Source: Halobacteriales archaeon (lineage in GTDB: Archaea; Halobacteriota; Halobacteria; Halobacteriales; SKSH01). Taken from it: a stretch of 64,000 nt of DNA. Every line of letters begins with the position of its first letter. The stretch's first letter is position 1. The stretch covers positions 1 through 64,000 of the forward strand of contig SKSD01000030.1 in assembly GCA_007118145.1 (NCBI GenBank), read 5' to 3'. This document shows positions 1 to 64,000 of the stretch, piece after piece. Below the pieces are notes generated by a model. It worked only from the letters and a program-made list of their open reading frames with translations. It did not search any database and was not told where the DNA came from. A program made the translations under genes and the position numbers.

Positions 1-918
1 ATAGGCCACGTCCACCTCAGGATCGCCACCATACTCCCGGTGTGACTCGATATCGTTCAGTCCGCCCGAGTAGGCATATCGCTGTATCTTGGTGGTGACC
101 GTCTCGCGGTCATCGCTCAGCAGGATACTCGGTGTATCGTCAGATGAACTCATCTTGCCTGGGCCGTCGAGGCTCGGGAGGAATTTCGAGAGGAGTGCAC
201 CAGGTTTGGTCACGTCGAAGCGACGCTTACCGGCGATATCGCGCGTGACGCGGACGTGTGGGTCTTGATCGATGGCGATCGGGACGAGCGTCGGATGACG
301 ACCCTCGACAAGTTGAGGTAACAGCAGGTGCGTCGCCTGCACGGCGGGATAGAACGACAAGCCGATGTTCGGCGGTTCGCCATACGTGGCGTTGACAGTG
401 GACTGAGTGACGTGCTTGGCGAGTGCGGTCGCGATCGGGTAGACAACATCGGCATCAGCCGTGTCGACGATAATCCGTGTCAGGTCTGGGTCGAACCCGA
501 CGGCGAGGAGATCGCGGAGGTTATCCCTGGTGTGTGTTGCGATCTCGGTCAATGTTTCGTCTTTAACGACGTACTTCTCGTCATCGGATATCGGGATGTA
601 GACGATTGTGCCCAACGTCTCTTGGAGGTACTTCGCGAAGTAGAACGGCACGATGTGGCCGATATGCATTGGCCCTGAGGGTCCACGACCCGTCACGATC
701 GAGTGGACTTCACCACGTGTGGCCGCATCGAGGAAGGGATCAAGGTCTCGGTGTGCGAAGAAGATGTTTCGCCGAAGAAGTGGATGGATCGGTTCGGGAA
801 ATCTGGCTTGCTGTTCGCTCGTCAGTGGGTCAGCCCCAAAGCTGTCGAGGAGTCGGTCATAGTCGATGTCGCCTTCGACGACATACGGTGTGACGGTGAA
901 GTCGGTTGTTGCTGGCAT
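1..918 (-). CDS. trpS: Tryptophan--tRNA ligase, archaeal type (partial, C-terminus runs off window)
   Basis: Reverse-strand translation gives MPATTDFTVTPYVVEGDIDYDRLL..., HIGH-type motif GRGPSGPMHIGH and KMSSS motif GPGKMSSSDD; open to window edge. Confidence 0.9.
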   Translation of the reverse strand, partial: MPATTDFTVTPYVVEGDIDYDRLLDSFGADPLTSEQQARFPEPIHPLLRRNIFFAHRDLDPFLDAATRGEVHSIVTGRGPSGPMHIGHIVPFYFAKYLQETLGTIVYIPISDDEKYVVKDETLTEIATHTRDNLRDLLAVGFDPDLTRIIVDTADADVVYPIATALAKHVTQSTVNATYGEPPNIGLSFYPAVQATHLLLPQLVEGRHPTLVPIAIDQDPHVRVTRDIAGKRRFDVTKPGALLSKFLPSLDGPGKMSSSDDTPSILLSDDRETVTTKIQRYAYSGGLNDIESHREYGGDPEVDVAY

Positions 919-1214
919 TGGTCTGCTTGGTTGTAGTGGTCACTTGCATTGCGATACGGTCGAGAAAGCGAGTGAGCCACGCGGCGAGAACCACCCAGGT
1001 GAAGCCCGACGGACCTCAAAACGCGAGACTATCCGCTTCCCAGGGGAGCCACCGCCAGCGAACAGCATGGGAAGCGGATCTCATATGCGAACGTGAGATT
1101 GGGGAATATAATAGAGTTTTTCATCAGCTCGGTCACAGACCGGCTATCGGATCAGACGGCATTTTCTCACGAGTAACTGATCGAATCACCGAAGCCGACT
1201 TGCCTATGGCAAAT

Positions 1215-2162
1215 TCATGACGGTGGGTCCGACACCGCTTGTATCTCATCATCGTCGAGGCTGAGCACGAGTTCGTCCTCACCGACGCTGATCGTGAATC
1301 GTGCACGTAAGGGGTCGGTCGAGAGCACCTCTTCGTCGAATTCGAACGCCCACCACGGATTCGATGTCGGCTGGAGAAGGTTGATCCCATGCTTCATCAA
1401 GAATGCTTGTACCTCGGTGTTCGCGACGAGACCATTGATGAAGATTCCCTCGGATCGGTGGATGCAGTTGGGACAATCGGTATGTATCCTGATGGCAAAG
1501 CGCTGGTCACACGCCTCACAGATGCCATCGGTCGAGTCGTGTGCCTCACAGACCGCCCACGAGCGATCGAGTGATGCTGAACACGCCGGGCAGAAACCCG
1601 TTGCGATGGCAAGCATTCGAAGATGCCCCCACGAGAGCGCCGCGATAAATGCCTCCTCCGGTGTGCGGTCGATGACTCCAGCTGCCGGTAGTAATGCACC
1701 ACCGAGGTGTCCTCGTCTGGTCTCGTCGATCGACTCACGTGACTTCCAGGCGTAGGCTCCCTCGCACTCGGTGCAGTACGTCTCTAGCCAGTCTTGTCTG
1801 TAGCTGATCTCGATCGGTTCCCCGCAATAGGTACATGGCATGTCGATCTGCGTCGGGGCGATCGCCGGATCGTCGGTGACCGCCCCGGAGAGGACGGCCT
1901 CGATGACGCGTTTTCCTGACTCTCGAAGCTCGTATCCTGCATCGGACTTCCTTACGAAGTGGCCGACCAGACGATCCAGGTGATAGTTGAACTGTGCACC
2001 CTGGCGAAGGCCGACACGTTTCCTGAGTTCGGTGAAGCCGAGTGGTTCGGTCGCCTCTCCAAGTGCCCGTAAGATGGCAATACGTGTCTCGTTGCCGAGA
2101 ACGGCGAACGCCTTGTCGGGAGAGAGTGTCTCACTTCCCTCGTCCTCACCCGCGTTCGACAT
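1215..2162 (-). CDS. ArsR-like winged-helix transcriptional regulator with zinc-ribbon-like cysteines
   Basis: N-terminal HTH (FAVLGNETRIAILRALGEATEPLGFTELRKRVG) and several CxxC motifs. Confidence 0.8.
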   Translation of the reverse strand: MSNAGEDEGSETLSPDKAFAVLGNETRIAILRALGEATEPLGFTELRKRVGLRQGAQFNYHLDRLVGHFVRKSDAGYELRESGKRVIEAVLSGAVTDDPAIAPTQIDMPCTYCGEPIEISYRQDWLETYCTECEGAYAWKSRESIDETRRGHLGGALLPAAGVIDRTPEEAFIAALSWGHLRMLAIATGFCPACSASLDRSWAVCEAHDSTDGICEACDQRFAIRIHTDCPNCIHRSEGIFINGLVANTEVQAFLMKHGINLLQPTSNPWWAFEFDEEVLSTDPLRARFTISVGEDELVLSLDDDEIQAVSDPPS

Positions 2163-2344
2163 ATTGGTTCATACGTGGAGGTACTCAAAAAGACGTGTAT
2201 TCCAACGGTGACCTGTTAGTGTGATTCGAGCGATGCACTAACGCCCGGCCATCAGGGACCTTCTCAGTCAGTCTCTTTCTTAGCCACGGCGTGAGAATCG
2301 GAGTTGGAAGTTAAGCGTGTGAAAGTATACCATATGAGTGGATC

Positions 2345-2515
2345 ATGGCACTCCGACTTGACTGTCCAATGGACAACTGTCACGCGAGTATCGAGGCAGC
2401 GACCGAGGATGAATTGATGGAGCAGGTGTCGGCGCATGCCGAAGAGCGACATCCCGATGTCGAGCTTGATGATGATTTCGTCTCGTCGATCAAGGCCCAG
2501 ATCATCGAGGTGTGA
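2345..2515 (+). CDS. DUF1059-like small protein
   Basis: 56-aa ORF MALRLDCPMDNCHASIEAATEDELMEQVSAHAEERHPDVELDDDFVSSIKAQIIEV matches the DUF1059 pattern. Confidence 0.7.
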   Translation: MALRLDCPMDNCHASIEAATEDELMEQVSAHAEERHPDVELDDDFVSSIKAQIIEV

Positions 2516-2633
2516 GTGGAGAACCTGAAACTATACCCTCCCGAGTTTTTGTGACGCGGTGCGAGTACGTGAGTCGCATGGCTGTTTGACCAACCACGTT
2601 TTCTAGATACCAATATGGTTAGCGAAATCCGGT

Positions 2634-2642
2634 GGTTTATAG
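2634..2642 (+). promoter_or_regulatory. Candidate archaeal TATA box (TTTATA) upstream of the phosphotransferase
   Basis: ggtttatag about 30-35 nt before the ATG at 2673. Confidence 0.4.
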
Positions 2643-2672
2643 CCTCCACTCGTTTGCCTGTATCGTACGAGG

Positions 2673-3770
2673 ATGAACGGTGAGCGGGAGATTCCCACCA
2701 AGAAGTTGAAGCAGATGGCCGACCTCGTCGATCCAGCGGTGACGATCCGTGACGCAGACCTCGCGTCGACAGGTCATCAATCGGTGTATCATCTCGATAT
2801 CGAGCGCGAGGGCCGTCGCCAAGAGTGGGTCCTCAAGGCAGCGCGCGATGAGTCATCCGAGGATATCGCCACCGAGGCACGACTGCTCACTATCGTGAGC
2901 GAGTGGACCTCGATGCCGGTCCCTGCGGTCATCGGCGTGGTCGATGCACACGAGAAGCTCCCCACACCGTACTTCGTGATGGAGCGCACACCGGGGACGA
3001 ACCTCCCAAAGCGCGCGATCGCCGAGTTATCAGATGACGCGCTTGCACGAATCGCGTTTGAATCGGGTCGATATCTCGCCGAGTTACACGCACTCGATGG
3101 CCCGTCGGGGTATGGGCGTGTGACGGTTGCGGTAACAAGTCAGCACACCGGTGGGCGACCGTCGGTCTCGCTCGATCAGTTGGGAGTGGCCGTTCTCCAG
3201 GGGGCATCCTCGAGCGATCCCAGGGAATGGCCAGCGGTGTTTCGTACCTGGTGTGACGATACACTCGATCGGCTTGCATCGACGCGATTTGGTGACCTGA
3301 GAAGGGAGGTTGGTCCCGTGGTCGATACGCTTGTTGACGATTTTTCTGGGCCGTATGAGTCAGTCATCGCCAGGGTGGATCATGGTCTCAACAACATCCT
3401 CGTCGACCCAGAAACCGGTCGGATCACTGGCGTGATCGACTGGGCGTTCACGCTATCGGTGCCGCCGGCGTACGACCTTGCCTGTCTTGAGGCTAATCTC
3501 GCGATGGATCCGTGGTCGGTTCACCCATCGACACCAGATCGACGTGAACTTGTTCGGGAAAAGCTCCGGGAGGGCTACCGACTCAAGCAAGGTGCAGAGA
3601 TCGATGAACAACTCGACCGAAATCACTCGGTGTATATGCTGATCGCCATTCTGCGGGCGATGAATCACCTCGATGCCATGCCCGAGTTCGTCATGGACGG
3701 GGCAAACGAGGCAGATGTTGATGTGGCAGCCAAGGCATATCGACGGCTAGTTTCGACCTGGCTTTCGTAA
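2673..3770 (+). CDS. Aminoglycoside phosphotransferase (APH) family kinase-like protein
   Basis: VIARVDHGLNNILVDPETGRITGVIDWAFT resembles the APH Brenner and DxD motifs. Confidence 0.85.
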   Translation: MNGEREIPTKKLKQMADLVDPAVTIRDADLASTGHQSVYHLDIEREGRRQEWVLKAARDESSEDIATEARLLTIVSEWTSMPVPAVIGVVDAHEKLPTPYFVMERTPGTNLPKRAIAELSDDALARIAFESGRYLAELHALDGPSGYGRVTVAVTSQHTGGRPSVSLDQLGVAVLQGASSSDPREWPAVFRTWCDDTLDRLASTRFGDLRREVGPVVDTLVDDFSGPYESVIARVDHGLNNILVDPETGRITGVIDWAFTLSVPPAYDLACLEANLAMDPWSVHPSTPDRRELVREKLREGYRLKQGAEIDEQLDRNHSVYMLIAILRAMNHLDAMPEFVMDGANEADVDVAAKAYRRLVSTWLS

Positions 3771-3884
3771 TCAGGTACATTTGGTGGTGCTGACAGAGGT
3801 ATCCGATTCACCGTTCGATATATAGGTGCGAGGTTGAAGCAGATTCGTATCCGAGCACGAGGATTAGAACGTGCAGGAGTTCAT

Positions 3885-4214
3885 TCACAATTTGGTATCG
3901 AATTCCTCGTCGAACACCTCGTAGGTGATTGTGAGTCGACCAGGAGTTTGCTCCTTGACGACCGCGCTAAGCGTCTCGAACTGGCCGAGCAATTCACTGG
4001 AATCCACTGACCCCTCACGGACGCTTCTGGACTCCTCTCTGATCGTGTCGTATACACGCTCGAGGATGCGTCTCGCTGCATATGAGTCACTTTTTGATTC
4101 GATCTCGAAGACGGCCTCATATCGCTCCATACACGTGTCGTGGGGTTCAGCAGGGAAATGCTCGTATGCTGTATTGAGGATAGGTTGATATGAGTGGGGT
4201 GCAGTGAGATTCAA
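3885..4214 (-). CDS. Hypothetical protein
   Basis: 109-aa acidic ORF, stop clear of neighbours; start may be the internal MERYEAVF. Confidence 0.55.
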   Translation of the reverse strand: MNLTAPHSYQPILNTAYEHFPAEPHDTCMERYEAVFEIESKSDSYAARRILERVYDTIREESRSVREGSVDSSELLGQFETLSAVVKEQTPGRLTITYEVFDEEFDTKL

Positions 4215-4248
4215 AAAGAACTTTCATCGCTAGTTTATCATCATCGGT

Positions 4249-4731
4249 ATGATGGATGTCTCGATCAGGGAGGCAACTCCAGATGACGCCGAGGTACTTG
4301 CACCTGTCTATCGAGGTGCCTATCAGGAGAACATCAAGCTAGGCTTCCCAGCGAAAGCTGCATCAGTCACCACCGAGATAGTGTCTGATTGGATCGAGGA
4401 ACATACCGTCTTCGTAGCGAGTATCGATAGCGAGATTGTCGGGGCCGTGCGGATTGAAGAGATGGAGCCCCATCGGGCAAAACTCAGTCGCCTCGGAGTG
4501 GGGGAGCCATGGAAGGGTGAGGGTGTTGGCAGTCGGTTATTGGACCACGTGGAGGGTTTCGCTCGGGAGCATGGATATACCACCCTATGTCTAACCACAC
4601 CTGAGGACCACCCGTATCTCGTGAAAATGTATCGACGCAGAGGCTTTGAGCAGACGGGTGACTATCCCTTGGCGTATCGTGACTACGATGAGGTGGTTAT
4701 GGAGAAACAGCTACCACCCAACGAAGGGTGA
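4249..4731 (+). CDS. GNAT family N-acetyltransferase
   Basis: LSRLGVGEPWKGEGVGSRLLDHVEGFAREHGYTTLCL, acetyl-CoA-binding R/Q-x-x-G-x-G/A pattern. Confidence 0.85.
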   Translation: MMDVSIREATPDDAEVLAPVYRGAYQENIKLGFPAKAASVTTEIVSDWIEEHTVFVASIDSEIVGAVRIEEMEPHRAKLSRLGVGEPWKGEGVGSRLLDHVEGFAREHGYTTLCLTTPEDHPYLVKMYRRRGFEQTGDYPLAYRDYDEVVMEKQLPPNEG

Positions 4732-4790
4732 CTAACCGAAAGACGTTATTTGAAATTGAGAATAATTGATGAATCTGTTTGACCAATTCA

Positions 4791-6179
4791 CTACTCGGTA
4801 GCTTCCTCGCGTGCCTCCATCTTGGCACGCTCGCGCGCGCTTGGGTGGACCGATGGCTTGAACGGGACCTCAGACACGTATGCCCGTACCGGCTCGCCAG
4901 GTTCGTCAGCGTACTCATCGGGCAGGTGCACGAGGAACTCCACCTCAAGGTCTTGTCGGTAGATCGCGTCATTCAGTGGGATGTCCGTCTCAGCCTGTAG
5001 TTTCTCGGCAGGGACGAACCCAAGCCCGACGTTTCGCTCGAGTTCGGGATTGTACCACGGCGACGTCATGTAGCCACACTCCTCGCCGGTGTCGGGATCA
5101 CTGATGAGCCAGAAGTCAGGTGCGTAATCCGTCACCGGTTCACCCTCGAACTTGAGACCCACGAGCTTGAGTTCAAACGGATACTCGCCGTTCTCGATCT
5201 GCTCCTTCTGTGCCTCGAGCACCTCCTTGCCGACATAGTCTGCATCCTTGTCATCCGGGACGTGGTACCCGAGGTTCACCTCAAACGGCGATGTCTCGTG
5301 GTCCATGTCCTGGCCCCACGAGAGGATACCCGCTGCGATACGGCGGTGGTGACCAGGTGCGATCACCTCTCCGTCGTATGACTTGACCGCATCCAACACG
5401 GGATACCACACCTTCTCGGCGTTATCCATCGAGTCCTTGACGTATATCTCAAAGCCTTTCTCCCCTGAGAAACCCGTCTGGCTGACCAGGACGGGTGCAC
5501 CGCCTATCTCAGCCTCCATCAGGCCGTAGTACGGTATCTCACTCACCTCATCCCCGACGAGGTCGACCAGGACGTCCTCAGAGCGTGGCCCCTGGATTTG
5601 CATCGGCGAGACATCGATCTCGTCAATCTCGACATCGAAGCCCTCGCCGACGTTGACTCCCTGCAACCAGAGCATCAATGTCGAGTCAGAGATGGAGAAC
5701 CAGAACTCGTCCTCGGCGATGCGTAACAGGATGGGGTCGTTGAGGATGCCGCCCTTCTCGTTGCACAGGATGACATACCGCCCGTGCATCGGTTCGATCT
5801 CGGTCGCATCGCGCGTTATGACGTAGTTGGTGAACGCCTCGGCATCAGGGCCCTTAACGCGGATCTGTCGCTCGACGGCGACGTTCCACAGCGTGACGCG
5901 GTTGACGAGCGGGTCGTACTCGGCCATCGCACCGCCATCCTCGGGCTTGACATACCCACGTGGGTGATAGATGCGGTTGTAGACTGTCGCCCGCCAGCAG
6001 CCCTCCTCGACGGATAGGTGCCAGAAGGGTGACTTGCGAACACGCGTCGAGATGAGCATCTCGATACCGGGGTCACCCGATTGCCTGAGGTTCCTCGGCA
6101 GCACACGATCTGACTGATCGACTGAGGAGTGATTTGGATCTTTGACGTCGGCCCAGTTAGAATCAGTTTTATTGGCCAT
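4791..6179 (-). CDS. GcvT-family aminomethyltransferase-like protein (DmdA-like)
   Basis: 462 aa with GcvT-fold landmarks (GYVKPEDGGAMAEYDPLVNRVTLWNVAVERQIRVKGPDAEAF, LVSQTGFSGEKGFEIYV, APGHHRRIAAGILSWGQDMDHETSPFEVNLG). Confidence 0.8.
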   Translation of the reverse strand: MANKTDSNWADVKDPNHSSVDQSDRVLPRNLRQSGDPGIEMLISTRVRKSPFWHLSVEEGCWRATVYNRIYHPRGYVKPEDGGAMAEYDPLVNRVTLWNVAVERQIRVKGPDAEAFTNYVITRDATEIEPMHGRYVILCNEKGGILNDPILLRIAEDEFWFSISDSTLMLWLQGVNVGEGFDVEIDEIDVSPMQIQGPRSEDVLVDLVGDEVSEIPYYGLMEAEIGGAPVLVSQTGFSGEKGFEIYVKDSMDNAEKVWYPVLDAVKSYDGEVIAPGHHRRIAAGILSWGQDMDHETSPFEVNLGYHVPDDKDADYVGKEVLEAQKEQIENGEYPFELKLVGLKFEGEPVTDYAPDFWLISDPDTGEECGYMTSPWYNPELERNVGLGFVPAEKLQAETDIPLNDAIYRQDLEVEFLVHLPDEYADEPGEPVRAYVSEVPFKPSVHPSARERAKMEAREEATE

Positions 6180-6384
6180 TACCTAGAAAAGACTCGCCAG
6201 CATACCTTAAACGCACATATTTATTCCCAATTACTGGTGAATAGCCTCCCCCCGAGGGTGAAGAGAACCATCTCGCTCGATCTGAGATGTGGTCGCACGC
6301 TACCCGACAAGGCTAGCATACCTGACGATACACAGTAGATTCGTGGATCGGGATCATCCACTCGCTACCGTCAATCGTAGTGGG

Positions 6385-6804
6385 CTAATCTTCGATGATG
6401 GCGATAATGTCCCCCTCGTCGACGATGTGGTGTTCCTCGCCGGCGATCTCGAGTAAGACACCATCATCGAAGAAGAATACGCTATCTCCCTCCTCGACAT
6501 GGTCACCGTCGCCAGTCGCTCGAACGATCCCCCTGAGGTACTCTGCACCTTGACCAGGTCTCGCACCTGATCCTGTTCGGTCCTCTGTCTCTTCCTCTTC
6601 GATCAATACTCTGTCAAATGTCGGTGTGATGTTCATTGTGATTGTGATGTCGTTTGTATCTTGTGCTGCAGCTCCACTGAGTTGGCCACCTGTCAGTACC
6701 GTCACACCCGCGATACCCGCAAGTTTACCGAGTGATCGACGACTGATGCTGACCGATTCGTAGCGCCGCTGTATGCTTTCGTGTGTAGGTTCCTCTACCG
6801 GCAT
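6385..6804 (-). CDS. GroES/Cpn10-like domain protein with Tat-like signal sequence
   Basis: SRRSLGKLAGIAGVTVLTGGQLSGAAAQ then ITPTFDRVLIEEEETEDRTGSGARPGQGAEYLRGIVRATGDGDHVEEGDSVFFFDDGVLLEIAGEEHHIVDEGDIIAIIED, aligning along GroES. ORF can start at GTG 6843 or ATG 6804. Confidence 0.75.
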   Translation of the reverse strand: MPVEEPTHESIQRRYESVSISRRSLGKLAGIAGVTVLTGGQLSGAAAQDTNDITITMNITPTFDRVLIEEEETEDRTGSGARPGQGAEYLRGIVRATGDGDHVEEGDSVFFFDDGVLLEIAGEEHHIVDEGDIIAIIED

Positions 6805-7054
6805 GATTGCTCGATATGAAGATTGCTCATGGTGTGCTCTCACTTGCTCAGTCGTCGTGTCAAACTTCGGATTGTGACACCTCGATCAAACTGTCGAGTG
6901 TTGCGTAATTAAATTTTTCCGTCACGAACTTATAGTGAATTTATTGACGTATCGGTGGTGACATCACCGCACTCACCAAGGGTCGTGTTAGCAAGTATAT
7001 ATTCCGCACTTGAAACCTCACAACCTCAATAGTCCACAGACACAACACAGCGAC

Positions 7055-7840
7055 ATGCACCCAGACGCAGTCGAGCTTATTGACGAGGCGATTGACTTCG
7101 CTGGCAACCTCGGCCTCGGTGTGACGAGGCTACCCACGGAGACGACCATCGTTGATGTTGGAATCGATGCCGAGGGTGGCTACGAGGCGGGGTTGGTCCT
7201 CGCAGAGCTCAGGTATGCTGGCCAAGTGACGGCCGATGTCCGGCCACGACGCCTCGGCGATCTCACCTGGCCCGTCGTCGATGTCATCGCCGATCGACCG
7301 ACCGAGGCTATCGAGCTAGCCATGCCAGCGATCCAGCTGGCAGAGGCAGATATCACCCTCACCGGCCCGTCACTCGACGGGTCGACCGACCCGTTCGCCG
7401 TCATCATCGCCGAATCAACACAACCCATTGGCGATGAGGAGGCGAAGGCCATCGCCGATCATCTCGGGGTCAACCCATCCAGCCTGTACATCGCAGGTGT
7501 CAGCCCAGGCCATCCGACGTGGTGTGTCTACGAGGCAACCCTCTCACTGCTGACCCTCGGTGAGGTGTTCGAGGCTGAGGGGGTGCTCGATCACCTCGAA
7601 GGTGCACTCCTCAGGGTACCGACCACACCACCGTTCACATATGAAACCAGTCCTGACACCCCCTGCCCACGCAGCCTCGCAGGCCGGGCACACCTCAGCT
7701 TGGGTGAGTCGATCGATACCCAGCTACTCGATAGATTCGTCGAGTCTATCATCGCCCAGGTGACGTTTACGACACCAGATGGTACTGTCCACACCCAAGG
7801 GTCGACCGACCCCGAGGCGTTCGCAGAGACGATCACATGA
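7055..7840 (+). CDS. mch: Methenyltetrahydromethanopterin (or -folate) cyclohydrolase-like protein
   Basis: VDVGIDAEGGYEAGLVLAELRYAGQ matches the Mch N-terminal signature; later regions diverge. ATG at 7055 preferred over TTG at 7010. Confidence 0.75.
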   Translation: MHPDAVELIDEAIDFAGNLGLGVTRLPTETTIVDVGIDAEGGYEAGLVLAELRYAGQVTADVRPRRLGDLTWPVVDVIADRPTEAIELAMPAIQLAEADITLTGPSLDGSTDPFAVIIAESTQPIGDEEAKAIADHLGVNPSSLYIAGVSPGHPTWCVYEATLSLLTLGEVFEAEGVLDHLEGALLRVPTTPPFTYETSPDTPCPRSLAGRAHLSLGESIDTQLLDRFVESIIAQVTFTTPDGTVHTQGSTDPEAFAETIT

Positions 7841-8340
7841 GGTTCAAGGCCATCCCACCACCGCCAGCATCACTCGTCACACTCGAGGAGACGTGGCGTG
7901 CCGTTCCGCTCGTCCCCGAGACCGAGGGTACCTGCTGTGAGCGTATCGCCGGGAAGATCGACCGTGTCGACCTCGACGAGACGCGTCGCTGGCTTGCCCT
8001 GTTGCGTGCACTCGATATCGTCGAGAAAGGTGCCATCGGGTACGTCCGCGTCCGGCCATATCCCGAAACAGACGAACTCGCCATGCGGTATCGGGCGAAC
8101 GTCTTCGGCGTCAACGAACTCATCGATCACCTCGATAATCACGGTACCGCAGATATCGAGACGGCATTCACCGCCATCGAGGACGTGGTCCCACCGTGGG
8201 AGCGTCACCGTAACCCGAACACGTGGGAGGATGCCTGGCGCGAGCGCGTCGCCCACCTGCTCGCCTGGGGCGAGCTCTTTGGCATCTTCGAGCGAGCAGA
8301 CGACCGCTTCTCACTCGCTCCGAACCTTATAGGTAGCTAG
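7837..8340 (+). CDS. Hypothetical protein translationally coupled to mch-like gene
   Basis: 167 aa ORF, ATGA overlap with the upstream stop. Confidence 0.7.
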   Translation: MRFKAIPPPPASLVTLEETWRAVPLVPETEGTCCERIAGKIDRVDLDETRRWLALLRALDIVEKGAIGYVRVRPYPETDELAMRYRANVFGVNELIDHLDNHGTADIETAFTAIEDVVPPWERHRNPNTWEDAWRERVAHLLAWGELFGIFERADDRFSLAPNLIGS

Positions 8341-8359
8341 CCGTCTAATCCCCGTGTGA

Positions 8360-9571
8360 ATGTCCGAGTTTCGCGATGAGGTTCAAAGCGAGGCTGTCGA
8401 GTACGAACCGATCAGCGTCAAGGATCTCCTGATCGAGACGAAAGACACCTCGGAGTTGCTCATCGATCTGGCGTACTCGGCTGTGTTGCACAACAGCCAG
8501 GATATCGCTAACGAGGTGATCGAGCTCGAGCGGGCGATGGACGTTCTGCAGATGCGCTCGCGGATGTCACTCTTGCTCGCCTCGCGAAACCCAGCTGAGG
8601 CAGAGCAACTCGCACCCGTTCTCGGCATGGTTGCCGGTGCAGAGAAGATCAGCGATGCCGCAGGCGATATCGCCAAGGTCGTCCTCGAGGAGATCGGCCT
8701 GCCAGACGCGGTACGACAAGCTCTACCCGAGGCTATCGAGACGGTTGCGCGCGGTAGTGTGGCGGATGACTCACCCTATGCGGGTCGCACACTCCTCGAT
8801 ATCGACCTCGAGAGTGAGACAGGCGTGCGCGTCATCGCCATCCGAAGGGGTAACGGGTGGATCATGAATCCGGGGCCTGAGACGGTGATTGAGGCGGGTG
8901 ATGTCGCCATCCTTCGGGGCCCGTTGAACGCACTGCAGGAGGTGTTCGAGACGCTCACCTGCGAGGCGTACGAGGTGACTGAGTTCGAGGAGACCGACCA
9001 CCCTGATTTCCTCGAGCGTGCGGTCGACTCGATTGTCCTGATGAAAGACCTCAGCGAACTCGCGGTCGATCTCGCCTACACGAGTGTACTCCTCGACAGT
9101 AGCGAGCTCGCCGAGGAGGTACATCACCTCGAGGTCGAAGTGGACGCACTTCGCTCGCGCTTTGAGGCATGGGTACTCCAGGCGGCGGCCGATGCTGAAG
9201 ATCCGGTCAGGTTACGCGGTCTTTTACACCTTGGCTTCGCCACCGAGACCATCAGCGATGCAGCTATCGAGATCAGTGAGGGTATCCTGCGAGATATCGA
9301 TGTCCACCCCGTCACGCAGGCGGCCGTCCAGGAGAGTGACGAACTGATGATCCGCGTCGAGGTCGACGAGGGTAGCGACCTCGAGGGGACGGCTGTCGAG
9401 ATGGGTGTCCCCGAGGCAATCCCGGCGATCAGCGTCCTCGCTATTCGTCGCCCACAGGAGGGCTGGTTGCTCATGGCCGACGGTTCAACCACTCTCCGCA
9501 CGGGCGATATCGTCATCGGCAAGGGGACGGCCACGGCTGTCGAGGGTTTCGACGAGGCCGGCACCACCTGA
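8360..9571 (+). CDS. PhoU-like/TrkA-C domain protein
   Basis: Two repeats, each a helical PhoU-like region then a TrkA-C-like region (GVRVIAIRRGNGWIMNPGPETVIEAGDVAILRG; ISVLAIRRPQEGWLLMADGSTTLRTGDIVIGKG). Confidence 0.85.
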   Translation: MSEFRDEVQSEAVEYEPISVKDLLIETKDTSELLIDLAYSAVLHNSQDIANEVIELERAMDVLQMRSRMSLLLASRNPAEAEQLAPVLGMVAGAEKISDAAGDIAKVVLEEIGLPDAVRQALPEAIETVARGSVADDSPYAGRTLLDIDLESETGVRVIAIRRGNGWIMNPGPETVIEAGDVAILRGPLNALQEVFETLTCEAYEVTEFEETDHPDFLERAVDSIVLMKDLSELAVDLAYTSVLLDSSELAEEVHHLEVEVDALRSRFEAWVLQAAADAEDPVRLRGLLHLGFATETISDAAIEISEGILRDIDVHPVTQAAVQESDELMIRVEVDEGSDLEGTAVEMGVPEAIPAISVLAIRRPQEGWLLMADGSTTLRTGDIVIGKGTATAVEGFDEAGTT

Positions 9572-9584
9572 GTCGGTCACCAGC

Positions 9585-10163
9585 TCAGAGGATGATGATT
9601 GCGACGATGGAGAGGATGATGACGCCGAGGATGTCGCAGACGTTCGTGACGACCGGGATGGTCGTGTCGTCAGGGTCGAGACCCCACTTGTAAGAGAGCC
9701 ACGTCGCGCCGATCGAGATGACGATCGCCAATACAGCCAGTATCATCCCGGAGATGAGTGAGATCGCCAGTAGGTCAACAAGCGGCAGTGGAGCCGAGAT
9801 GACGAACTCACCGATCGCCCATGCGGCGATACCCAGTCCGGTGAAGATCGTCAGTGCGAGTGCGAGGATGGCACCAACGTTCGTCTGGAGATTCTCATCA
9901 CGTAACTTGAACGTGAGCAACCCGAGGTGGAGTCGGGTTGACAGCCTCGAGCTCATGATACAACCAAGGTTGCCACCCATGTCGATCATCACGGGTACCA
10001 TCACGAGCAGCGTGGGATTACCGAGGTAGGTTTCCTCGAGCGTCTCGAGGATGTATCCCGAGCCCATCTGGAGGATGCTCAAACCGATGAGGATTGGCAT
10101 CATCGTGATGACGATAGCCCGTGTCTCCCACGTCCCGAGTGAGCCCTGTACCGGGAGTGTCAT
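9585..10163 (-). CDS. MgtE/SLC41-type membrane domain protein
   Basis: MVPVMIDMGGNLGCIMSSRLSTRLHLG and multiple TM segments. Confidence 0.85.
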   Translation of the reverse strand: MTLPVQGSLGTWETRAIVITMMPILIGLSILQMGSGYILETLEETYLGNPTLLVMVPVMIDMGGNLGCIMSSRLSTRLHLGLLTFKLRDENLQTNVGAILALALTIFTGLGIAAWAIGEFVISAPLPLVDLLAISLISGMILAVLAIVISIGATWLSYKWGLDPDDTTIPVVTNVCDILGVIILSIVAIIIL

Positions 10164-10738
10164 ACGATCGCCCCCACGACCATGATCGAGACGAACAGGA
10201 AGACGACGCCGAAGATGTCACCCAGCGTGGTGACAATCGGCCCGACCAGGTTGTCGGGGTCGAGCCCGTAGCGATATCCGGCGAAGACGAGGATGACCAG
10301 CCCAATGATCATCACGACCGACGTGAGCAACCCGGCGAGCAGCATGATGCCGACGAGCGTCACGAGCGAAGGATCTGCCTCGGGGCGTAATACCGACGAG
10401 ATCGCCCACGAAAGCAGCCCGATGAAGACCGAGATATAGATACCGTTGATGAACGATGCCGTGATGGCGTTGATGAGACGACGATCCCAGCTCAATTCAG
10501 CTTCGATCAGCCCCTGATGGAGCCCGCTCGCGAGGCGTGCACCGAGTGAGCCGTAGACGTTCCCACGCGTGGCGAGGAATGCCGGTAGTAAGAGCAACAG
10601 TCCCGGGATGCGCTCGAACGCATCGACCATCCCTTCCGTGCCGAGGACGCTCCCCGCAAAGATTCCGCCACCGAGACTGACGAACAGGATGAGGATCGAC
10701 TCGGAGTAGATGCGACGAATCCCGGTGCGCACCGTCAT
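10160..10738 (-). CDS. MgtE/SLC41-type membrane domain protein
   Basis: LLLPAFLATRGNVYGSLGARLASGLHQG; overlaps next gene by 4 nt. Confidence 0.85.
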   Translation of the reverse strand: MTVRTGIRRIYSESILILFVSLGGGIFAGSVLGTEGMVDAFERIPGLLLLLPAFLATRGNVYGSLGARLASGLHQGLIEAELSWDRRLINAITASFINGIYISVFIGLLSWAISSVLRPEADPSLVTLVGIMLLAGLLTSVVMIIGLVILVFAGYRYGLDPDNLVGPIVTTLGDIFGVVFLFVSIMVVGAIV

Positions 10739-11020
10739 GGGGAGGATGTAAACGCAGGCGTTAGGTAAATCTATTGAGGCAGGTCGATGTCCACATTGCC
10801 GAGTGGGTCGCCCACGATGAGACAGTGATCGTGGTGTGTCGACATCGCCGGGCGAAAGTGATGCAAACAGATGGTCTCTGTATCACATATGAATGTATGG
10901 GATACTTGCAAGCGGTGAAACCATGCAATCCTCGTAAATCCGGGTCAATCCACCGAAATGAATCGAATTTCGTGTTGATGTTGACCCCAGTTTATCTGAT
11001 AGTCTGTGATAGCCGGGTAT

Positions 11021-11365
11021 GCGATGAAGTTGAACACACTGCTCACGATCACTGTATCACTGGTGGTGCTGCTCGGGACTGGTGCTGCCCTGGCAGGGGC
11101 CGTGCCTGGACAGGCAGCTCCAACGAACGACACACCGAACGAGACGGCACCTGGCCAGTCTGGTGAGGCGGCGAATACGACCGGCCTGAGTGCTGCGAAT
11201 GCATCAGTCGGTAACGCGACAGACGTGAGTCCCGGACCGGAAGATGGGCTACCACCGCAGGTACCTGACCATGTGAGTCAGATCCACGATACGATCGAGG
11301 CGTTCCTTGGTGGGACGCTCGATATGCTCGGGAATGCGTTGAGTGAACTGCTCACGCCGTTCTAG
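11021..11365 (+). CDS. Small secreted or surface hypothetical protein
   Basis: Sec-type signal MKLNTLLTITVSLVVLLGTGAALAGA then T/N/P-rich linker. Confidence 0.6.
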   Translation, partial: AMKLNTLLTITVSLVVLLGTGAALAGAVPGQAAPTNDTPNETAPGQSGEAANTTGLSAANASVGNATDVSPGPEDGLPPQVPDHVSQIHDTIEAFLGGTLDMLGNALSELLTPF

Positions 11366-11390
11366 GCAAGACGCTAGCCAATCTTTGACC

Positions 11391-11948
11391 ATGATCATCA
11401 CGACAGCGGACGGATCCGACCTGGGGGTGCACATCCGGCCGACGACGGGTATCGATGATATGGCCGCCGTGATCCGTATCCACGGCCGTGCATGGAAGGT
11501 AGCACACCGGAAGGTGCTCCCACCTGCCGTTCTCGAACAGACGACGGTCGATGCCGATAGGGGGCTCTGTCAGGCATGGCTGGCGAATATTGACGATGAG
11601 ACGGATCGGTTCTTTGTCGCCATGGATGAGGACGAGCAGGTGCTCGGCTATCTCCACCTCAGGCTGGGTGAGGCTTCCGAGGCGAGCATCGTAGATCTCG
11701 CCGTCGACCCTGATCACTGGCGAGATGGTATCGGAACGGCCTTGTTCGAGCGTGCATACGATGAACTGCCTGCACGGACCGAGTCGATGCTGGTTGAGAT
11801 GATCGCCGGAAACGGTGTCGCCCGACTGTTCTACGAGCACCTCGGCTTCGAACGGACTGGCTATCGACCCACCACAATCGACGGCGAGCTCTACCCGGTG
11901 GCATGCTACCGCATGGAATGTATATCGAACCACTCCATGAGCTGTTGA
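11391..11948 (+). CDS. GNAT family N-acetyltransferase
   Basis: IVDLAVDPDHWRDGIGTALFERAYDEL...NGVARLFYEHLGFERTGYR. Confidence 0.88.
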   Translation: MIITTADGSDLGVHIRPTTGIDDMAAVIRIHGRAWKVAHRKVLPPAVLEQTTVDADRGLCQAWLANIDDETDRFFVAMDEDEQVLGYLHLRLGEASEASIVDLAVDPDHWRDGIGTALFERAYDELPARTESMLVEMIAGNGVARLFYEHLGFERTGYRPTTIDGELYPVACYRMECISNHSMSC

Positions 11949-11977
11949 TTTCCACGCATCTCACACCGGACTCGCAA

Positions 11978-13585
11978 CTACCGGCGTAGATCGTCGATCG
12001 ATGTGACTGTACCGACACCCTTGGACTTACCCTCGCGGAAGACGAAGCGCTGGCCCTCCTCGACGAGGTAGGGACTGAACTTGAATGTGATCCTCGTCCG
12101 TCCGGTATCCCCCGGCAGTAGGTGACCATCGATCGGCTCGAACCGTGCCGCCTCGCTGACCGTCTCGAGGTGGACGACCGGTTCGTATCCCGAGGTGATA
12201 CGCGTTGGGTGGTTGAGCACCATCACCTCAGCTTCGAATGTCCTCACCGGCCGTGGCGGTGATGCCTCACTCGGGAAGAGCGCCATCCCTCGGGATACCT
12301 CATCTGCGGTCACACCCTTGAGAGCGATACCGACGATCTGCCCGGCTCTGGCACGGTCGGTGCGGTGATAGTGCATCTCGATCGAGCGCACCTCGACCTC
12401 GCGGTAGGCACCGTCTTGGAACGGCCCGAGCGTGAGGCGGTCACCCGCCTCAACCTCACCGGATCGGACCGTCCCCGAGGCGACCGGACCGACACCGGCG
12501 ATCGTGTAGACACGATCGATATACATACGAAACGAACCGGCATGCCCGGCTCGCTTGGGGAGATCACTGAACAGTGCATCAAGCTGATCGAGTCCGCGGC
12601 CGGTCACCGCACTCGTCACAACGAGAGGGACGACCCTCGGGCTGATCTCATCGATAGCTGTCTCGATACCGTGGCGGTCGACCGGCAGTGGAGTGCGACC
12701 CACCTCGCGGAGCATGCGCTCGATATCGTCGATGACTGCATCGGCACGTGTATCGACGACCATGTCTGTCTTCGTCACGGCGACGATGGTCGGTAACTCC
12801 ATCGCCAGGAGTATACCGAGGTGTTCACGCGTCGTCTCGGTCACGCCATCGTCCGCCGCAATCGTCAACAGGCCGTAATCCAATTTCCCGCCGACGATAC
12901 CGCGGATGGTCGTCCGCAGCCAGGGATCGTGTCCCACCGTATCGACGAACGAGACGACCCGGTCAGATGCCTCAACGACGCGGGCACGGTCACCCTTTCT
13001 GTTGGGGTTATCGAGATGGACGGTCTCCCCGTCGGTGAAACCGTAGACGCCGTAGGAGATATCTGCAGACAGCCCGCGTTCGATCTCGTGTGGCTTGAGG
13101 TCGAGATAGGCTCGCGTCGCCCCCTGGCCGTCATCGAGCTCGCCGGTGACGAGAGATCCGACGAGCGTGCTCTTGCCGTGGTCGACGTGTCCGGCCGTCC
13201 CGATGACGATATGGTCGTCATCGATGGGCAACACCGCACCCTCGACAATCCGAGCCAGGCCGACCAATCCGTCATTGATACCCCAGGTATCGACCGATGC
13301 AATATGCGCACCTGCCTCCTCAGCAAGCAGACTCAACACGTCCATCGACTCGGAAAAGCTCGACGGGTCGATACCGGCGAGACCGCCATCATCCGTCACA
13401 CCGATGACGTACGTGGCCTCGCCCTCACCGGAGAGGACCCGATGTCGCAACTGTGCAGCCAGACTCTCAAAGCGGCCATCGCTGAGGTGTATATCCTTCC
13501 GGAGGCGTTCCTTGAACTCGATGCTCCCACCATCGGATTCACCACGTTCGAGGGCCGCCTTGAGTTCGGCCCGGTCCTGGGCCAT
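11978..13585 (-). CDS. GTPBP1-like translational GTPase (EF-Tu superfamily)
   Basis: P-loop IGTAGHVDHGKSTLVG, VDTVGHDPW, TKTDMV, EF-Tu domain II/III-like C-terminus. Confidence 0.9.
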   Translation of the reverse strand: MAQDRAELKAALERGESDGGSIEFKERLRKDIHLSDGRFESLAAQLRHRVLSGEGEATYVIGVTDDGGLAGIDPSSFSESMDVLSLLAEEAGAHIASVDTWGINDGLVGLARIVEGAVLPIDDDHIVIGTAGHVDHGKSTLVGSLVTGELDDGQGATRAYLDLKPHEIERGLSADISYGVYGFTDGETVHLDNPNRKGDRARVVEASDRVVSFVDTVGHDPWLRTTIRGIVGGKLDYGLLTIAADDGVTETTREHLGILLAMELPTIVAVTKTDMVVDTRADAVIDDIERMLREVGRTPLPVDRHGIETAIDEISPRVVPLVVTSAVTGRGLDQLDALFSDLPKRAGHAGSFRMYIDRVYTIAGVGPVASGTVRSGEVEAGDRLTLGPFQDGAYREVEVRSIEMHYHRTDRARAGQIVGIALKGVTADEVSRGMALFPSEASPPRPVRTFEAEVMVLNHPTRITSGYEPVVHLETVSEAARFEPIDGHLLPGDTGRTRITFKFSPYLVEEGQRFVFREGKSKGVGTVTSIDDLRR

Positions 13586-13679
13586 GTGAACGGCGGTAGG
13601 CCCGGATAGCGGAAAAAGCTTCGTGTGGTCTATCTCACACCCGAAGTGTTGAAGTTGAGCTCACTGATGCATCACTCTG

Positions 13680-14203
13680 TCACTGCTTGGTCGGGGAGGA
13701 TGCCCGGGTATCCAACGCCTCCCAGGCGATCTCGATGAACCACTCTAGATCGGGATAGAATCGTTCGATGTGTAACTTCTCCAAAGCGGATGGCGATGCA
13801 CTGAACGCCAGTGGAGAGAAGAATCGAGTGTCGGACACATCAAATCCGGCCTGCAACACACCTGTCGTGTTAGGTACCTCGATGGCGTAATCGATCCCCA
13901 CCATGTACATGTCGTTGACAGGCTCACCCCACGCATCGAAGAAGGAGGTTAACGCAGCGAGATCGACGACGAGTCCAGTCTCCTCCTCGAGGACACGGGC
14001 AACCCCTTTCGTAGTGACTCGCCAGGTACGATACTTCATGTCGGAAACTTCCACGCACCCTCGCTTTGAAAGTCCTCAACGAGGTGGATAGGCTCACCAT
14101 CGATGACAGCAATACAGCCACCCGGAGTTGGATGGTAGAACACGTGAACATCACCCGTATCACGCCGGTAGACCCTCGGTAAGTCGACCTCGGTCGTCAC
14201 CAT
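13680..14203 (-). pseudogene. Nudix hydrolase, disrupted by in-frame TGA plus 1-nt frameshift in the Nudix box
   Basis: ATG 14203 reads MVTTEVDLPRVYRRDTGDVHVFYHPTPGGCIAVIDGEPIHLVEDFQSEGAWKFPT* then SIVPGESLRK, then the shifted frame continues GVARVLEEETGLVVDLAALTSFFDAWGEPVNDMYMVGIDY. Confidence 0.75.
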
Positions 14204-14360
14204 TGATGCATCGATACCGGTGACGGGTGAACCTCAATATGGACAGTTCGAAGGTGACTGGTTCATGGCCACAGGATGTGAGGTCGCTCATCCTGGCCAA
14301 ACCACCGAAAACCTGCAAGATTCGCCTGAGCTTTCAACTCGATGCGATCGCCGTCATTGC

Positions 14361-17246
14361 TCAACCCGCCGGGACGATCTCGACACCCGTGAATTCGAAC
14401 CTGGCACCGCCAGACTCAGCCTGGGTCAGGGAGACCGACCACCCATGTGCCTCGGCGATCTCTTTGGCGATCGACAGTCCGAATCCCGTCCCCTGGTCGC
14501 TCGTTGAGTATCCCGGTTCGAACACCGCTTCACGCTCTCCGGCCGGGATACCTGGCCCGTTATCCTCGATAAAGAAGCCATCATCGAGCGTGCCAATGCG
14601 TACCGTCACTGACGTGTCACTGTGTTCGACAGCATTACGAAAGACGTTCTCGATGATCTGTCGTACCCGGTCCTTATCTCCCTGGATGACGAGGCCGGTG
14701 TCCACCTCGAGGATGGCCGTCTCAGAGGTGACGATATTCCAACACTGCCTGCTGAGCTCTCCGAGTGCGATTGGCTCGGACTCGGCGACCGTCTGGCCAT
14801 CCCTGGCGAGTGTCAGTGTATCCTCGATGAGCACCTCCATCCGGTCGAGCGCTGCTACGACGTGTTCGATATGCTCGCTGTTGCACTCCTCATCGACGAG
14901 CTGAATCCGACCAGCAGCGACATTGAGTGGATTGCGAAGGTCATGACTGACGATGCTCGAGAAGCGATCGAGACGGTCGTTCTGTCGTCTGAGTGCCTCC
15001 TCTCGGTCGAGCATATCGGAGATATCGCGTATCACACCGGCCGTCCCGGTGAAGGTCTCCTCATCGAACATCAAGGCGACGTGGTTCTCACACGGGATGA
15101 CGTCACCTGCCGCGGTGTGAAGGTCCATCTCGAAAGTCCCCCGGTCTTGCTCGCCCTCGAGTAATGATCGAATCAGCGAGCTACCTCGCTCATAGTCTTC
15201 CTCGTCCATGACCATCATACCTGACTCGCCGACGAGAGCTGCCTGATCGAACCCAGTGAGCTCGACCATCGCCTCGTTGACGAACGTGAAACAGCCTTCA
15301 CTGTCCAGGAGATACATCGGGTCGCCAGATGCCTCGACCAGTGCCTGATACCGCTCAAGCTCTCGGATATAATCCATCCGCTCGAGATGGCTCTGGATGA
15401 TCCTCACGAGTGTCTCAATGAGTGCCTGCTCCTCGTCGAGGAACGTACGTTCCTCATCAAGGATGACCGCCTCGAGGAGTACCTCACGACCGTCTTGCAT
15501 CGTCGATGTTGCGGAGAGGTGTGGTTCGGTGTGTTCGAACCCTTCTGTCGATACCATCTCATCACCGTGGGTGATCTGCACCTCCGTATCGGTTGGATAC
15601 TGGAACGACTCGGGTAACGTCGTGATGAACTCGGCCAATAACTCGTCGAACGTAGCCTCGTGCGACCCGAATAACGTGGTCGCCTCTCGGATGGCACTGA
15701 GTTCCTTCACCCGCTCGCGAAGTTCGTGTTCACGCTCCTTCCAGCCCGTGATATCACGACTGTTTATGACGAACCCACCCGTTGTCTCCTCGAGCCTGTT
15801 CGACCCCACCGCTTGTAGCCACACCCACGATCCACCGGCGTGTTTGAACCGAAACTCCTCGTAATCGTGGACGAGCTCTTTTTCATCGATGGTCTCATAG
15901 AACGTCTGCATCACCGCTTCACGATCATCGGGGTGGATGTATTCCATGGCTGGCTCACCGACGAGCTCGTCTTGCTCGTAACCGAGGATACGCTCGACAG
16001 CTGGACTTTCGTACTGGATGATGCCGTTCTCGTCGAGGACGGTGACGATATCTGAGCTGTTCTCGACGAACGCCTGGAATCGCTCTTTCACCCGGGCGAG
16101 TTGCTCCTCGCGTGCCTTGCGGTGGGTGATATCACGGACGATGCCGACGAATCGACGTTCGTCGGCATGTTCTATCTCGGTATATGATGATGCCACGTCG
16201 ATGCGTGTACCATCCTTTCTGAGCCCTGTTGACTCGGCATAATCCCAGTCAATCGTCCGCTCACCGGTCTCGAGATATCGTTCGAGTGCAGTGGTATGTT
16301 CCTCAGCCACATTATCCGGCATCAAGATCGCGAGTGACTCACCCGCTAGTTCATGCGGTTTGTATCCGAAGATATCCTCGACGGCTGGATTCACCGAGTG
16401 GATGGTGCCATCTTCGTTGATGAAGATGACCGCATCCCTCGCGGCCTGGATCAGCGACGAATGCTCCTCTAACAGGTGTTCATGTTCCTTCCGATCAGTG
16501 ATATCTTGAAACTGCGAGAAGATCGCCACCGTTTCACCGTCATCATCTGTGACGACGCGGTTGTGCCACTCACAGACGATACGCTCACCATCTGGGCGTA
16601 TGTTCTCGTTGATGCTATGGTAGCCACCCTGTGCATCGAGTAATTCATCGACCACCTGCCCGACCGCATCCATGTCCTCAGGCGGGACGATCACCTCCCA
16701 GGCCCTCCCCTCGAGCTCACTCGCATCATAGCCGAGTATCGATTCTGCTGCCTCGTTCATCCGATGGAAGTTGAACTCGTCATCCCACTCGATCACACCG
16801 AGGGGTGACTGTTCGAAAAAGAGGGAGAGTCGTTGTTGACTCTCCTCGAGTTGTTGTGTAGTCCGGTAGTTGGCAACGAGATTCGTGATACGATTCGCGA
16901 GCACGTCATACTGTCCAGTCCCTCGTCCCTTCTGGAGATAATCGGTCACACCGGCTGAGATGGCATCAGCGGCGATCTCCTCTGACCCCTTCCCGGTATA
17001 CAGGATGAACGGCAGATCTGGATTACTCGCACGGATCTCCTTGAGAAACTCGATACCCGTCTGCCCCGGCATCTCATAGTCACTCACGATGCAATCGAAT
17101 TCCTCCTCCTCGAGGTGTTCGAGACCCGCTGATACAGCGGTGACAGCAACGGTAGAGATCCGATCATCCACGCGCTCGAGAAATTCTCCAGTCATCGATG
17201 CAAAGCCTGGCTCGTCATCGACATGGAGCACGCGAATCTGATTGGC
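14361..17246 (-). CDS. Response-regulator receiver + multi-PAS sensor histidine kinase
   Basis: REC (VLHVDDEPGFA..DCIVSDYEMPGQTGIEFL), PAS repeats, HisKA SSIVSHDLRNPLNVAAG, HATPase EDNGPGIP/GTGFGLSIAKEI. Start MANQIRVLHVDDEP. Confidence 0.9.
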   Translation of the reverse strand, partial: ANQIRVLHVDDEPGFASMTGEFLERVDDRISTVAVTAVSAGLEHLEEEEFDCIVSDYEMPGQTGIEFLKEIRASNPDLPFILYTGKGSEEIAADAISAGVTDYLQKGRGTGQYDVLANRITNLVANYRTTQQLEESQQRLSLFFEQSPLGVIEWDDEFNFHRMNEAAESILGYDASELEGRAWEVIVPPEDMDAVGQVVDELLDAQGGYHSINENIRPDGERIVCEWHNRVVTDDDGETVAIFSQFQDITDRKEHEHLLEEHSSLIQAARDAVIFINEDGTIHSVNPAVEDIFGYKPHELAGESLAILMPDNVAEEHTTALERYLETGERTIDWDYAESTGLRKDGTRIDVASSYTEIEHADERRFVGIVRDITHRKAREEQLARVKERFQAFVENSSDIVTVLDENGIIQYESPAVERILGYEQDELVGEPAMEYIHPDDREAVMQTFYETIDEKELVHDYEEFRFKHAGGSWVWLQAVGSNRLEETTGGFVINSRDITGWKEREHELRERVKELSAIREATTLFGSHEATFDELLAEFITTLPESFQYPTDTEVQITHGDEMVSTEGFEHTEPHLSATSTMQDGREVLLEAVILDEERTFLDEEQALIETLVRIIQSHLERMDYIRELERYQALVEASGDPMYLLDSEGCFTFVNEAMVELTGFDQAALVGESGMMVMDEEDYERGSSLIRSLLEGEQDRGTFEMDLHTAAGDVIPCENHVALMFDEETFTGTAGVIRDISDMLDREEALRRQNDRLDRFSSIVSHDLRNPLNVAAGRIQLVDEECNSEHIEHVVAALDRMEVLIEDTLTLARDGQTVAESEPIALGELSRQCWNIVTSETAILEVDTGLVIQGDKDRVRQIIENVFRNAVEHSDTSVTVRIGTLDDGFFIEDNGPGIPAGEREAVFEPGYSTSDQGTGFGLSIAKEIAEAHGWSVSLTQAESGGARFEFTGVEIVPAG

Positions 17247-17504
17247 CATAATCTTGACCATACACCTTTTCAGGCATAAATCTCTGTGTCGACCATCGAA
17301 CGTGCTAGATATGTGAGCAAAGCAGTGTTATGGAGAAAGACCCCGTAAACATACGTCTCGAAGGGATTTCGACGCCTCTACGCATCGCTTACTAAAATAG
17401 CTCAATTGTGTGGAATAGGCCGTCGTTATGTTGTCACGTCCATCCAACCCGCTGTTGAGGTATCGCAACACCCACCACTCATCAATATATGTGAGGGATT
17501 CGAG

Positions 17505-18209
17505 ATGATCTGGCTCCCGTTGCAACAGTCCATCGAGGACACACTCCGCGATGCACTCAATGATGCCATCGCGTTCACACCGAGACTGCTCGGGGCACTA
17601 CTGGTCCTCCTGCTCGGGTTGATCATCGGTCGAATCCTCGGCGGTGTCGTCGAGCGTCTCGTACGCGCCTCTGGGCTCGACCGACGCGTGTTCGAGACAC
17701 GTGTCGGTGTGCTCTTCGACGATGAACATGGCTTTTCGTGGGCTGTTGGGAAGATCACCGCCTACTACATCTACCTCATCGCCCTGCTGGCAGCCGCTGA
17801 CGTCCTCGGCGTTGCCGTCCTCTCAGAATGGCTCGATACGGCCGTGTCGTTCCTGCCAGCACTCATCGCAGGGTTGCTCATCATCTTCCTTGGATTCATC
17901 CTTGCAGACCTCATCGCCAAGTTGATCCGCGAATCACCCACCTCGAGACGGACTGGCTTCGCACCTATCATCGCAACAGGTGTACAACTCTTTCTCTACT
18001 TCGTCGTGTTGACCATGGGTCTAGGCACGATGGGTGTGGATATCAGTATCCTCTTGGTCGTGCTCAGTGGCTTCGTCGGCGCGCTCGGTCTTGCTCTCGC
18101 CCTCGGTGTCGGTCTGGCTATCGGACTCGGTGGTAAGGAGTACGTCGCTGAACACATCGATGGCTGGGTGAGCGGTGTCGATGAGTCGATCGCTGAGTCA
18201 GAGGAATAG
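17505..18209 (+). CDS. Mechanosensitive-channel-like (conserved TM helix repeat) membrane protein
   Basis: ALLVLLLGLIIGRILGGVVERLVRASGLD and Gly/Ala-rich TM GALGLALALGVGLAIGLGGKEYVAEHI. Confidence 0.8.
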   Translation: MIWLPLQQSIEDTLRDALNDAIAFTPRLLGALLVLLLGLIIGRILGGVVERLVRASGLDRRVFETRVGVLFDDEHGFSWAVGKITAYYIYLIALLAAADVLGVAVLSEWLDTAVSFLPALIAGLLIIFLGFILADLIAKLIRESPTSRRTGFAPIIATGVQLFLYFVVLTMGLGTMGVDISILLVVLSGFVGALGLALALGVGLAIGLGGKEYVAEHIDGWVSGVDESIAESEE

Positions 18210-18251
18210 CAAGACCGTACTGACAAAAAACGAACAGTTCTGACTGCCTTC

Positions 18252-19109
18252 TTACAGCGTGAGATCGAGGGTCAGGCTATCCTCGTCACCACCGGTGAAC
18301 TCACCGTAGACGTGATCGACGTACTCCTGCTCGTCGATCTCATCCACATCGAACGGTCCTGGTAGCTCGAAGAGAGCTAGATGGAGATATCTCGATGGTG
18401 CGTCCTCATCGATGCTGAAGTAGACGGTTACCTGGGTAGGCTCATCTTCGTCATCGAAGTGGAACTGTTTATCGAGGATATCGACATCGTTCAACTGCCC
18501 GTCGGTCTGTTGACGGCGGTGACTCGGGTTTTCTTCGACGCCATTGACCGTATCACCGAGTGCACTCATGATATCATCCGGCCAGTACTTCGGTGGGATC
18601 GGTGGCTCGTCACCCTCGGCGAAGTCGAGTTGCCAGTGTATCTGCTCCACCTCGGTCGGGACACACTCTGCCTCGCTGATCGTCAACAGGGCATTCGCAC
18701 CACCGCCGGTGACGTCCACCTTCGCACTCTCGATGGTCCCACCCGGTGCCCGGCAGATATCGAAGTGATACGCACCGTTGCCTGCCTGCCAACCCCCGAC
18801 CGAAGTCTCATATCCGTCGTCGAACGTCACCTCTAGCTCGCCGACCTCCTCGAACTGGTGTGGTCCACCCCTCGTCAATACCCAGTGCCAACACGCCTGT
18901 TCACCGGGCTCGCAGACCCATTCTGCATACTCACTGCCTCGCTTGCCGTCCCACTCGATCGTTCGTTCACCCGGTGGGTCACCCGGCGGACCGCCTTGGT
19001 TGCCGACACCCTGGCGTGCAGCAACCGGGCCGAGGGTGACGCCGAAGGCTGTCGCAGTCCCGAGGGATTTGAGTACAATCCTTCTTGAGGTACCATCCTT
19101 ATCGGACAT
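18252..19109 (-). CDS. Tat-type secreted hypothetical protein
   Basis: N-terminus TSRRIVLKSLGTATAFGVTLGPVAARQ, acidic mature region. Confidence 0.7.
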   Translation of the reverse strand: MSDKDGTSRRIVLKSLGTATAFGVTLGPVAARQGVGNQGGPPGDPPGERTIEWDGKRGSEYAEWVCEPGEQACWHWVLTRGGPHQFEEVGELEVTFDDGYETSVGGWQAGNGAYHFDICRAPGGTIESAKVDVTGGGANALLTISEAECVPTEVEQIHWQLDFAEGDEPPIPPKYWPDDIMSALGDTVNGVEENPSHRRQQTDGQLNDVDILDKQFHFDDEDEPTQVTVYFSIDEDAPSRYLHLALFELPGPFDVDEIDEQEYVDHVYGEFTGGDEDSLTLDLTL

Positions 19110-19218
19110 ACATCACTATGCAATACCGAATATACGGTTTGTTATAGAGCGGATAGCTGGTATACGGTCTGTATAACGCCCAACGTGATGGAATCGGTGC
19201 AGTATGTGTACGGACGAG

Positions 19219-20352
19219 CTAGCGAGCAAGCACCGGCTCATTCACCTTCGAGACGGTCCTGACCACCTTGAACAGGAATCGCATCGCCTTCGAGTTGTAG
19301 TTCCACTGGTTGAACGTCCCGGCGAGGTAGACATCGTTGGCAGGGTTGTACATCATGAATGAACTGGTCGCACCGAGGCCACCCCAGAGGTGGTATCTCG
19401 ACATCATCGGCAGTGGGCGGAATCGGATGAGTCCATAGCCATAATCGAGCCCGACAGTCAGCTTACCCCACTGTTGCATCTGCGAGAGCGTGTCTGAATC
19501 GACCAGCTCGCCCTGAGCGAGTGCACGATGGAACGTGAGTAGGTCAGCCGCGGTATTGACCGTCTGTCCACCCGCATACCACGCACTGAAGCTGCGATAT
19601 GTCTCGGGGTTGAACGCTTGGTCATCCATATAGATATGCGCCACGGGTACCTCGCTCTCGACAGCAGGTGTCGAGTACTGTGACAGGTAGGAGTGGTCCA
19701 TACCGAGTGGATCGAACAGTCGGTCGTGTAGCACCTGGTGATACGCATCACCGGTAACTTCCTCGATGATCAACCCGAGGAGGTTGTACCCAACCTCTGA
19801 GTAAAAACGCCCCGCACCCGGTTGGAAATGGGGTCTGAGGTTTGCCTTCGCCCAGTCGACGGTCTCCTCCGGCTCCCAAAAGCGGGTAGGATCGTCGAGG
19901 ACAATATCGAGGAATGTCCGCCCATCAGGTCCCTGCTCGGGCTCACGGCGAAGAAGGCCGAACTCGTCGGCGAGGAGATGTGGCAGCCCTGAGGTGTGAC
20001 TGAGCAGGTGGTCGATACGGATATCCTCGCTGAAGTCATGCCCCTTGTAGACGTGAAGTCCATCGAACACCTCGGTATCGAGGTATGGCTCGATGGGATC
20101 GCTGAACTCGATATGGCCGTCCTCGACGAGCATCGCGATGAGTGTGGCCGTGAAGGTCTTACCCACACTAGCGGCATGGAACGGTCGGTTCGGGTCGGCC
20201 TCGCCAGCATCTGGCGAGGTGAACGCCATGTCCCAATGCAGCTCGCGACTTGGGGAATGAACGAGGAGGTGGACGTTATGTAGGTCTGGGTTCGATGAGA
20301 CACCCTCGGCGAGGCGTTCTTCGATTCTCTCACGTGCGGTCGATTCGTTCAT
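19219..20352 (-). CDS. Serine hydrolase / class C beta-lactamase-like protein
   Basis: SxxK SVGKTFTATLIAMLVEDG, YSEVGYNLLGLIIEEVTG. Confidence 0.88.
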   Translation of the reverse strand: MNESTARERIEERLAEGVSSNPDLHNVHLLVHSPSRELHWDMAFTSPDAGEADPNRPFHAASVGKTFTATLIAMLVEDGHIEFSDPIEPYLDTEVFDGLHVYKGHDFSEDIRIDHLLSHTSGLPHLLADEFGLLRREPEQGPDGRTFLDIVLDDPTRFWEPEETVDWAKANLRPHFQPGAGRFYSEVGYNLLGLIIEEVTGDAYHQVLHDRLFDPLGMDHSYLSQYSTPAVESEVPVAHIYMDDQAFNPETYRSFSAWYAGGQTVNTAADLLTFHRALAQGELVDSDTLSQMQQWGKLTVGLDYGYGLIRFRPLPMMSRYHLWGGLGATSSFMMYNPANDVYLAGTFNQWNYNSKAMRFLFKVVRTVSKVNEPVLAR

Positions 20353-20474
20353 ACCCGTACTTCATCTGGAGTGAGGATGAATCGATAGCGCGTTCTCACT
20401 ACCGGAGAACGGTGACCATCCCGCTGTAATCACGTGAATAGTTAACATGCTGGGACGCGAACCAATCCGGTCGC

Positions 20475-20678
20475 ATGGTAGTTCACAAGGAGGTCATCGT
20501 CACGGCAACGAGCGGGGAATCCTGGGAGGATGCGGCCATGAACGCCGTTGAGCGAACGGGCAAGACCGTCGAGAACCTGCAATGGGCTGTCGTCCAGGAC
20601 ATCTCGATTGAGTTGAACTCGTCCGATGAACCGAGGTACAAGACGAAGGTGAAGATCGGTTTCGAGGTGAGTGAGTAG
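20475..20678 (+). CDS. Dodecin family flavoprotein
   Basis: 67 aa: HKEVIVTATSGESWEDAAMNAVERTGKTVENLQWAVVQDISIEL...YKTKVKIGFEV. Confidence 0.9.
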   Translation: MVVHKEVIVTATSGESWEDAAMNAVERTGKTVENLQWAVVQDISIELNSSDEPRYKTKVKIGFEVSE

Positions 20679-20736
20679 CGCCCCCCGATCGGGAGCAAGG
20701 CCGAGGTATTTCACCGCTCGAGATGAATCCATAGCA

Positions 20737-20895
20737 ATGAGCGTCACCGGGTTGTGTTCCATCTGCGAGGCTGCCCCGGCGAGACACATGTGCGAGCACT
20801 GCGGTGCACTGGTCTGTGATGATCACTTCAACCAGCGTGTCGGTGTCTGTGTCAACTGTGCACGGTCGATGGGCAGGGCACCTCGTGACCGTTAG
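20737..20895 (+). CDS. HIT-type zinc finger small protein
   Basis: CSICEAAPARHMCEHCGALVCDDHFNQRVGVCVNC. Confidence 0.75.
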   Translation: MSVTGLCSICEAAPARHMCEHCGALVCDDHFNQRVGVCVNCARSMGRAPRDR

Positions 20896-21683
20896 CGGTA
20901 CTCGTTGAGCCGGTCGCGAAGTCGCTTCGCGGCCGAACGAGCTGCCTTATCGAACGTCTCACCCTCACCAGCGAAGATGACACTCCGGCTCGCATTGATC
21001 AGCCCGACACCATCGACACACCCGTACGTGACTGCCGCCTCCACGTCACCACCTTGTGCACCGACACCTGGGACGAGGAAGGGCAACTCCGGAACGAGGT
21101 CACGCACCGCCTCGAGCTCGTCGGGCGTGGTCGCCCCGACGACGAGGCCGATATTATTCCGCTGATTCCACAGATCAGCCAGTGTCGCGACGCGCTCATA
21201 GAGTTGATCACCCTCGGCGAGTGCTAGCTCTTGGACGTCACTTGCACCCGGGTTGGTGGTCCGACAGAGGACGAACACCCCCGCATCGCTTCGTTGTAAG
21301 AACGGTTCTATCGCATCTCGACCAAGATAGGGGTTGACCGTGATCGCGTCAACTCGGTCGAGCTGTCTGGCGTACTGGCGTGTGGTGTTGCCGATATCTG
21401 CACGTTTTGCATCGAGGATGACCGGTACGTCTTTCCCATGGGCATACGCGATGGTCTCCTCGAGCGAGCGCCACCCGTCAGCATCCTCGTAGAACGCTGC
21501 ATTCGGTTTGTAGGCTGCAACCAGGTCGTGTGTGGCATCGATGATTCGACGGTTGAACGCCCATCGGGGTAGGTCAAACCCGTCGAGATGGGAGGGTAGC
21601 CGGTCGGTATCTGGGTCGAGGCCAACACAAAGCATGCTGTCGGTTTGTTCGATCCGGTCGCCAAGCCGGTCGAAGAAGCCCAT
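20892..21683 (-). CDS. pyrF: Orotidine 5'-phosphate decarboxylase
   Basis: MLCVGLDPDTDRLP, PVILDAKRADIGNTTRQYA, FLVPGVGAQGGD. Confidence 0.95.
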   Translation of the reverse strand: MGFFDRLGDRIEQTDSMLCVGLDPDTDRLPSHLDGFDLPRWAFNRRIIDATHDLVAAYKPNAAFYEDADGWRSLEETIAYAHGKDVPVILDAKRADIGNTTRQYARQLDRVDAITVNPYLGRDAIEPFLQRSDAGVFVLCRTTNPGASDVQELALAEGDQLYERVATLADLWNQRNNIGLVVGATTPDELEAVRDLVPELPFLVPGVGAQGGDVEAAVTYGCVDGVGLINASRSVIFAGEGETFDKAARSAAKRLRDRLNEYR

Positions 21684-21761
21684 GGTCACCCTCTCCAACG
21701 CAGGGGCTAAACGGTTGTTGGTCGGGAGGTTCAAGACCCGTCCACTCCTGTGTCTAGGTAG

Positions 21762-22427
21762 ATGGGCATCAAGGCGGTCACCTTCGACCTCGACGATACC
21801 CTTGCCTTCCTGCGACGAGACCGTTCGACCATCCTTGAGGAGGCAGCCGTGTCGGTCGGTGCGCCATCGCTCTCACGAAGTGCGTATCTGAAGGCACACC
21901 GACAGCACCACGACCATGAGACACGCGAGGCGGCCTTCGCCGAAATGCTCGATGCCACCGACCGCGAGGATATCGACCCACTCCATCTCGCACGTGCCTA
22001 TCGGGAGGGTATCGGAGATTCACTCGAACCGCTCACCGGAGCCGACCGACTCCTCGACAGGCTGAGTGAACACTGTCTGGTCGGTCTCGTCACGAACGGG
22101 CCGGTCATCGCACAGCGCGACAAGCTCGAACGCCTCGACTGGATCGACCGATTCGACACCGTCGTCATCTCCGGGCAGGTCGGTGTTGCCAAACCCGATT
22201 CCCGCCCGTTCGAAGTCGCGTGCGATAACCTCGGTGTCACCGCTGATGAGGTGGTACACGTCGGTGACCACCCGGTCGAGGATATCAGGGGCGCACTCGA
22301 TGCCGGGATGAGAGCCATACACGTGGGTGATGACCCCGAGGCAATCCCTGATGGTGTAATTCATATCCATCCCGACGAGTTGGTCAGCACACTCCCCGAC
22401 CACCTGCCAAGGCTATCACCTGCCTAA
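21762..22427 (+). CDS. HAD superfamily hydrolase
   Basis: VTFDLDDTLAF, LVTNGP, VAKPDSRPFEVA, VHVGDHPVEDIRGALDAGM. Confidence 0.92.
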   Translation: MGIKAVTFDLDDTLAFLRRDRSTILEEAAVSVGAPSLSRSAYLKAHRQHHDHETREAAFAEMLDATDREDIDPLHLARAYREGIGDSLEPLTGADRLLDRLSEHCLVGLVTNGPVIAQRDKLERLDWIDRFDTVVISGQVGVAKPDSRPFEVACDNLGVTADEVVHVGDHPVEDIRGALDAGMRAIHVGDDPEAIPDGVIHIHPDELVSTLPDHLPRLSPA

Positions 22428-22717
22428 TACTGCCGCCTGAGGAGTTCGTCTAACCCGGTCTTGACCGTCATGCCGTCTTCGATCCGTATCGATGGGCCAT
22501 CGATGAGTTCGATGACGATACCGGTCTCCTCGACCGCCAGTTGAGCCAGGAGTTCCCCATCTCGAACCACTTCGTATCGCTCGCCTATCGCACAGGTAAA
22601 GCGAGCTGGATGATCGATACCTGAGACCACGAGTCCACCCAGTCGACCGAGCTCGCGGCCGACCACCTCGGCGATGAACAACTCCGCAAGTCGCGCGCCA
22701 CCGAGGTCGTCGATCAT
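22424..22717 (-). CDS. Conserved haloarchaeal-type hypothetical protein
   Basis: 97 aa ORF coupled to the upstream DUF2240-like gene. Confidence 0.65.
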   Translation of the reverse strand: MIDDLGGARLAELFIAEVVGRELGRLGGLVVSGIDHPARFTCAIGERYEVVRDGELLAQLAVEETGIVIELIDGPSIRIEDGMTVKTGLDELLRRQY

Positions 22718-23175
22718 GCACGCTCAACCTGGCCTTCCAGATCACGACGCACTTCGGTCGCCACGGTCGATATATCAAGCCCCTGACGGTGTGCGTAGAT
22801 GACCGCAGCGGCATCGCTCGTCAGGTGTGACCGTGCCTGTAACTCATTGATACCCGCCACGCTCTCACGGCGGTCGTACCCCTCAGTCTCGAGTTCACCG
22901 AGTAACCGTTCGAACGGTGGTACGACATCGAGGAGCCCCTCAGGCGGTTCGTAACCCGAGGGGATGGTGACCTCCCCAACCTCGAACGTCGGCACCAGCA
23001 CATCCCCATCGGCGATGAGTTCTCCACGATCGACGCCGAGTTCGATCAGCTCTCTGACCTCATCAGGCGTGTACCAGCCACGGTCGAGGGCAAGCGCGCT
23101 GACGAGTTCGGTCTCGGTGAGACGTCCCCGCCCGTGATGTTTGAATCCTGCGGCGAGGACACGTCTGAGCGACAT
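22714..23175 (-). CDS. DUF2240-like protein
   Basis: SLRRVLAAGFKHHGRGRLTETELVSALALDRGWYTPDEVRELIELGVDRGEL resembles the DUF2240 layout. Confidence 0.75.
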   Translation of the reverse strand: MSLRRVLAAGFKHHGRGRLTETELVSALALDRGWYTPDEVRELIELGVDRGELIADGDVLVPTFEVGEVTIPSGYEPPEGLLDVVPPFERLLGELETEGYDRRESVAGINELQARSHLTSDAAAVIYAHRQGLDISTVATEVRRDLEGQVERA

Positions 23176-23255
23176 TGCAGGTTGGGTCGTCCCTCTCGCA
23201 GGTAACGGTTTCCATCCCGATTGATTAATGGTGCTCTATAGCCGAGTTGTCGGGC

Positions 23256-23630
23256 ATGAGCTATCACGGCCGGTCGCGAACCAAGCGCACTGGTGGGCGG
23301 ATCAAGCACAGTCGCAACAAGCGAAAGTACGAACAGGGGCGGTACTCAGCCGAGACTGAACTGGGCGAGAAGACACTCCGTGTCATCAATGCACGAGGTA
23401 ACACCGAGAAGATCAGAGCGTTGCGTACCGACCGAGCCTCGGTCACGACAGGCGATGGCGAGACGCTCGCGGCGACCATTGAGGACGTCCTCGAGAACGA
23501 TGCCGACCCGAACTACGCCCGCCGGAACATCATCACGAAGGGTGCGATCATCCAGACCGATCAGGGCCGTGCCCGGGTGACATCACGCCCCGGTCAGGAC
23601 GGTCAGGTAAACGCCATCTTGCTCGACTGA
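23256..23630 (+). CDS. rps8e: 30S ribosomal protein S8e
   Basis: GRSRTKRTGGRIKHSRNKRKYEQGR...NYARRNIITKGAIIQTDQGRARVTSRPGQDGQVNAILL. Confidence 0.96.
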   Translation: MSYHGRSRTKRTGGRIKHSRNKRKYEQGRYSAETELGEKTLRVINARGNTEKIRALRTDRASVTTGDGETLAATIEDVLENDADPNYARRNIITKGAIIQTDQGRARVTSRPGQDGQVNAILLD

Positions 23631-23760
23631 TAGATACACCCGGTCTGTACCGTTGCTAGCTGTGTACGGATGTGTCGCACATCGCCGAGTCAGACAACTC
23701 TGGTGGCAGAGGTGGGAACTGCCATAACAATTATCTGATTTATCTTCGTTCTTCCCTTGG

Positions 23761-24612
23761 ATGTACTCCCAACTACCCCTACAGGTGGCGATCGATACCG
23801 ACGAGATCGTGGCCATGGCGGTCGATGCGGTGATCACGATCGCACTGTTCGTCATCGCGTTCGTGCTGTTCTACCTCATCGGGAAGGCCATCTTCCCACG
23901 GATGGTCAAAGAGAGCCTCGAATTACGCGAAGTCGATGCGGCGATTGTCGGCCTCGCCACTAGCGTGACCGTCGTGATTACTGCCGTGTTGGCCATCGCC
24001 CTCGCGGCGACGGTGGCAGGCTTCGGTGTCGTCCTGTCTGCATTCGCCATCCTCGGCGGTGCACTCGCACTGGCCGTCGGGTTCGCCAGTCGCGATCTCC
24101 TGTCAAACTTCATCGCCGGTGTGTTCATCATCCAGGACGAACCGTTCGTCATCGGCGACTGGATCGAGTGGGATGGTAACTCGGGTATCGTCCGCGAGAT
24201 CCAACTCCGCGTCACGAAGGTCGATACCTTCGATGATGAACTCGTCACCGTACCGAACGCACATCTCGCCAATACAGCCGTGACGAACCCGGTGGCGAAC
24301 GATCAACTTCGAGTCCGATACGACTTCGGGATCGGTTACGATGACGATATCGACCAGGCTCGAGCGGCCATCATGGAAGAGGCTGAGCAGATTGATGGTG
24401 TGCTCGATGAACCCGCCCCATCAGCACCGGTGATCGACCTGGGCGATTCGGATGTCGTCCTCTCCGGACGGGTATGGATCGATCCGAACCAGACGAGTGC
24501 CGCGGGCGTCAGAACGCAACTTATCGAGGCGGTCAAGAAGCGCTTCGATGCAGAGGGAATCGATATCCCGTATCACAACACTGAACTCTCGGGCAGCATC
24601 GAGGTGACCTAG
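23761..24612 (+). CDS. mscS: MscS family mechanosensitive channel
   Basis: AFAILGGALALAVGFASRDLLSNFIAGVFIIQDEPFVIGDWIEWDGNSGIVREIQLRVTKVDTFDDELVTVPNAHLAN. Confidence 0.93.
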   Translation: MYSQLPLQVAIDTDEIVAMAVDAVITIALFVIAFVLFYLIGKAIFPRMVKESLELREVDAAIVGLATSVTVVITAVLAIALAATVAGFGVVLSAFAILGGALALAVGFASRDLLSNFIAGVFIIQDEPFVIGDWIEWDGNSGIVREIQLRVTKVDTFDDELVTVPNAHLANTAVTNPVANDQLRVRYDFGIGYDDDIDQARAAIMEEAEQIDGVLDEPAPSAPVIDLGDSDVVLSGRVWIDPNQTSAAGVRTQLIEAVKKRFDAEGIDIPYHNTELSGSIEVT

Positions 24613-24622
24613 ACCGATACAC

Positions 24623-25618
24623 TCAGGGTCTTGGTGCGGCCTTTTGCAGGGCTGTTTCGGCGATGTTACCACCGTAGTCGGCACTCCGTGAGAGTGAGTC
24701 GACGATCAACCCCAGTGACTGTGCCTCGTGTGGGTCGAGCTGGCGAAGCAACTGGTCGATCTCGCGAGCGTGTTCGTCGATATCGATCACCCTCGAGCGT
24801 GACTCGTTCGCCAGCCGGGTCGACCGCTCACGGTCGGACTCGAGTAGCGCGTCGACGGAACCGTAGATCACCGCAGTCACCGCCTCGTGAAGGTCAGCGA
24901 GTGCCTCACACACTGGTTCGGGTACCGTATCGAGTTTAAGCGCGAGATTGCTGATCTTCGTCGCGTGGTCGGCGATACGTTCGAGCTGTCTCGCAGCTGA
25001 GTGAAAGTCGAAGCAGTCCTCCCTGGTGATACCGAGCGAAGCCGCGTCGACCGGTGAGCGTAGCGTCCCCCTGAAGATCCTCGAGACGACCAACCAGAGG
25101 CGGTCGACCTCGTCATCGCGACTGATGACGTCCTGCGCCATACTATCGTCATCTTCTGTGAGGGCGAGCAGCGCATCACCGAGCATCGAGTCGGCGATGA
25201 GATGCATCCGTTCGACAGCGTTCATCACGGAGAGTTCAGATGAATCGAGCAGGTCCTGGATGATGACTCGGTCGGTCGTCTCCTCAAGCACCTCGACTCC
25301 GATGAGGTTCTGTGTGGCGGTTCGAATCGCCTGGCGCTGTTCAGGCGTGATCCCATCTGCGGTGAGTTCGATCACGTCGAACCCACTCACGTACATGGTC
25401 ATGACAGACCTGGTGAGTTGTTCACCATCGAGGTCGCTCACGTCGAGCTCGCCGGTCGAGCGTCCCTCGACACTGTCGGTCGTAACGAGGAGGTTGTGAC
25501 CATCCTGCAAGAAGGAGAGCGTCGACCCCGCCTCGACACCGTTTTGCCGAGCCCACTCCTTCGGGAGCGAGACCGTATAGGTAGAGCCGCCCGTGAGTTG
25601 GACCTTCCGTGTCTCCAT
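24623..25618 (-). CDS. phoU: AbrB-PhoU domain phosphate regulatory protein
   Basis: N-terminal METRKVQLTGGSTYTVSLPKEWARQNGVEAGSTLSF plus PhoU helical repeats; adjacent to pst operon. Confidence 0.92.
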   Translation of the reverse strand: METRKVQLTGGSTYTVSLPKEWARQNGVEAGSTLSFLQDGHNLLVTTDSVEGRSTGELDVSDLDGEQLTRSVMTMYVSGFDVIELTADGITPEQRQAIRTATQNLIGVEVLEETTDRVIIQDLLDSSELSVMNAVERMHLIADSMLGDALLALTEDDDSMAQDVISRDDEVDRLWLVVSRIFRGTLRSPVDAASLGITREDCFDFHSAARQLERIADHATKISNLALKLDTVPEPVCEALADLHEAVTAVIYGSVDALLESDRERSTRLANESRSRVIDIDEHAREIDQLLRQLDPHEAQSLGLIVDSLSRSADYGGNIAETALQKAAPRP

Positions 25619-25824
25619 GCCCGACGATTAGGAGGTTATACATATATTTGTTATGAACTATGTAAATGCGTAGAGACCCCTAAAATCACAAAAATACCGA
25701 TATATGACGTGTTGGGGGATCCAAACGACACCATGACACCGTCACTCAATGAATATTTATATAGAAATATATAGTAAACATAGTAGGTTATTTAGGCATC
25801 ATTTCACCTAGTCAGTGGTAGAGG
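25619..25824. promoter_or_regulatory. AT-rich divergent promoter region between phoU and pstS
   Basis: AT-rich intergenic with TATA-like tracts (tttatatagaaatatatag near 25753) between divergent phosphate genes. Confidence 0.5.
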
Positions 25825-26871
25825 ATGGAACGTGGGACATCGGGTGCGTCAGGGGTCGATAGCGGCCGTCGTACCTTTCTCTCGCTCGTAGGTGCAACGG
25901 CACTCGCCGGTCTCGCAGGTTGTATCACACGTGGTCAGCCCAGCGAGCTGCGTGGGAGCTTCGTCATCGACGGGAGCAATACGGTCTTCCCTCATGGTTC
26001 GGCCATCGCCGAGGAGTTCATGTGGCGAAACAACCGCGTGATCATCTCTGCTCGTGGCTCGGGCACCGGTGCTGGTTTTCAGCGATTTTGTACCAGGGAG
26101 ACCCAGTTCCAAAACGCCAGTCGGGCGATTCTCCCTGATGAGGAGGCACGCTGTGAGCAACGTAGCGTCGAGTGGGTCGAACTCGAGGCATTGCTCGACG
26201 GTATCGCCATCTGGGTGCACCCCACGAATGACTGGTGTGACTGCCTCACCACACAACAACTCCGCGAGATATGGCAACGCGGCTCGACAGTACGACAATG
26301 GAGTGATATCGATCCGACCTGGCCTGATCGCAGTATCGATCTCTACGGACGTGACTCTGCCTCGGGGACGTTCGATTACTTCACCAATGCGATTAACGGT
26401 GAGTACGGCAACATCAGGAGAGATTACTCCGGGACGCCTGATACCAACCAGATCGTCCGAGGCGTGAGCGGTAACCGATTCGCCATGGGCTTTGGCGGGG
26501 CGGGATACTACTACGAGAACGAGGACGACCTCAAACTCGTCGGAGTCGATGCGGGCGACGGCTGTGTCATCCCGACCCGTGAGACGATCGAGGACGCCAG
26601 CTACAGACCACTCTCACGGCCTATGTTCGTCTACGTCCGTAAGGATGCACTCGCGAGGCAGGTGATTCGTGCGTTCGCCAGGTTCTACTTCCAGGAGGTC
26701 GATGAGGAGGGTTACAGACAGGCAGATCGAGCCGGTATCCGTGATCCAGATGAGCGACTCACCTGGACACAGTGGGCGGCACGTCGAGTCGGGTTCTACG
26801 CCATCGATGATGACCGACTCGGCGAGGGTGAGGCCGCTCTCGAGGCGGCCATCGATGAGGTGATCGGATGA
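25825..26871 (+). CDS. pstS: Phosphate ABC transporter substrate-binding lipoprotein PstS
   Basis: Lipobox LAGLAGC, FVIDGSNTVFPHGSAIAEEF, YGRDSASGTFDYF. Confidence 0.93.
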   Translation: MERGTSGASGVDSGRRTFLSLVGATALAGLAGCITRGQPSELRGSFVIDGSNTVFPHGSAIAEEFMWRNNRVIISARGSGTGAGFQRFCTRETQFQNASRAILPDEEARCEQRSVEWVELEALLDGIAIWVHPTNDWCDCLTTQQLREIWQRGSTVRQWSDIDPTWPDRSIDLYGRDSASGTFDYFTNAINGEYGNIRRDYSGTPDTNQIVRGVSGNRFAMGFGGAGYYYENEDDLKLVGVDAGDGCVIPTRETIEDASYRPLSRPMFVYVRKDALARQVIRAFARFYFQEVDEEGYRQADRAGIRDPDERLTWTQWAARRVGFYAIDDDRLGEGEAALEAAIDEVIG

Positions 26872-27791
26872 GCACGGCTGACGAGGTAGACCTCAGCCAC
26901 GGTGGCTCGAGACGTGAGCACCGCGTGGACAGTCTCGTCCGATGGGTCTTCTTCATCTGCGCACTCCTCACCATCCTGACGACAGTCGGCATCATCCTCG
27001 TCCTCGTCCAGGGGGCAGTCACGTTCTTCCTCGATGTCTCCATCATCGAGTACTTCACCTCGATCGACTGGGCACCACTCGATGCCGACCCGAGCTTTGG
27101 CATCTGGCCACTCATCTGGGGAACCCTCGTCATCACTGTCGGTTCAGCCCTCATCGCCGTCCCGATCGGCACGCTGACGGCCATCTACCTGAGTGAGTAC
27201 GCCTCCGACCAGACCCGGTCGGTGTTGAAACCACTGCTCGAGATCCTCGCTGGCATCCCCACAATCGTCTACGGGTTCTTCGCCCTCTCGTTCATCACAC
27301 CGCAGATCCAGCGTGTCTTCCCAGACACAGGGACGTTCAACGCACTCGCTGGTGCCATCGTCGTAGGGATCATGATCATCCCGATGGTTTCATCGCTCTC
27401 TGAGGATGCCATGCATGCCGTCCCAGACGACCTTCGTCAGGCGGCGTACGGCCTTGGTGCGACGCGATTCGATGTCTCGACGAACGTCGTCGTCCCGGCT
27501 GCCCTATCGGGAATCGTCGCTGCGTACATCCTCGCCATCTCACGGGCGATTGGCGAGACGATGGCTGTGACACTCGCGGCGGGGATGCGTCCACAGATCA
27601 CGACCAACCCACTTGAGCCGATCCAGACGATGACTGCCTACATGGTCCAGGTCGGCACGGGAGACCTCTCTGTGGGATCGATCGGATATCAGAGTCTGTT
27701 CGCCGTCGGCCTGACGCTGTTTGCCATGACGCTCGCGATGAACCTGGTCAGCCTGTGGATCAAGGGCCGGTATCGTGAGGTGTACCGATGA
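26868..27791 (+). CDS. pstC: Phosphate ABC transporter permease PstC
   Basis: ABC permease EAA region [29 protein letters not shown]. Confidence 0.93.
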
Positions 27792-28732
27792 GTCAGCGAT
27801 ATATCGATGAGGAAGGCTTCGCGATCGAAGGTGACAACCTCGACCGTAAGCGGTTCTATGGGAAGATATTCGTCGGTGTGTGTTTCGTGTCTGCGATCAT
27901 CGGCGTGATCGCCCTCGGGTTGCTCATCGCCGATGTCATCAATGAGGCATGGGGCTGGCTCGACTGGACGTTCCTCACGTATCCGCCATCGCAACTGATC
28001 GAGAACTACCTGCCAGACGGACGCGGTGCGGGTATCTTTCCAGCGCTGATCGGGTCGATCATCCTGATCGCACTGACGGCGATCTTCACTATCCTCCTCG
28101 GTGTCGGTGCGGCGATTTATCTCGAGGAGTACGCACCCCAGTCACGTCTGACGAGCCTTATCGAGGCGAACATCGCCAATCTCGCTGGTGTCCCGTCGAT
28201 CGTGTATGGCCTCCTCGGCCTCGCACTGTTCGTCCGTGCCTTCCAGATGGGGTCGAGCCTGATTGCCGGTGCGCTGACGCTCACACTGTTGATCCTCCCG
28301 ATCGTCATCGTCGCCAGTCAGGAGGCGATCCGAGCCGTCCCTGACTCACGGCGACAGGCTGCCTTCGGTGTCGGTGCGACCAAGTGGGAGGTCATCCGCG
28401 ATGTGGTGCTCCCGTCTGCCCTACCCGGGATCATGACGGGGACTATCCTATCGCTCTCGCGGGCGATCGGTGAGACGGCACCCATCCTCATGATCGGTGC
28501 TGCGACGACGATGTTCGCCCCTCCGATCCGCGATGGCCCGTACGGGACGCAACTGCCCGACCTATTCGGGCCGTTCTCTGCGATGCCGATGCAGATATTC
28601 GACTGGGCGACCCTCCCACAGGAGGGCTTTCAACACGTGGCTGCGGCCGGTATCGTGGTGTTATTGACTGTCTTGCTCTCCATGAATGCCCTTGCCATCT
28701 ACATTCGATACCGTTACGAAACCAAGACCTGA
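27788..28732 (+). CDS. pstA: Phosphate ABC transporter permease PstA
   Basis: [49 protein letters not shown]. Confidence 0.93.
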
Positions 28733-28735
28733 ACC

Positions 28736-29566
28736 ATGTCACTAGTAGACGCCGTGACTGACCGCTTCGCCACCGACCTCAGAGCAGAATCGACGCGTGA
28801 GCCACCTGCAGATCCAGATACGATCATCGAAGCAAGAGATCTCTCGGTATACTACGGTGAGACGCTCGCGATCGACTCCGTGTCGATGCGTATCCCCGAG
28901 CGTCAGGTGACGGCCATCATCGGCCCATCCGGCTGTGGTAAATCCACCTTCCTCAGGTCGATCAACCGGATGAACGACCTCGTCCAGGGAGCCCGTGTCG
29001 AGGGTGAATTGCACTTTAAAGGCAAGAACGTCTACGATGAGGACGTCGACCCGGTCGCCCTCCGTCGACTCATCGGTATGGTCTTCCAACGGCCGAACCC
29101 CTTCCCGAAGTCGATCTACGATAACGTCGCTTATGGGTTGCGTATCCAGGATAAGGACGACAACCTCGACGAGCGTGTCGAGCAGGCGCTCAGACAGGCC
29201 GCCCTCTGGGACGAGGTGAACGACCAGCTCGACAAGAACGGGCTCGACCTCTCCGGCGGTCAGCAACAGCGCCTGTGTATCGCTCGTGCCATCGCGACCG
29301 ACCCTGAGGTGATCCTCATGGACGAACCGGCGAGTGCACTCGACCCGGTCGCCACCGCACAGATCGAAGATCTCATCGACGACCTCGCTCGTGACTACAC
29401 CGTCATCATCGTCACCCATAACATGCAACAGGCGGCACGCATCTCAGACAAGACGGCGGTCTTCCTGACCGGTGGCGAACTCGTCGAATTCGGGGATACC
29501 TCACAGATCTTCTCCGATCCGGAGAACGAACGTGTCGAGGCGTACATCACGGGCAGGTTCGGCTGA
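28736..29566 (+). CDS. pstB: Phosphate ABC transporter ATP-binding protein PstB
   Basis: Walker [21 protein letters not shown], signature [16 protein letters not shown], Walker [13 protein letters not shown]. Confidence 0.96.
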
Positions 29567-29693
29567 CCATGAGCGATGCCATCCAGGGTGTGCCACGAGA
29601 CACAGCGCCAGTAGATCGATTCGGCTGATGCATTTGACAGAACACTCTGCCAGAGGTCGAGGCTTTTTATGAGAGAATACCCTGGGGATAGCC

Positions 29694-31361
29694 ATGGCAC
29701 GTCGCCCGATCTTTCTCCTCCTTGGGTTCATCTGCGTTGGTGGGCTTCTCGTTGTCGGCGGAGTTGCGCTGTTTTCGAATGATGCCGGTGCGTCTGATGG
29801 TGATGGGTTCATCCAGCCCTGTGCGGCCGAACCACCGGCTGATTTTGCCGACCCCCCCGAGGGTAACGAGACCATCGGCTGGTTCGACGGCTACTGGTAC
29901 AACGAACCACTCGATATCGATACCGAGGACGGGATTACACAGGAGGAACTCGAGCGGTTGAGCAAGCGGACAGCAGCACGCTTTGAGGCACTTCGCTGTA
30001 TCACCTTCGATCGCTTACCCCCGGTCGAGATCATGACGCGTGATGAGTTCGCGAATCAGACGGAACAGGATTTCGCCGAGGTTGATGAGTCGACCAGGCT
30101 GTTCGACAATGCGAAGCTCGCCACGTTGTTGACCGTCGGTCACGATGAGGACTCGATCGATGTCCGGATGGCAAACCGACAGGTGACCGTCGGTGGCTAT
30201 TACAACTTCGTCGAGGAGCATATCGCCATCATCACGGACGACCCAGAACGGCTTCTCATCGACGAAGAGATTCTCGCACACGAACTCGGTCATGCGGTAC
30301 AGGATCAGTGGTTCAATCTCGAGGAGTATAACCGGACGCTCCACGATGTCGACAAGGGCAAGCTCGGCGTCATCGAGGGTGATGTACACCTGATCGAGCA
30401 TCGATACCTGCAGATGTGCGAGGAGGGTCTGTGGGAGGAGGAGTGTCTCGCCGAGGACTTCGACTCAGCGCCAGCTGGTGAGCTGGCCAACTGGGCGCTT
30501 TACTTCATGAACTTCCAGCCCTACAGTGACGGACCGGCGTTCATCGAACATATCTACGATCAGGGTGGTTGGGATGCGGTCAACGCACTCTACGATGAGA
30601 TGCCCGACTCATCAACGTACATCATCCACCCCGAGACATACGGTGAGACAACATTCGCAGACCTCGAGGTAAACGACCGCAGTGATGCTGACTGGGAGCG
30701 CCTCACGTTCGATGGCGCTCCTGACTATCAGGTGATCGGGGAGGGTGGCATGGCGTCGATATTCTTCGCACCACCGTACGAGACGAACGGTGCCATCGAG
30801 ATCATCCCACAACACGAGTTCCTCAACCTGATCTTCGAGGACGGGGAGACTCAGGTAGATCCGTTCAATCCTGTCGATTATGAGCACGATGCGACCGATG
30901 GGTGGGTGGGTGACCGACTCTACGTCTACTCGAACGATGTCAACGATACCGCGGCCGTCTGGAAGATCGCTTGGGAGGATGAGTCCGATCTCGATGCATT
31001 CCTCGACACGTACGAGCAGCTCATTGAGTACCGCCAGGGCGAACGCAAGTCGGAGTATGACAACGTCTACGTCTTCGATGATCAGAGCAACTTCGACATG
31101 GCGATGGTGCTCCATGCTGAGGGTGATCGCCTCTGGATCGTGACCGCACCGACGGTGAACGATCTCGACGCAGTCCATGCCGATGTCGAGTTTCTCGCCA
31201 CCGATGAGATGACACCGACGCCGACCCCTGAGCCGACACCGACGGACACACCGGCCCCTACGGTAACCCCCACACCACCGGATGAACAACCTGGGTTCGG
31301 CGCCGTCGTGGCAATCGTCGCCATCGCCCTCGGGGCATTGTTGGCTGTTCGTCGCCGATAG
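29694..31361 (+). CDS. Hvo_1808-family surface protein with HExxH motif and PGF-CTERM tail
   Basis: EEILAHELGHAVQDQWF; TP-rich linker then PGFGAVVAIVAIALGALLAVRRR. Confidence 0.85.
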   Translation: MARRPIFLLLGFICVGGLLVVGGVALFSNDAGASDGDGFIQPCAAEPPADFADPPEGNETIGWFDGYWYNEPLDIDTEDGITQEELERLSKRTAARFEALRCITFDRLPPVEIMTRDEFANQTEQDFAEVDESTRLFDNAKLATLLTVGHDEDSIDVRMANRQVTVGGYYNFVEEHIAIITDDPERLLIDEEILAHELGHAVQDQWFNLEEYNRTLHDVDKGKLGVIEGDVHLIEHRYLQMCEEGLWEEECLAEDFDSAPAGELANWALYFMNFQPYSDGPAFIEHIYDQGGWDAVNALYDEMPDSSTYIIHPETYGETTFADLEVNDRSDADWERLTFDGAPDYQVIGEGGMASIFFAPPYETNGAIEIIPQHEFLNLIFEDGETQVDPFNPVDYEHDATDGWVGDRLYVYSNDVNDTAAVWKIAWEDESDLDAFLDTYEQLIEYRQGERKSEYDNVYVFDDQSNFDMAMVLHAEGDRLWIVTAPTVNDLDAVHADVEFLATDEMTPTPTPEPTPTDTPAPTVTPTPPDEQPGFGAVVAIVAIALGALLAVRRR

Positions 31362-31430
31362 CATGCCGTTGGCCGTGTTTCGACGGGGTCACCAGCTACG
31401 GCGAGACGATAGTGTGTCCGTTGTGTTGAA

Positions 31431-31877
31431 CTACCTTACAGAAGGTTCGATGATGCCCAGTTGTTGCATCACCCCAAGGTAGTCTGTCTGTCCGTGTTCC
31501 TCGGCGATTTTGCCATCTCGAACGGTGAAGACGGTCGTACCTGTATAGTGCATCTTCTCGCCTGATGACGCAGGGAGGACGCCGTGGGGCAACTCCCATC
31601 TGCGTCCGGTGTGCGTTCCGCCCCCTTCCCAGCGGGCGACCACCTGATCCCCGTCAGCGATCAACGCATCGGTGATGTCAAACCTGCCATGTGGGAATAT
31701 CTCCTGAAAGCCAATAATGCGCTCCTTGACCGCTTTTCGACCGTGGACCTCACCTGCAAGCGGATAGTACCATCGAATATCTTCTGTGGCCAGCTCGTCG
31801 ACGATATCCGGGTTTAATTCACCCCAGTACTCGGTGAACCAGCGTGAGACGATCGATTTGTTCGTTGCTTCCTTCAC
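31431..31877 (-). CDS. SnoaL/NTF2-like polyketide cyclase family protein
   Basis: FTEYWGELNPDIVDELATEDIRWYYPLAGEVHGRKAVKERIIGFQEIFPHGRFDITDALIADGDQVVARWEGGGTHTG. Confidence 0.85.
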   Translation of the reverse strand: MKEATNKSIVSRWFTEYWGELNPDIVDELATEDIRWYYPLAGEVHGRKAVKERIIGFQEIFPHGRFDITDALIADGDQVVARWEGGGTHTGRRWELPHGVLPASSGEKMHYTGTTVFTVRDGKIAEEHGQTDYLGVMQQLGIIEPSVR

Positions 31878-31951
31878 GGGTTACGCTCCGTCAGTTGCTA
31901 CCCGGACGACCCATATGTACGTACGCGATGAAAGTCGTGCACCCGGTGCAT

Positions 31952-31974
31952 ATCTCGCGGACCATGCGCGAGAT
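31952..31974. repeat. 8-bp perfect inverted repeat ATCTCGCG-gaccatg-CGCGAGAT
   Basis: Read directly, upstream of the SnoaL-like gene. Confidence 0.45.
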
Positions 31975-32312
31975 CATACGAGATATATATCCAGTATGTG
32001 TCACGAACAACCCTCCCAAGCTATCTAGCTGACCGGTCGATTGTTGAGGGTGTGCACATGTGGATAGAACAGGCTCACATGTGCCTCATGACGTGTCTCG
32101 GCCCTTGTAGCCGTTCACCATGTATCACCGTTTGTGCACATTTGTGGTGATTGCCTGCAGTCTCACTACGGCTGGCTTGGCTCTATCTGGAGTACACAGC
32201 TGTGCGATGGACTTGACCAGACCATCGGGCACGTCGACTTCAAGGCATGGACTGGTGTTCGGTGGAAGGGTGAGTCAATATAAGCGAAAACCCACAGTCA
32301 GAGACAGGACAT

Positions 32313-33146
32313 TCACGAGAGTAGGTCGCGACGCCAGTGTTCGATATCGTCCACCTGGTTGAAGGTGTAGAGGTGGACGCCGGCGATATCGTAACGCGCC
32401 TGTCCTGCGTACGGTGAGAGTCCCTCGATGAGGGCGTCAGGCTCATACCGCCCCTTCGCACCGAGCATCTGTCTGAGCATCCCGAGGATGCCGGTCGTCT
32501 TTTTGACGAATCGGATGGAGTCACCCACACCCACCTTTCGAGAGATCGATAGCATGCGCTGGTACTGCATGACGCCCGGGATACCGACATAGACGGGTAG
32601 TTCGATACCTAATCCTCGGATATCTTCGATCCACCGGATGATATCGGTCGGATCGAAACACAGCTGCGTGACGATGTACGTGGCATATGGCTCCTTCTTC
32701 TGTAGCTCGTCGATGAGAGTGTCGTCATCGATGATGGGGTGTCCCTCGGGATAGCCGGTGATACCCACCTCGGGGAAGGAGTACCCTCGCTCGTCGAGAT
32801 CGGTCAGGAGCTGATATGACGAATCATACGGTCCGAGTGGCTCTTCGTTATCACCCCCTGGGACGAAGAGATCCTCGATACCGGCATCTGAGAGGCGCGT
32901 GGCCACCTCCTCGAGGTGGGCTTCACTCTCGACTGCACGTGCGGCGATATGTGGGATCGTCTCGAACCCACGCTCAGCTGTACGGACCGACTGGTCGACC
33001 GTCAGCTCGAGGCCCTTTTCAGGCGACGCCGTGATGGCCACCTTCGCACCATCAGGGAGCTTGGTGAGCTCGTCCTCGAAACCCATGAAGGGCAGCAGTT
33101 CGTAACGTGGGGCTGAGAGCAGGTGGCTGATGGCATCGTTGGACAT
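32313..33146 (-). CDS. metF: Methylenetetrahydrofolate reductase
   Basis: MTHFR-like barrel: AKVAITASPEKGLE, DLFVPGGDNEEPLGPYDSSYQLL, GITGYPEGHPIIDDDTLIDELQKKEPYATYIVTQLCFDPTDIIRWI. Confidence 0.88.
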   Translation of the reverse strand: MSNDAISHLLSAPRYELLPFMGFEDELTKLPDGAKVAITASPEKGLELTVDQSVRTAERGFETIPHIAARAVESEAHLEEVATRLSDAGIEDLFVPGGDNEEPLGPYDSSYQLLTDLDERGYSFPEVGITGYPEGHPIIDDDTLIDELQKKEPYATYIVTQLCFDPTDIIRWIEDIRGLGIELPVYVGIPGVMQYQRMLSISRKVGVGDSIRFVKKTTGILGMLRQMLGAKGRYEPDALIEGLSPYAGQARYDIAGVHLYTFNQVDDIEHWRRDLLS

Positions 33147-33209
33147 CGCTCGTCATTCACCGACTTCCACCGCCGATGCCTTAAAGACGCAGACAACCCA
33201 GCAAAGACA

Positions 33210-33770
33210 TCACTCAACCTGACTGGGAGGTCGGTCCGACCGTCTCCGACGGTAGGTGACAAACGTGAGTGGGTCGTCATGTGTCCGGTCGGCGATCTCC
33301 CATACCTCGGTGTCGATGACCGGGAAGGTTGTGTCACCGTCGAACCTACCGGGTACCTCCGTGATGATGAGACCATCCGCCTCGGGGAGGAACTGTTCGT
33401 AGATGCTCGCCCCTCCGATGACGTACGCCGTTGATGCACCGGTCTCACCGGCTCGAGCGATCGCAGCATCGATACTCGATGCAACGAGGATATCCGTCTC
33501 ACCATCAGGTCGGTCTGACACATCCACCACTGCACTTGCCACACGGCTGGTCAGGACGATATTGGTGCGGCCGTCGAGCGCGTGGCCGAGTCGGTCGACG
33601 ATGCTCTCGTAGGTCTTGCGACCCATGATGACCGGCGAGCCGAGCGTCACCTGTCGAAAGTGACGGAGGTCCTCGGGGTGGTGCCACGGGATGGACCCAT
33701 CATCACCGATCGTACCGTCCTCTGCCACCGCCGCGATGAGTACCAGTTCGAGGGTATCGCTCACGTTCAC
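33210..33770 (-). CDS. folA: Dihydrofolate reductase
   Basis: LVLIAAVAEDGTIGDDGSIPWHHPEDLRHFRQVTLGSPVIMGRKTYESI...YVIGGASIYEQFL. Confidence 0.93.
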   Translation of the reverse strand: MNVSDTLELVLIAAVAEDGTIGDDGSIPWHHPEDLRHFRQVTLGSPVIMGRKTYESIVDRLGHALDGRTNIVLTSRVASAVVDVSDRPDGETDILVASSIDAAIARAGETGASTAYVIGGASIYEQFLPEADGLIITEVPGRFDGDTTFPVIDTEVWEIADRTHDDPLTFVTYRRRRSDRPPSQVE

Positions 33771-34762
33771 TCCGCGACGGCGAAGTGTAGCCGTGGGTGT
33801 GGATCGTATCCCGAGAGCGTCACGTCATCGACGCCGAGGTCATCCAGTGGCTTATCAGCAACCTCGACCGTCGGTAACGACCGTGGCTGACGGCTCAACT
33901 GCTCGAGTAGGTTGGGTATGTGATCGAAGCCCGCCTCACCCTCACCCTCCGCTGGTGCGACCGAGGTCAGCCAGTCACGTACCTCCAGGTACCCCTCGGG
34001 TTCGTCCACGGCCGCCACACGGGCTTGTACCTCCTCGAGATGGTCATCATACCATGCACCACGCTCGCCCGTCCCGCAGTAGATGTGTGCGTCGGTGAGA
34101 GAGTGGGCGAAGATACCCGGTTCGTATCCCACCTGCGCAGCCATCGTGAGCAACAACAGCGAGTAGGCGGCGATGTTGAACGGCACCCCGAGGGCGATAT
34201 CAGCCGAGCGTTGCTCGAGCTTTAGGTTGAGTGTCTCACCCTGGACATTGAAGGTATACGTGTAGTGACATGGCGGTAGCTTCGAGACAGCAGCGTTCGC
34301 CGGGTGCCACGCATTGACGACGATACGACGGGAGTGTGGCCTCTCCTCGAGGCTGTTGAGCACGTGAGCGATCTGGTCGAACGTCCCCTCATCGTTCACC
34401 GCTGGATGGTCCGCATCTGGCCATGCCTCGCCCGGGAGTCGGTTCGACGGGTCGGGGATGGGATAGCGACGCCAGAATCGGCCGTAGGCGGTCTGGAGAT
34501 GACCATCTCCGTCTGCCCACTCGTCCCAGATCGACGTATGCTTGCGTAACTCTCTGATGTGCTCCTCACCAGAGAGGTACCAGAAGAACTCATACAGCAT
34601 CGACTCCCAGTACATCTCCTTCGTCGTCAGGAGTGGAAAGCCCGCAGCCAGGTCGAGTTCGTACTCGTAGTGAAAGGTCGATATCGTGTCAACGGCGGTT
34701 CGATTCGGCTTGTACCCACCCGTGGTCAGGACGGTTTCGACGAGTGTCTGATAGTCGCGCAT
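33767..34762 (-). CDS. thyA: Thymidylate synthase
   Basis: MRDYQTLVETVLTTGG, RRIVVNAWHPANAAVSKLPPCHYTYTFNV, QRSADIALGVPFNIAAYSLL. Confidence 0.95.
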   Translation of the reverse strand: MRDYQTLVETVLTTGGYKPNRTAVDTISTFHYEYELDLAAGFPLLTTKEMYWESMLYEFFWYLSGEEHIRELRKHTSIWDEWADGDGHLQTAYGRFWRRYPIPDPSNRLPGEAWPDADHPAVNDEGTFDQIAHVLNSLEERPHSRRIVVNAWHPANAAVSKLPPCHYTYTFNVQGETLNLKLEQRSADIALGVPFNIAAYSLLLLTMAAQVGYEPGIFAHSLTDAHIYCGTGERGAWYDDHLEEVQARVAAVDEPEGYLEVRDWLTSVAPAEGEGEAGFDHIPNLLEQLSRQPRSLPTVEVADKPLDDLGVDDVTLSGYDPHPRLHFAVAE

Positions 34763-34867
34763 GTCCGTTGTCTGCGTAGTGTCACCCGGGGGGCTTAATG
34801 GTCGCTCTTCGGCTGGTGACCATCGCATCGAACAAGCCCTATCTACACCAGTCTCGAAATCCGAGCA

Positions 34868-35965
34868 ATGGCGGGGTTGATGCCCGAGCGTGGGACCGTT
34901 GACTTCTCTGTCGACGAGTTCACCGGTGCAGTCGGTGATGTTGCCGTTGTCCTCCCGCTCGTGGTGGCACTCGCGGCGCTCACCGAACTCTCACTTGCGG
35001 TGATGCTCGTGTGGTTCGGTATCTTCCAGATCGTCTTCGGTCTCTACTACGGCCTGCCAATATCGGTCGAGCCGATGAAGGTGCTCGCCGCACTCGCCAT
35101 CGCCGGTGCGCTCACCGCTGGCGAGTTGGCACTCGCCGGGATCGCCCTCGGGGTGGTTCTCATCCTCATCGGCGTACCACGCCTCCTCGACCGGGTGGGA
35201 TTCCTCTTTGGCGACCCGGTCGTCAGGGGTGTGCAACTCGCCGTGGCGTTCGTGTTGCTCGAGATCGCGATCGACCTCAGCCTCGATGATATCACACTTG
35301 CTGTAATCGGATTCGCCATCGCCATGCTTGTCATCGTTATCGGCTATCATACACTGAGTGCGATCGCTGTGATCGCCGTCGGTGGCGGGGTCGCCCTCTG
35401 GGTGGCTGGGATACCCTCGCCCGAACTCCCTGCGATGGGATTGGCTTACACCAGTGATGACCTCACCGTCTCACTCGCCGTCGCCGACGCTACTCTCGCC
35501 CAGCTGGCGATGACGATCGGCAACGCAGCCCTCGCGACATCGGTACTGCTCGGTGATCTGTACGAACGCGATATCTCCGCTGACCGGCTCTCGACAGGGA
35601 TGGGCGTGATGAACATCGTCTCTGTCCCACTCGGTGCACTCCCGATGTGCCATGGGAGCGGTGGCGTCGCCGGAAAGTACGCCTTCGGGGCACGCACCGG
35701 TGGGTCGAATATCTACCTCGGTATCGGCTACCTCCTCGCCGCCATCTTCGCAGTCGGTCTCGTCGTCGCGTTCCCACTCTCGATGCTCGGGGTGATACTC
35801 GTCATCGTCTCGCTCCAACTCGCGATGGTCAGTCTCAAGACTGAACAGCTGTGGCTCACCATCGGGGTGGGTGTACTCGGTGTGCTCACCAATATCGGTC
35901 TCGCCTTCCTGGTGGGTGTCGGTATCTATCTCATCTGGCGGTGGTACGGCGCCACAGATACCTGA
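34868..35965 (+). CDS. MOT1-like molybdate/sulfate-type transporter
   Basis: Multi-TM; TGAVGDVAVVLPLVVALA, YYGLPISVEPMKVLAALAIAGALTAGELA, PLGALPMCHGSGGVAGKYAFGARTGGSNI. Confidence 0.82.
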   Translation: MAGLMPERGTVDFSVDEFTGAVGDVAVVLPLVVALAALTELSLAVMLVWFGIFQIVFGLYYGLPISVEPMKVLAALAIAGALTAGELALAGIALGVVLILIGVPRLLDRVGFLFGDPVVRGVQLAVAFVLLEIAIDLSLDDITLAVIGFAIAMLVIVIGYHTLSAIAVIAVGGGVALWVAGIPSPELPAMGLAYTSDDLTVSLAVADATLAQLAMTIGNAALATSVLLGDLYERDISADRLSTGMGVMNIVSVPLGALPMCHGSGGVAGKYAFGARTGGSNIYLGIGYLLAAIFAVGLVVAFPLSMLGVILVIVSLQLAMVSLKTEQLWLTIGVGVLGVLTNIGLAFLVGVGIYLIWRWYGATDT

Positions 35966-36047
35966 CGACCGGTCGGCCGACGGGCTCGCGGACCGAAGTT
36001 GTTCTTATGACCGAGGGTGAAGCTGTGATGGACTGGCACAGCCAACC

Positions 36048-37496
36048 ATGACCACACCGACCGATACACAACCGGTTCCGACGCTGGACCGACTCGATGC
36101 GGATGGTATCGAGGCCATCCACGATACCTCGATGGAGATCATCGAGGAGATCGGCATCCAGGTGAATCATGACCGTGCACTGCAGACCCTCGAGGAACAC
36201 GGTGCCTCGGTCGATGCTGAGCGTATTGTGACGGCAGATCGCGAGCTCATCGAGGATGCCGTCGATGACGCACCGTCGTCGTTCACCTTACACGGGAGAG
36301 GCCCGGATACAGACCTCGATATCGGTGCTGGCGATATCCTCAGGGCACCAGGGTACGGTCCGCCCAACATCGTGACACATGCGGAAGGCCGACGTAACTC
36401 GCAACTGGCCGACTTCGAGGTGCTCCTCAAACTAGCCCACGAAGAGGATGTCATCAACTGCGCTGGGTACAATCTCTGCGAGCCGAACGATGTGGACCAG
36501 TCGGTCAAACATGTCGCCATGCTTCAGCGGTCCTTGACGATGACCGACATGCCGATCATGGGCTCGACCTACGGTGAGGACCGCGCAGAGACGTGCATGG
36601 AGCTGCTCAAACTCGCCACGGATGACCCAGACCTCGACCGGCCGTACATGGCCGGGCTCATCAATACCGTCCCACCGAGAAGTCTGGATACGCGCATGGT
36701 TGGCGGGCTTGTCACCTATGCAGCGTACGGCCAACCGACGGTGATCTCGTCATTCACCATGGCAGGTGCCTCCGGGCCAGCGACTCTGGCTGGATCGCTT
36801 GCCCAGGCGAACGCTGAGAATCTCCTCGGTATCGCCCTCACACAGTTCGTCAACCCCGGTGCACCGGTAGTCTACGGCGTTCCGTCATCGAACATCGATA
36901 TCAGGTACGGGTCGCTCTCGATCGGGAGTGCCGAATCGGCGCTGTTCACGTCGTTCGCCGGTCAAATGGGGCGGTACTACGACATCCCCTCACGAGGAGG
37001 GGGAAGCCTGTCAGATGCGAAGACCGTCGATTACCAGGCAGGATTCGAGTCGATGCTCACCATGGCGGTCACCGCATTCAGTCAGGTGGATTTCGTCCTC
37101 CATGCGGCTGGTATACTCGAGTCGTACTCGGCCATCTCACCGGAGAAGTTCGTGCTCGACTGCGAACTCATCCGCACACTCGACCGGTTCGTCGAGGGGT
37201 ACCCGATCGACGAGGAGCACTTCGCCCTTGATGTCATGTCATCGGTCGACCCCAGTGGTCATTTCCTCGCACAGCGACACACGCTCGAACACGCAGAGGA
37301 GACGTTCTATATGCCTGATATCATCGACAAGCGATCACACGGAGACTGGGAGGAGGATGGGTCGAAGACGGCGTTCGAACTCGGCAGTGAACGTGTCGAT
37401 GCGCTACTTGCATCCTACGAGGCACCAGACATTGATCCCGATATCGAGTCTGCCATCTCCACACTGGCTGAGGAGGCGATGGCCGGGGTCGAGTAA
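36048..37496 (+). CDS. Trimethylamine/glycine betaine methyltransferase (MttB) superfamily protein, non-pyrrolysine
   Basis: 482 aa uninterrupted; IHDTSMEIIEEIGIQVNHDRALQTLEEHGASVD, GYNLCEPNDVDQSVKHVAML, TMAGASGPATLAGSLAQANAENLLGIALTQFVNPGAPVVYG, FVLDCELIRTLDRFVEGYPID. Confidence 0.9.
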   Translation: MTTPTDTQPVPTLDRLDADGIEAIHDTSMEIIEEIGIQVNHDRALQTLEEHGASVDAERIVTADRELIEDAVDDAPSSFTLHGRGPDTDLDIGAGDILRAPGYGPPNIVTHAEGRRNSQLADFEVLLKLAHEEDVINCAGYNLCEPNDVDQSVKHVAMLQRSLTMTDMPIMGSTYGEDRAETCMELLKLATDDPDLDRPYMAGLINTVPPRSLDTRMVGGLVTYAAYGQPTVISSFTMAGASGPATLAGSLAQANAENLLGIALTQFVNPGAPVVYGVPSSNIDIRYGSLSIGSAESALFTSFAGQMGRYYDIPSRGGGSLSDAKTVDYQAGFESMLTMAVTAFSQVDFVLHAAGILESYSAISPEKFVLDCELIRTLDRFVEGYPIDEEHFALDVMSSVDPSGHFLAQRHTLEHAEETFYMPDIIDKRSHGDWEEDGSKTAFELGSERVDALLASYEAPDIDPDIESAISTLAEEAMAGVE

Positions 37497-37626
37497 TCGG
37501 ACAACGATACCGCTGAGACACCTCAATGGCCGTTCTTCCGGTGGACACACACACCGATCACATCCTCTCAACTCACGCGTATATCACCATCATTGATAAG
37601 AACCGACCGAGAAGTTCTGCGTTGAG

Positions 37627-39348
37627 ATGACACCGACAGACGATTCTGACGCTACATTGTCGACAGATTATGAGATTGCAAAATCGGTCGAGAAGCAACC
37701 CATCTGGGAGGTCACCCAGCCCTTCGGTCTCGACCGATCCGACCTCGACCTCTACGGCGATTACAAGGCCAAGTTGACACAGGAGACGGTCAACGAGCTG
37801 CAAGGTGGCGACACGGGAGATTCGAGGCTCATCCTCGTCACCGGGATGACACCGACCCCGCTGGGTGAGGGCAAGACGGTGACGACCGTCGGCCTCGGCC
37901 AGGCGTTTAACCAACTCGATGAACAGACGCTCATCTGCATCCGCGAGCCATCGTTAGGGCCGGTCTTCGGCATCAAGGGTGGTGCCGCCGGTGGTGGCTG
38001 GTCGCAGGTGCTCCCCATGGAGGACGTCAACCTGCACTTCACGGGCGATATCCATGCACTCACCGCCGCACACAACCTCATCTCGGCCATGCTTGACACC
38101 CACCTCGCCAAGGGTAACGAGCTCAACATCGATATCAACGAGGTGGTCTGGCCGCGGTCAATCGACATGAACGACCGCGCACTCAGAGACACGGTCATCG
38201 GTCTCGGTGGGCGTACGGGTGGTGTCCCTCGCGAGGACGGTTTCCTCCTCACCGCCGCGTCAGAGTTGATGGCCGTACTCTGTCTCGCCGACAGCCTGGC
38301 TGACCTCAAAGAGCGTATCTCACGCATCATCATCGCGTATGACGAGGATGGCGAACCGGTCACCGCTGGCGATATCGAGGCGGCCGGTGCTGCGGCGATC
38401 CTCCTCAGGGATGCGCTTCGTCCCAACGTCGTCCAGACCATCGAGGGCACACCGGCGTTCATCCACGGTGGCCCGTTCGCAAACATCGCCCACGGTACCA
38501 ACTCACTCATCGCCGACAAGCTCGCATTCGGTCTCGCCGATTACGTCGTTACCGAGGCTGGGTTCGGCTCCGACCTTGGTGCTGAGAAGTTCATGAACGT
38601 CGTCTGCCGCTTCGGTGAGATGGAGCCCGATGCCGTCGTCATCGTTGCCACGATTCGAGCACTCAAATACCACGGTCTCGATATGTGGCCGGCAGACCAG
38701 GATGCTCTCTCCGACCCCGATGTCGATGCGGTGCGAAACGGCTTTGCGAACCTCGATAAGCACATTGAGAACCTCCAGAAGTTCGGCGTCCCTGTCATCG
38801 TGGCGATCAACCGGTTCCCACAGGATACCGATGAGGAGGTCCAGGCGGTCATCGATCATTGTCAGGATGACCTCGGGGTCCGAGCTGCTGAGTCGAACGT
38901 TTTCGGCGAAGGTGGCGAGGGTGGCATCGACCTTGCAGAGAACGTCATCGATGCAGTCGAGCATGACGATGCAGCCTTTGAGTACCTCTACGATGCCGAT
39001 GCACCCATCAAGGAGAAGATCGAGACGATCGCGACGGAGATCTACGGTGCAGGTGAGGTGAAGTACGTCGGGTCAGCTGAGAAGGATATCGCGAAGCTCG
39101 AGGAGATCGGTATGGATGACACACCGGTCGTCATGTCGAAGACGTTCCACTCATTCAGTGATGATTCGTCGATCAAGGGCGCACCGACAGGTTGGGAGCT
39201 CGAGGTGAAGGAGGTCTACCCGTCGGCAGGTGCAGGGTTCGTCGTCGCCCTCACCGGTGACGTGTTGACACTCCCAGGTCTGCCTGCCCGACCGGCCGCG
39301 GCGGATATGGATATCGACCCGGACGGGACGATCCACGGGTTGTTCTGA
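37627..39348 (+). CDS. fhs: Formate--tetrahydrofolate ligase
   Basis: LVTGMTPTPLGEGKTVTTVGLGQAF, REPSLGPVFGIKGGAAGGGWSQVLPMEDVNLHFTGDIHALTAAHNL. Confidence 0.97.
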   Translation: MTPTDDSDATLSTDYEIAKSVEKQPIWEVTQPFGLDRSDLDLYGDYKAKLTQETVNELQGGDTGDSRLILVTGMTPTPLGEGKTVTTVGLGQAFNQLDEQTLICIREPSLGPVFGIKGGAAGGGWSQVLPMEDVNLHFTGDIHALTAAHNLISAMLDTHLAKGNELNIDINEVVWPRSIDMNDRALRDTVIGLGGRTGGVPREDGFLLTAASELMAVLCLADSLADLKERISRIIIAYDEDGEPVTAGDIEAAGAAAILLRDALRPNVVQTIEGTPAFIHGGPFANIAHGTNSLIADKLAFGLADYVVTEAGFGSDLGAEKFMNVVCRFGEMEPDAVVIVATIRALKYHGLDMWPADQDALSDPDVDAVRNGFANLDKHIENLQKFGVPVIVAINRFPQDTDEEVQAVIDHCQDDLGVRAAESNVFGEGGEGGIDLAENVIDAVEHDDAAFEYLYDADAPIKEKIETIATEIYGAGEVKYVGSAEKDIAKLEEIGMDDTPVVMSKTFHSFSDDSSIKGAPTGWELEVKEVYPSAGAGFVVALTGDVLTLPGLPARPAAADMDIDPDGTIHGLF

Positions 39349-39529
39349 GGTTCATCCCCGTTCAGCTCCCCGAGTTTTCAGCCAGATTGCCTGCGATTTA
39401 TCAGCATCCTAATAATCTGTCAGGAGGGTGTCTTCGCAGGTATCCGTGAAACGTCTGAGGATTCGTTCGAGTGTCTGTCTCAACGGTCGCGGTATGGGAA
39501 AGACACACATGGTTCGGGGTGCTCGATAG

Positions 39530-41569
39530 ATGTACATGTTAGATGCTGGCTTGGTACTCGTCGTCGATGAAGACCCCACACGAGACCTCACCGAGCCAAT
39601 CGCTGAACGCGGCTTCGATGTCGTCACGTCACCGTCATTCAGTGAGCTCAAAGATCATGACCTTGAGGGGGTTAGCTGCGTCGTCTGTGCCCAGTCTTCG
39701 ACGCGACCGGTGACGACCCTCATCGAGGCACTCAGCGGCGAACACAGACCTGTCGTCTTTGTCTATAACCATCAGGCGGCTGCCGCCCGTGCCCGGGATG
39801 CCGGTGCAGCCGCGACGGTGCCACTCGACGGGACTGGTGATGGGTGGGCGAACCACCTGGGTGCCACTGTCGAGGGTATCGTTCGCCATCATACACGACC
39901 GGGTGACCAACTGGTCTCACCTGCACTCGATGAGTTACCCGATATCCTCTTCGTGACCACGATCAGCGGCCGACTGCTCAGGTGGAACGACCGCCTGACG
40001 GAGGTGACTGGTTACAGCGATGAGGAGATCGCCGACATGCAGCCACTCGAGCTATTCGACCATCTGGACATCGACCGTATCGAGCAGACCATCGGTAAGA
40101 TCGTCATGAACGGTCATGCGATGGTGGTTGCAGATATCCAGACGAGGGAGGGCGATGCGATCCCGCATGAGTTCACCGGGTCCCTCATCGAGGTCGATGG
40201 CACACAGGCGATCGTCGGGACCGCACGTGATATCAGCGATCGTTTGGCACGAGAGCAAGCGCTGGCCGAACAGGCCGAGCGCCTTGAGGCTGTCAATCAC
40301 GTTAACGCACTCATCAGAGACGTGATGGGTGTATTACTTGCCGCAGAGACACGCGAGGAGCTCATCGCCAACGTCTGCGATCGACTGACCGGGCCGAACG
40401 GCTATCGCCTCGCTTGGATCGGCGGTTATGATAGCGCCTCTGGTAGGGTCGAACCTGAGGTGTGGTCTGGTGAGGGGGCATCCTATCTCAAGGAACGCCC
40501 GACTGGCGAGGGGAGTGAGGACACCGTGACCGCCCTGACGGCAATCCGGGAGCGAGCCGTCGTCTTCGCACAGGACGTCTCATCGGATGCGGCTGCGACT
40601 GGCTGGCGGGCAGCCGCGCTGGAACACGGACATCGTGCCGCGGCAGCGATCCCTCTCACCTACGACTCGGTGGCCTATGGCTGTCTCTGTCTGTATGCTG
40701 ACCGACCGGATGCGTTCGGTCCGCTCGAGCGGGAGGTACTCGCCGAGCTGGGTGATATCATCGGCCACGCCATCCATGCCACCGAGGCGCAACGAGCACT
40801 CATCACCGATACGGTCACCGAGTTACAGTTCAGGCTGACCGATGAGGACTCCTTCCTCGTTCAGGCGGCAGAGGATGTGGATGCGAACCTATCGCTCGTC
40901 GGAGCGGTCGGTCGACCTGATGGGGCGATCATCCAACTGTATGAGGTATCAGGGATCGATCCGGAGACGGTCCAGCACTTCGTCGAACTCACCCCGACCG
41001 ATGCGGAAATCGTCACTCGACATGAGGGTGACTGTGTGGTGAAGGTCACGATCACGGAGTACTCGATCGCCCACGTCCTCGCTGAGGCTGGGGGGAGTAT
41101 CCGTTCGATCGAGGTGGTCGACGGTGAGGTGCGAATCAGTGCTCACATCCCGACGACGGTCGATGCTGGAGAGGTACTCGATCGTATCGGACATCTCTTC
41201 GATATCGAGTTCCTGTCAAGGCGTGAGGTAGAACGTCCTGCCCACACCGACACCGAGTTCCGGGCAAGTGTTGAGCGACGTCTCACCCAGCGACAGTTCG
41301 ATGTGCTTGAGACGGCGTTCAACGCGGGCTTCTTTGAACAGCCACGGATGAAGTCAGGTGAGGACATCGCTGAGCTATTGGAGATTTCTGCACCCACGTT
41401 CCATCAACACCTCAGGATCGGTGAGCGCAAGCTGCTTGAGGTACTGTTCGAACACCGAACACCCGAGCGTGGGGATATCGACTGGGCCGCGTTCGACATG
41501 GATGTCTTTCATGAGGTGGCGCTCGAGTTCGGCGAGGTCTCTGAGTCCGATCAGACCGAGTCAGAGTGA
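39530..41569 (+). CDS. PAS/GAF-domain HTH_10 (Bat-type) transcriptional regulator
   Basis: PAS, GAF-like region, C-terminal HTH LTQRQFDVLETAFNAGFFEQPRMKSGEDIAELLEISAPTFHQHLRIGERKLLEVLFE. Confidence 0.9.
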   Translation: MYMLDAGLVLVVDEDPTRDLTEPIAERGFDVVTSPSFSELKDHDLEGVSCVVCAQSSTRPVTTLIEALSGEHRPVVFVYNHQAAAARARDAGAAATVPLDGTGDGWANHLGATVEGIVRHHTRPGDQLVSPALDELPDILFVTTISGRLLRWNDRLTEVTGYSDEEIADMQPLELFDHLDIDRIEQTIGKIVMNGHAMVVADIQTREGDAIPHEFTGSLIEVDGTQAIVGTARDISDRLAREQALAEQAERLEAVNHVNALIRDVMGVLLAAETREELIANVCDRLTGPNGYRLAWIGGYDSASGRVEPEVWSGEGASYLKERPTGEGSEDTVTALTAIRERAVVFAQDVSSDAAATGWRAAALEHGHRAAAAIPLTYDSVAYGCLCLYADRPDAFGPLEREVLAELGDIIGHAIHATEAQRALITDTVTELQFRLTDEDSFLVQAAEDVDANLSLVGAVGRPDGAIIQLYEVSGIDPETVQHFVELTPTDAEIVTRHEGDCVVKVTITEYSIAHVLAEAGGSIRSIEVVDGEVRISAHIPTTVDAGEVLDRIGHLFDIEFLSRREVERPAHTDTEFRASVERRLTQRQFDVLETAFNAGFFEQPRMKSGEDIAELLEISAPTFHQHLRIGERKLLEVLFEHRTPERGDIDWAAFDMDVFHEVALEFGEVSESDQTESE

Positions 41570-41694
41570 CCATGCCACCTGTAAGAGCCCTGAATACGGT
41601 CATCAAAGGCCATCGTATCTCACCCATCCGGTAACTGATCATCCGGATATGATGTGTCACAACATGCTATCGAGGGGATCGCCACCATGATGGA

Positions 41695-41718
41695 GGTGCC
41701 TAAAATATTAGGGTCACC
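41695..41718. promoter_or_regulatory. Imperfect palindrome GGTGCCTAAAATATTAGGGTCACC upstream of protease operon
   Basis: Core CCTAA-AATA-TTAGG perfect; outer GGTG/CACC arms match with a 2-nt asymmetry. Confidence 0.4.
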
Positions 41719-41932
41719 CGAATTTCGAACAGTAGCTCGATATGGCTCTCACCGAAAAATAACCGAGACAGACTTCCCACTTCATATCATATATTTGGTA
41801 TATTGATACCGGTTGGATACATGACTTATATCCGCTATACTCGTGCTTCATGAAATTAATCAATTGAGATTGATATGAACCGGTGCTCGGCCACCATCCC
41901 GTGATACCTTCACATTTTAGGTTCGCATTTGA

Positions 41933-44900
41933 ATGGGAATACTTTGGTCTATGAGAGTGGGAATGTCAGATAAACCCACACAAGATGAACCCAGGCAGAT
42001 TCCTTTTCAGCACGATTCCCCAACAGGTGAAGTAACATCAGATCGAGCCGATGCGGTCGCACGACGTGACTTCCTGCGTTCGACATCAGCGGTGGCTGCC
42101 CTCGGCTTGGCAGCACCCACAGTTGTCACACAGGATGTGGCAGGTCTGATCGGTAACGATCCCGCGCCAGATGACATCCTCGTCTTCGCGAACCCGAGGG
42201 TGCAGGAGGCGATGCACGCATGGGAACGCGGCTATCGAGGTAACCCGATGCGATCGCTCGCGTTGACCGACACCGGTGTCGACAGTCGTCATCCGGACAT
42301 CGGTCCGTGGAACGGTATCACCGCGACCACGGCGAATGGTGAACTTGAGCTCCGTCGGATCGATCAAGACCGTGATTGGGAGCCCGACACGACGACCCTC
42401 GACGAGGAGGTATTCGAGGGCGAGGAGCTCGGTGGTGAGGTCGTCGGTTTCAGCGAGACGTATGAACTCGATGTCCCAAAGGGTACAGAATTGATCGAGG
42501 TGACACTCGATTGGGACTCCACGACGTCGGACGATATCGAATTGCGATTCCTCGAAGACGGCAACCAGCGAGGCCTCGATCGGTCGGACGAGCCGCCACT
42601 CACCGTCGAGTATCACGAACCAGACGAAGACACCACCTTCGAGATCGAGATCATGGTCTGGTCTGGTGTCATCGACTACGTCGCGACAGCCACCCACAGC
42701 GAGGTCAGCGGTCACCTGACCCCACCGTGGGAACCCGACGATCCCGATCCATTTGCACTCGTCGATGATACCGGTGAACCCGCGCTCGTTGGGTGGCACA
42801 ACGATTTCCCACGGTTCGGCCGATATACCAGACCTCGCGACGAGAACAGTCACGGCACGCACGTGGCCTCGATCATGGCAGGATCTGGCCGGGCAGCCAC
42901 GTTCGACACCGATAGCCTCCAGTTTGACGCACCGAGAACGACCCTCGTCCTCGGTGATACACTCACGTACACCGTCGATGCTGAGGCTGACACCGGTGTC
43001 TTTGCTAGTGTATACGGATCGGCTATCGATGTCATCATCGAGGGTCCTGATGGGCAGGAACTCGCAGGGGCATACGGTGCCCAGGGGACGAGCGAGGAGA
43101 CGTTCGAGAACAATATCGCAGAGACACCAACGGTCCACGACGATGGGGAGGCAACCTACATGGTGCACGTTCGGGCCGTTGAGGGTGAGTTGCTTTCAGT
43201 GGGCAATGTCGAAACCGTCGCAGTCGGTGTGTTCAAGCATCCGGTAGACACAGCTGGTGACGCCCTTGACACCGGCGATATCTCGCTCCATGGGGGTATG
43301 GCACCCGGGTACTCGATCACCTCACTGTCGGATCTCGGCACGGCGACCGTGGCCATCGGCGAGTTCGCCGATTCGTTCGCCGAGACGTTCAACATTCGAG
43401 CGGTCAACATGTCCTGGGGGTACATCGGAGGCCTACCGTTGGGTGGCGCGGGCGGGATTCTCGACGACATCCCGACGTATATCCGCAGTCTTGCCAACGC
43501 AGGCATGCTCAGTGTGGCTGCAGCTGGCAACGATGCCACACCGGCGAGCGGTAACGGGGCTCCTGCGGTGGTGAATGAGGCGATCTCGGTCGTTGCAACC
43601 GATCGACGAGATGGGATCGCATCCTACTCAAGTGGCGGCATTGGTGGCATCGACGACGAGTCTGGCGAATTCTACATGAAACCTGATGTCACCGCACCAG
43701 GTGGCGAGCTCACCGAGTTGGACCTCGCGGCGTTAACTGGGGATCCTGAGGCGAGCTTCACAGATAGGGAGCCAGCTGCTGGGCTGGGTGAGGCAGAGTT
43801 GGAGCCCGTTGTTGACATAGAGGACCTCGATGGCGACGATGTCGCGCCGAAGACGGTCCTTGACGCTGGCATCACCGGCGAACTTGGTTATGAACCGGAG
43901 CTGAGCACGGTCGTCATCGACGCGTTCGAGGAGGAAGCGCTGCTCGCTGACCTCCTGCTCAACCGACACGAGGGTCGCGAACGGGGTTCATCGAAGGGCA
44001 GAGGTGGCGGTGGGCGCCCACATGACGGGATCGAGGGCGATGGTCGCGACGGCGTACGTGATTTCACCGGGAAGGGTGGCACAAGCATGGCAGCCCCATC
44101 GGTCGCCGGTGTCACCGGCCTCGTCGCAGATGCCCTTGAGAACGATGCACCCGAGGCGATTTCGATCCCCGAACCTGCTGAGACGGGTTACGAAGACGTA
44201 CTCAGACTCAAACAGATCATCCTCGCAACGGCCACGGAGACGGCACTCACCGCAGCTCCGTATCACGCTGCGAAGGCGCCGGTCTACCGATTTGGAGAGC
44301 GCGATCAGTACGAGGGTTACGGCCGTGTCAACGTCGGCCCGGCAATCGACGCTGTGACGGTCGATCTGACCGAGACCTCGACAACGGGCGAGGTCGGCCT
44401 CGATATCCCCCGAGATGAGCGTGCCGTGGCCGGGTACGTCCTCGTTGACGAGCCCGGTGAGGCGAGTGCCACCATCGAGTTCAGTCACTACGGTGGAGGC
44501 AATGCAGGTGCCACTCGGGGTGATCCACACCTTGACCTCTTCGTCTACGATGCCCAAAACCCCGATCCTCTCACCGGTGAACCGACGGTCGTCGCGCGTG
44601 ATGCCGGTGTGACCGGCGATGCGGAGGTGTCGTGGAGCGTGAGTGTTGACGACCTTGATGATAACGACGGCGAACGTGTCTTCTTCGTCGTTGCCAAGCT
44701 TGTCAATGTCCCTGGTTTGGTCAACGGCTTCGATGTTCAGGTGTACATCGACCTCGAGACAGCCTTCGACGCAGATGGACTCGTCGTCGGTGCCGGTCGG
44801 GAGGGAGACGGCTCTGTGTTCACCGGCGGACAGACCACCAGGAACGACCTTGATGTCGAGGTACTGTTTCCAGAGGGTGTGGAAGTGCTTATCCGCGATC

Positions 44901-45193
44901 ACGCCCCACCAGGGTGGGATGTCGACGAGGAGTTCGGCGATACCGAGGCGACGACGCCAGCGTTAACCGGTGGCACGCACGTGTACTTCGGCATAGACGA
45001 CCCGAGCGACCTCTTCGAGGAACTCACCTACTTCTCTGAGGCCCCCGATAACATCGAGGATTCTGGTCGTTACACCTTCGGCCCGATCGCCGTGACGACA
45101 GAAACTGATGAGGAGGGGACTCTGACCGACCGTGACTGGGTGACGATCGCCGGTACGGAGCGTGAGGTGACGGTCGTCGCAGAAGAGACCTGA
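41933..45193 (+). CDS. Tat-type secreted S8 (subtilisin-like) serine protease, large
   Basis: Signal VARRDFLRSTSAVAALGLAAP; catalytic motifs ALTDTGVDSRHPD, NSHGTHVASIMAG, GTSMAAPSVAGVTGLV. Confidence 0.9.
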   Translation: MGILWSMRVGMSDKPTQDEPRQIPFQHDSPTGEVTSDRADAVARRDFLRSTSAVAALGLAAPTVVTQDVAGLIGNDPAPDDILVFANPRVQEAMHAWERGYRGNPMRSLALTDTGVDSRHPDIGPWNGITATTANGELELRRIDQDRDWEPDTTTLDEEVFEGEELGGEVVGFSETYELDVPKGTELIEVTLDWDSTTSDDIELRFLEDGNQRGLDRSDEPPLTVEYHEPDEDTTFEIEIMVWSGVIDYVATATHSEVSGHLTPPWEPDDPDPFALVDDTGEPALVGWHNDFPRFGRYTRPRDENSHGTHVASIMAGSGRAATFDTDSLQFDAPRTTLVLGDTLTYTVDAEADTGVFASVYGSAIDVIIEGPDGQELAGAYGAQGTSEETFENNIAETPTVHDDGEATYMVHVRAVEGELLSVGNVETVAVGVFKHPVDTAGDALDTGDISLHGGMAPGYSITSLSDLGTATVAIGEFADSFAETFNIRAVNMSWGYIGGLPLGGAGGILDDIPTYIRSLANAGMLSVAAAGNDATPASGNGAPAVVNEAISVVATDRRDGIASYSSGGIGGIDDESGEFYMKPDVTAPGGELTELDLAALTGDPEASFTDREPAAGLGEAELEPVVDIEDLDGDDVAPKTVLDAGITGELGYEPELSTVVIDAFEEEALLADLLLNRHEGRERGSSKGRGGGGRPHDGIEGDGRDGVRDFTGKGGTSMAAPSVAGVTGLVADALENDAPEAISIPEPAETGYEDVLRLKQIILATATETALTAAPYHAAKAPVYRFGERDQYEGYGRVNVGPAIDAVTVDLTETSTTGEVGLDIPRDERAVAGYVLVDEPGEASATIEFSHYGGGNAGATRGDPHLDLFVYDAQNPDPLTGEPTVVARDAGVTGDAEVSWSVSVDDLDDNDGERVFFVVAKLVNVPGLVNGFDVQVYIDLETAFDADGLVVGAGREGDGSVFTGGQTTRNDLDVEVLFPEGVEVLIRDHAPPGWDVDEEFGDTEATTPALTGGTHVYFGIDDPSDLFEELTYFSEAPDNIEDSGRYTFGPIAVTTETDEEGTLTDRDWVTIAGTEREVTVVAEET

Positions 45194-45234
45194 TCAAATC
45201 CGTCACAGACAGCGCGACAATCAGTAATCCCAAC

Positions 45235-48200
45235 ATGACAGCACACGATCCTACCACACACAACGTTTCAGACAGGGGAAGGCTTGAGGAACGAACAACC
45301 GAGCATGTCGACCGACGCTTTGAGGATACCCCACTAACGCGGCGGCGATTCGCGATACTGGCAGGTACCATCGGCGGTGCGTTGGCGTTGCCTGGCAATG
45401 CGTACGCAGATATCGAGTCGGGCAAGATGACTGAGGAATACGAGTTCATTGTCAACCATACTCCTGATGACTTCGCCGTATCGACGGTGATCGAGTTCAC
45501 CAGTATCCTGGGTATCGCCGATCTCAAAGACCTCGGCATCGAGGTGGATGACGATTGGACGCTCGATGAGCCACCAGCAGCATACGCACAATTGACGACG
45601 AGTCAGGTCGAGGATGTTGTCGAACTTCCGACCGCTGAAACGCTCAGTTGGGCTCCTGGGTCGAACCCATTCTGGCGCCTTGGACAGTATCCATTCGGGG
45701 TGTTCCCAGCACCGTACCGCTCGGTCGACTTCATCCATTACGAGCAGATGATCTCGGGGATGGAGTATCTCGGGGCAGAGCACCCCGAGATGCTCAAATT
45801 CTACGCTCTGGCAGACGAAGACAATCCACACGATGTCGTCTATGACCGGAGTCCGGGTCATAACAACAACCTCACCGATCGACACGATCCAAAGGATATC
45901 CACGTCGCCGAGTTGACGAAACCACCCGATGGCTACGACACCCTCGAAGAGTTCAGGGACTCGAAGCAATTCGCCGAGCGCCAGAAGGTGATGTACGAGG
46001 CGTCCATCCACGGTCTCGAACGGGCTGGTCCCGAGGCCTGTTATCGCTTCATCGAGCGCATCCTCACCGGTAGAGAGATCGAGTTCGAGCAGTTGCTCGA
46101 TGAGTGCGTCCTCATCATCCTCTCTGTCAATCCCGACGGGTGGGTCGCCCGTGACCCCCAATACGACAGCGGGTGGCAGGTCACCGGGGAGGGCCGGGAC
46201 GACCTTCGCTTTCCTGCCTGGCCCCAGTACGAGCGGGGCAATGCGCAGGTGTTCGATACCAACCGACAGTACCCAACCGTCGGTTGGGTCAATCCGGGTT
46301 ATCACCCGGGAGAACCGGACGAAGACCGGTGGGCCGAGGACAATCCCCACGACATCATCAACATGGTTCCGGATGCCATGGGGACGGTCGAGCACTTTCG
46401 CCAGTACGACAATCTCACCCACGGCGCTGACCTTCACGCGATGTTGTGGAACTCTGACTTCATCCTCGGCCTCATCAACCAGATCGAGTACACGCAAGAC
46501 GAATTCCATGACCTCTATGAGATGAACCACGTCCTCGAACAGAGCCTCGAGGCAAAGATGGACGAGTGGGAGTCACTCGCCGATATTCAGCATGAGGCGG
46601 CGGACGACTTCAACGTCGACCTGTTGGGGTTTCCAGTGCTTCCAGAGACGGCATACGACTACTCGACCATCTGGGACACGATCGGTTACACCGTCACCGG
46701 TGCACTCATCGGCTTCATGGGGGCAGCCGAGGAGCGAGGCGGCCTTGACGTGACGACGATGGCCTTCGAGATGGCATTCAGTCACATGGTGGGCGGGAAC
46801 AAGTGGGAACCCGTCCTCGGTGAGTGGTGGGTTGAGGGTTACATGGAGGCGATGCGGACGATGACGGACTACGCGTTGCGTGACGTGGATTCCGAGGTCG
46901 CGACCCCCGATGGAACGGTCGAGACGGTCGCATTTGTGACGAGTGACACGGTCATCCGGTCATCAGACGACCTCGAGTTCCTTCAGGAGGATCCTGACAA
47001 CGAGGAGACCAACGCCGTCATGACTCACGACCATCAGCAACTGGAGGTGGCAGCAGAATCGGTCGAGACCACGACCGTGGACGTTGCCTCGAACCTGCAC
47101 ACGCTATCCATCCAGCCACACGCTGAGCAGGCGCTGGCTGACGTGGTCCTCAGAGATCCCGATGGTGCAGAGGTACGGGCATACCGCCCGTCTGATACCG
47201 GTGGTGAGGCGCACCACGACTACGAACCGTTCGTTGTCCGCGAACCCGTAGGTGGTACCTGGACGGTCGAGGTGACGAGTCTGATGGCCGAGCACCCGGT
47301 CCAGATGGACCTCCACGTCGGGACGCTCCAGTCCGACTACGAACACCCAGACCCACGTGACGCCCTTGGCTTCGAACAGGAGGCATACGAGGTCTCACCG
47401 CTCGTGTTCTTCGATGAGTTCGCGGCTGACAACGACCTCGTCGAGACCGTTGGGTTGACCCCAGAGGAGGTCTCCACCGAAGGGATTGACGCAGACCACC
47501 TCGTGGTCATCCACGACGACCGTGGTGAAGACCCGGTGGGATACGTGGATGCCATCGATGCCTTCGTCGATGCTGGAGGGAACCTCGTCGTGACAGACAC
47601 CGGGGTGCACCTCCTCGGGGCACTCGAGTCAGTCGATGGCATCTCCAGCGACGACATCAGCGACGAGACCTTCGGGGTCAGCCATCTCGAAGAGCGTGTC
47701 GAGGACCACCCACTGCTCGTTGATACTCGGCCGATCCAGCGCATGACCTGGAAGGTCGCGCCGCTTGGCTACCCATACGCCAACGACGCCCCGATGACAC
47801 TCGTCGACGACGATGCCTTCATCACGGCCGGGGGTACCGTCGCCGGGTTGACCGATGACCATGTCAGCGCTGGCTCGATCTTCACCGACGACGAGGCTTG
47901 GCAGGGTATCCACGTCATCGGCGGGCTGTTGCCGCCGGCTACCCAGCGGGAGCTGCATCCCTTCGGACTCAAGAACTACGTGATGGCCTACTTCGGCCTG
48001 ACCGTCCTGATCAACGCCCTCGGGATGGAGCAACATCGCTTTGTCGACGGTGAGCTCGTCCGGGTCATCGGGGATACCGGAAAGGAACCGATCACCCCAG
48101 ACCTCACGGTCATCGGTGACCGTGATGGCTCTGGCAGCGTCTTCACCGGTGGCCAGACCAACCGGACGGAGCTGGACGTCGAGGTGGTGACACCACCTGA

Positions 48201-48516
48201 GGAGACGGTTCTTGTCCGCGATCACGTTCCTGAGGACTGGGATGTTGACGAGGAGTTCGGGGATGTCGAGGCGACGACGCCGTCGATGTCCGGTGGGACG
48301 TGGGTCTACTTCGGCCTCGACGACCCTCAGGGTGATTATGCTGACCTCACCCACTTCGCCCAGGCACCAGACGACCTGCTCGAGTCGGGTACCTACACGT
48401 TCGGACCGATTGAGGTAACGACGGATACCGAAGCTGATGGTACACTGATCGACCGCGACTGGCAAGCGATCGAGGGCAACGATCTGTCCGTGACGGTCCT
48501 CGGATTACACACTTGA
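45235..48516 (+). CDS. Tat-type secreted M14 zinc carboxypeptidase family protein
   Basis: LTRRRFAILAGTIGGALALPGNAYA; zinc motif SIHGLERAGPEACYRFIE, downstream His in LTHGADLHAMLW, late FEMAFSHMVGG. Confidence 0.85.
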   Translation: MTAHDPTTHNVSDRGRLEERTTEHVDRRFEDTPLTRRRFAILAGTIGGALALPGNAYADIESGKMTEEYEFIVNHTPDDFAVSTVIEFTSILGIADLKDLGIEVDDDWTLDEPPAAYAQLTTSQVEDVVELPTAETLSWAPGSNPFWRLGQYPFGVFPAPYRSVDFIHYEQMISGMEYLGAEHPEMLKFYALADEDNPHDVVYDRSPGHNNNLTDRHDPKDIHVAELTKPPDGYDTLEEFRDSKQFAERQKVMYEASIHGLERAGPEACYRFIERILTGREIEFEQLLDECVLIILSVNPDGWVARDPQYDSGWQVTGEGRDDLRFPAWPQYERGNAQVFDTNRQYPTVGWVNPGYHPGEPDEDRWAEDNPHDIINMVPDAMGTVEHFRQYDNLTHGADLHAMLWNSDFILGLINQIEYTQDEFHDLYEMNHVLEQSLEAKMDEWESLADIQHEAADDFNVDLLGFPVLPETAYDYSTIWDTIGYTVTGALIGFMGAAEERGGLDVTTMAFEMAFSHMVGGNKWEPVLGEWWVEGYMEAMRTMTDYALRDVDSEVATPDGTVETVAFVTSDTVIRSSDDLEFLQEDPDNEETNAVMTHDHQQLEVAAESVETTTVDVASNLHTLSIQPHAEQALADVVLRDPDGAEVRAYRPSDTGGEAHHDYEPFVVREPVGGTWTVEVTSLMAEHPVQMDLHVGTLQSDYEHPDPRDALGFEQEAYEVSPLVFFDEFAADNDLVETVGLTPEEVSTEGIDADHLVVIHDDRGEDPVGYVDAIDAFVDAGGNLVVTDTGVHLLGALESVDGISSDDISDETFGVSHLEERVEDHPLLVDTRPIQRMTWKVAPLGYPYANDAPMTLVDDDAFITAGGTVAGLTDDHVSAGSIFTDDEAWQGIHVIGGLLPPATQRELHPFGLKNYVMAYFGLTVLINALGMEQHRFVDGELVRVIGDTGKEPITPDLTVIGDRDGSGSVFTGGQTNRTELDVEVVTPPEETVLVRDHVPEDWDVDEEFGDVEATTPSMSGGTWVYFGLDDPQGDYADLTHFAQAPDDLLESGTYTFGPIEVTTDTEADGTLIDRDWQAIEGNDLSVTVLGLHT

Positions 48517-48541
48517 TTTACATCACCCACACAACACTTCA

Positions 48542-50050
48542 ATGACACGAACTGACCCGACGACACGAAGCGTATCGAACAGACGACGATTCCTCAGACT
48601 CATCGGTGTCACCGGTGCCGGTGGTCTCACCCTTGGTGCCACCCTCCCCGGCGCTAGCGGGTTCGTCGAGGATGAACTGTACGAGGTGATCATCGTCTTC
48701 GAATCAGCTGATGACGTCGACCTGTTGTTCGACCTCGATCTTGAGACCGGGGTGTACGAGTACGAGATGCTCCCCTTCGCATACACGATGCTCACCGGTG
48801 CGCAGATCGACACGGTCGTGACCTGGCCAGAGGTGCTCCGTGTCGCAGAGAACGAACAGCTGCAGTGGGAGCATGACGACGCCCGTGCGGATACCAGGGC
48901 CAACGACGTACAGGCCGGGGAGGGATTGGACTCGCCGTATACAGGTGAGAACGTTCATGTGGCTGTCGTTGACACCGGTATCGATCCATTGCATCCAGAT
49001 CTGGCCGGCAACATCGAGGGCCACTGGCAGTGGGTCGGCGATCCGCTATCAGATCCTCAGGGGACTGTCTGGATCGAGGCAGGCGATGTCAACACCGACG
49101 ATAACGGACACGGCACCCACTGTGCGGGCAGTATCACCGCAACCGGGACACAAAGCGATGGTGAGTTCCGTGGGATGGCACCGGAGACGAGTATCACGGC
49201 CTACTCTGTGAACATCACAGTGTCGATCGACAAGGCCATCGCAGCGTATGATCATATGATGCAACTTCAGGAAGCAGGCGATCACGAGATTCACATCGCC
49301 TCGAACTCGTGGGGTGCCGGTCCCGGTGAGTTCGACCCGTACGACCCGTTCAATGTCGCCGCATGGAAGGCCCACGAGATGGGCATCCTCACGACGTTCT
49401 CCGCTGGGAACGACGGCGAGGCGTGTGAGACAGAGCTCGGACTCAACTGCTGGACGGAGTTCGACACCCTCGGGCATCGAAAACAGGCACCGTACGTACT
49501 GAGCGTCGCTGCCACGCATGCAGATCAGTCTCTGGCGTGGTTCTCCTCCAGAGGTGCCAAGGACCTGAATCACGATCGAGAGGAGGCTTACCAGAACATG
49601 GTGAAGTTCTATTCTGGCGTCCCTGAGGACGAGATCGATGGCCCACTCGGGCTGTACCGACCGGCCGTCGGGGCCAAGGGTGCAAGCCTGATGAGCACGC
49701 TCAACCCCGCCCATCCGTTACAGGCGGTCGAATCGGATACCGAGGTGTGGTACGGTCGGCTATCTGGAACGAGCATGTCGAACCCGACCGTCGCAGGCTG
49801 TGCAGCATTGCTCATCGATGCATATATCGAGAACGTCGGCGAGGTACCGGACCCGATGGCGGTAATCAACACCATCGAGGCAACGGCTGACCCACATGCC
49901 ACCGACGGACTGGAGGATCCAGACGGAACTGCGACGTACACGGTGATGAACATGGGGACAGGCTATGTCGATGCACTCGCGGCGACACAGCGAGCTGAGA
50001 ACGGTGACCTGGCTGACTTCGATGAGGTGGAACTCCTCCCAGGTGACTGA
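48542..50050 (+). CDS. Tat-type secreted S8 serine protease
   Basis: SNRRRFLRLIGVTGAGGLTLGA; VAVVDTGIDPLHPDLAG, NGHGTHCAGSITATG, LSGTSMSNPTVAGCAALL. Confidence 0.92.
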   Translation: MTRTDPTTRSVSNRRRFLRLIGVTGAGGLTLGATLPGASGFVEDELYEVIIVFESADDVDLLFDLDLETGVYEYEMLPFAYTMLTGAQIDTVVTWPEVLRVAENEQLQWEHDDARADTRANDVQAGEGLDSPYTGENVHVAVVDTGIDPLHPDLAGNIEGHWQWVGDPLSDPQGTVWIEAGDVNTDDNGHGTHCAGSITATGTQSDGEFRGMAPETSITAYSVNITVSIDKAIAAYDHMMQLQEAGDHEIHIASNSWGAGPGEFDPYDPFNVAAWKAHEMGILTTFSAGNDGEACETELGLNCWTEFDTLGHRKQAPYVLSVAATHADQSLAWFSSRGAKDLNHDREEAYQNMVKFYSGVPEDEIDGPLGLYRPAVGAKGASLMSTLNPAHPLQAVESDTEVWYGRLSGTSMSNPTVAGCAALLIDAYIENVGEVPDPMAVINTIEATADPHATDGLEDPDGTATYTVMNMGTGYVDALAATQRAENGDLADFDEVELLPGD

Positions 50051-50053
50051 ACG

Positions 50054-52153
50054 ATGTTCAAAAGCGACACCGATCGATGTGAACGTATCGCCATGATTAC
50101 CAGACGCTCGGCGTTGAAGGTCGCCGGTGGAGCGATCGGGCTCTCACTCGTGGTCGGCTCAGCGACCGGTCACAAGTACACGACCGATGGCCCCCTTGGC
50201 GAGCAGTTCGACGGCAATCGACCACAATCGACAGCGGGCACCGAGATCGTCGGTTATCACAGTGGGGGTGGTATCGGTTCTGAAGCAATATCGGGGTCAC
50301 CTGGCGACCCTCACTGGGGTGCGTTCACCGAGCTCCGCGTGCATGACGATATCGCCGTCCAGAGCGTCTTCTCCTCACGTGGTGAAACACCCGGTCGGGG
50401 CATGATGGTGCTTGACATCGGTGACTACTCACGTGCCACGAGCTCGGCTACACTTGATACCGCCAGCCTCACCGTCCTGTCCTATTATGGCAATGACAAC
50501 GGTGCGTCGGCGTGTATGGACGTCAAGCTCTCCGATGACGGCAAGTACGCCTTCATCTCGAAACAGCCGCTGACAGCGTTGTTTGACGAGGCAGAACTCC
50601 ACTTCGATATTGATGACGATGCCGACAGCGGTGGTGGCGATGGAGCCGCCCTCGAGGTGGTCGACCTGAGCGACCCGGGCAATCCCGAGTTGGTAACGCA
50701 GTCGTCACTGTCGATCTGGGCACTGGGGCCACACAACGCATGGTATCACCAGATAGCCGGCGAGGAGTACGTCTTCACCGTCCATGGCGAGGATGGCCTC
50801 ACTGGTGGTATCAACGTGTTCCGATTCGACCGCGACCTCTCTACGCTAGAGCACGTCAACTGGTGGAACTTCTCGGCCGAACTCGCCCAACCGGAGACGG
50901 AGATCGACACGGCCGGTGGCGAGTACTATGCCCATGATATCGTCGTCCAGGATGACCCGCGCTTCGGTACGCCGGTCGCCTATCTTGCGAACTGGGATGC
51001 CGGGACGAGGGTTCTCGATGTCTCCGACCCGACCGATATCGAGGAGATCGGACTGTTCGAGATGGAACGGTCACACCACACGGTACCGGCGCCGACACTG
51101 CTCAACGGCAAGCGGGTCTTCATCGCCGGGCATGAGAATCCGTCCGGTGGTGCGGGCTGGGTCCGCAATGAGGGCGAGTCAGGTCACTATTACCTCGTGG
51201 ACGCAGATCCACTCGATTCCGTCCTGAGTGACGATACAGACGAGCCCGTCTACCTCGGTATCTCGTCAACCATCCATGACGACGGGGTCGTTCCGGGCAC
51301 CCGCGAACCATCCGAGATGTACGATGATGTATCCGCGACGACAGAACTCGATCACTGGATCCTCTTCGAGGATGTCACCCAGACCTTCGACGAGACCCCA
51401 GGGTTCGAACAGGAGGCTACTGCCGATGATTGGGAGTATGAGGGCTTCGATGACTTCAATCTCAGCAGTCACAACATCGATATCGATCACCAGGGGTTCG
51501 TCACCGTGGGTCACTACCACGCTGGCACGAGATTCTTACAGATTACGGATGGGTTTTCCCTCGAATCGATCGGTTACAGTCGTGTGGGTGAGGATGTCCC
51601 CGAGGAATCGACCATGATGGCTCTTACCTCTGGGACGCCGTTTCACTGGTGTGCGGTGATGAGAAACGGCGTCACGTTCGCTGGAGGGATTAATGCCGGA
51701 CCACAGGCCATTGTCCACGATGACATCACCGTCGGCGAGGATACCCCCGTTGATGCAACCATCGAGCGCGAGGCTGATGCCTCGCTGTTTACCGCCGGCC
51801 AGACGAGTCAGGTGAAGATTCACGTCGATGCTGACGAACCGGTGCGGATACGAGACCGGTTACCAGCGGCGTGGGTCGTCGAGGAGGAACATGGCGACGT
51901 GGCCTCCATCGACACGATTGGCGATGGCTTTCGTCAGGTCATCACGCTCGACGAGACGATCGAGGAGGGTACCTTGCGTTATTACGTCACCGTTCCGGAG
52001 AACCTCCTCGAGACCTTCACGATCGGTCCGGTCGAGTTCGCCAGACCGACGGTCACCTCGACCTACGGTGGTGGCATCTCGACGAACAACTACCTGTGGC
52101 GGAAGGTGAACGCCGAGACGGTCACGAAGACGGTCGTCGGTGCTTCCCTCTGA
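50054..52153 (+). CDS. Tat-type secreted LVIVD/beta-propeller-like protein with C-terminal domain shared with operon partners
   Basis: ITRRSALKVAGGAIGLSLVVGSATG; repeats such as TRVLDVSDPTDIEEIGLFEM and ALEVVDLSDPGNPELVTQ. ATG at 50093 is an alternative start. Confidence 0.78.
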   Translation: MFKSDTDRCERIAMITRRSALKVAGGAIGLSLVVGSATGHKYTTDGPLGEQFDGNRPQSTAGTEIVGYHSGGGIGSEAISGSPGDPHWGAFTELRVHDDIAVQSVFSSRGETPGRGMMVLDIGDYSRATSSATLDTASLTVLSYYGNDNGASACMDVKLSDDGKYAFISKQPLTALFDEAELHFDIDDDADSGGGDGAALEVVDLSDPGNPELVTQSSLSIWALGPHNAWYHQIAGEEYVFTVHGEDGLTGGINVFRFDRDLSTLEHVNWWNFSAELAQPETEIDTAGGEYYAHDIVVQDDPRFGTPVAYLANWDAGTRVLDVSDPTDIEEIGLFEMERSHHTVPAPTLLNGKRVFIAGHENPSGGAGWVRNEGESGHYYLVDADPLDSVLSDDTDEPVYLGISSTIHDDGVVPGTREPSEMYDDVSATTELDHWILFEDVTQTFDETPGFEQEATADDWEYEGFDDFNLSSHNIDIDHQGFVTVGHYHAGTRFLQITDGFSLESIGYSRVGEDVPEESTMMALTSGTPFHWCAVMRNGVTFAGGINAGPQAIVHDDITVGEDTPVDATIEREADASLFTAGQTSQVKIHVDADEPVRIRDRLPAAWVVEEEHGDVASIDTIGDGFRQVITLDETIEEGTLRYYVTVPENLLETFTIGPVEFARPTVTSTYGGGISTNNYLWRKVNAETVTKTVVGASL

Positions 52154-52184
52154 CGTCCTCACTGGTCGATCGGCCCGGAAACCA

Positions 52185-52757
52185 TCAGGATGTCGATGTC
52201 TCCACGGTCAACCTCCAAAGTGACCGCTGCAACTCGATGAACGTGATGTTGAGGCGGTCGGCCACGGTGGTACACACCTCGAGATACGTGCAGTAATCCG
52301 AGGGTCTGACCTTTTTGGGATATGCCTCATTGATTTCACCGACGCCCTCGAGCGCGTGCCACTCACGCCCACCCATGACGATATCGCGTGTCGGGTCGAT
52401 GAAGTACAACATCCCAGAGGCGACCGGGATGTCGATCCCGTCAAGCGTATGGACCTGTGCGACACGCTCGGCAGGGTCGTCGATATCGATGACAGACTCG
52501 AGTGTCGCCCGGATGGTGGCCCATTCGTTCGATCGGTAGGCGCGCTCGGCATCCCTGGCGCGAGCGTTGTACGTCGAGGTGAGGAACCGGCGGTAGTACC
52601 ACCGCACCAACCACTCCACATCCTTCCACGAGAGGGTGCCCTCCCGCACCGCCTCGGGCATCGTCTCGAGGCGTTCCTGCTCGACCAGGTAGAACGCCTC
52701 GGTCCGCTCGTAGTCACGGTTGAGTTCTTCAACAACCGTTCGCGTCAGCGTTGTCAC
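52185..52757 (-). CDS. Hypothetical protein
   Basis: Long ORF VTTLTRTVVEELNRDYERTEAFYLVEQERLETMPEAVREGTLSWKDVEWLVRWYYRRFL; family not recognised; GTG start assumed. Confidence 0.6.
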   Translation of the reverse strand: MTTLTRTVVEELNRDYERTEAFYLVEQERLETMPEAVREGTLSWKDVEWLVRWYYRRFLTSTYNARARDAERAYRSNEWATIRATLESVIDIDDPAERVAQVHTLDGIDIPVASGMLYFIDPTRDIVMGGREWHALEGVGEINEAYPKKVRPSDYCTYLEVCTTVADRLNITFIELQRSLWRLTVETSTS

Positions 52758-52906
52758 AGGGGGGATACTTCTCGGTCGGGGTTGATGAACGCCACGCACA
52801 TCCCGGGGTGAGACCCGCCGAGGCCGAGGGTGACATCGTAGACCATGTCAGAAAGATACATGCAGCCATGAGACCTACCCCCGACAGTTAGGGGTCAGAT
52901 TCCATT

Positions 52907-54985
52907 ATGTCCACCGAGCAAGACGACCTTGTCAAGACGATCTGTCCATACTGTGGTGTCGGGTGCGGACTGCAGTTGCAACCGGGCGATGAGCCAGGTG
53001 AGGTATCGATAAAACCGTGGTTCGACAACCCCGTCAACGGTGGTGCACTGTGCATCAAGGGTGGTGCGTCGACCCAGGTGGTCGATCACGAAGAGCGCCT
53101 CAAGGAGCCTCTCATCAAGGAGGACGGCGAGTTCCGCGAGGCGAGCTGGGACGAGGCGCTCTCGTTGATCGTCGATGAACTCATGCGCATCCGTGATGAG
53201 CACGGACCGGATGCGGTCGGTTTCTTCGGTTCATCGAAGGTGATGAACGAGGAGAACTACCTGCTTCAGAAGCTGTCGCGTCGATTCGGGACAAATAACG
53301 TGGACAACTGCACGCGCATGTGTCATGCATCGACCGTATATACACTCCGTCAAAGCCTCGGGGCAGGTGCGATGACCAACAGCATGCAGGACCTGATGGA
53401 GGCTGGTGATGTCTACTGGATCCAGGGGGCGAATCCGGCCGAACAACACCCTATCGCACATAGCCAGTACCTCAGACAGGCTGCCCTTGAGGATGCCACC
53501 ATCATCCAGGTCGACCCTCACGCCAACAAGACCACACGTGACGCCGATATCCATCTCCAGCTCGAGCCCGGAACCGACATCCCGCTTTTGAACATCGTCA
53601 TCAAGACGATCATCGACGAGGGTCTCATCGATGAGGCGTTCATCGAGGAACGCACGAAGGGATTCGATCACCTCAAGGCGACCCTGGCTGACTTCGATAT
53701 GGAGGAGGCAGCCGATATCTGCGGTGTGCCACTCGAGGACATCCAGGAGGCTGCACGAATCTATGGTGAGGCTGAGAACGCCGCCATCTTCACCGGGATG
53801 GGTATGAGCCAGCATACCTGCGGTGTCGATAACGTGCAAAACGAGGTCAATCTCGCACTCATCACGGGCAACCTCGGCCGACCGGGGACAGGCGTCAATC
53901 CACTCAGGGGTCAGAACAACGTCCAGGGGACGTGTGACGTCGGTGCGATGCCGAACGTCCTACCCGGTTACCAGAACGTCGATGATGATGAGGCACGGGC
54001 ATCAGTCGAGGAGGTATGGGGCTTTGAGATCCCACCCGAACCTGGGCTGACCAACGTCGAGATATCGAACGCGATCGGCGAGTCCATCCATGGGCTGTTC
54101 GTCATGGGTGAGAACCCCATCATGAGCGAGCCCGATTCGAACCACGTCGAAAAGCGCTTCGCGAACGACCTCGAATTCCTCGTGGTCCAGGATATCTTCA
54201 TGAGCGATACCGCCGAGTACGCCGACGTGATCCTCCCTGCGACGAGCTGGGCAGAACGTGGTGGGACCGTCACCAACACAGACAGGCGTGTCCAGTTGAT
54301 GCGCCCTGCGACGAGCGTGCCTGGCAACACCCGCCATGACATCGATATCCTCTGCGAGCTCGGTACCCGGATGTTCGGCGAGGGATTCGACTTCGACGAT
54401 GTCGAGACGGTCTTCGAGGAGTTGCGGCAGGTCTGTCCGATCTATCACGGGATGACGTACGAAGCCCTCGGGCTCGAGGGCATCCAGTGGCCGTGTTATG
54501 AACCCGGCGACGAGGGTGACCAGTATCTATATGAGGAGTCGTTCGACACACCCGATGGCCTTGGCGCCATCAGGGGTGTCTTGCACCAGCCCCCAAAGGA
54601 GGTGCCAGACGACGAGTACACGCTCATCCTCACCACGGGCCGACTCGAAGAGCACTACAACACCGGGACGATGAGCACGCGCTCGCCCACACTCATCCGG
54701 CGGACACCGGAGAACTTCGTAGATATCCACCCGGCCGATGCGGAGGCACGCGGTATCGAGGATGGTGACTACGTGAAGATACGATCACGCCGTGGCGAAA
54801 TAGTCCTCGAGGCGAACGTGACGGAGGATATCAAGGAGGGGTCGATCTGGACGACACCTCACTTCTCAGATGCACGGGCGAACACACTCACGAACAACGT
54901 GATGGACCCACTGGCAAAGATCCCCGAGTACAAGGCTGCTGCAGCCGAGGTAGAACGCGTCGAATCAGGTCAGGCGGCCGACTGA
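52907..54985 (+). CDS. fdhF: Formate dehydrogenase alpha-subunit-like molybdopterin oxidoreductase (Cys type)
   Basis: 4Fe-4S motif CPYCGVGCGLQL...GGALCIKG; NNVDNCTRMCHASTVYTLRQSLGAGAMTNS; TGMGMSQHTCGVDNV, NTDRRVQL. Confidence 0.9.
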   Translation: MSTEQDDLVKTICPYCGVGCGLQLQPGDEPGEVSIKPWFDNPVNGGALCIKGGASTQVVDHEERLKEPLIKEDGEFREASWDEALSLIVDELMRIRDEHGPDAVGFFGSSKVMNEENYLLQKLSRRFGTNNVDNCTRMCHASTVYTLRQSLGAGAMTNSMQDLMEAGDVYWIQGANPAEQHPIAHSQYLRQAALEDATIIQVDPHANKTTRDADIHLQLEPGTDIPLLNIVIKTIIDEGLIDEAFIEERTKGFDHLKATLADFDMEEAADICGVPLEDIQEAARIYGEAENAAIFTGMGMSQHTCGVDNVQNEVNLALITGNLGRPGTGVNPLRGQNNVQGTCDVGAMPNVLPGYQNVDDDEARASVEEVWGFEIPPEPGLTNVEISNAIGESIHGLFVMGENPIMSEPDSNHVEKRFANDLEFLVVQDIFMSDTAEYADVILPATSWAERGGTVTNTDRRVQLMRPATSVPGNTRHDIDILCELGTRMFGEGFDFDDVETVFEELRQVCPIYHGMTYEALGLEGIQWPCYEPGDEGDQYLYEESFDTPDGLGAIRGVLHQPPKEVPDDEYTLILTTGRLEEHYNTGTMSTRSPTLIRRTPENFVDIHPADAEARGIEDGDYVKIRSRRGEIVLEANVTEDIKEGSIWTTPHFSDARANTLTNNVMDPLAKIPEYKAAAAEVERVESGQAAD

Positions 54986-54999
54986 CGGGCACCACGTCA

Positions 55000-55380
55000 T
55001 CAATCTGTTGAACTCCCTCGTTGCTCATTGACCCGCTCGATGGCGGCTTCAATGCCATCGATGACGAACAGATGTGATTCACCATCTCGTGTATCGACCT
55101 GTAGCCGAGGAGGCACCCGCCTCGATCGCCCCTCTGGCCGGTCATCCGGTGTCTCCTCGCGCACCTCAGCGATATCGTCGAGATCGATACTGGTTCGATC
55201 ACCGCCAAGTAGCGCATCGAGGAAGTGAGGGAGGAAGACCAACCGCTGGTCGGTGAGGTACAACCTGCCACCGAGTGGCCGACTATCCCGGTAGAAGTAG
55301 TTCGTCGGATACTTGACGATCAGCTCCTCTCCTTCACCGAGTGGGTCACTCTTCAACCACCAACCCCCAAGCTTTGCCAT
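55000..55380 (-). CDS. GRAM/PH-like domain small protein
   Basis: GEELIVKYPTNYFYRDSRPLGGRLYLTDQRLVFLPHFLDALLGGDRTSIDLDDIAEV. Confidence 0.7.
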   Translation of the reverse strand: MAKLGGWWLKSDPLGEGEELIVKYPTNYFYRDSRPLGGRLYLTDQRLVFLPHFLDALLGGDRTSIDLDDIAEVREETPDDRPEGRSRRVPPRLQVDTRDGESHLFVIDGIEAAIERVNEQRGSSTD

Positions 55381-55496
55381 GTTGAGAGTGACTTGAACGC
55401 CTCGATAAGAAATAGCTTCCGTGGACTATGGACATCTCGACCGTAAGAACCTTGCTCGGATGTTGTATTTATCCCGGTAGTACGCGAACATCCATC

Positions 55497-55796
55497 ATGA
55501 GTATCTTTCATCCGACACACCCAGCCTGTTCGAACTGCCAGGCTGATCTTGAGGGTAACGAGGAGGTGTGTCCATACTGTGGCTTTCATCCCCGAAATGA
55601 GGGTCTCAAATGGGCTGGTGTGTTGTTACTCGTCGTCGTGATTCTCTACACGGCCACCATCTTCCTGGCACAATGGGATCCATTCATCGCCGCCTACGTC
55701 ATGGTGGGTGTCTTCATCTGCTTTTTCCTCTCCTTCATCGCGTTCGTGATCTCGTTCCTCGCCACACCGTACCGGTTCGGCTCACTCTTCACCTGA
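55497..55796 (+). CDS. Zinc-ribbon small membrane protein
   Basis: CSNCQADLEGNEEVCPYCGFHP then two TM segments. Confidence 0.7.
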   Translation: MSIFHPTHPACSNCQADLEGNEEVCPYCGFHPRNEGLKWAGVLLLVVVILYTATIFLAQWDPFIAAYVMVGVFICFFLSFIAFVISFLATPYRFGSLFT

Positions 55797-55883
55797 GACA
55801 GTGAAAGACACCAAAGGAGGTCGCCTCCGATTACCACATCGTCACGGAAACGTATATCCCGCGACCGTTGGTGCTTAAGGTAG

Positions 55884-56039
55884 ATGACAAACACTATCGC
55901 ATTGGCTGCACTGGCCACAGCGGCCATCTTCGGTATCATCGCGATTGTCATGATCTTGTTCGCCGAGTATCTCTTCGCAGGAATCAGCTTCCTAATTGTA
56001 GCTATCACTATCTATGTGTACGAGATAACAAAAGAGTAG
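55884..56039 (+). CDS. Small two-TM membrane protein
   Basis: 51-aa ORF MTNTIALAALATAAIFGIIAIVMILFAEYLFAGISFLIVAITIYVYEITKE. Confidence 0.5.
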   Translation: MTNTIALAALATAAIFGIIAIVMILFAEYLFAGISFLIVAITIYVYEITKE

Positions 56040-56065
56040 AATCGGGTTACGACGCGGTACCCAGT

Positions 56066-58000
56066 TCAGTCGTCTGACATACCGCCGTCACCACCGCCAC
56101 CGCCTTCGCCTTCCTTGATCTCGCTGATGACACCGGTACCGGTCTTGCGGACCGTGAGACCCTCAGTCTCCATGAGTTCTTGCACCGCTGCGTCGAACTC
56201 CTCGGATTGTAAGGTCTCGTACTCCTCTTGGAAGCCTTTCCAGACACTGTAACACATGAACAGCAACACCACTGCGAACGGTAAGCCGGCGGTGATAGAC
56301 GCTGTTTGCAGTGCCGAAAGTCCACCGGCGACCAGTAACACCGCGGCAACAGCCCCCTCGATCAGTGCCCAGGAGATACGCTGGTTGCGTGGTGCTCGGT
56401 GCTTACCACCTGAGCTGAGGTGGCCGAGCACGAGCGATCCTGAGTCTGAGGAGGTAACGAAGAACGTCACGACGAGGATGACTGCCAATACCGACAGGAG
56501 TATACTGAACGCGAGCGTGTCGAACATCTCGAACATAGCTACGTCCTCACCGAGTGCCCACAGCGGTCTGAGCAGGGTTTCGTGTTCCGCGGTGATGGCA
56601 CCCTGTTCGACTGCCTCTGCGGGTGTCAGTCCCTCGTCCTCGAGGACGCCGTCGAGTTCGCTCTGGAATGCCATCTCGGCCTCCATCGCCGCACCGCCGA
56701 GGATGCCGATGAACAGGAAGGAGAACACGACCGGCATGATCAACACACCGAGCGCGAACTCACGTACCGTCCGTCCCCGTGAAATCCGCGCGATAAACAT
56801 CCCCACGAAGGGTGACCACGCGATCCACCAGCCCCAGTAGAAGACCGTCCAGAAGCCCTGGAAGCCATCATACGCACCGATGGAACCCCCGGTTGCTGTT
56901 GCTTCGGCGAAGAACGCCAGCTCAGGCAGGTTCTGGAGGTAGTATCCGATCGATTGTGGGACGAGCTGGAGGAGGAACAACGTTGGACCGAGGATCAACA
57001 CGGAGAACATCAAGATGAGCATGAGACCCACGTTGATGTTGCTGAGCACTCGAATTCCCCGGTGAATCCCAAGTGCCACCGATACCACCGCGATGGCGGT
57101 GATACCGAAGATGATCACGACCTGCTGGGCATCGCCGGTACCGAGCGAAATACCGAGGAGGTCGTCAGCGACTATATCGAGCCCTGTGTTGACCTGTAAC
57201 GCCCCGAGACCCAACGAGGTGCCAAGACCGAACAGCGTGGCGAAGATGGCGAGGATGTCGATGAGGTGACCCCACCAGCCATAGATGCGCTCACCCAGCA
57301 CCGGCCAGAAGACCGACCGGAAGGTGAGTGGCAGGCCGCGGTTGAACGCGAAGAAAGCGAGTGCGAGGCCGACCACGCCGTAGATGGCCCATGGGTGGAA
57401 TGCCCAGTGGAAGTAGGTCACAGCCATGGCAACCTCAGCGGCAGCCACCTGTTCGCCGACCATGAAGACGCTCTCCTCAGCGATGATGTTCCCGTCGGCA
57501 TCGTACTCCATGATACCGTAGTTGAGCCCGTCAACGCCGAAGAGTGGGTCCGCCATGTGGAACAGCGGCTCACCGACGCTCCAGAACATCAACCCGATAC
57601 CCATCCCGGCACTGAACAGCATGGCGATCCACGAGATGTCGCTGAATTCCTTCTCGGCGTCGACACCGCCCAGTCTGATGTTCCCGTACTTACTCAACGC
57701 GAAGAACAACACGGCCAGGATGAAGAGATTGGCCGCGATGATGTAGAACCAACCGAAGTTGGTGTTGATGAAGGTGAAGATCTCGCCGTACAGATCACCG
57801 GCTTGATCGGTGAACAGTGCCGAGTAGATGATGAACAGCAAGATCAGCCCCATCGAGATGAAGAACACCTGTGGTTGGATGTCGAACCCGGCGATCTGCA
57901 TGTTGGTGTCGCCCGGCTTCCGATCTGTATCGGCGTGGAAGAACTCCTCGGTCAGGTCCGTCGCCCATACGTGAACGGGTTCACGTTCATCCGAAGACAT
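56066..58000 (-). CDS. BCCT family (betaine/choline/carnitine) transporter
   Basis: ISWIAMLFSAGMGIGLMFWSVGEPLFHMADP, FYWGWWIAWSPFVGMFIARISRGRTVREF, FFVTSSDSGSLVLGHL. Confidence 0.95.
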   Translation of the reverse strand: MSSDEREPVHVWATDLTEEFFHADTDRKPGDTNMQIAGFDIQPQVFFISMGLILLFIIYSALFTDQAGDLYGEIFTFINTNFGWFYIIAANLFILAVLFFALSKYGNIRLGGVDAEKEFSDISWIAMLFSAGMGIGLMFWSVGEPLFHMADPLFGVDGLNYGIMEYDADGNIIAEESVFMVGEQVAAAEVAMAVTYFHWAFHPWAIYGVVGLALAFFAFNRGLPLTFRSVFWPVLGERIYGWWGHLIDILAIFATLFGLGTSLGLGALQVNTGLDIVADDLLGISLGTGDAQQVVIIFGITAIAVVSVALGIHRGIRVLSNINVGLMLILMFSVLILGPTLFLLQLVPQSIGYYLQNLPELAFFAEATATGGSIGAYDGFQGFWTVFYWGWWIAWSPFVGMFIARISRGRTVREFALGVLIMPVVFSFLFIGILGGAAMEAEMAFQSELDGVLEDEGLTPAEAVEQGAITAEHETLLRPLWALGEDVAMFEMFDTLAFSILLSVLAVILVVTFFVTSSDSGSLVLGHLSSGGKHRAPRNQRISWALIEGAVAAVLLVAGGLSALQTASITAGLPFAVVLLFMCYSVWKGFQEEYETLQSEEFDAAVQELMETEGLTVRKTGTGVISEIKEGEGGGGGDGGMSDD

Positions 58001-58230
58001 AGATTACCCCCCGTTTAGTTTCTCTCACGATACTACCCCTGTCGTTGGTGGTTGTTGTCATGGTGATCGATCTTACGGTCGTGGGTTTGTTCGTCAGTTT
58101 CCTGTTCTGTCTGATTTTTTGATTGCCTATTTTGATGACTTATTGGGAAGAGTGGTTCTCCGAGAGGACTTCTTTGTTTCGATTCCTTTGATATCTGGTA
58201 GTTGTGATGGGGTCACATACACCACGTTGA

Positions 58231-58243
58231 GGGGTGTCACCCC
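58231..58243. repeat. Short perfect inverted repeat GGGGTG-T-CACCCC in a long intergenic region
   Basis: Read directly in the 980-bp gap between the BCCT and corrinoid protein genes. Confidence 0.4.
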
Positions 58244-58980
58244 CTGTTCCTCTGGTTTTCTGGGCTTAGAAACTTTGTTTAGTAGAAATTTAGGTAGAAT
58301 AATATTTGCACAGGTTAGAAAATAAATAAATCTTAATACTGATAATCCAGTTCAAAGTATCATGGTAGCTTACGCATAATTCAACGTTAGTGATAGTATA
58401 ACTGGTTGCGTAAATACAACTGACACATTTGTTGCGTATTTTACGTGTCAACCTGCTCCGCCCAGCACCAGATTCGACATACCGATACCAATAATCGATA
58501 TGGCACGTTCGATATCGGAATCTTGTCATCGAGGTGTACTGGCCGACCGCAATCAGTATGAGAGCACCGTCATATGGCGCCAGTCACACCGTGGGATCAG
58601 CCCTCAAGGAGCGATCGAGGGATCTCCTCGATGACTCGCTGAACCGATCGTTGAAACGTTACAGCGTTTTCAAGCAGATGTCATAGCATTGACGACATGT
58701 AGCCCATCTTATATGTGTACACTCTTCTCGCCACGATTAACAATTCCGTGGTGCTGAACGTGCAATCGATCGGCTGTTGGCATCTCACTGAGACCACTAA
58801 TGACAGGTCGGTAGAATCCTTTGAAAAGCATGTGATGGAGGTATATCAACGTCCACTGTCACAGATTGGGTGTCCACCTGTGACTGATGATCTCCATGTG
58901 CGCCTGGTATCGATAGCCATGTCTTCAAAGTGGTACTAGAGGGCGCAAGTATAACCGTGGATCAACAGGAGTGGAAGGTA

Positions 58981-59730
58981 TCAAGCGGCCTGCTCAGCCC
59001 GATGAGTGACCGATTGACGACCCTCCGAGACGAGTTCCTTCGCTCGTTTGACCGCTGCATCGGCATTATCACCGTACCCATCAGCCCCGATCTCCTCACA
59101 CCACTCAGCCGAGGTCGGCGCCCCGCCCACCATTACCTTCACCCGGTCTCGAAGGCCACGTTCTTCGAGTAGTTCAATCACCTCTGCCTGGTGATCCATG
59201 GTCATCGTCATCAAAGCAGACATACCGAGGATGTCCGGGTCATGTTCCTCGACTGCCTCGACGAAGCGCTCGTTGGGTACCTCCACACCGAGGTCGATGA
59301 CCTCGAATCCGTTCGCCTTCAACATCGTCACCAGGATGTTCTTACCGATATTATGAATATCCTCATCGACAGTACCGATGACCACCTTACCTCCGGTATC
59401 CCCTACTGCTATCTCCATCTCTGCGAGGAGGGGGTCGACGTGCCTCACCCCTGCCTTCATCGCCTCCGCAGCCATCGCCAACTGGGGGAGGAAGACCTCT
59501 CCCCGACCGAACATGTCGCCGACGGCTTTTACACCGGCTGTCAGTCCGTCCTGGAGGAGATCCAGGGGATCAATTCCGTCCTCAATCGCCTGTTTCGTCA
59601 ACGTCTCCGTCTTGTCGGCATCGAGGTCGATGATCGACTGTTGTATCTCGGCCAGCACAGGCTCATCGACCCCGCTCAATCGCTCGTCGAGGTCATCTGC
59701 CTGATCAAGATAGTCGTCAGATTGACTCAT
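58981..59730 (-). CDS. Methyltransferase cognate corrinoid protein (B12-binding)
   Basis: MFGRGEVFLPQLAMAAEAMKAGVRHV; DxHxxG motif GTVDEDIHNIGKNILVTMLKANGFEVIDLGVEVP. Confidence 0.93.
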   Translation of the reverse strand: MSQSDDYLDQADDLDERLSGVDEPVLAEIQQSIIDLDADKTETLTKQAIEDGIDPLDLLQDGLTAGVKAVGDMFGRGEVFLPQLAMAAEAMKAGVRHVDPLLAEMEIAVGDTGGKVVIGTVDEDIHNIGKNILVTMLKANGFEVIDLGVEVPNERFVEAVEEHDPDILGMSALMTMTMDHQAEVIELLEERGLRDRVKVMVGGAPTSAEWCEEIGADGYGDNADAAVKRAKELVSEGRQSVTHRAEQAA

Positions 59731-59841
59731 GGGTATCTCGCTGTCCACACTTAGCCTATGAGCCAAATAAATATTTCTACTCTATAGATGCATATGAGTA
59801 ATATTATGGGTTGCCACAATCACCATAGTCACACGATGACC

Positions 59842-61128
59842 TCATCGTGGCTTACCCGGCTGAGGAAGTGACTCCCTCGGTTGCACGTTGACGATATCTA
59901 CCTCGTAACCATGGTGAGCGATCGCCTCGGTGATCGATCGTGAGTGATTGGCACCAGCTGTCTCGACCTGAAAGATCAGATACGCCTCACCGACGGTCAG
60001 ATCACCGACCGCACGCTCATGGCGTACCGTCCGGATGTTGGCACCATGATCTGCAAGGATCCCCGAGAGCTCGCTCATCTTGCCCGGGACATCTTTGATT
60101 CTGATACGCATCTGAAGCAGCTGCTCACGTTCAGCAAGTGCATGTGTGAGCACCATCTGTAACATCGGCATGTCGAGGTTCCCGCCTCCGAGCAGTGGCA
60201 TGACGGTCTCACTCTCGACATCCACTGCATCGCTCAACAACCCCGCCACCGATGCAGCCCCAGCCCCCTCGACGAGTTGCTTCGCTCGCTCGAGCAGGAG
60301 GAGGATGCTCCGTGCGATCGCCTCATCGGATACCTCGACCACCTCGTCGACATACTCCTCTATCAGTGAGAGCGTCAGATCGGAGATACCCCCCGTCGCG
60401 ATGCCGTCTGCGATGGTATCGACCGATGAGAGCAACTGTGGGATGCCCTTATCGAGGCTGTCATGAACGGTCGCAGCCTCCTTGGCCTGGACACCGATGA
60501 CCCGCACCTCGGGGTTCAACGTTGCGAATGCGGTGGCGACTCCACCGATCAGTCCACCACCTCCGATGGGGATGATCACGGTATCGACCTCGGGGAGGTC
60601 CTCGTACATCTCGACCCCGAGGGTACCCTGGCCGGCGACGATCAGCGGATCATCATATGCGTGGATGAAGGTAGCCTCAGCATCACTCCCGGCGAGTGAC
60701 TGTGCGTACTGCATCGCCTCCTGAAAGTCTGAGCCATGGAGCTCGACGGTTGCACCGTAATTTCTGGTGGCATCGATCTTTGTCTGTGGGGCTGTCTTCG
60801 GCATGACGATCGTCGCGTTGACACCGAGACGCGTCGCGGCAAGGGCAACACCCTGGGCGTGATTCCCAGCACTGGCGGCTATGGCATGCTCGATCCCGTC
60901 CGTCTCGAGACAGTACTTGAGCTTGTTGTACGCACCTCTGGTCTTGAACGATCCCGTCCACTGGAGGTGCTCCATCTTGAGAAAGACACGAGCGTCGACC
61001 ATCCCACCGAGGGACGTACTTCGCTCGATCGGTGTCCGTTTGACCACGGTGTCGTCATCGATACGCTCACGTGCGGCCTCGATATCCTCGAAGGTCACGC
61101 CGAGGTCGTCGCTCATCGCATGATGCAT
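59842..61128 (-). CDS. ilvA: Threonine/serine ammonia-lyase with C-terminal ACT domain
   Basis: PLP motif GSFKTRGAYNKL, SAGNHAQGVA, GGGGLIGG; ACT region MRIRIKDVPGKMSELSGILADHGANI. Confidence 0.93.
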   Translation of the reverse strand: MHHAMSDDLGVTFEDIEAARERIDDDTVVKRTPIERSTSLGGMVDARVFLKMEHLQWTGSFKTRGAYNKLKYCLETDGIEHAIAASAGNHAQGVALAATRLGVNATIVMPKTAPQTKIDATRNYGATVELHGSDFQEAMQYAQSLAGSDAEATFIHAYDDPLIVAGQGTLGVEMYEDLPEVDTVIIPIGGGGLIGGVATAFATLNPEVRVIGVQAKEAATVHDSLDKGIPQLLSSVDTIADGIATGGISDLTLSLIEEYVDEVVEVSDEAIARSILLLLERAKQLVEGAGAASVAGLLSDAVDVESETVMPLLGGGNLDMPMLQMVLTHALAEREQLLQMRIRIKDVPGKMSELSGILADHGANIRTVRHERAVGDLTVGEAYLIFQVETAGANHSRSITEAIAHHGYEVDIVNVQPRESLPQPGKPR

Positions 61129-61176
61129 CGAGCGCTCACACTGTTAAGTCATCGGCGAGCCCTTGATGAGGGATCC

Positions 61177-62070
61177 TCAGGGTAGGTCGATGTCCACCCC
61201 CTCGAGGTCGCCTGCAGCCTTGACGGTGTTCCAGAGCAACATGGTAATCGTCATCGGGCCGACGCCTCCAGGGACTGGTGTGATCGCTGAGGCGACCTCT
61301 CTCGCACTCTCGAAGTCGACGTCACCGACGAGTTTGTATCCCCGCTCGTTATCAGCGTCAACCCGGTTGACACCGACATCGATCACGACCGCACCCTCTT
61401 TGAGCATTGAGCCATCGACGATGCCTGGGTAGCCGACGGCGGCGATGACGATATCTGCCTGTCGGGTCTTAGCCGCGAGGTCAGCCGTCCGTGAGTGGCA
61501 GATCGTCACCGTGGCGTTCCCGACCGGGCCCTTCTGGATGAGGAGGTTCGCCATCGGTTTGCCGACGATATCAGACCGTCCGATGACGACCGCATCCGCA
61601 CCCTCGGTCTCGACACCGGTCTCTTGAAGCAGTCGTTGCACGCCGTGTGGGGTGGCAGGTTTGAACCGTGGGCGGCCAGCGACGAGCCGGCCCACGTTCT
61701 CTGGATGGAACCCATCGACATCCTTTGCTGGGTTGATGTAGTTGAGCACCTCCCATGTGTCGACATGGTCAGGGACAGGCATCTGGACGAGGATACCGTG
61801 TACTTCGGGGTCGGCGTTGAGTTCATCGAGGGTCGAGAACAACTCATCGGCTGGTGCATCGGGTTCGATCTCGACATGGATACCGTTGATCCCGATCTCC
61901 TCACATGCACGCTGCTTCATCGATACATACGTCGAACTCGCAGGATCCTCACTCATCAACACGGTGGCGAGTCCCGGTGTGACTCCTGCCTCATCGAGCA
62001 CCTCGACAGATCCCTCGAGCTCACCGCGGATGTCATCGCCGATGGCGTTACCGTCGATGATCGTGGTCAC
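61177..62070 (-). CDS. folD: Methylenetetrahydrofolate dehydrogenase / methenyl-THF cyclohydrolase
   Basis: YVSMKQRACEEIGI, GILVQMPVPDHVD, INPAKDVDGFHPENVGRL, VVIGRSDIVGKPMANLL, TPVPGGVGPMTITMLL. Confidence 0.96.
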   Translation of the reverse strand: MTTIIDGNAIGDDIRGELEGSVEVLDEAGVTPGLATVLMSEDPASSTYVSMKQRACEEIGINGIHVEIEPDAPADELFSTLDELNADPEVHGILVQMPVPDHVDTWEVLNYINPAKDVDGFHPENVGRLVAGRPRFKPATPHGVQRLLQETGVETEGADAVVIGRSDIVGKPMANLLIQKGPVGNATVTICHSRTADLAAKTRQADIVIAAVGYPGIVDGSMLKEGAVVIDVGVNRVDADNERGYKLVGDVDFESAREVASAITPVPGGVGPMTITMLLWNTVKAAGDLEGVDIDLP

Positions 62071-62256
62071 CGTTGCTCACCTCTGTGTGTGACCGTGATG
62101 GTATCCTGATTCCTCATTATCGTTCGCCTCGGTCTCGGTGTACACATGTGCATAACTGGGTGATCTCCTGTGGGGAGCATGGCCATTCTCACTCGTGGCC
62201 GTCTCACGTGGTTGAGGGTTTCTGTCGGGTGTATTTAATGTTCTGTACTTTCCCAA

Positions 62257-63099
62257 TCAGTGACGGAAACGATCTCCCATGGCTCTGTGCGCGTCCCTGA
62301 TCGGCATCGTCGGTGGCACCTCGGTGATGAGCGACTCGTATCGCTTGGGTACATCCCCCAACATGGCTCGGATGAATGCATCAGAGGCTGGCTCGACCGC
62401 TACCTCGACTGACCGATCCGGTGTATCCTCGGCTGTGAGACGTTCGAAGAACGCACCAACGTCCTTGGCATACTCCTGATGGAATGGACGGAGCGTGCCG
62501 GTATCGAGGAGCACGACACGACAATAATATCCAAGCAACTCACCGAAGAACGTGTCTACCACAGATGCATCACGCACGGGTGGGTTGGCGACGAGTTCAC
62601 GATAGCGCTCACCCTTGTACCAGGTCGCGGTGGTGTCCTCATCGCTGACAGCAGCCTGCTCGAACGAGTCGACGAGCCGGTGTTCGGTACCGAGATAGCC
62701 GTGATAGAGCTTGAGCGGATCGATGCCGTGGTCGATACTCCCGCTGGTCAGGTAATATGTGCCTGTCGCCTTCATCGGTGGCTCGGCAGGCTCTTCCCCG
62801 ACGAGCAGTGCTGAGGTGCAATCCTCGACGGCCCACACACGGATCGTGCTCCGCTCGGCGTGGATCTCACCAAGAGCATCACCTGCGGTCGAGTAACAGA
62901 TGGCGATCGGGTCACACCCCGCCGCCTCGAGATCAGAGACGGACTCCTGAACGGCTGCCGTGATGCGGGAATCGTCACCCGGATCGGCTGGCGATTCATG
63001 GAACTCCTGGGGGACATAGTTGACATCGACTGGTCGGTCGATCTGTTCGATTATATCGTACAGACTCGAACAGGCCACGCAGCCGGGCTGCTCGCTCAT
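62257..63099 (-). CDS. DUF1638-like protein
   Basis: CVACSSLYDIIEQI..., YYLTSGSIDHGIDPLKLYHGYLGTEHRLVDSFEQ; overlaps the upstream ramA-like gene by 4 nt. Confidence 0.65.
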   Translation of the reverse strand: MSEQPGCVACSSLYDIIEQIDRPVDVNYVPQEFHESPADPGDDSRITAAVQESVSDLEAAGCDPIAICYSTAGDALGEIHAERSTIRVWAVEDCTSALLVGEEPAEPPMKATGTYYLTSGSIDHGIDPLKLYHGYLGTEHRLVDSFEQAAVSDEDTTATWYKGERYRELVANPPVRDASVVDTFFGELLGYYCRVVLLDTGTLRPFHQEYAKDVGAFFERLTAEDTPDRSVEVAVEPASDAFIRAMLGDVPKRYESLITEVPPTMPIRDAHRAMGDRFRH

Positions 63100-64000
63100 G
63101 ATTCACGAGGTTGCTCCACATCGATCGGTGTGCGGATCGATTCGAGGTCTGCCTTGACACCTGGGTAGGTATCGAACACCTGATGAGGGAGGTACATCGC
63201 CCGAAGGAACGCTGCCTCGAAGCGATCTGTCCCGGCTATCTCGTAGTAATCAACCTGTTCGACGATTCTCCCTGCCTCCTGTCGCGCATCGACATCGAGC
63301 AGCGCGAGTTGGGCACCGACCCCAGCCCCGTTACCGAGTTGTGTGATTGAGTCGTGGTCGACCTCTGGATACAGGCCGATGGTGACCGCAGATGACGGGT
63401 CGATATAGTTCCCAAAACCACCGGCGATAACGAGGCGGTCGATCGTATCGACACCGAGTTCATCCAGCAATACGCGTGTCCCCGCCTGGATGGCAGCCTT
63501 CGCCATCTGTACGTCTCGGATGTCGTTCTGTGTGAGGACGATGTCCTCCTCATCGGCTGCGTCACCACGTTGCACGACGAACTCCACCTCACCGTCAGCG
63601 TTGGTCCGTAGCCGTGGGTGTGCACCTGGATCGATGGCGAACGTCCCCCGTCGGTCGACGATACCGGCGAGGAAGAGCTGTGCGAGTGCATCGATCACAC
63701 CCGAACCACAGATGCCGATAGCAGGTTCGTCATCGATCGTCGTGACCGATACCTCGTGACTTTCAGGGTCGACTGAGACGCGTTCAATCGCACCAGGTTG
63801 TGCCCTGACACCATCGGTCAACTCTGCCCCCTCAAGTGCCGGTCCGGCCGGTGCCGAGGTGGTCCAGGTCTGTGTTGCATTCCCCACGGAGATCTCACCA
63901 TTCGTCCCGATATCGATACAGACCGTCATCGCCTCATCGCGGTAGTGTCCAGAGGCGAGCAGTACGGACACCTTGTCTGGACCGACCCAGCCACCACTGA
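63096..64000 (-). CDS. RamA-like corrinoid activation protein (ASKHA/DUF4445 C-terminal part), partial
   Basis: Reading frame open to window end (SGGWVGPDKVSVLLASGHY); CIDIGTNGEISVGN, GICGSGVIDALAQLFLAGIVDRRG, VIAGGFGNYIDPSSAVTIGLYP. Confidence 0.88.
   Translation of the reverse strand, partial: SGGWVGPDKVSVLLASGHYRDEAMTVCIDIGTNGEISVGNATQTWTTSAPAGPALEGAELTDGVRAQPGAIERVSVDPESHEVSVTTIDDEPAIGICGSGVIDALAQLFLAGIVDRRGTFAIDPGAHPRLRTNADGEVEFVVQRGDAADEEDIVLTQNDIRDVQMAKAAIQAGTRVLLDELGVDTIDRLVIAGGFGNYIDPSSAVTIGLYPEVDHDSITQLGNGAGVGAQLALLDVDARQEAGRIVEQVDYYEIAGTDRFEAAFLRAMYLPHQVFDTYPGVKADLESIRTPIDVEQPRES

Follow-up and report, generated by a model that had tools for sequence, protein, structure and literature searches.

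Type IX secretion C-terminal domains of the Bacteroidota are beta sandwiches that stand at the C-terminal end of many unrelated exported enzymes, proteases included. How haloarchaea keep Tat enzymes that are not lipidated close to the cell is, to our knowledge, poorly understood. Halolysins (SptA, R4, Nep and 172P1), which are haloarchaeal extracellular subtilases, carry a beta-rich C-terminal extension of about 125 residues (PMC3158780). Substrates of ArtA with tripartite PGF-CTERM signals include the Tat substrate HVO_0405, a protein with an LVIVD domain (PMC7157517).

Here we analyze a window of 64,000 nucleotides from a Halobacteriales archaeon (contig SKSD01000030.1), in which an earlier note had reported a common C-terminal domain in three of the four proteins of an operon. 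The results lead to the conclusion that this domain is an uncatalogued haloarchaeal family of Ig-like C-terminal domains.

A shared C-terminal domain in the window

Four plus-strand genes, encoding a long S8 subtilase (S8L), an M14 zinc carboxypeptidase, a small S8 subtilase (S8s) and an LVIVD-repeat protein, are separated by gaps of 41, 25 and 3 bp, an arrangement consistent with an operon (Table 1). Motifs of the Asp/His/Ser triad are present in S8L (DTGVD at 113, HGTHVA at 307 and GTSMAAP at 716), and the M14 protein has HxxE at 259, DTNRQ at 341 and GADLH at 397. The LVIVD protein matches the NCBIfam model choice_anch_B below threshold.

Table 1. Genes and domain copies of the putative operon and the preceding regulator, in window coordinates.
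Feature	Position	Strand	Basis
BAT-type regulator (PAS, GAF, BAT, HTH_10)	39530..41569	+	Pfam; 363 bp upstream of putative operon
Long S8 subtilase (S8L), predicted Tat-exported	41933..45193	+	PF00082 E 1.4e-26
C-terminal domain copy 1 (S8L)	44792..45190, residues 954-1084	+	profile boundaries
M14 zinc carboxypeptidase, predicted Tat-exported	45235..48516	+	PF00246 E 7.8e-14
C-terminal domain copy 2 (M14)	48115..48513, residues 961-1091	+	profile boundaries
Small S8 subtilase (S8s), domain-less	48542..50050	+	PF00082 E 2.9e-34
LVIVD-repeat protein, predicted Tat-exported	50054..52153	+	PF08309 E 2.3e-5
C-terminal domain copy 3 (LVIVD), diverged	51761..52150, residues 570-697	+	profile boundaries

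In BLASTP comparisons of the full proteins, the C-termini of S8L and the M14 protein aligned at E = 7e-45 (51% over 175 aa), bearing out the homology proposed for them. The end of the LVIVD protein, described earlier as a diverged copy, indeed matched those of S8L (2e-8, 34% over 99 aa) and M14 (4e-11, 31% over 134 aa). The boundaries set by a profile agree within about ten codons with the ranges first assigned to the copies (44783-45193, 48109-48516 and 51731-52153); the domain is about 125 residues long, and the window carriers extend 2 residues past it and then end. S8s showed no comparable similarity to the C-terminal region of the other three proteins by BLASTP, and a search of the organism's whole genome recovered exactly three copies of the domain, those on S8L, M14 and LVIVD. 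The claim that the smaller S8 protease lacks the domain thus holds for the window protein but not as a general rule, since S8s proteins in other genomes do carry it. The window S8s is placed inside a domain-less clade of the small S8 family, and its lack of the domain is a feature of its lineage.

A relative of the BAT-type regulator is the next gene upstream of S8L in six other genomes and is adjacent downstream in two. Neighbor analysis found no protein family that accompanies the domain everywhere; the conserved neighbors were regulators and otherwise general genes.

Family identity, passengers and export

Comparison of the window copies with Pfam, NCBIfam and PDB sequences returned nothing significant, and neither DUF11 (PF01345) nor NEW3 matched them at E <= 1. 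Among 77 domain members, weak matches were seen to DUF11 in 7 (best E 6.4e-5) and to NEW3 in 10 (best E 0.0022), and when the domain profile was compared with DUF11 repeats, hhalign reported a probability of 1.4% and an E of 0.036, although the two aligned in register. Membership in DUF11 was rejected because the family-model matches are sub-threshold and the profile comparison is not significant. The family has motifs of its own, R-x-x-D-x-S-x-F-T-x-G-Q-T and V-V-G-x-x-T, with six invariant positions and a last segment in which a V is conserved at 99% and the final T at 91%.

Structure prediction, suggested in the earlier note as a check, yielded a confident AlphaFold model of copy 2 (M14) as a beta sandwich (pLDDT 94.6). 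Its Foldseek neighbors in the PDB were cohesins, Ig-like domains of CNA and pilin type, and YcnI, with best TM-scores of about 0.5-0.6 and identities of about 5-14%. As judged from the model, the resemblance to solved Ig-like, cohesin and adhesin structures is one of fold class only; Pfam searches gave no cohesin family-model match. Foldseek against viral models likewise gave matches at the fold level only, and no viral carriers of the domain were found.

A profile search of the order's 394 genomes detected the domain in 47, and all loci returned when 84,980 species were scanned were of haloarchaeal type. Six passenger classes account for all 180 complete carriers: S8L (58), LVIVD (41), M14 (29), S8s (24), S15 (21) and purple-acid-type phosphatase (7). 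Additional weaker profile matches had the same passenger classes, and in one frameshifted case the domain follows a lipase-like frame. The domain was single and lay at most 60 residues from the C-terminus in 192 of 192 complete cases (at most 15 in 168), and every S8L-bearing genome found also has it. The carriers are presently annotated merely as 'S8 family serine peptidase' or similar.

The domain behaves as an add-on. Domain-less relatives of the M14 protein stop where the domain would start, 20 of the 20 sampled ending 0-24 residues past the M14 module, which indicates that the domain is not needed for M14 export or folding; a role as an essential folding or export helper was accordingly rejected, for M14 only. 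The window-lineage domains of S8L, M14 and S15 form one clade (99% SH-aLRT), so the domain has moved between unrelated enzymes, and the domain tree needs 23 passenger changes (minimum 5). In 128 of 148 cases the closest relative of a domain sat on the same type of passenger but in a different genome, while 16 of 139 domains found their best match on another passenger within their own genome, versus about 5 expected. Concerted evolution within genomes, which might have pointed to a partner that co-evolves with the domain, is only weakly indicated and was set aside. Together, these sequence comparisons make it almost certain that the domain is modular, single and strictly C-terminal, occurs on six passenger classes in our sample and has been exchanged between unrelated enzymes.

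A Tat-like motif was present in 172 of 180 carriers versus 241 of 946 other long ORFs, both called by the same loose regular expression (twin arginines with a hydrophobic stretch behind them). On the window proteins, the Pfam TAT_signal model was sub-threshold for S8L, and the NCBIfam TAT model was sub-threshold for S8s and LVIVD. None of the 172 carriers had a lipobox cysteine behind the motif; in a published survey a lipobox was present in 46-65% of haloarchaeal Tat substrates (PMC2945643). The domain-less M14 relatives also lack a lipobox, thus its absence is not tied to the domain itself.

A candidate surface tether

The explanation that we favor, at close to even confidence, is that an Ig-like accessory module has been repeatedly added to a limited group of Tat-exported hydrolases and tethers them at the cell. 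For the domain itself, a role as a surface tether or targeting module is a tentative proposal. After export the folded beta sandwich would bind one ligand that serves all carriers, in all likelihood part of the cell envelope. S8 endopeptidases, the M14 carboxypeptidase, the S15 X-Pro dipeptidyl peptidase, the phosphatase and the beta-propeller protein could in this way be kept close to one another and to the cell, and peptides would be freed where uptake is possible. Binding to the envelope would presumably be non-covalent because the carriers lack a lipobox and no tail of PGF-CTERM type, with its PGF motif, hydrophobic segment and basic end, follows the window copies. The carriers differ in activity, and include a non-peptidase and a propeller, which favors a shared location over a shared catalytic substrate. 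The domain did not prove to be a known generic one, the outcome that the earlier note had named as speaking against it: it matches no curated family, and all 180 complete carriers belong to the same few exported enzyme classes. Attachment to the cell surface or binding of a shared partner, as put forward in the earlier note, is therefore still the interpretation that fits best.

Assembly had been proposed as well, and we weighed the possibility that carriers bind one another through the domain to form an operon-encoded extracellular protease complex. A same-strand domain gene lies at most 5 kb from 108 of the 197 domain genes, S8L-M14-S8s-LVIVD sets recur, operons with the domain on every gene exist (L107), and the window-lineage domains on different passengers are close relatives. 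However, nine genomes, of which seven are at least 95% complete, yielded one S8L and no other carrier, so joint placement of several enzymes cannot be the sole use of the domain and it is unlikely that the tagged proteins must assemble with one another. The predominance of same-passenger relatives in other genomes argues against general within-genome matching, and S8s in mid-operon is often without the domain; a complex of this kind is distinctly unlikely. The same nine genomes fit well with a domain that binds substrate or stabilizes, gripping bulky or salted-out protein and raising peptidase efficiency. Most carriers are peptidases, and the SptA extension, on which the analogy draws, stabilizes its enzyme, helps it to act on protein substrates and binds collagen (PMC3158780). 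Such a role would not readily account for the domain on phosphatases, on LVIVD propellers and in the lipase-like case, and two cysteines are the defining trait of the halolysin extension, whereas only 4 of 180 present domains contain any cysteine (none in the window copies). We consider it rather unlikely.

By analogy with type IX or archaeosortase systems, the domain could also be a C-terminal sorting signal that is read, and perhaps cleaved, by an export or anchoring machine. Its strict position and conserved last segment would suit such a signal, and in 19 of 41 LVIVD carriers the domain is followed by a Gly/Ala-rich and then basic stretch loosely like the archaeosortase tripartite signal (PMC7157517). 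Yet these tails, which might serve as a transmembrane anchor, have low hydrophobicity (0.5-1.3 for the best 17-residue mean) with a helix modeled at low confidence, the M14 relatives are Tat-exported without the domain, and neighbor analysis found no conserved processing enzyme adjoining the domain genes, making a sorting signal very unlikely. The least probable reading, and one that we hold to be highly improbable, is a generic DUF11-like structural spacer with no specific binding role. It draws on the minority of weak DUF11 and NEW3 matches and on weak profile matches outside the order, which are mostly repeated segments within a single protein, but single-copy, strictly C-terminal placement on few enzyme classes with six invariant positions is unlike a spacer, as is the poor profile agreement with DUF11.

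Significance and comparison with known systems

The domain singles out a coherent group of haloarchaeal enzymes that are exported to break down protein, and a search profile of it can find the whole set in any genome. It is also a concrete candidate for the means by which non-lipidated Tat enzymes are retained near the cell.

Like the halolysin extension, the window domain is a C-terminal beta domain on a predicted extracellular haloarchaeal S8 protease. The two differ in cysteines and in carriers: two cysteines are conserved in the halolysin extension, which has been described on halolysins, whereas the present domain has almost none and occurs on S8, M14, S15, LVIVD and phosphatase proteins. 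The Ig-like domains DUF11 and NEW3/NPCBM_assoc (PF10633) are beta sandwiches as well, matched weakly by few members, and a D-x-x-P-x-x-W/G motif of the present domain is in register with DUF11; in contrast, DUF11 repeats are often tandem and internal, and the present domain stands alone at the terminus. Cohesin modules, CNA/pilin Ig-like domains and YcnI share only the fold class with it (partial TM-scores).

Similarly, ArtA substrates are haloarchaeal proteins that are exported and held at the envelope by their C-terminal part, an LVIVD-type Tat protein among them, but they end in a PGF motif, hydrophobic segment and basic tail where the window proteins end at the domain. The present domain resembles type IX C-terminal domains in being common to unrelated exported enzymes and always C-terminal, although its carriers are exported by a predicted Tat route and the sequences do not match. 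A bolder and quite unlikely possibility is an unrecognized co-localization system in which the Ig-like tag, having spread among complementary Tat-exported hydrolases through domain transfer, docks them on a dedicated envelope receptor, forming a protein-degrading machine at the surface. In principle, such a system would parallel in archaea the cellulosomes or the type IX-sorted protease sets.

The shared domain and its fold

As the earlier note had claimed, three of the four operon proteins, designated S8L, M14 and LVIVD, end in a common C-terminal domain. Full-length proteins compared pair by pair with BLASTP showed homology far above chance (E = 7e-45, 4e-11 and 2e-8 for the three pairs), with identities to copy 1 (S8L) of 59% for copy 2 (M14) and 32% for copy 3 (LVIVD). 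The smaller S8 protease was correctly described as lacking the domain, since its comparison with the domain-bearing proteins revealed no such segment. The genome to which the window belongs, 79% complete at 1.72 Mb in 88 contigs, contains exactly these three copies. The four genes run in the same direction with spacings of 41, 25 and 3 bp, and their products were assigned to Pfam Peptidase_S8, Peptidase_M14, Peptidase_S8 and LVIVD repeat, respectively. Both S8 proteins and the M14 protein have readable catalytic motifs of the expected kind.

No Pfam or NCBIfam model matched the window copies, and the domain sequence matched no solved structure. Among 77 members, 7 matched DUF11 (PF01345; best E 6.4e-5) and 10 the NEW3 domain (PF10633; best E 0.0022); profile-profile comparison with eight DUF11 repeats gave a probability of just 1.4%. 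A distant Ig-like kinship is thus plausible, if unproven. The DUF11-repeat frame elsewhere in the window's genome showed no significant similarity to the operon domain. AlphaFold2 (77 sequences) predicted a beta sandwich (mean pLDDT 94.6, pTM 0.88). Its PDB neighbours in Foldseek were YcnI (TM about 0.58), cohesins, and domains of the CNA/pilin and adhesin types; at about 5-14% identity they resemble the domain, judged from the model, in fold class only. F12, G15, Q16, T17, W44 and G99 are invariant in the 77 sequences, and R5, D8, S10, T13, D38, P41, V46, D52, P87, P100, V130 and T135 are at least 90% conserved.

Coordinates of the operon and related features (L, locus from another genome)
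Locus	Position	Feature
Window	36048-39348	MttB-like methyltransferase beside formate-tetrahydrofolate ligase, suggested by ORF reading
Window	363 bp upstream of operon, same strand	BAT-type regulator, PAS + GAF + HTH_10
Window	41933-45193 (+)	S8L
Window	45235-48516 (+)	M14
Window	48542-50050 (+)	small S8
Window	50054-52153 (+)	LVIVD
Window	52907-54985, just downstream of operon	formate dehydrogenase-like gene, suggested by ORF reading
G000:C7, window's own genome (L222, L224, L226, L228)	4365-5816	921-residue frame, four tandem DUF11 repeats
L107	5924-16871	cluster, domain on S8L, small S8, LVIVD and M14
L101	2441-15508	cluster, domain on the same four; M14 gene broken, two frames
L097	9244-11283	domain-bearing small S8 gene split over two frames
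L045	10314-12353	as L097
L152	9009-11188	as L097
L196	about 8900-10220	Tat signal and alpha/beta-hydrolase-like (lipase-like) frame, frameshift, domain-ending frame
L066	7121-9172	LVIVD carrier, one of several with 32-49 residues beyond domain
L075	10625-12727	as L066
L104	7914-9956	as L066
L133	11551-14115	copper-type P1B ATPase (HMA, E1-E2), directly adjoining tailed LVIVD carrier

Distribution and passengers

A profile built from the three copies matched 47 of the order's 394 genomes, spread over 24 of 95 genera, and at most 10 times in any one genome. Phylum-wide, matches outside the order scored 21-44 bits versus 109-147 bits for nearly all inside, and several of the former fell on repeated segments within one protein, like DUF11-like repeats. 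A scan of 84,980 species (one genome each) with two short peptide patterns, which can miss diverged copies, yielded 48 loci; apart from one labelled only "Euryarchaeota archaeon", their titles are haloarchaeal. No viral contig encoded a relative.

From 149 loci we gathered 197 distinct ORFs, each with one domain. Of the 192 ORFs with complete domain and stop codon, 168 have at most 15 residues after the domain and the remaining 24 at most 60. Under class models seeded with the window's proteins and two others, which leave subtle sub-classes unresolved, the passengers of 180 complete proteins fell into only six classes: S8L (58), LVIVD (41), M14 (29), small S8 (24), S15 (21) and purple-acid-type phosphatase (7). 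The 17 additional hits, mostly weaker, belong to the same classes save two unclassified: L187, a doubtful match at 18 bits, and L196, possibly a seventh passenger type, a broken gene or an assembly error. The sharing is wider than the earlier note had seen, in many genomes and six passenger classes, and defines an uncatalogued domain family of haloarchaea that goes with one particular group of exported hydrolases. An accessory module at the C-terminus is a familiar concept, and the fold is likewise of a known kind; what the searched libraries did not contain is the family itself, with its exclusive distribution. We found no paper describing it among the open-access papers searched, although description in other journals is possible.

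Gain, loss and exchange

In 20 sampled domain-less M14 relatives the protein ends 0-24 residues past the M14 module, mostly 0-2; by this sequence comparison the domain is an add-on. Some genomes, such as that of L107, carry it on every operon member, including the small S8 protease that is domain-less in the window and domain-bearing in L107 and L101. The window's small S8 protein lies within a domain-less clade of 17, with carriers in separate groups, and supported branches force at least three changes in domain presence; two nested "losses" are accounted for by the halves of broken genes. The split genes of L097, L045 and L152 are apparently decaying or misassembled. S8L may be the original home, because the domain is present in each of the 19 genomes that have a close relative of S8L.

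In a tree of 148 domains (125 columns, quick search, single branches unsure), those of S8L, M14 and S15 from the window's lineage (the window and genome families f8 and f15) form one clade with 99% SH-aLRT, so that this mixed-passenger clade is strongly supported. Cross-class identity between S8L and M14 domains of the window or f8 is 0.57-0.60, above their same-class identity to families f4, f5, f6 and f17 (0.34-0.47). Passenger labels require 23 changes against a minimum of 5. For 128 of the 148 domains the nearest relative is on the same passenger; overall, domains travel mostly with their own passengers.

Export, genomic neighbours and possible function

A twin-arginine motif with hydrophobic stretch was found in 172 of 180 carriers versus 241 of 946 other long ORFs under the same loose rule. 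A lipobox, present in 46-65% of haloarchaeal Tat substrates (PMC2945643), was absent from all 172; its absence is a property of the passengers, as M14 relatives without the domain have none either. In 19 of the 41 LVIVD carriers the domain is followed by a Gly/Ala-rich and a basic stretch. LVIVD carriers outside the window's lineage extend 32-49 residues past the domain, with a Gly/Ala-rich part, a QRDR-like basic part and an acidic end in that order. This tail might place the protein at the membrane; its hydrophobicity is low and its modelled helix of low confidence.

In six other genomes a relative of the BAT-type regulator lies directly upstream of S8L, and in two it adjoins S8L downstream; in further genomes a winged-helix regulator often adjoins S8L or M14. 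The P1B ATPase family recurs near domain genes in four genomes besides that of L133. The methyltransferase, ligase and dehydrogenase-like genes flanking the window's operon possibly form a one-carbon pathway.

Together, the results show that exported enzymes which would jointly digest protein (endopeptidases, carboxypeptidase, X-Pro dipeptidyl peptidase) carry a domain that is modular, terminal and exchangeable. We infer that a common ligand would serve all carriers. The earlier note had also raised assembly; obligatory assembly between carriers is argued against, because in nine genomes, seven of them at least 95% complete, one S8L was the lone carrier found. Carriers also include a phosphatase and a propeller protein, which speaks for a common place rather than a common substrate. 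The main rival is that the domain would help to bind protein substrates and stabilise its enzymes, by analogy with the C-terminal extension of halolysin SptA, the best-described analogue, which helps protein-substrate binding and stability (PMC3158780).
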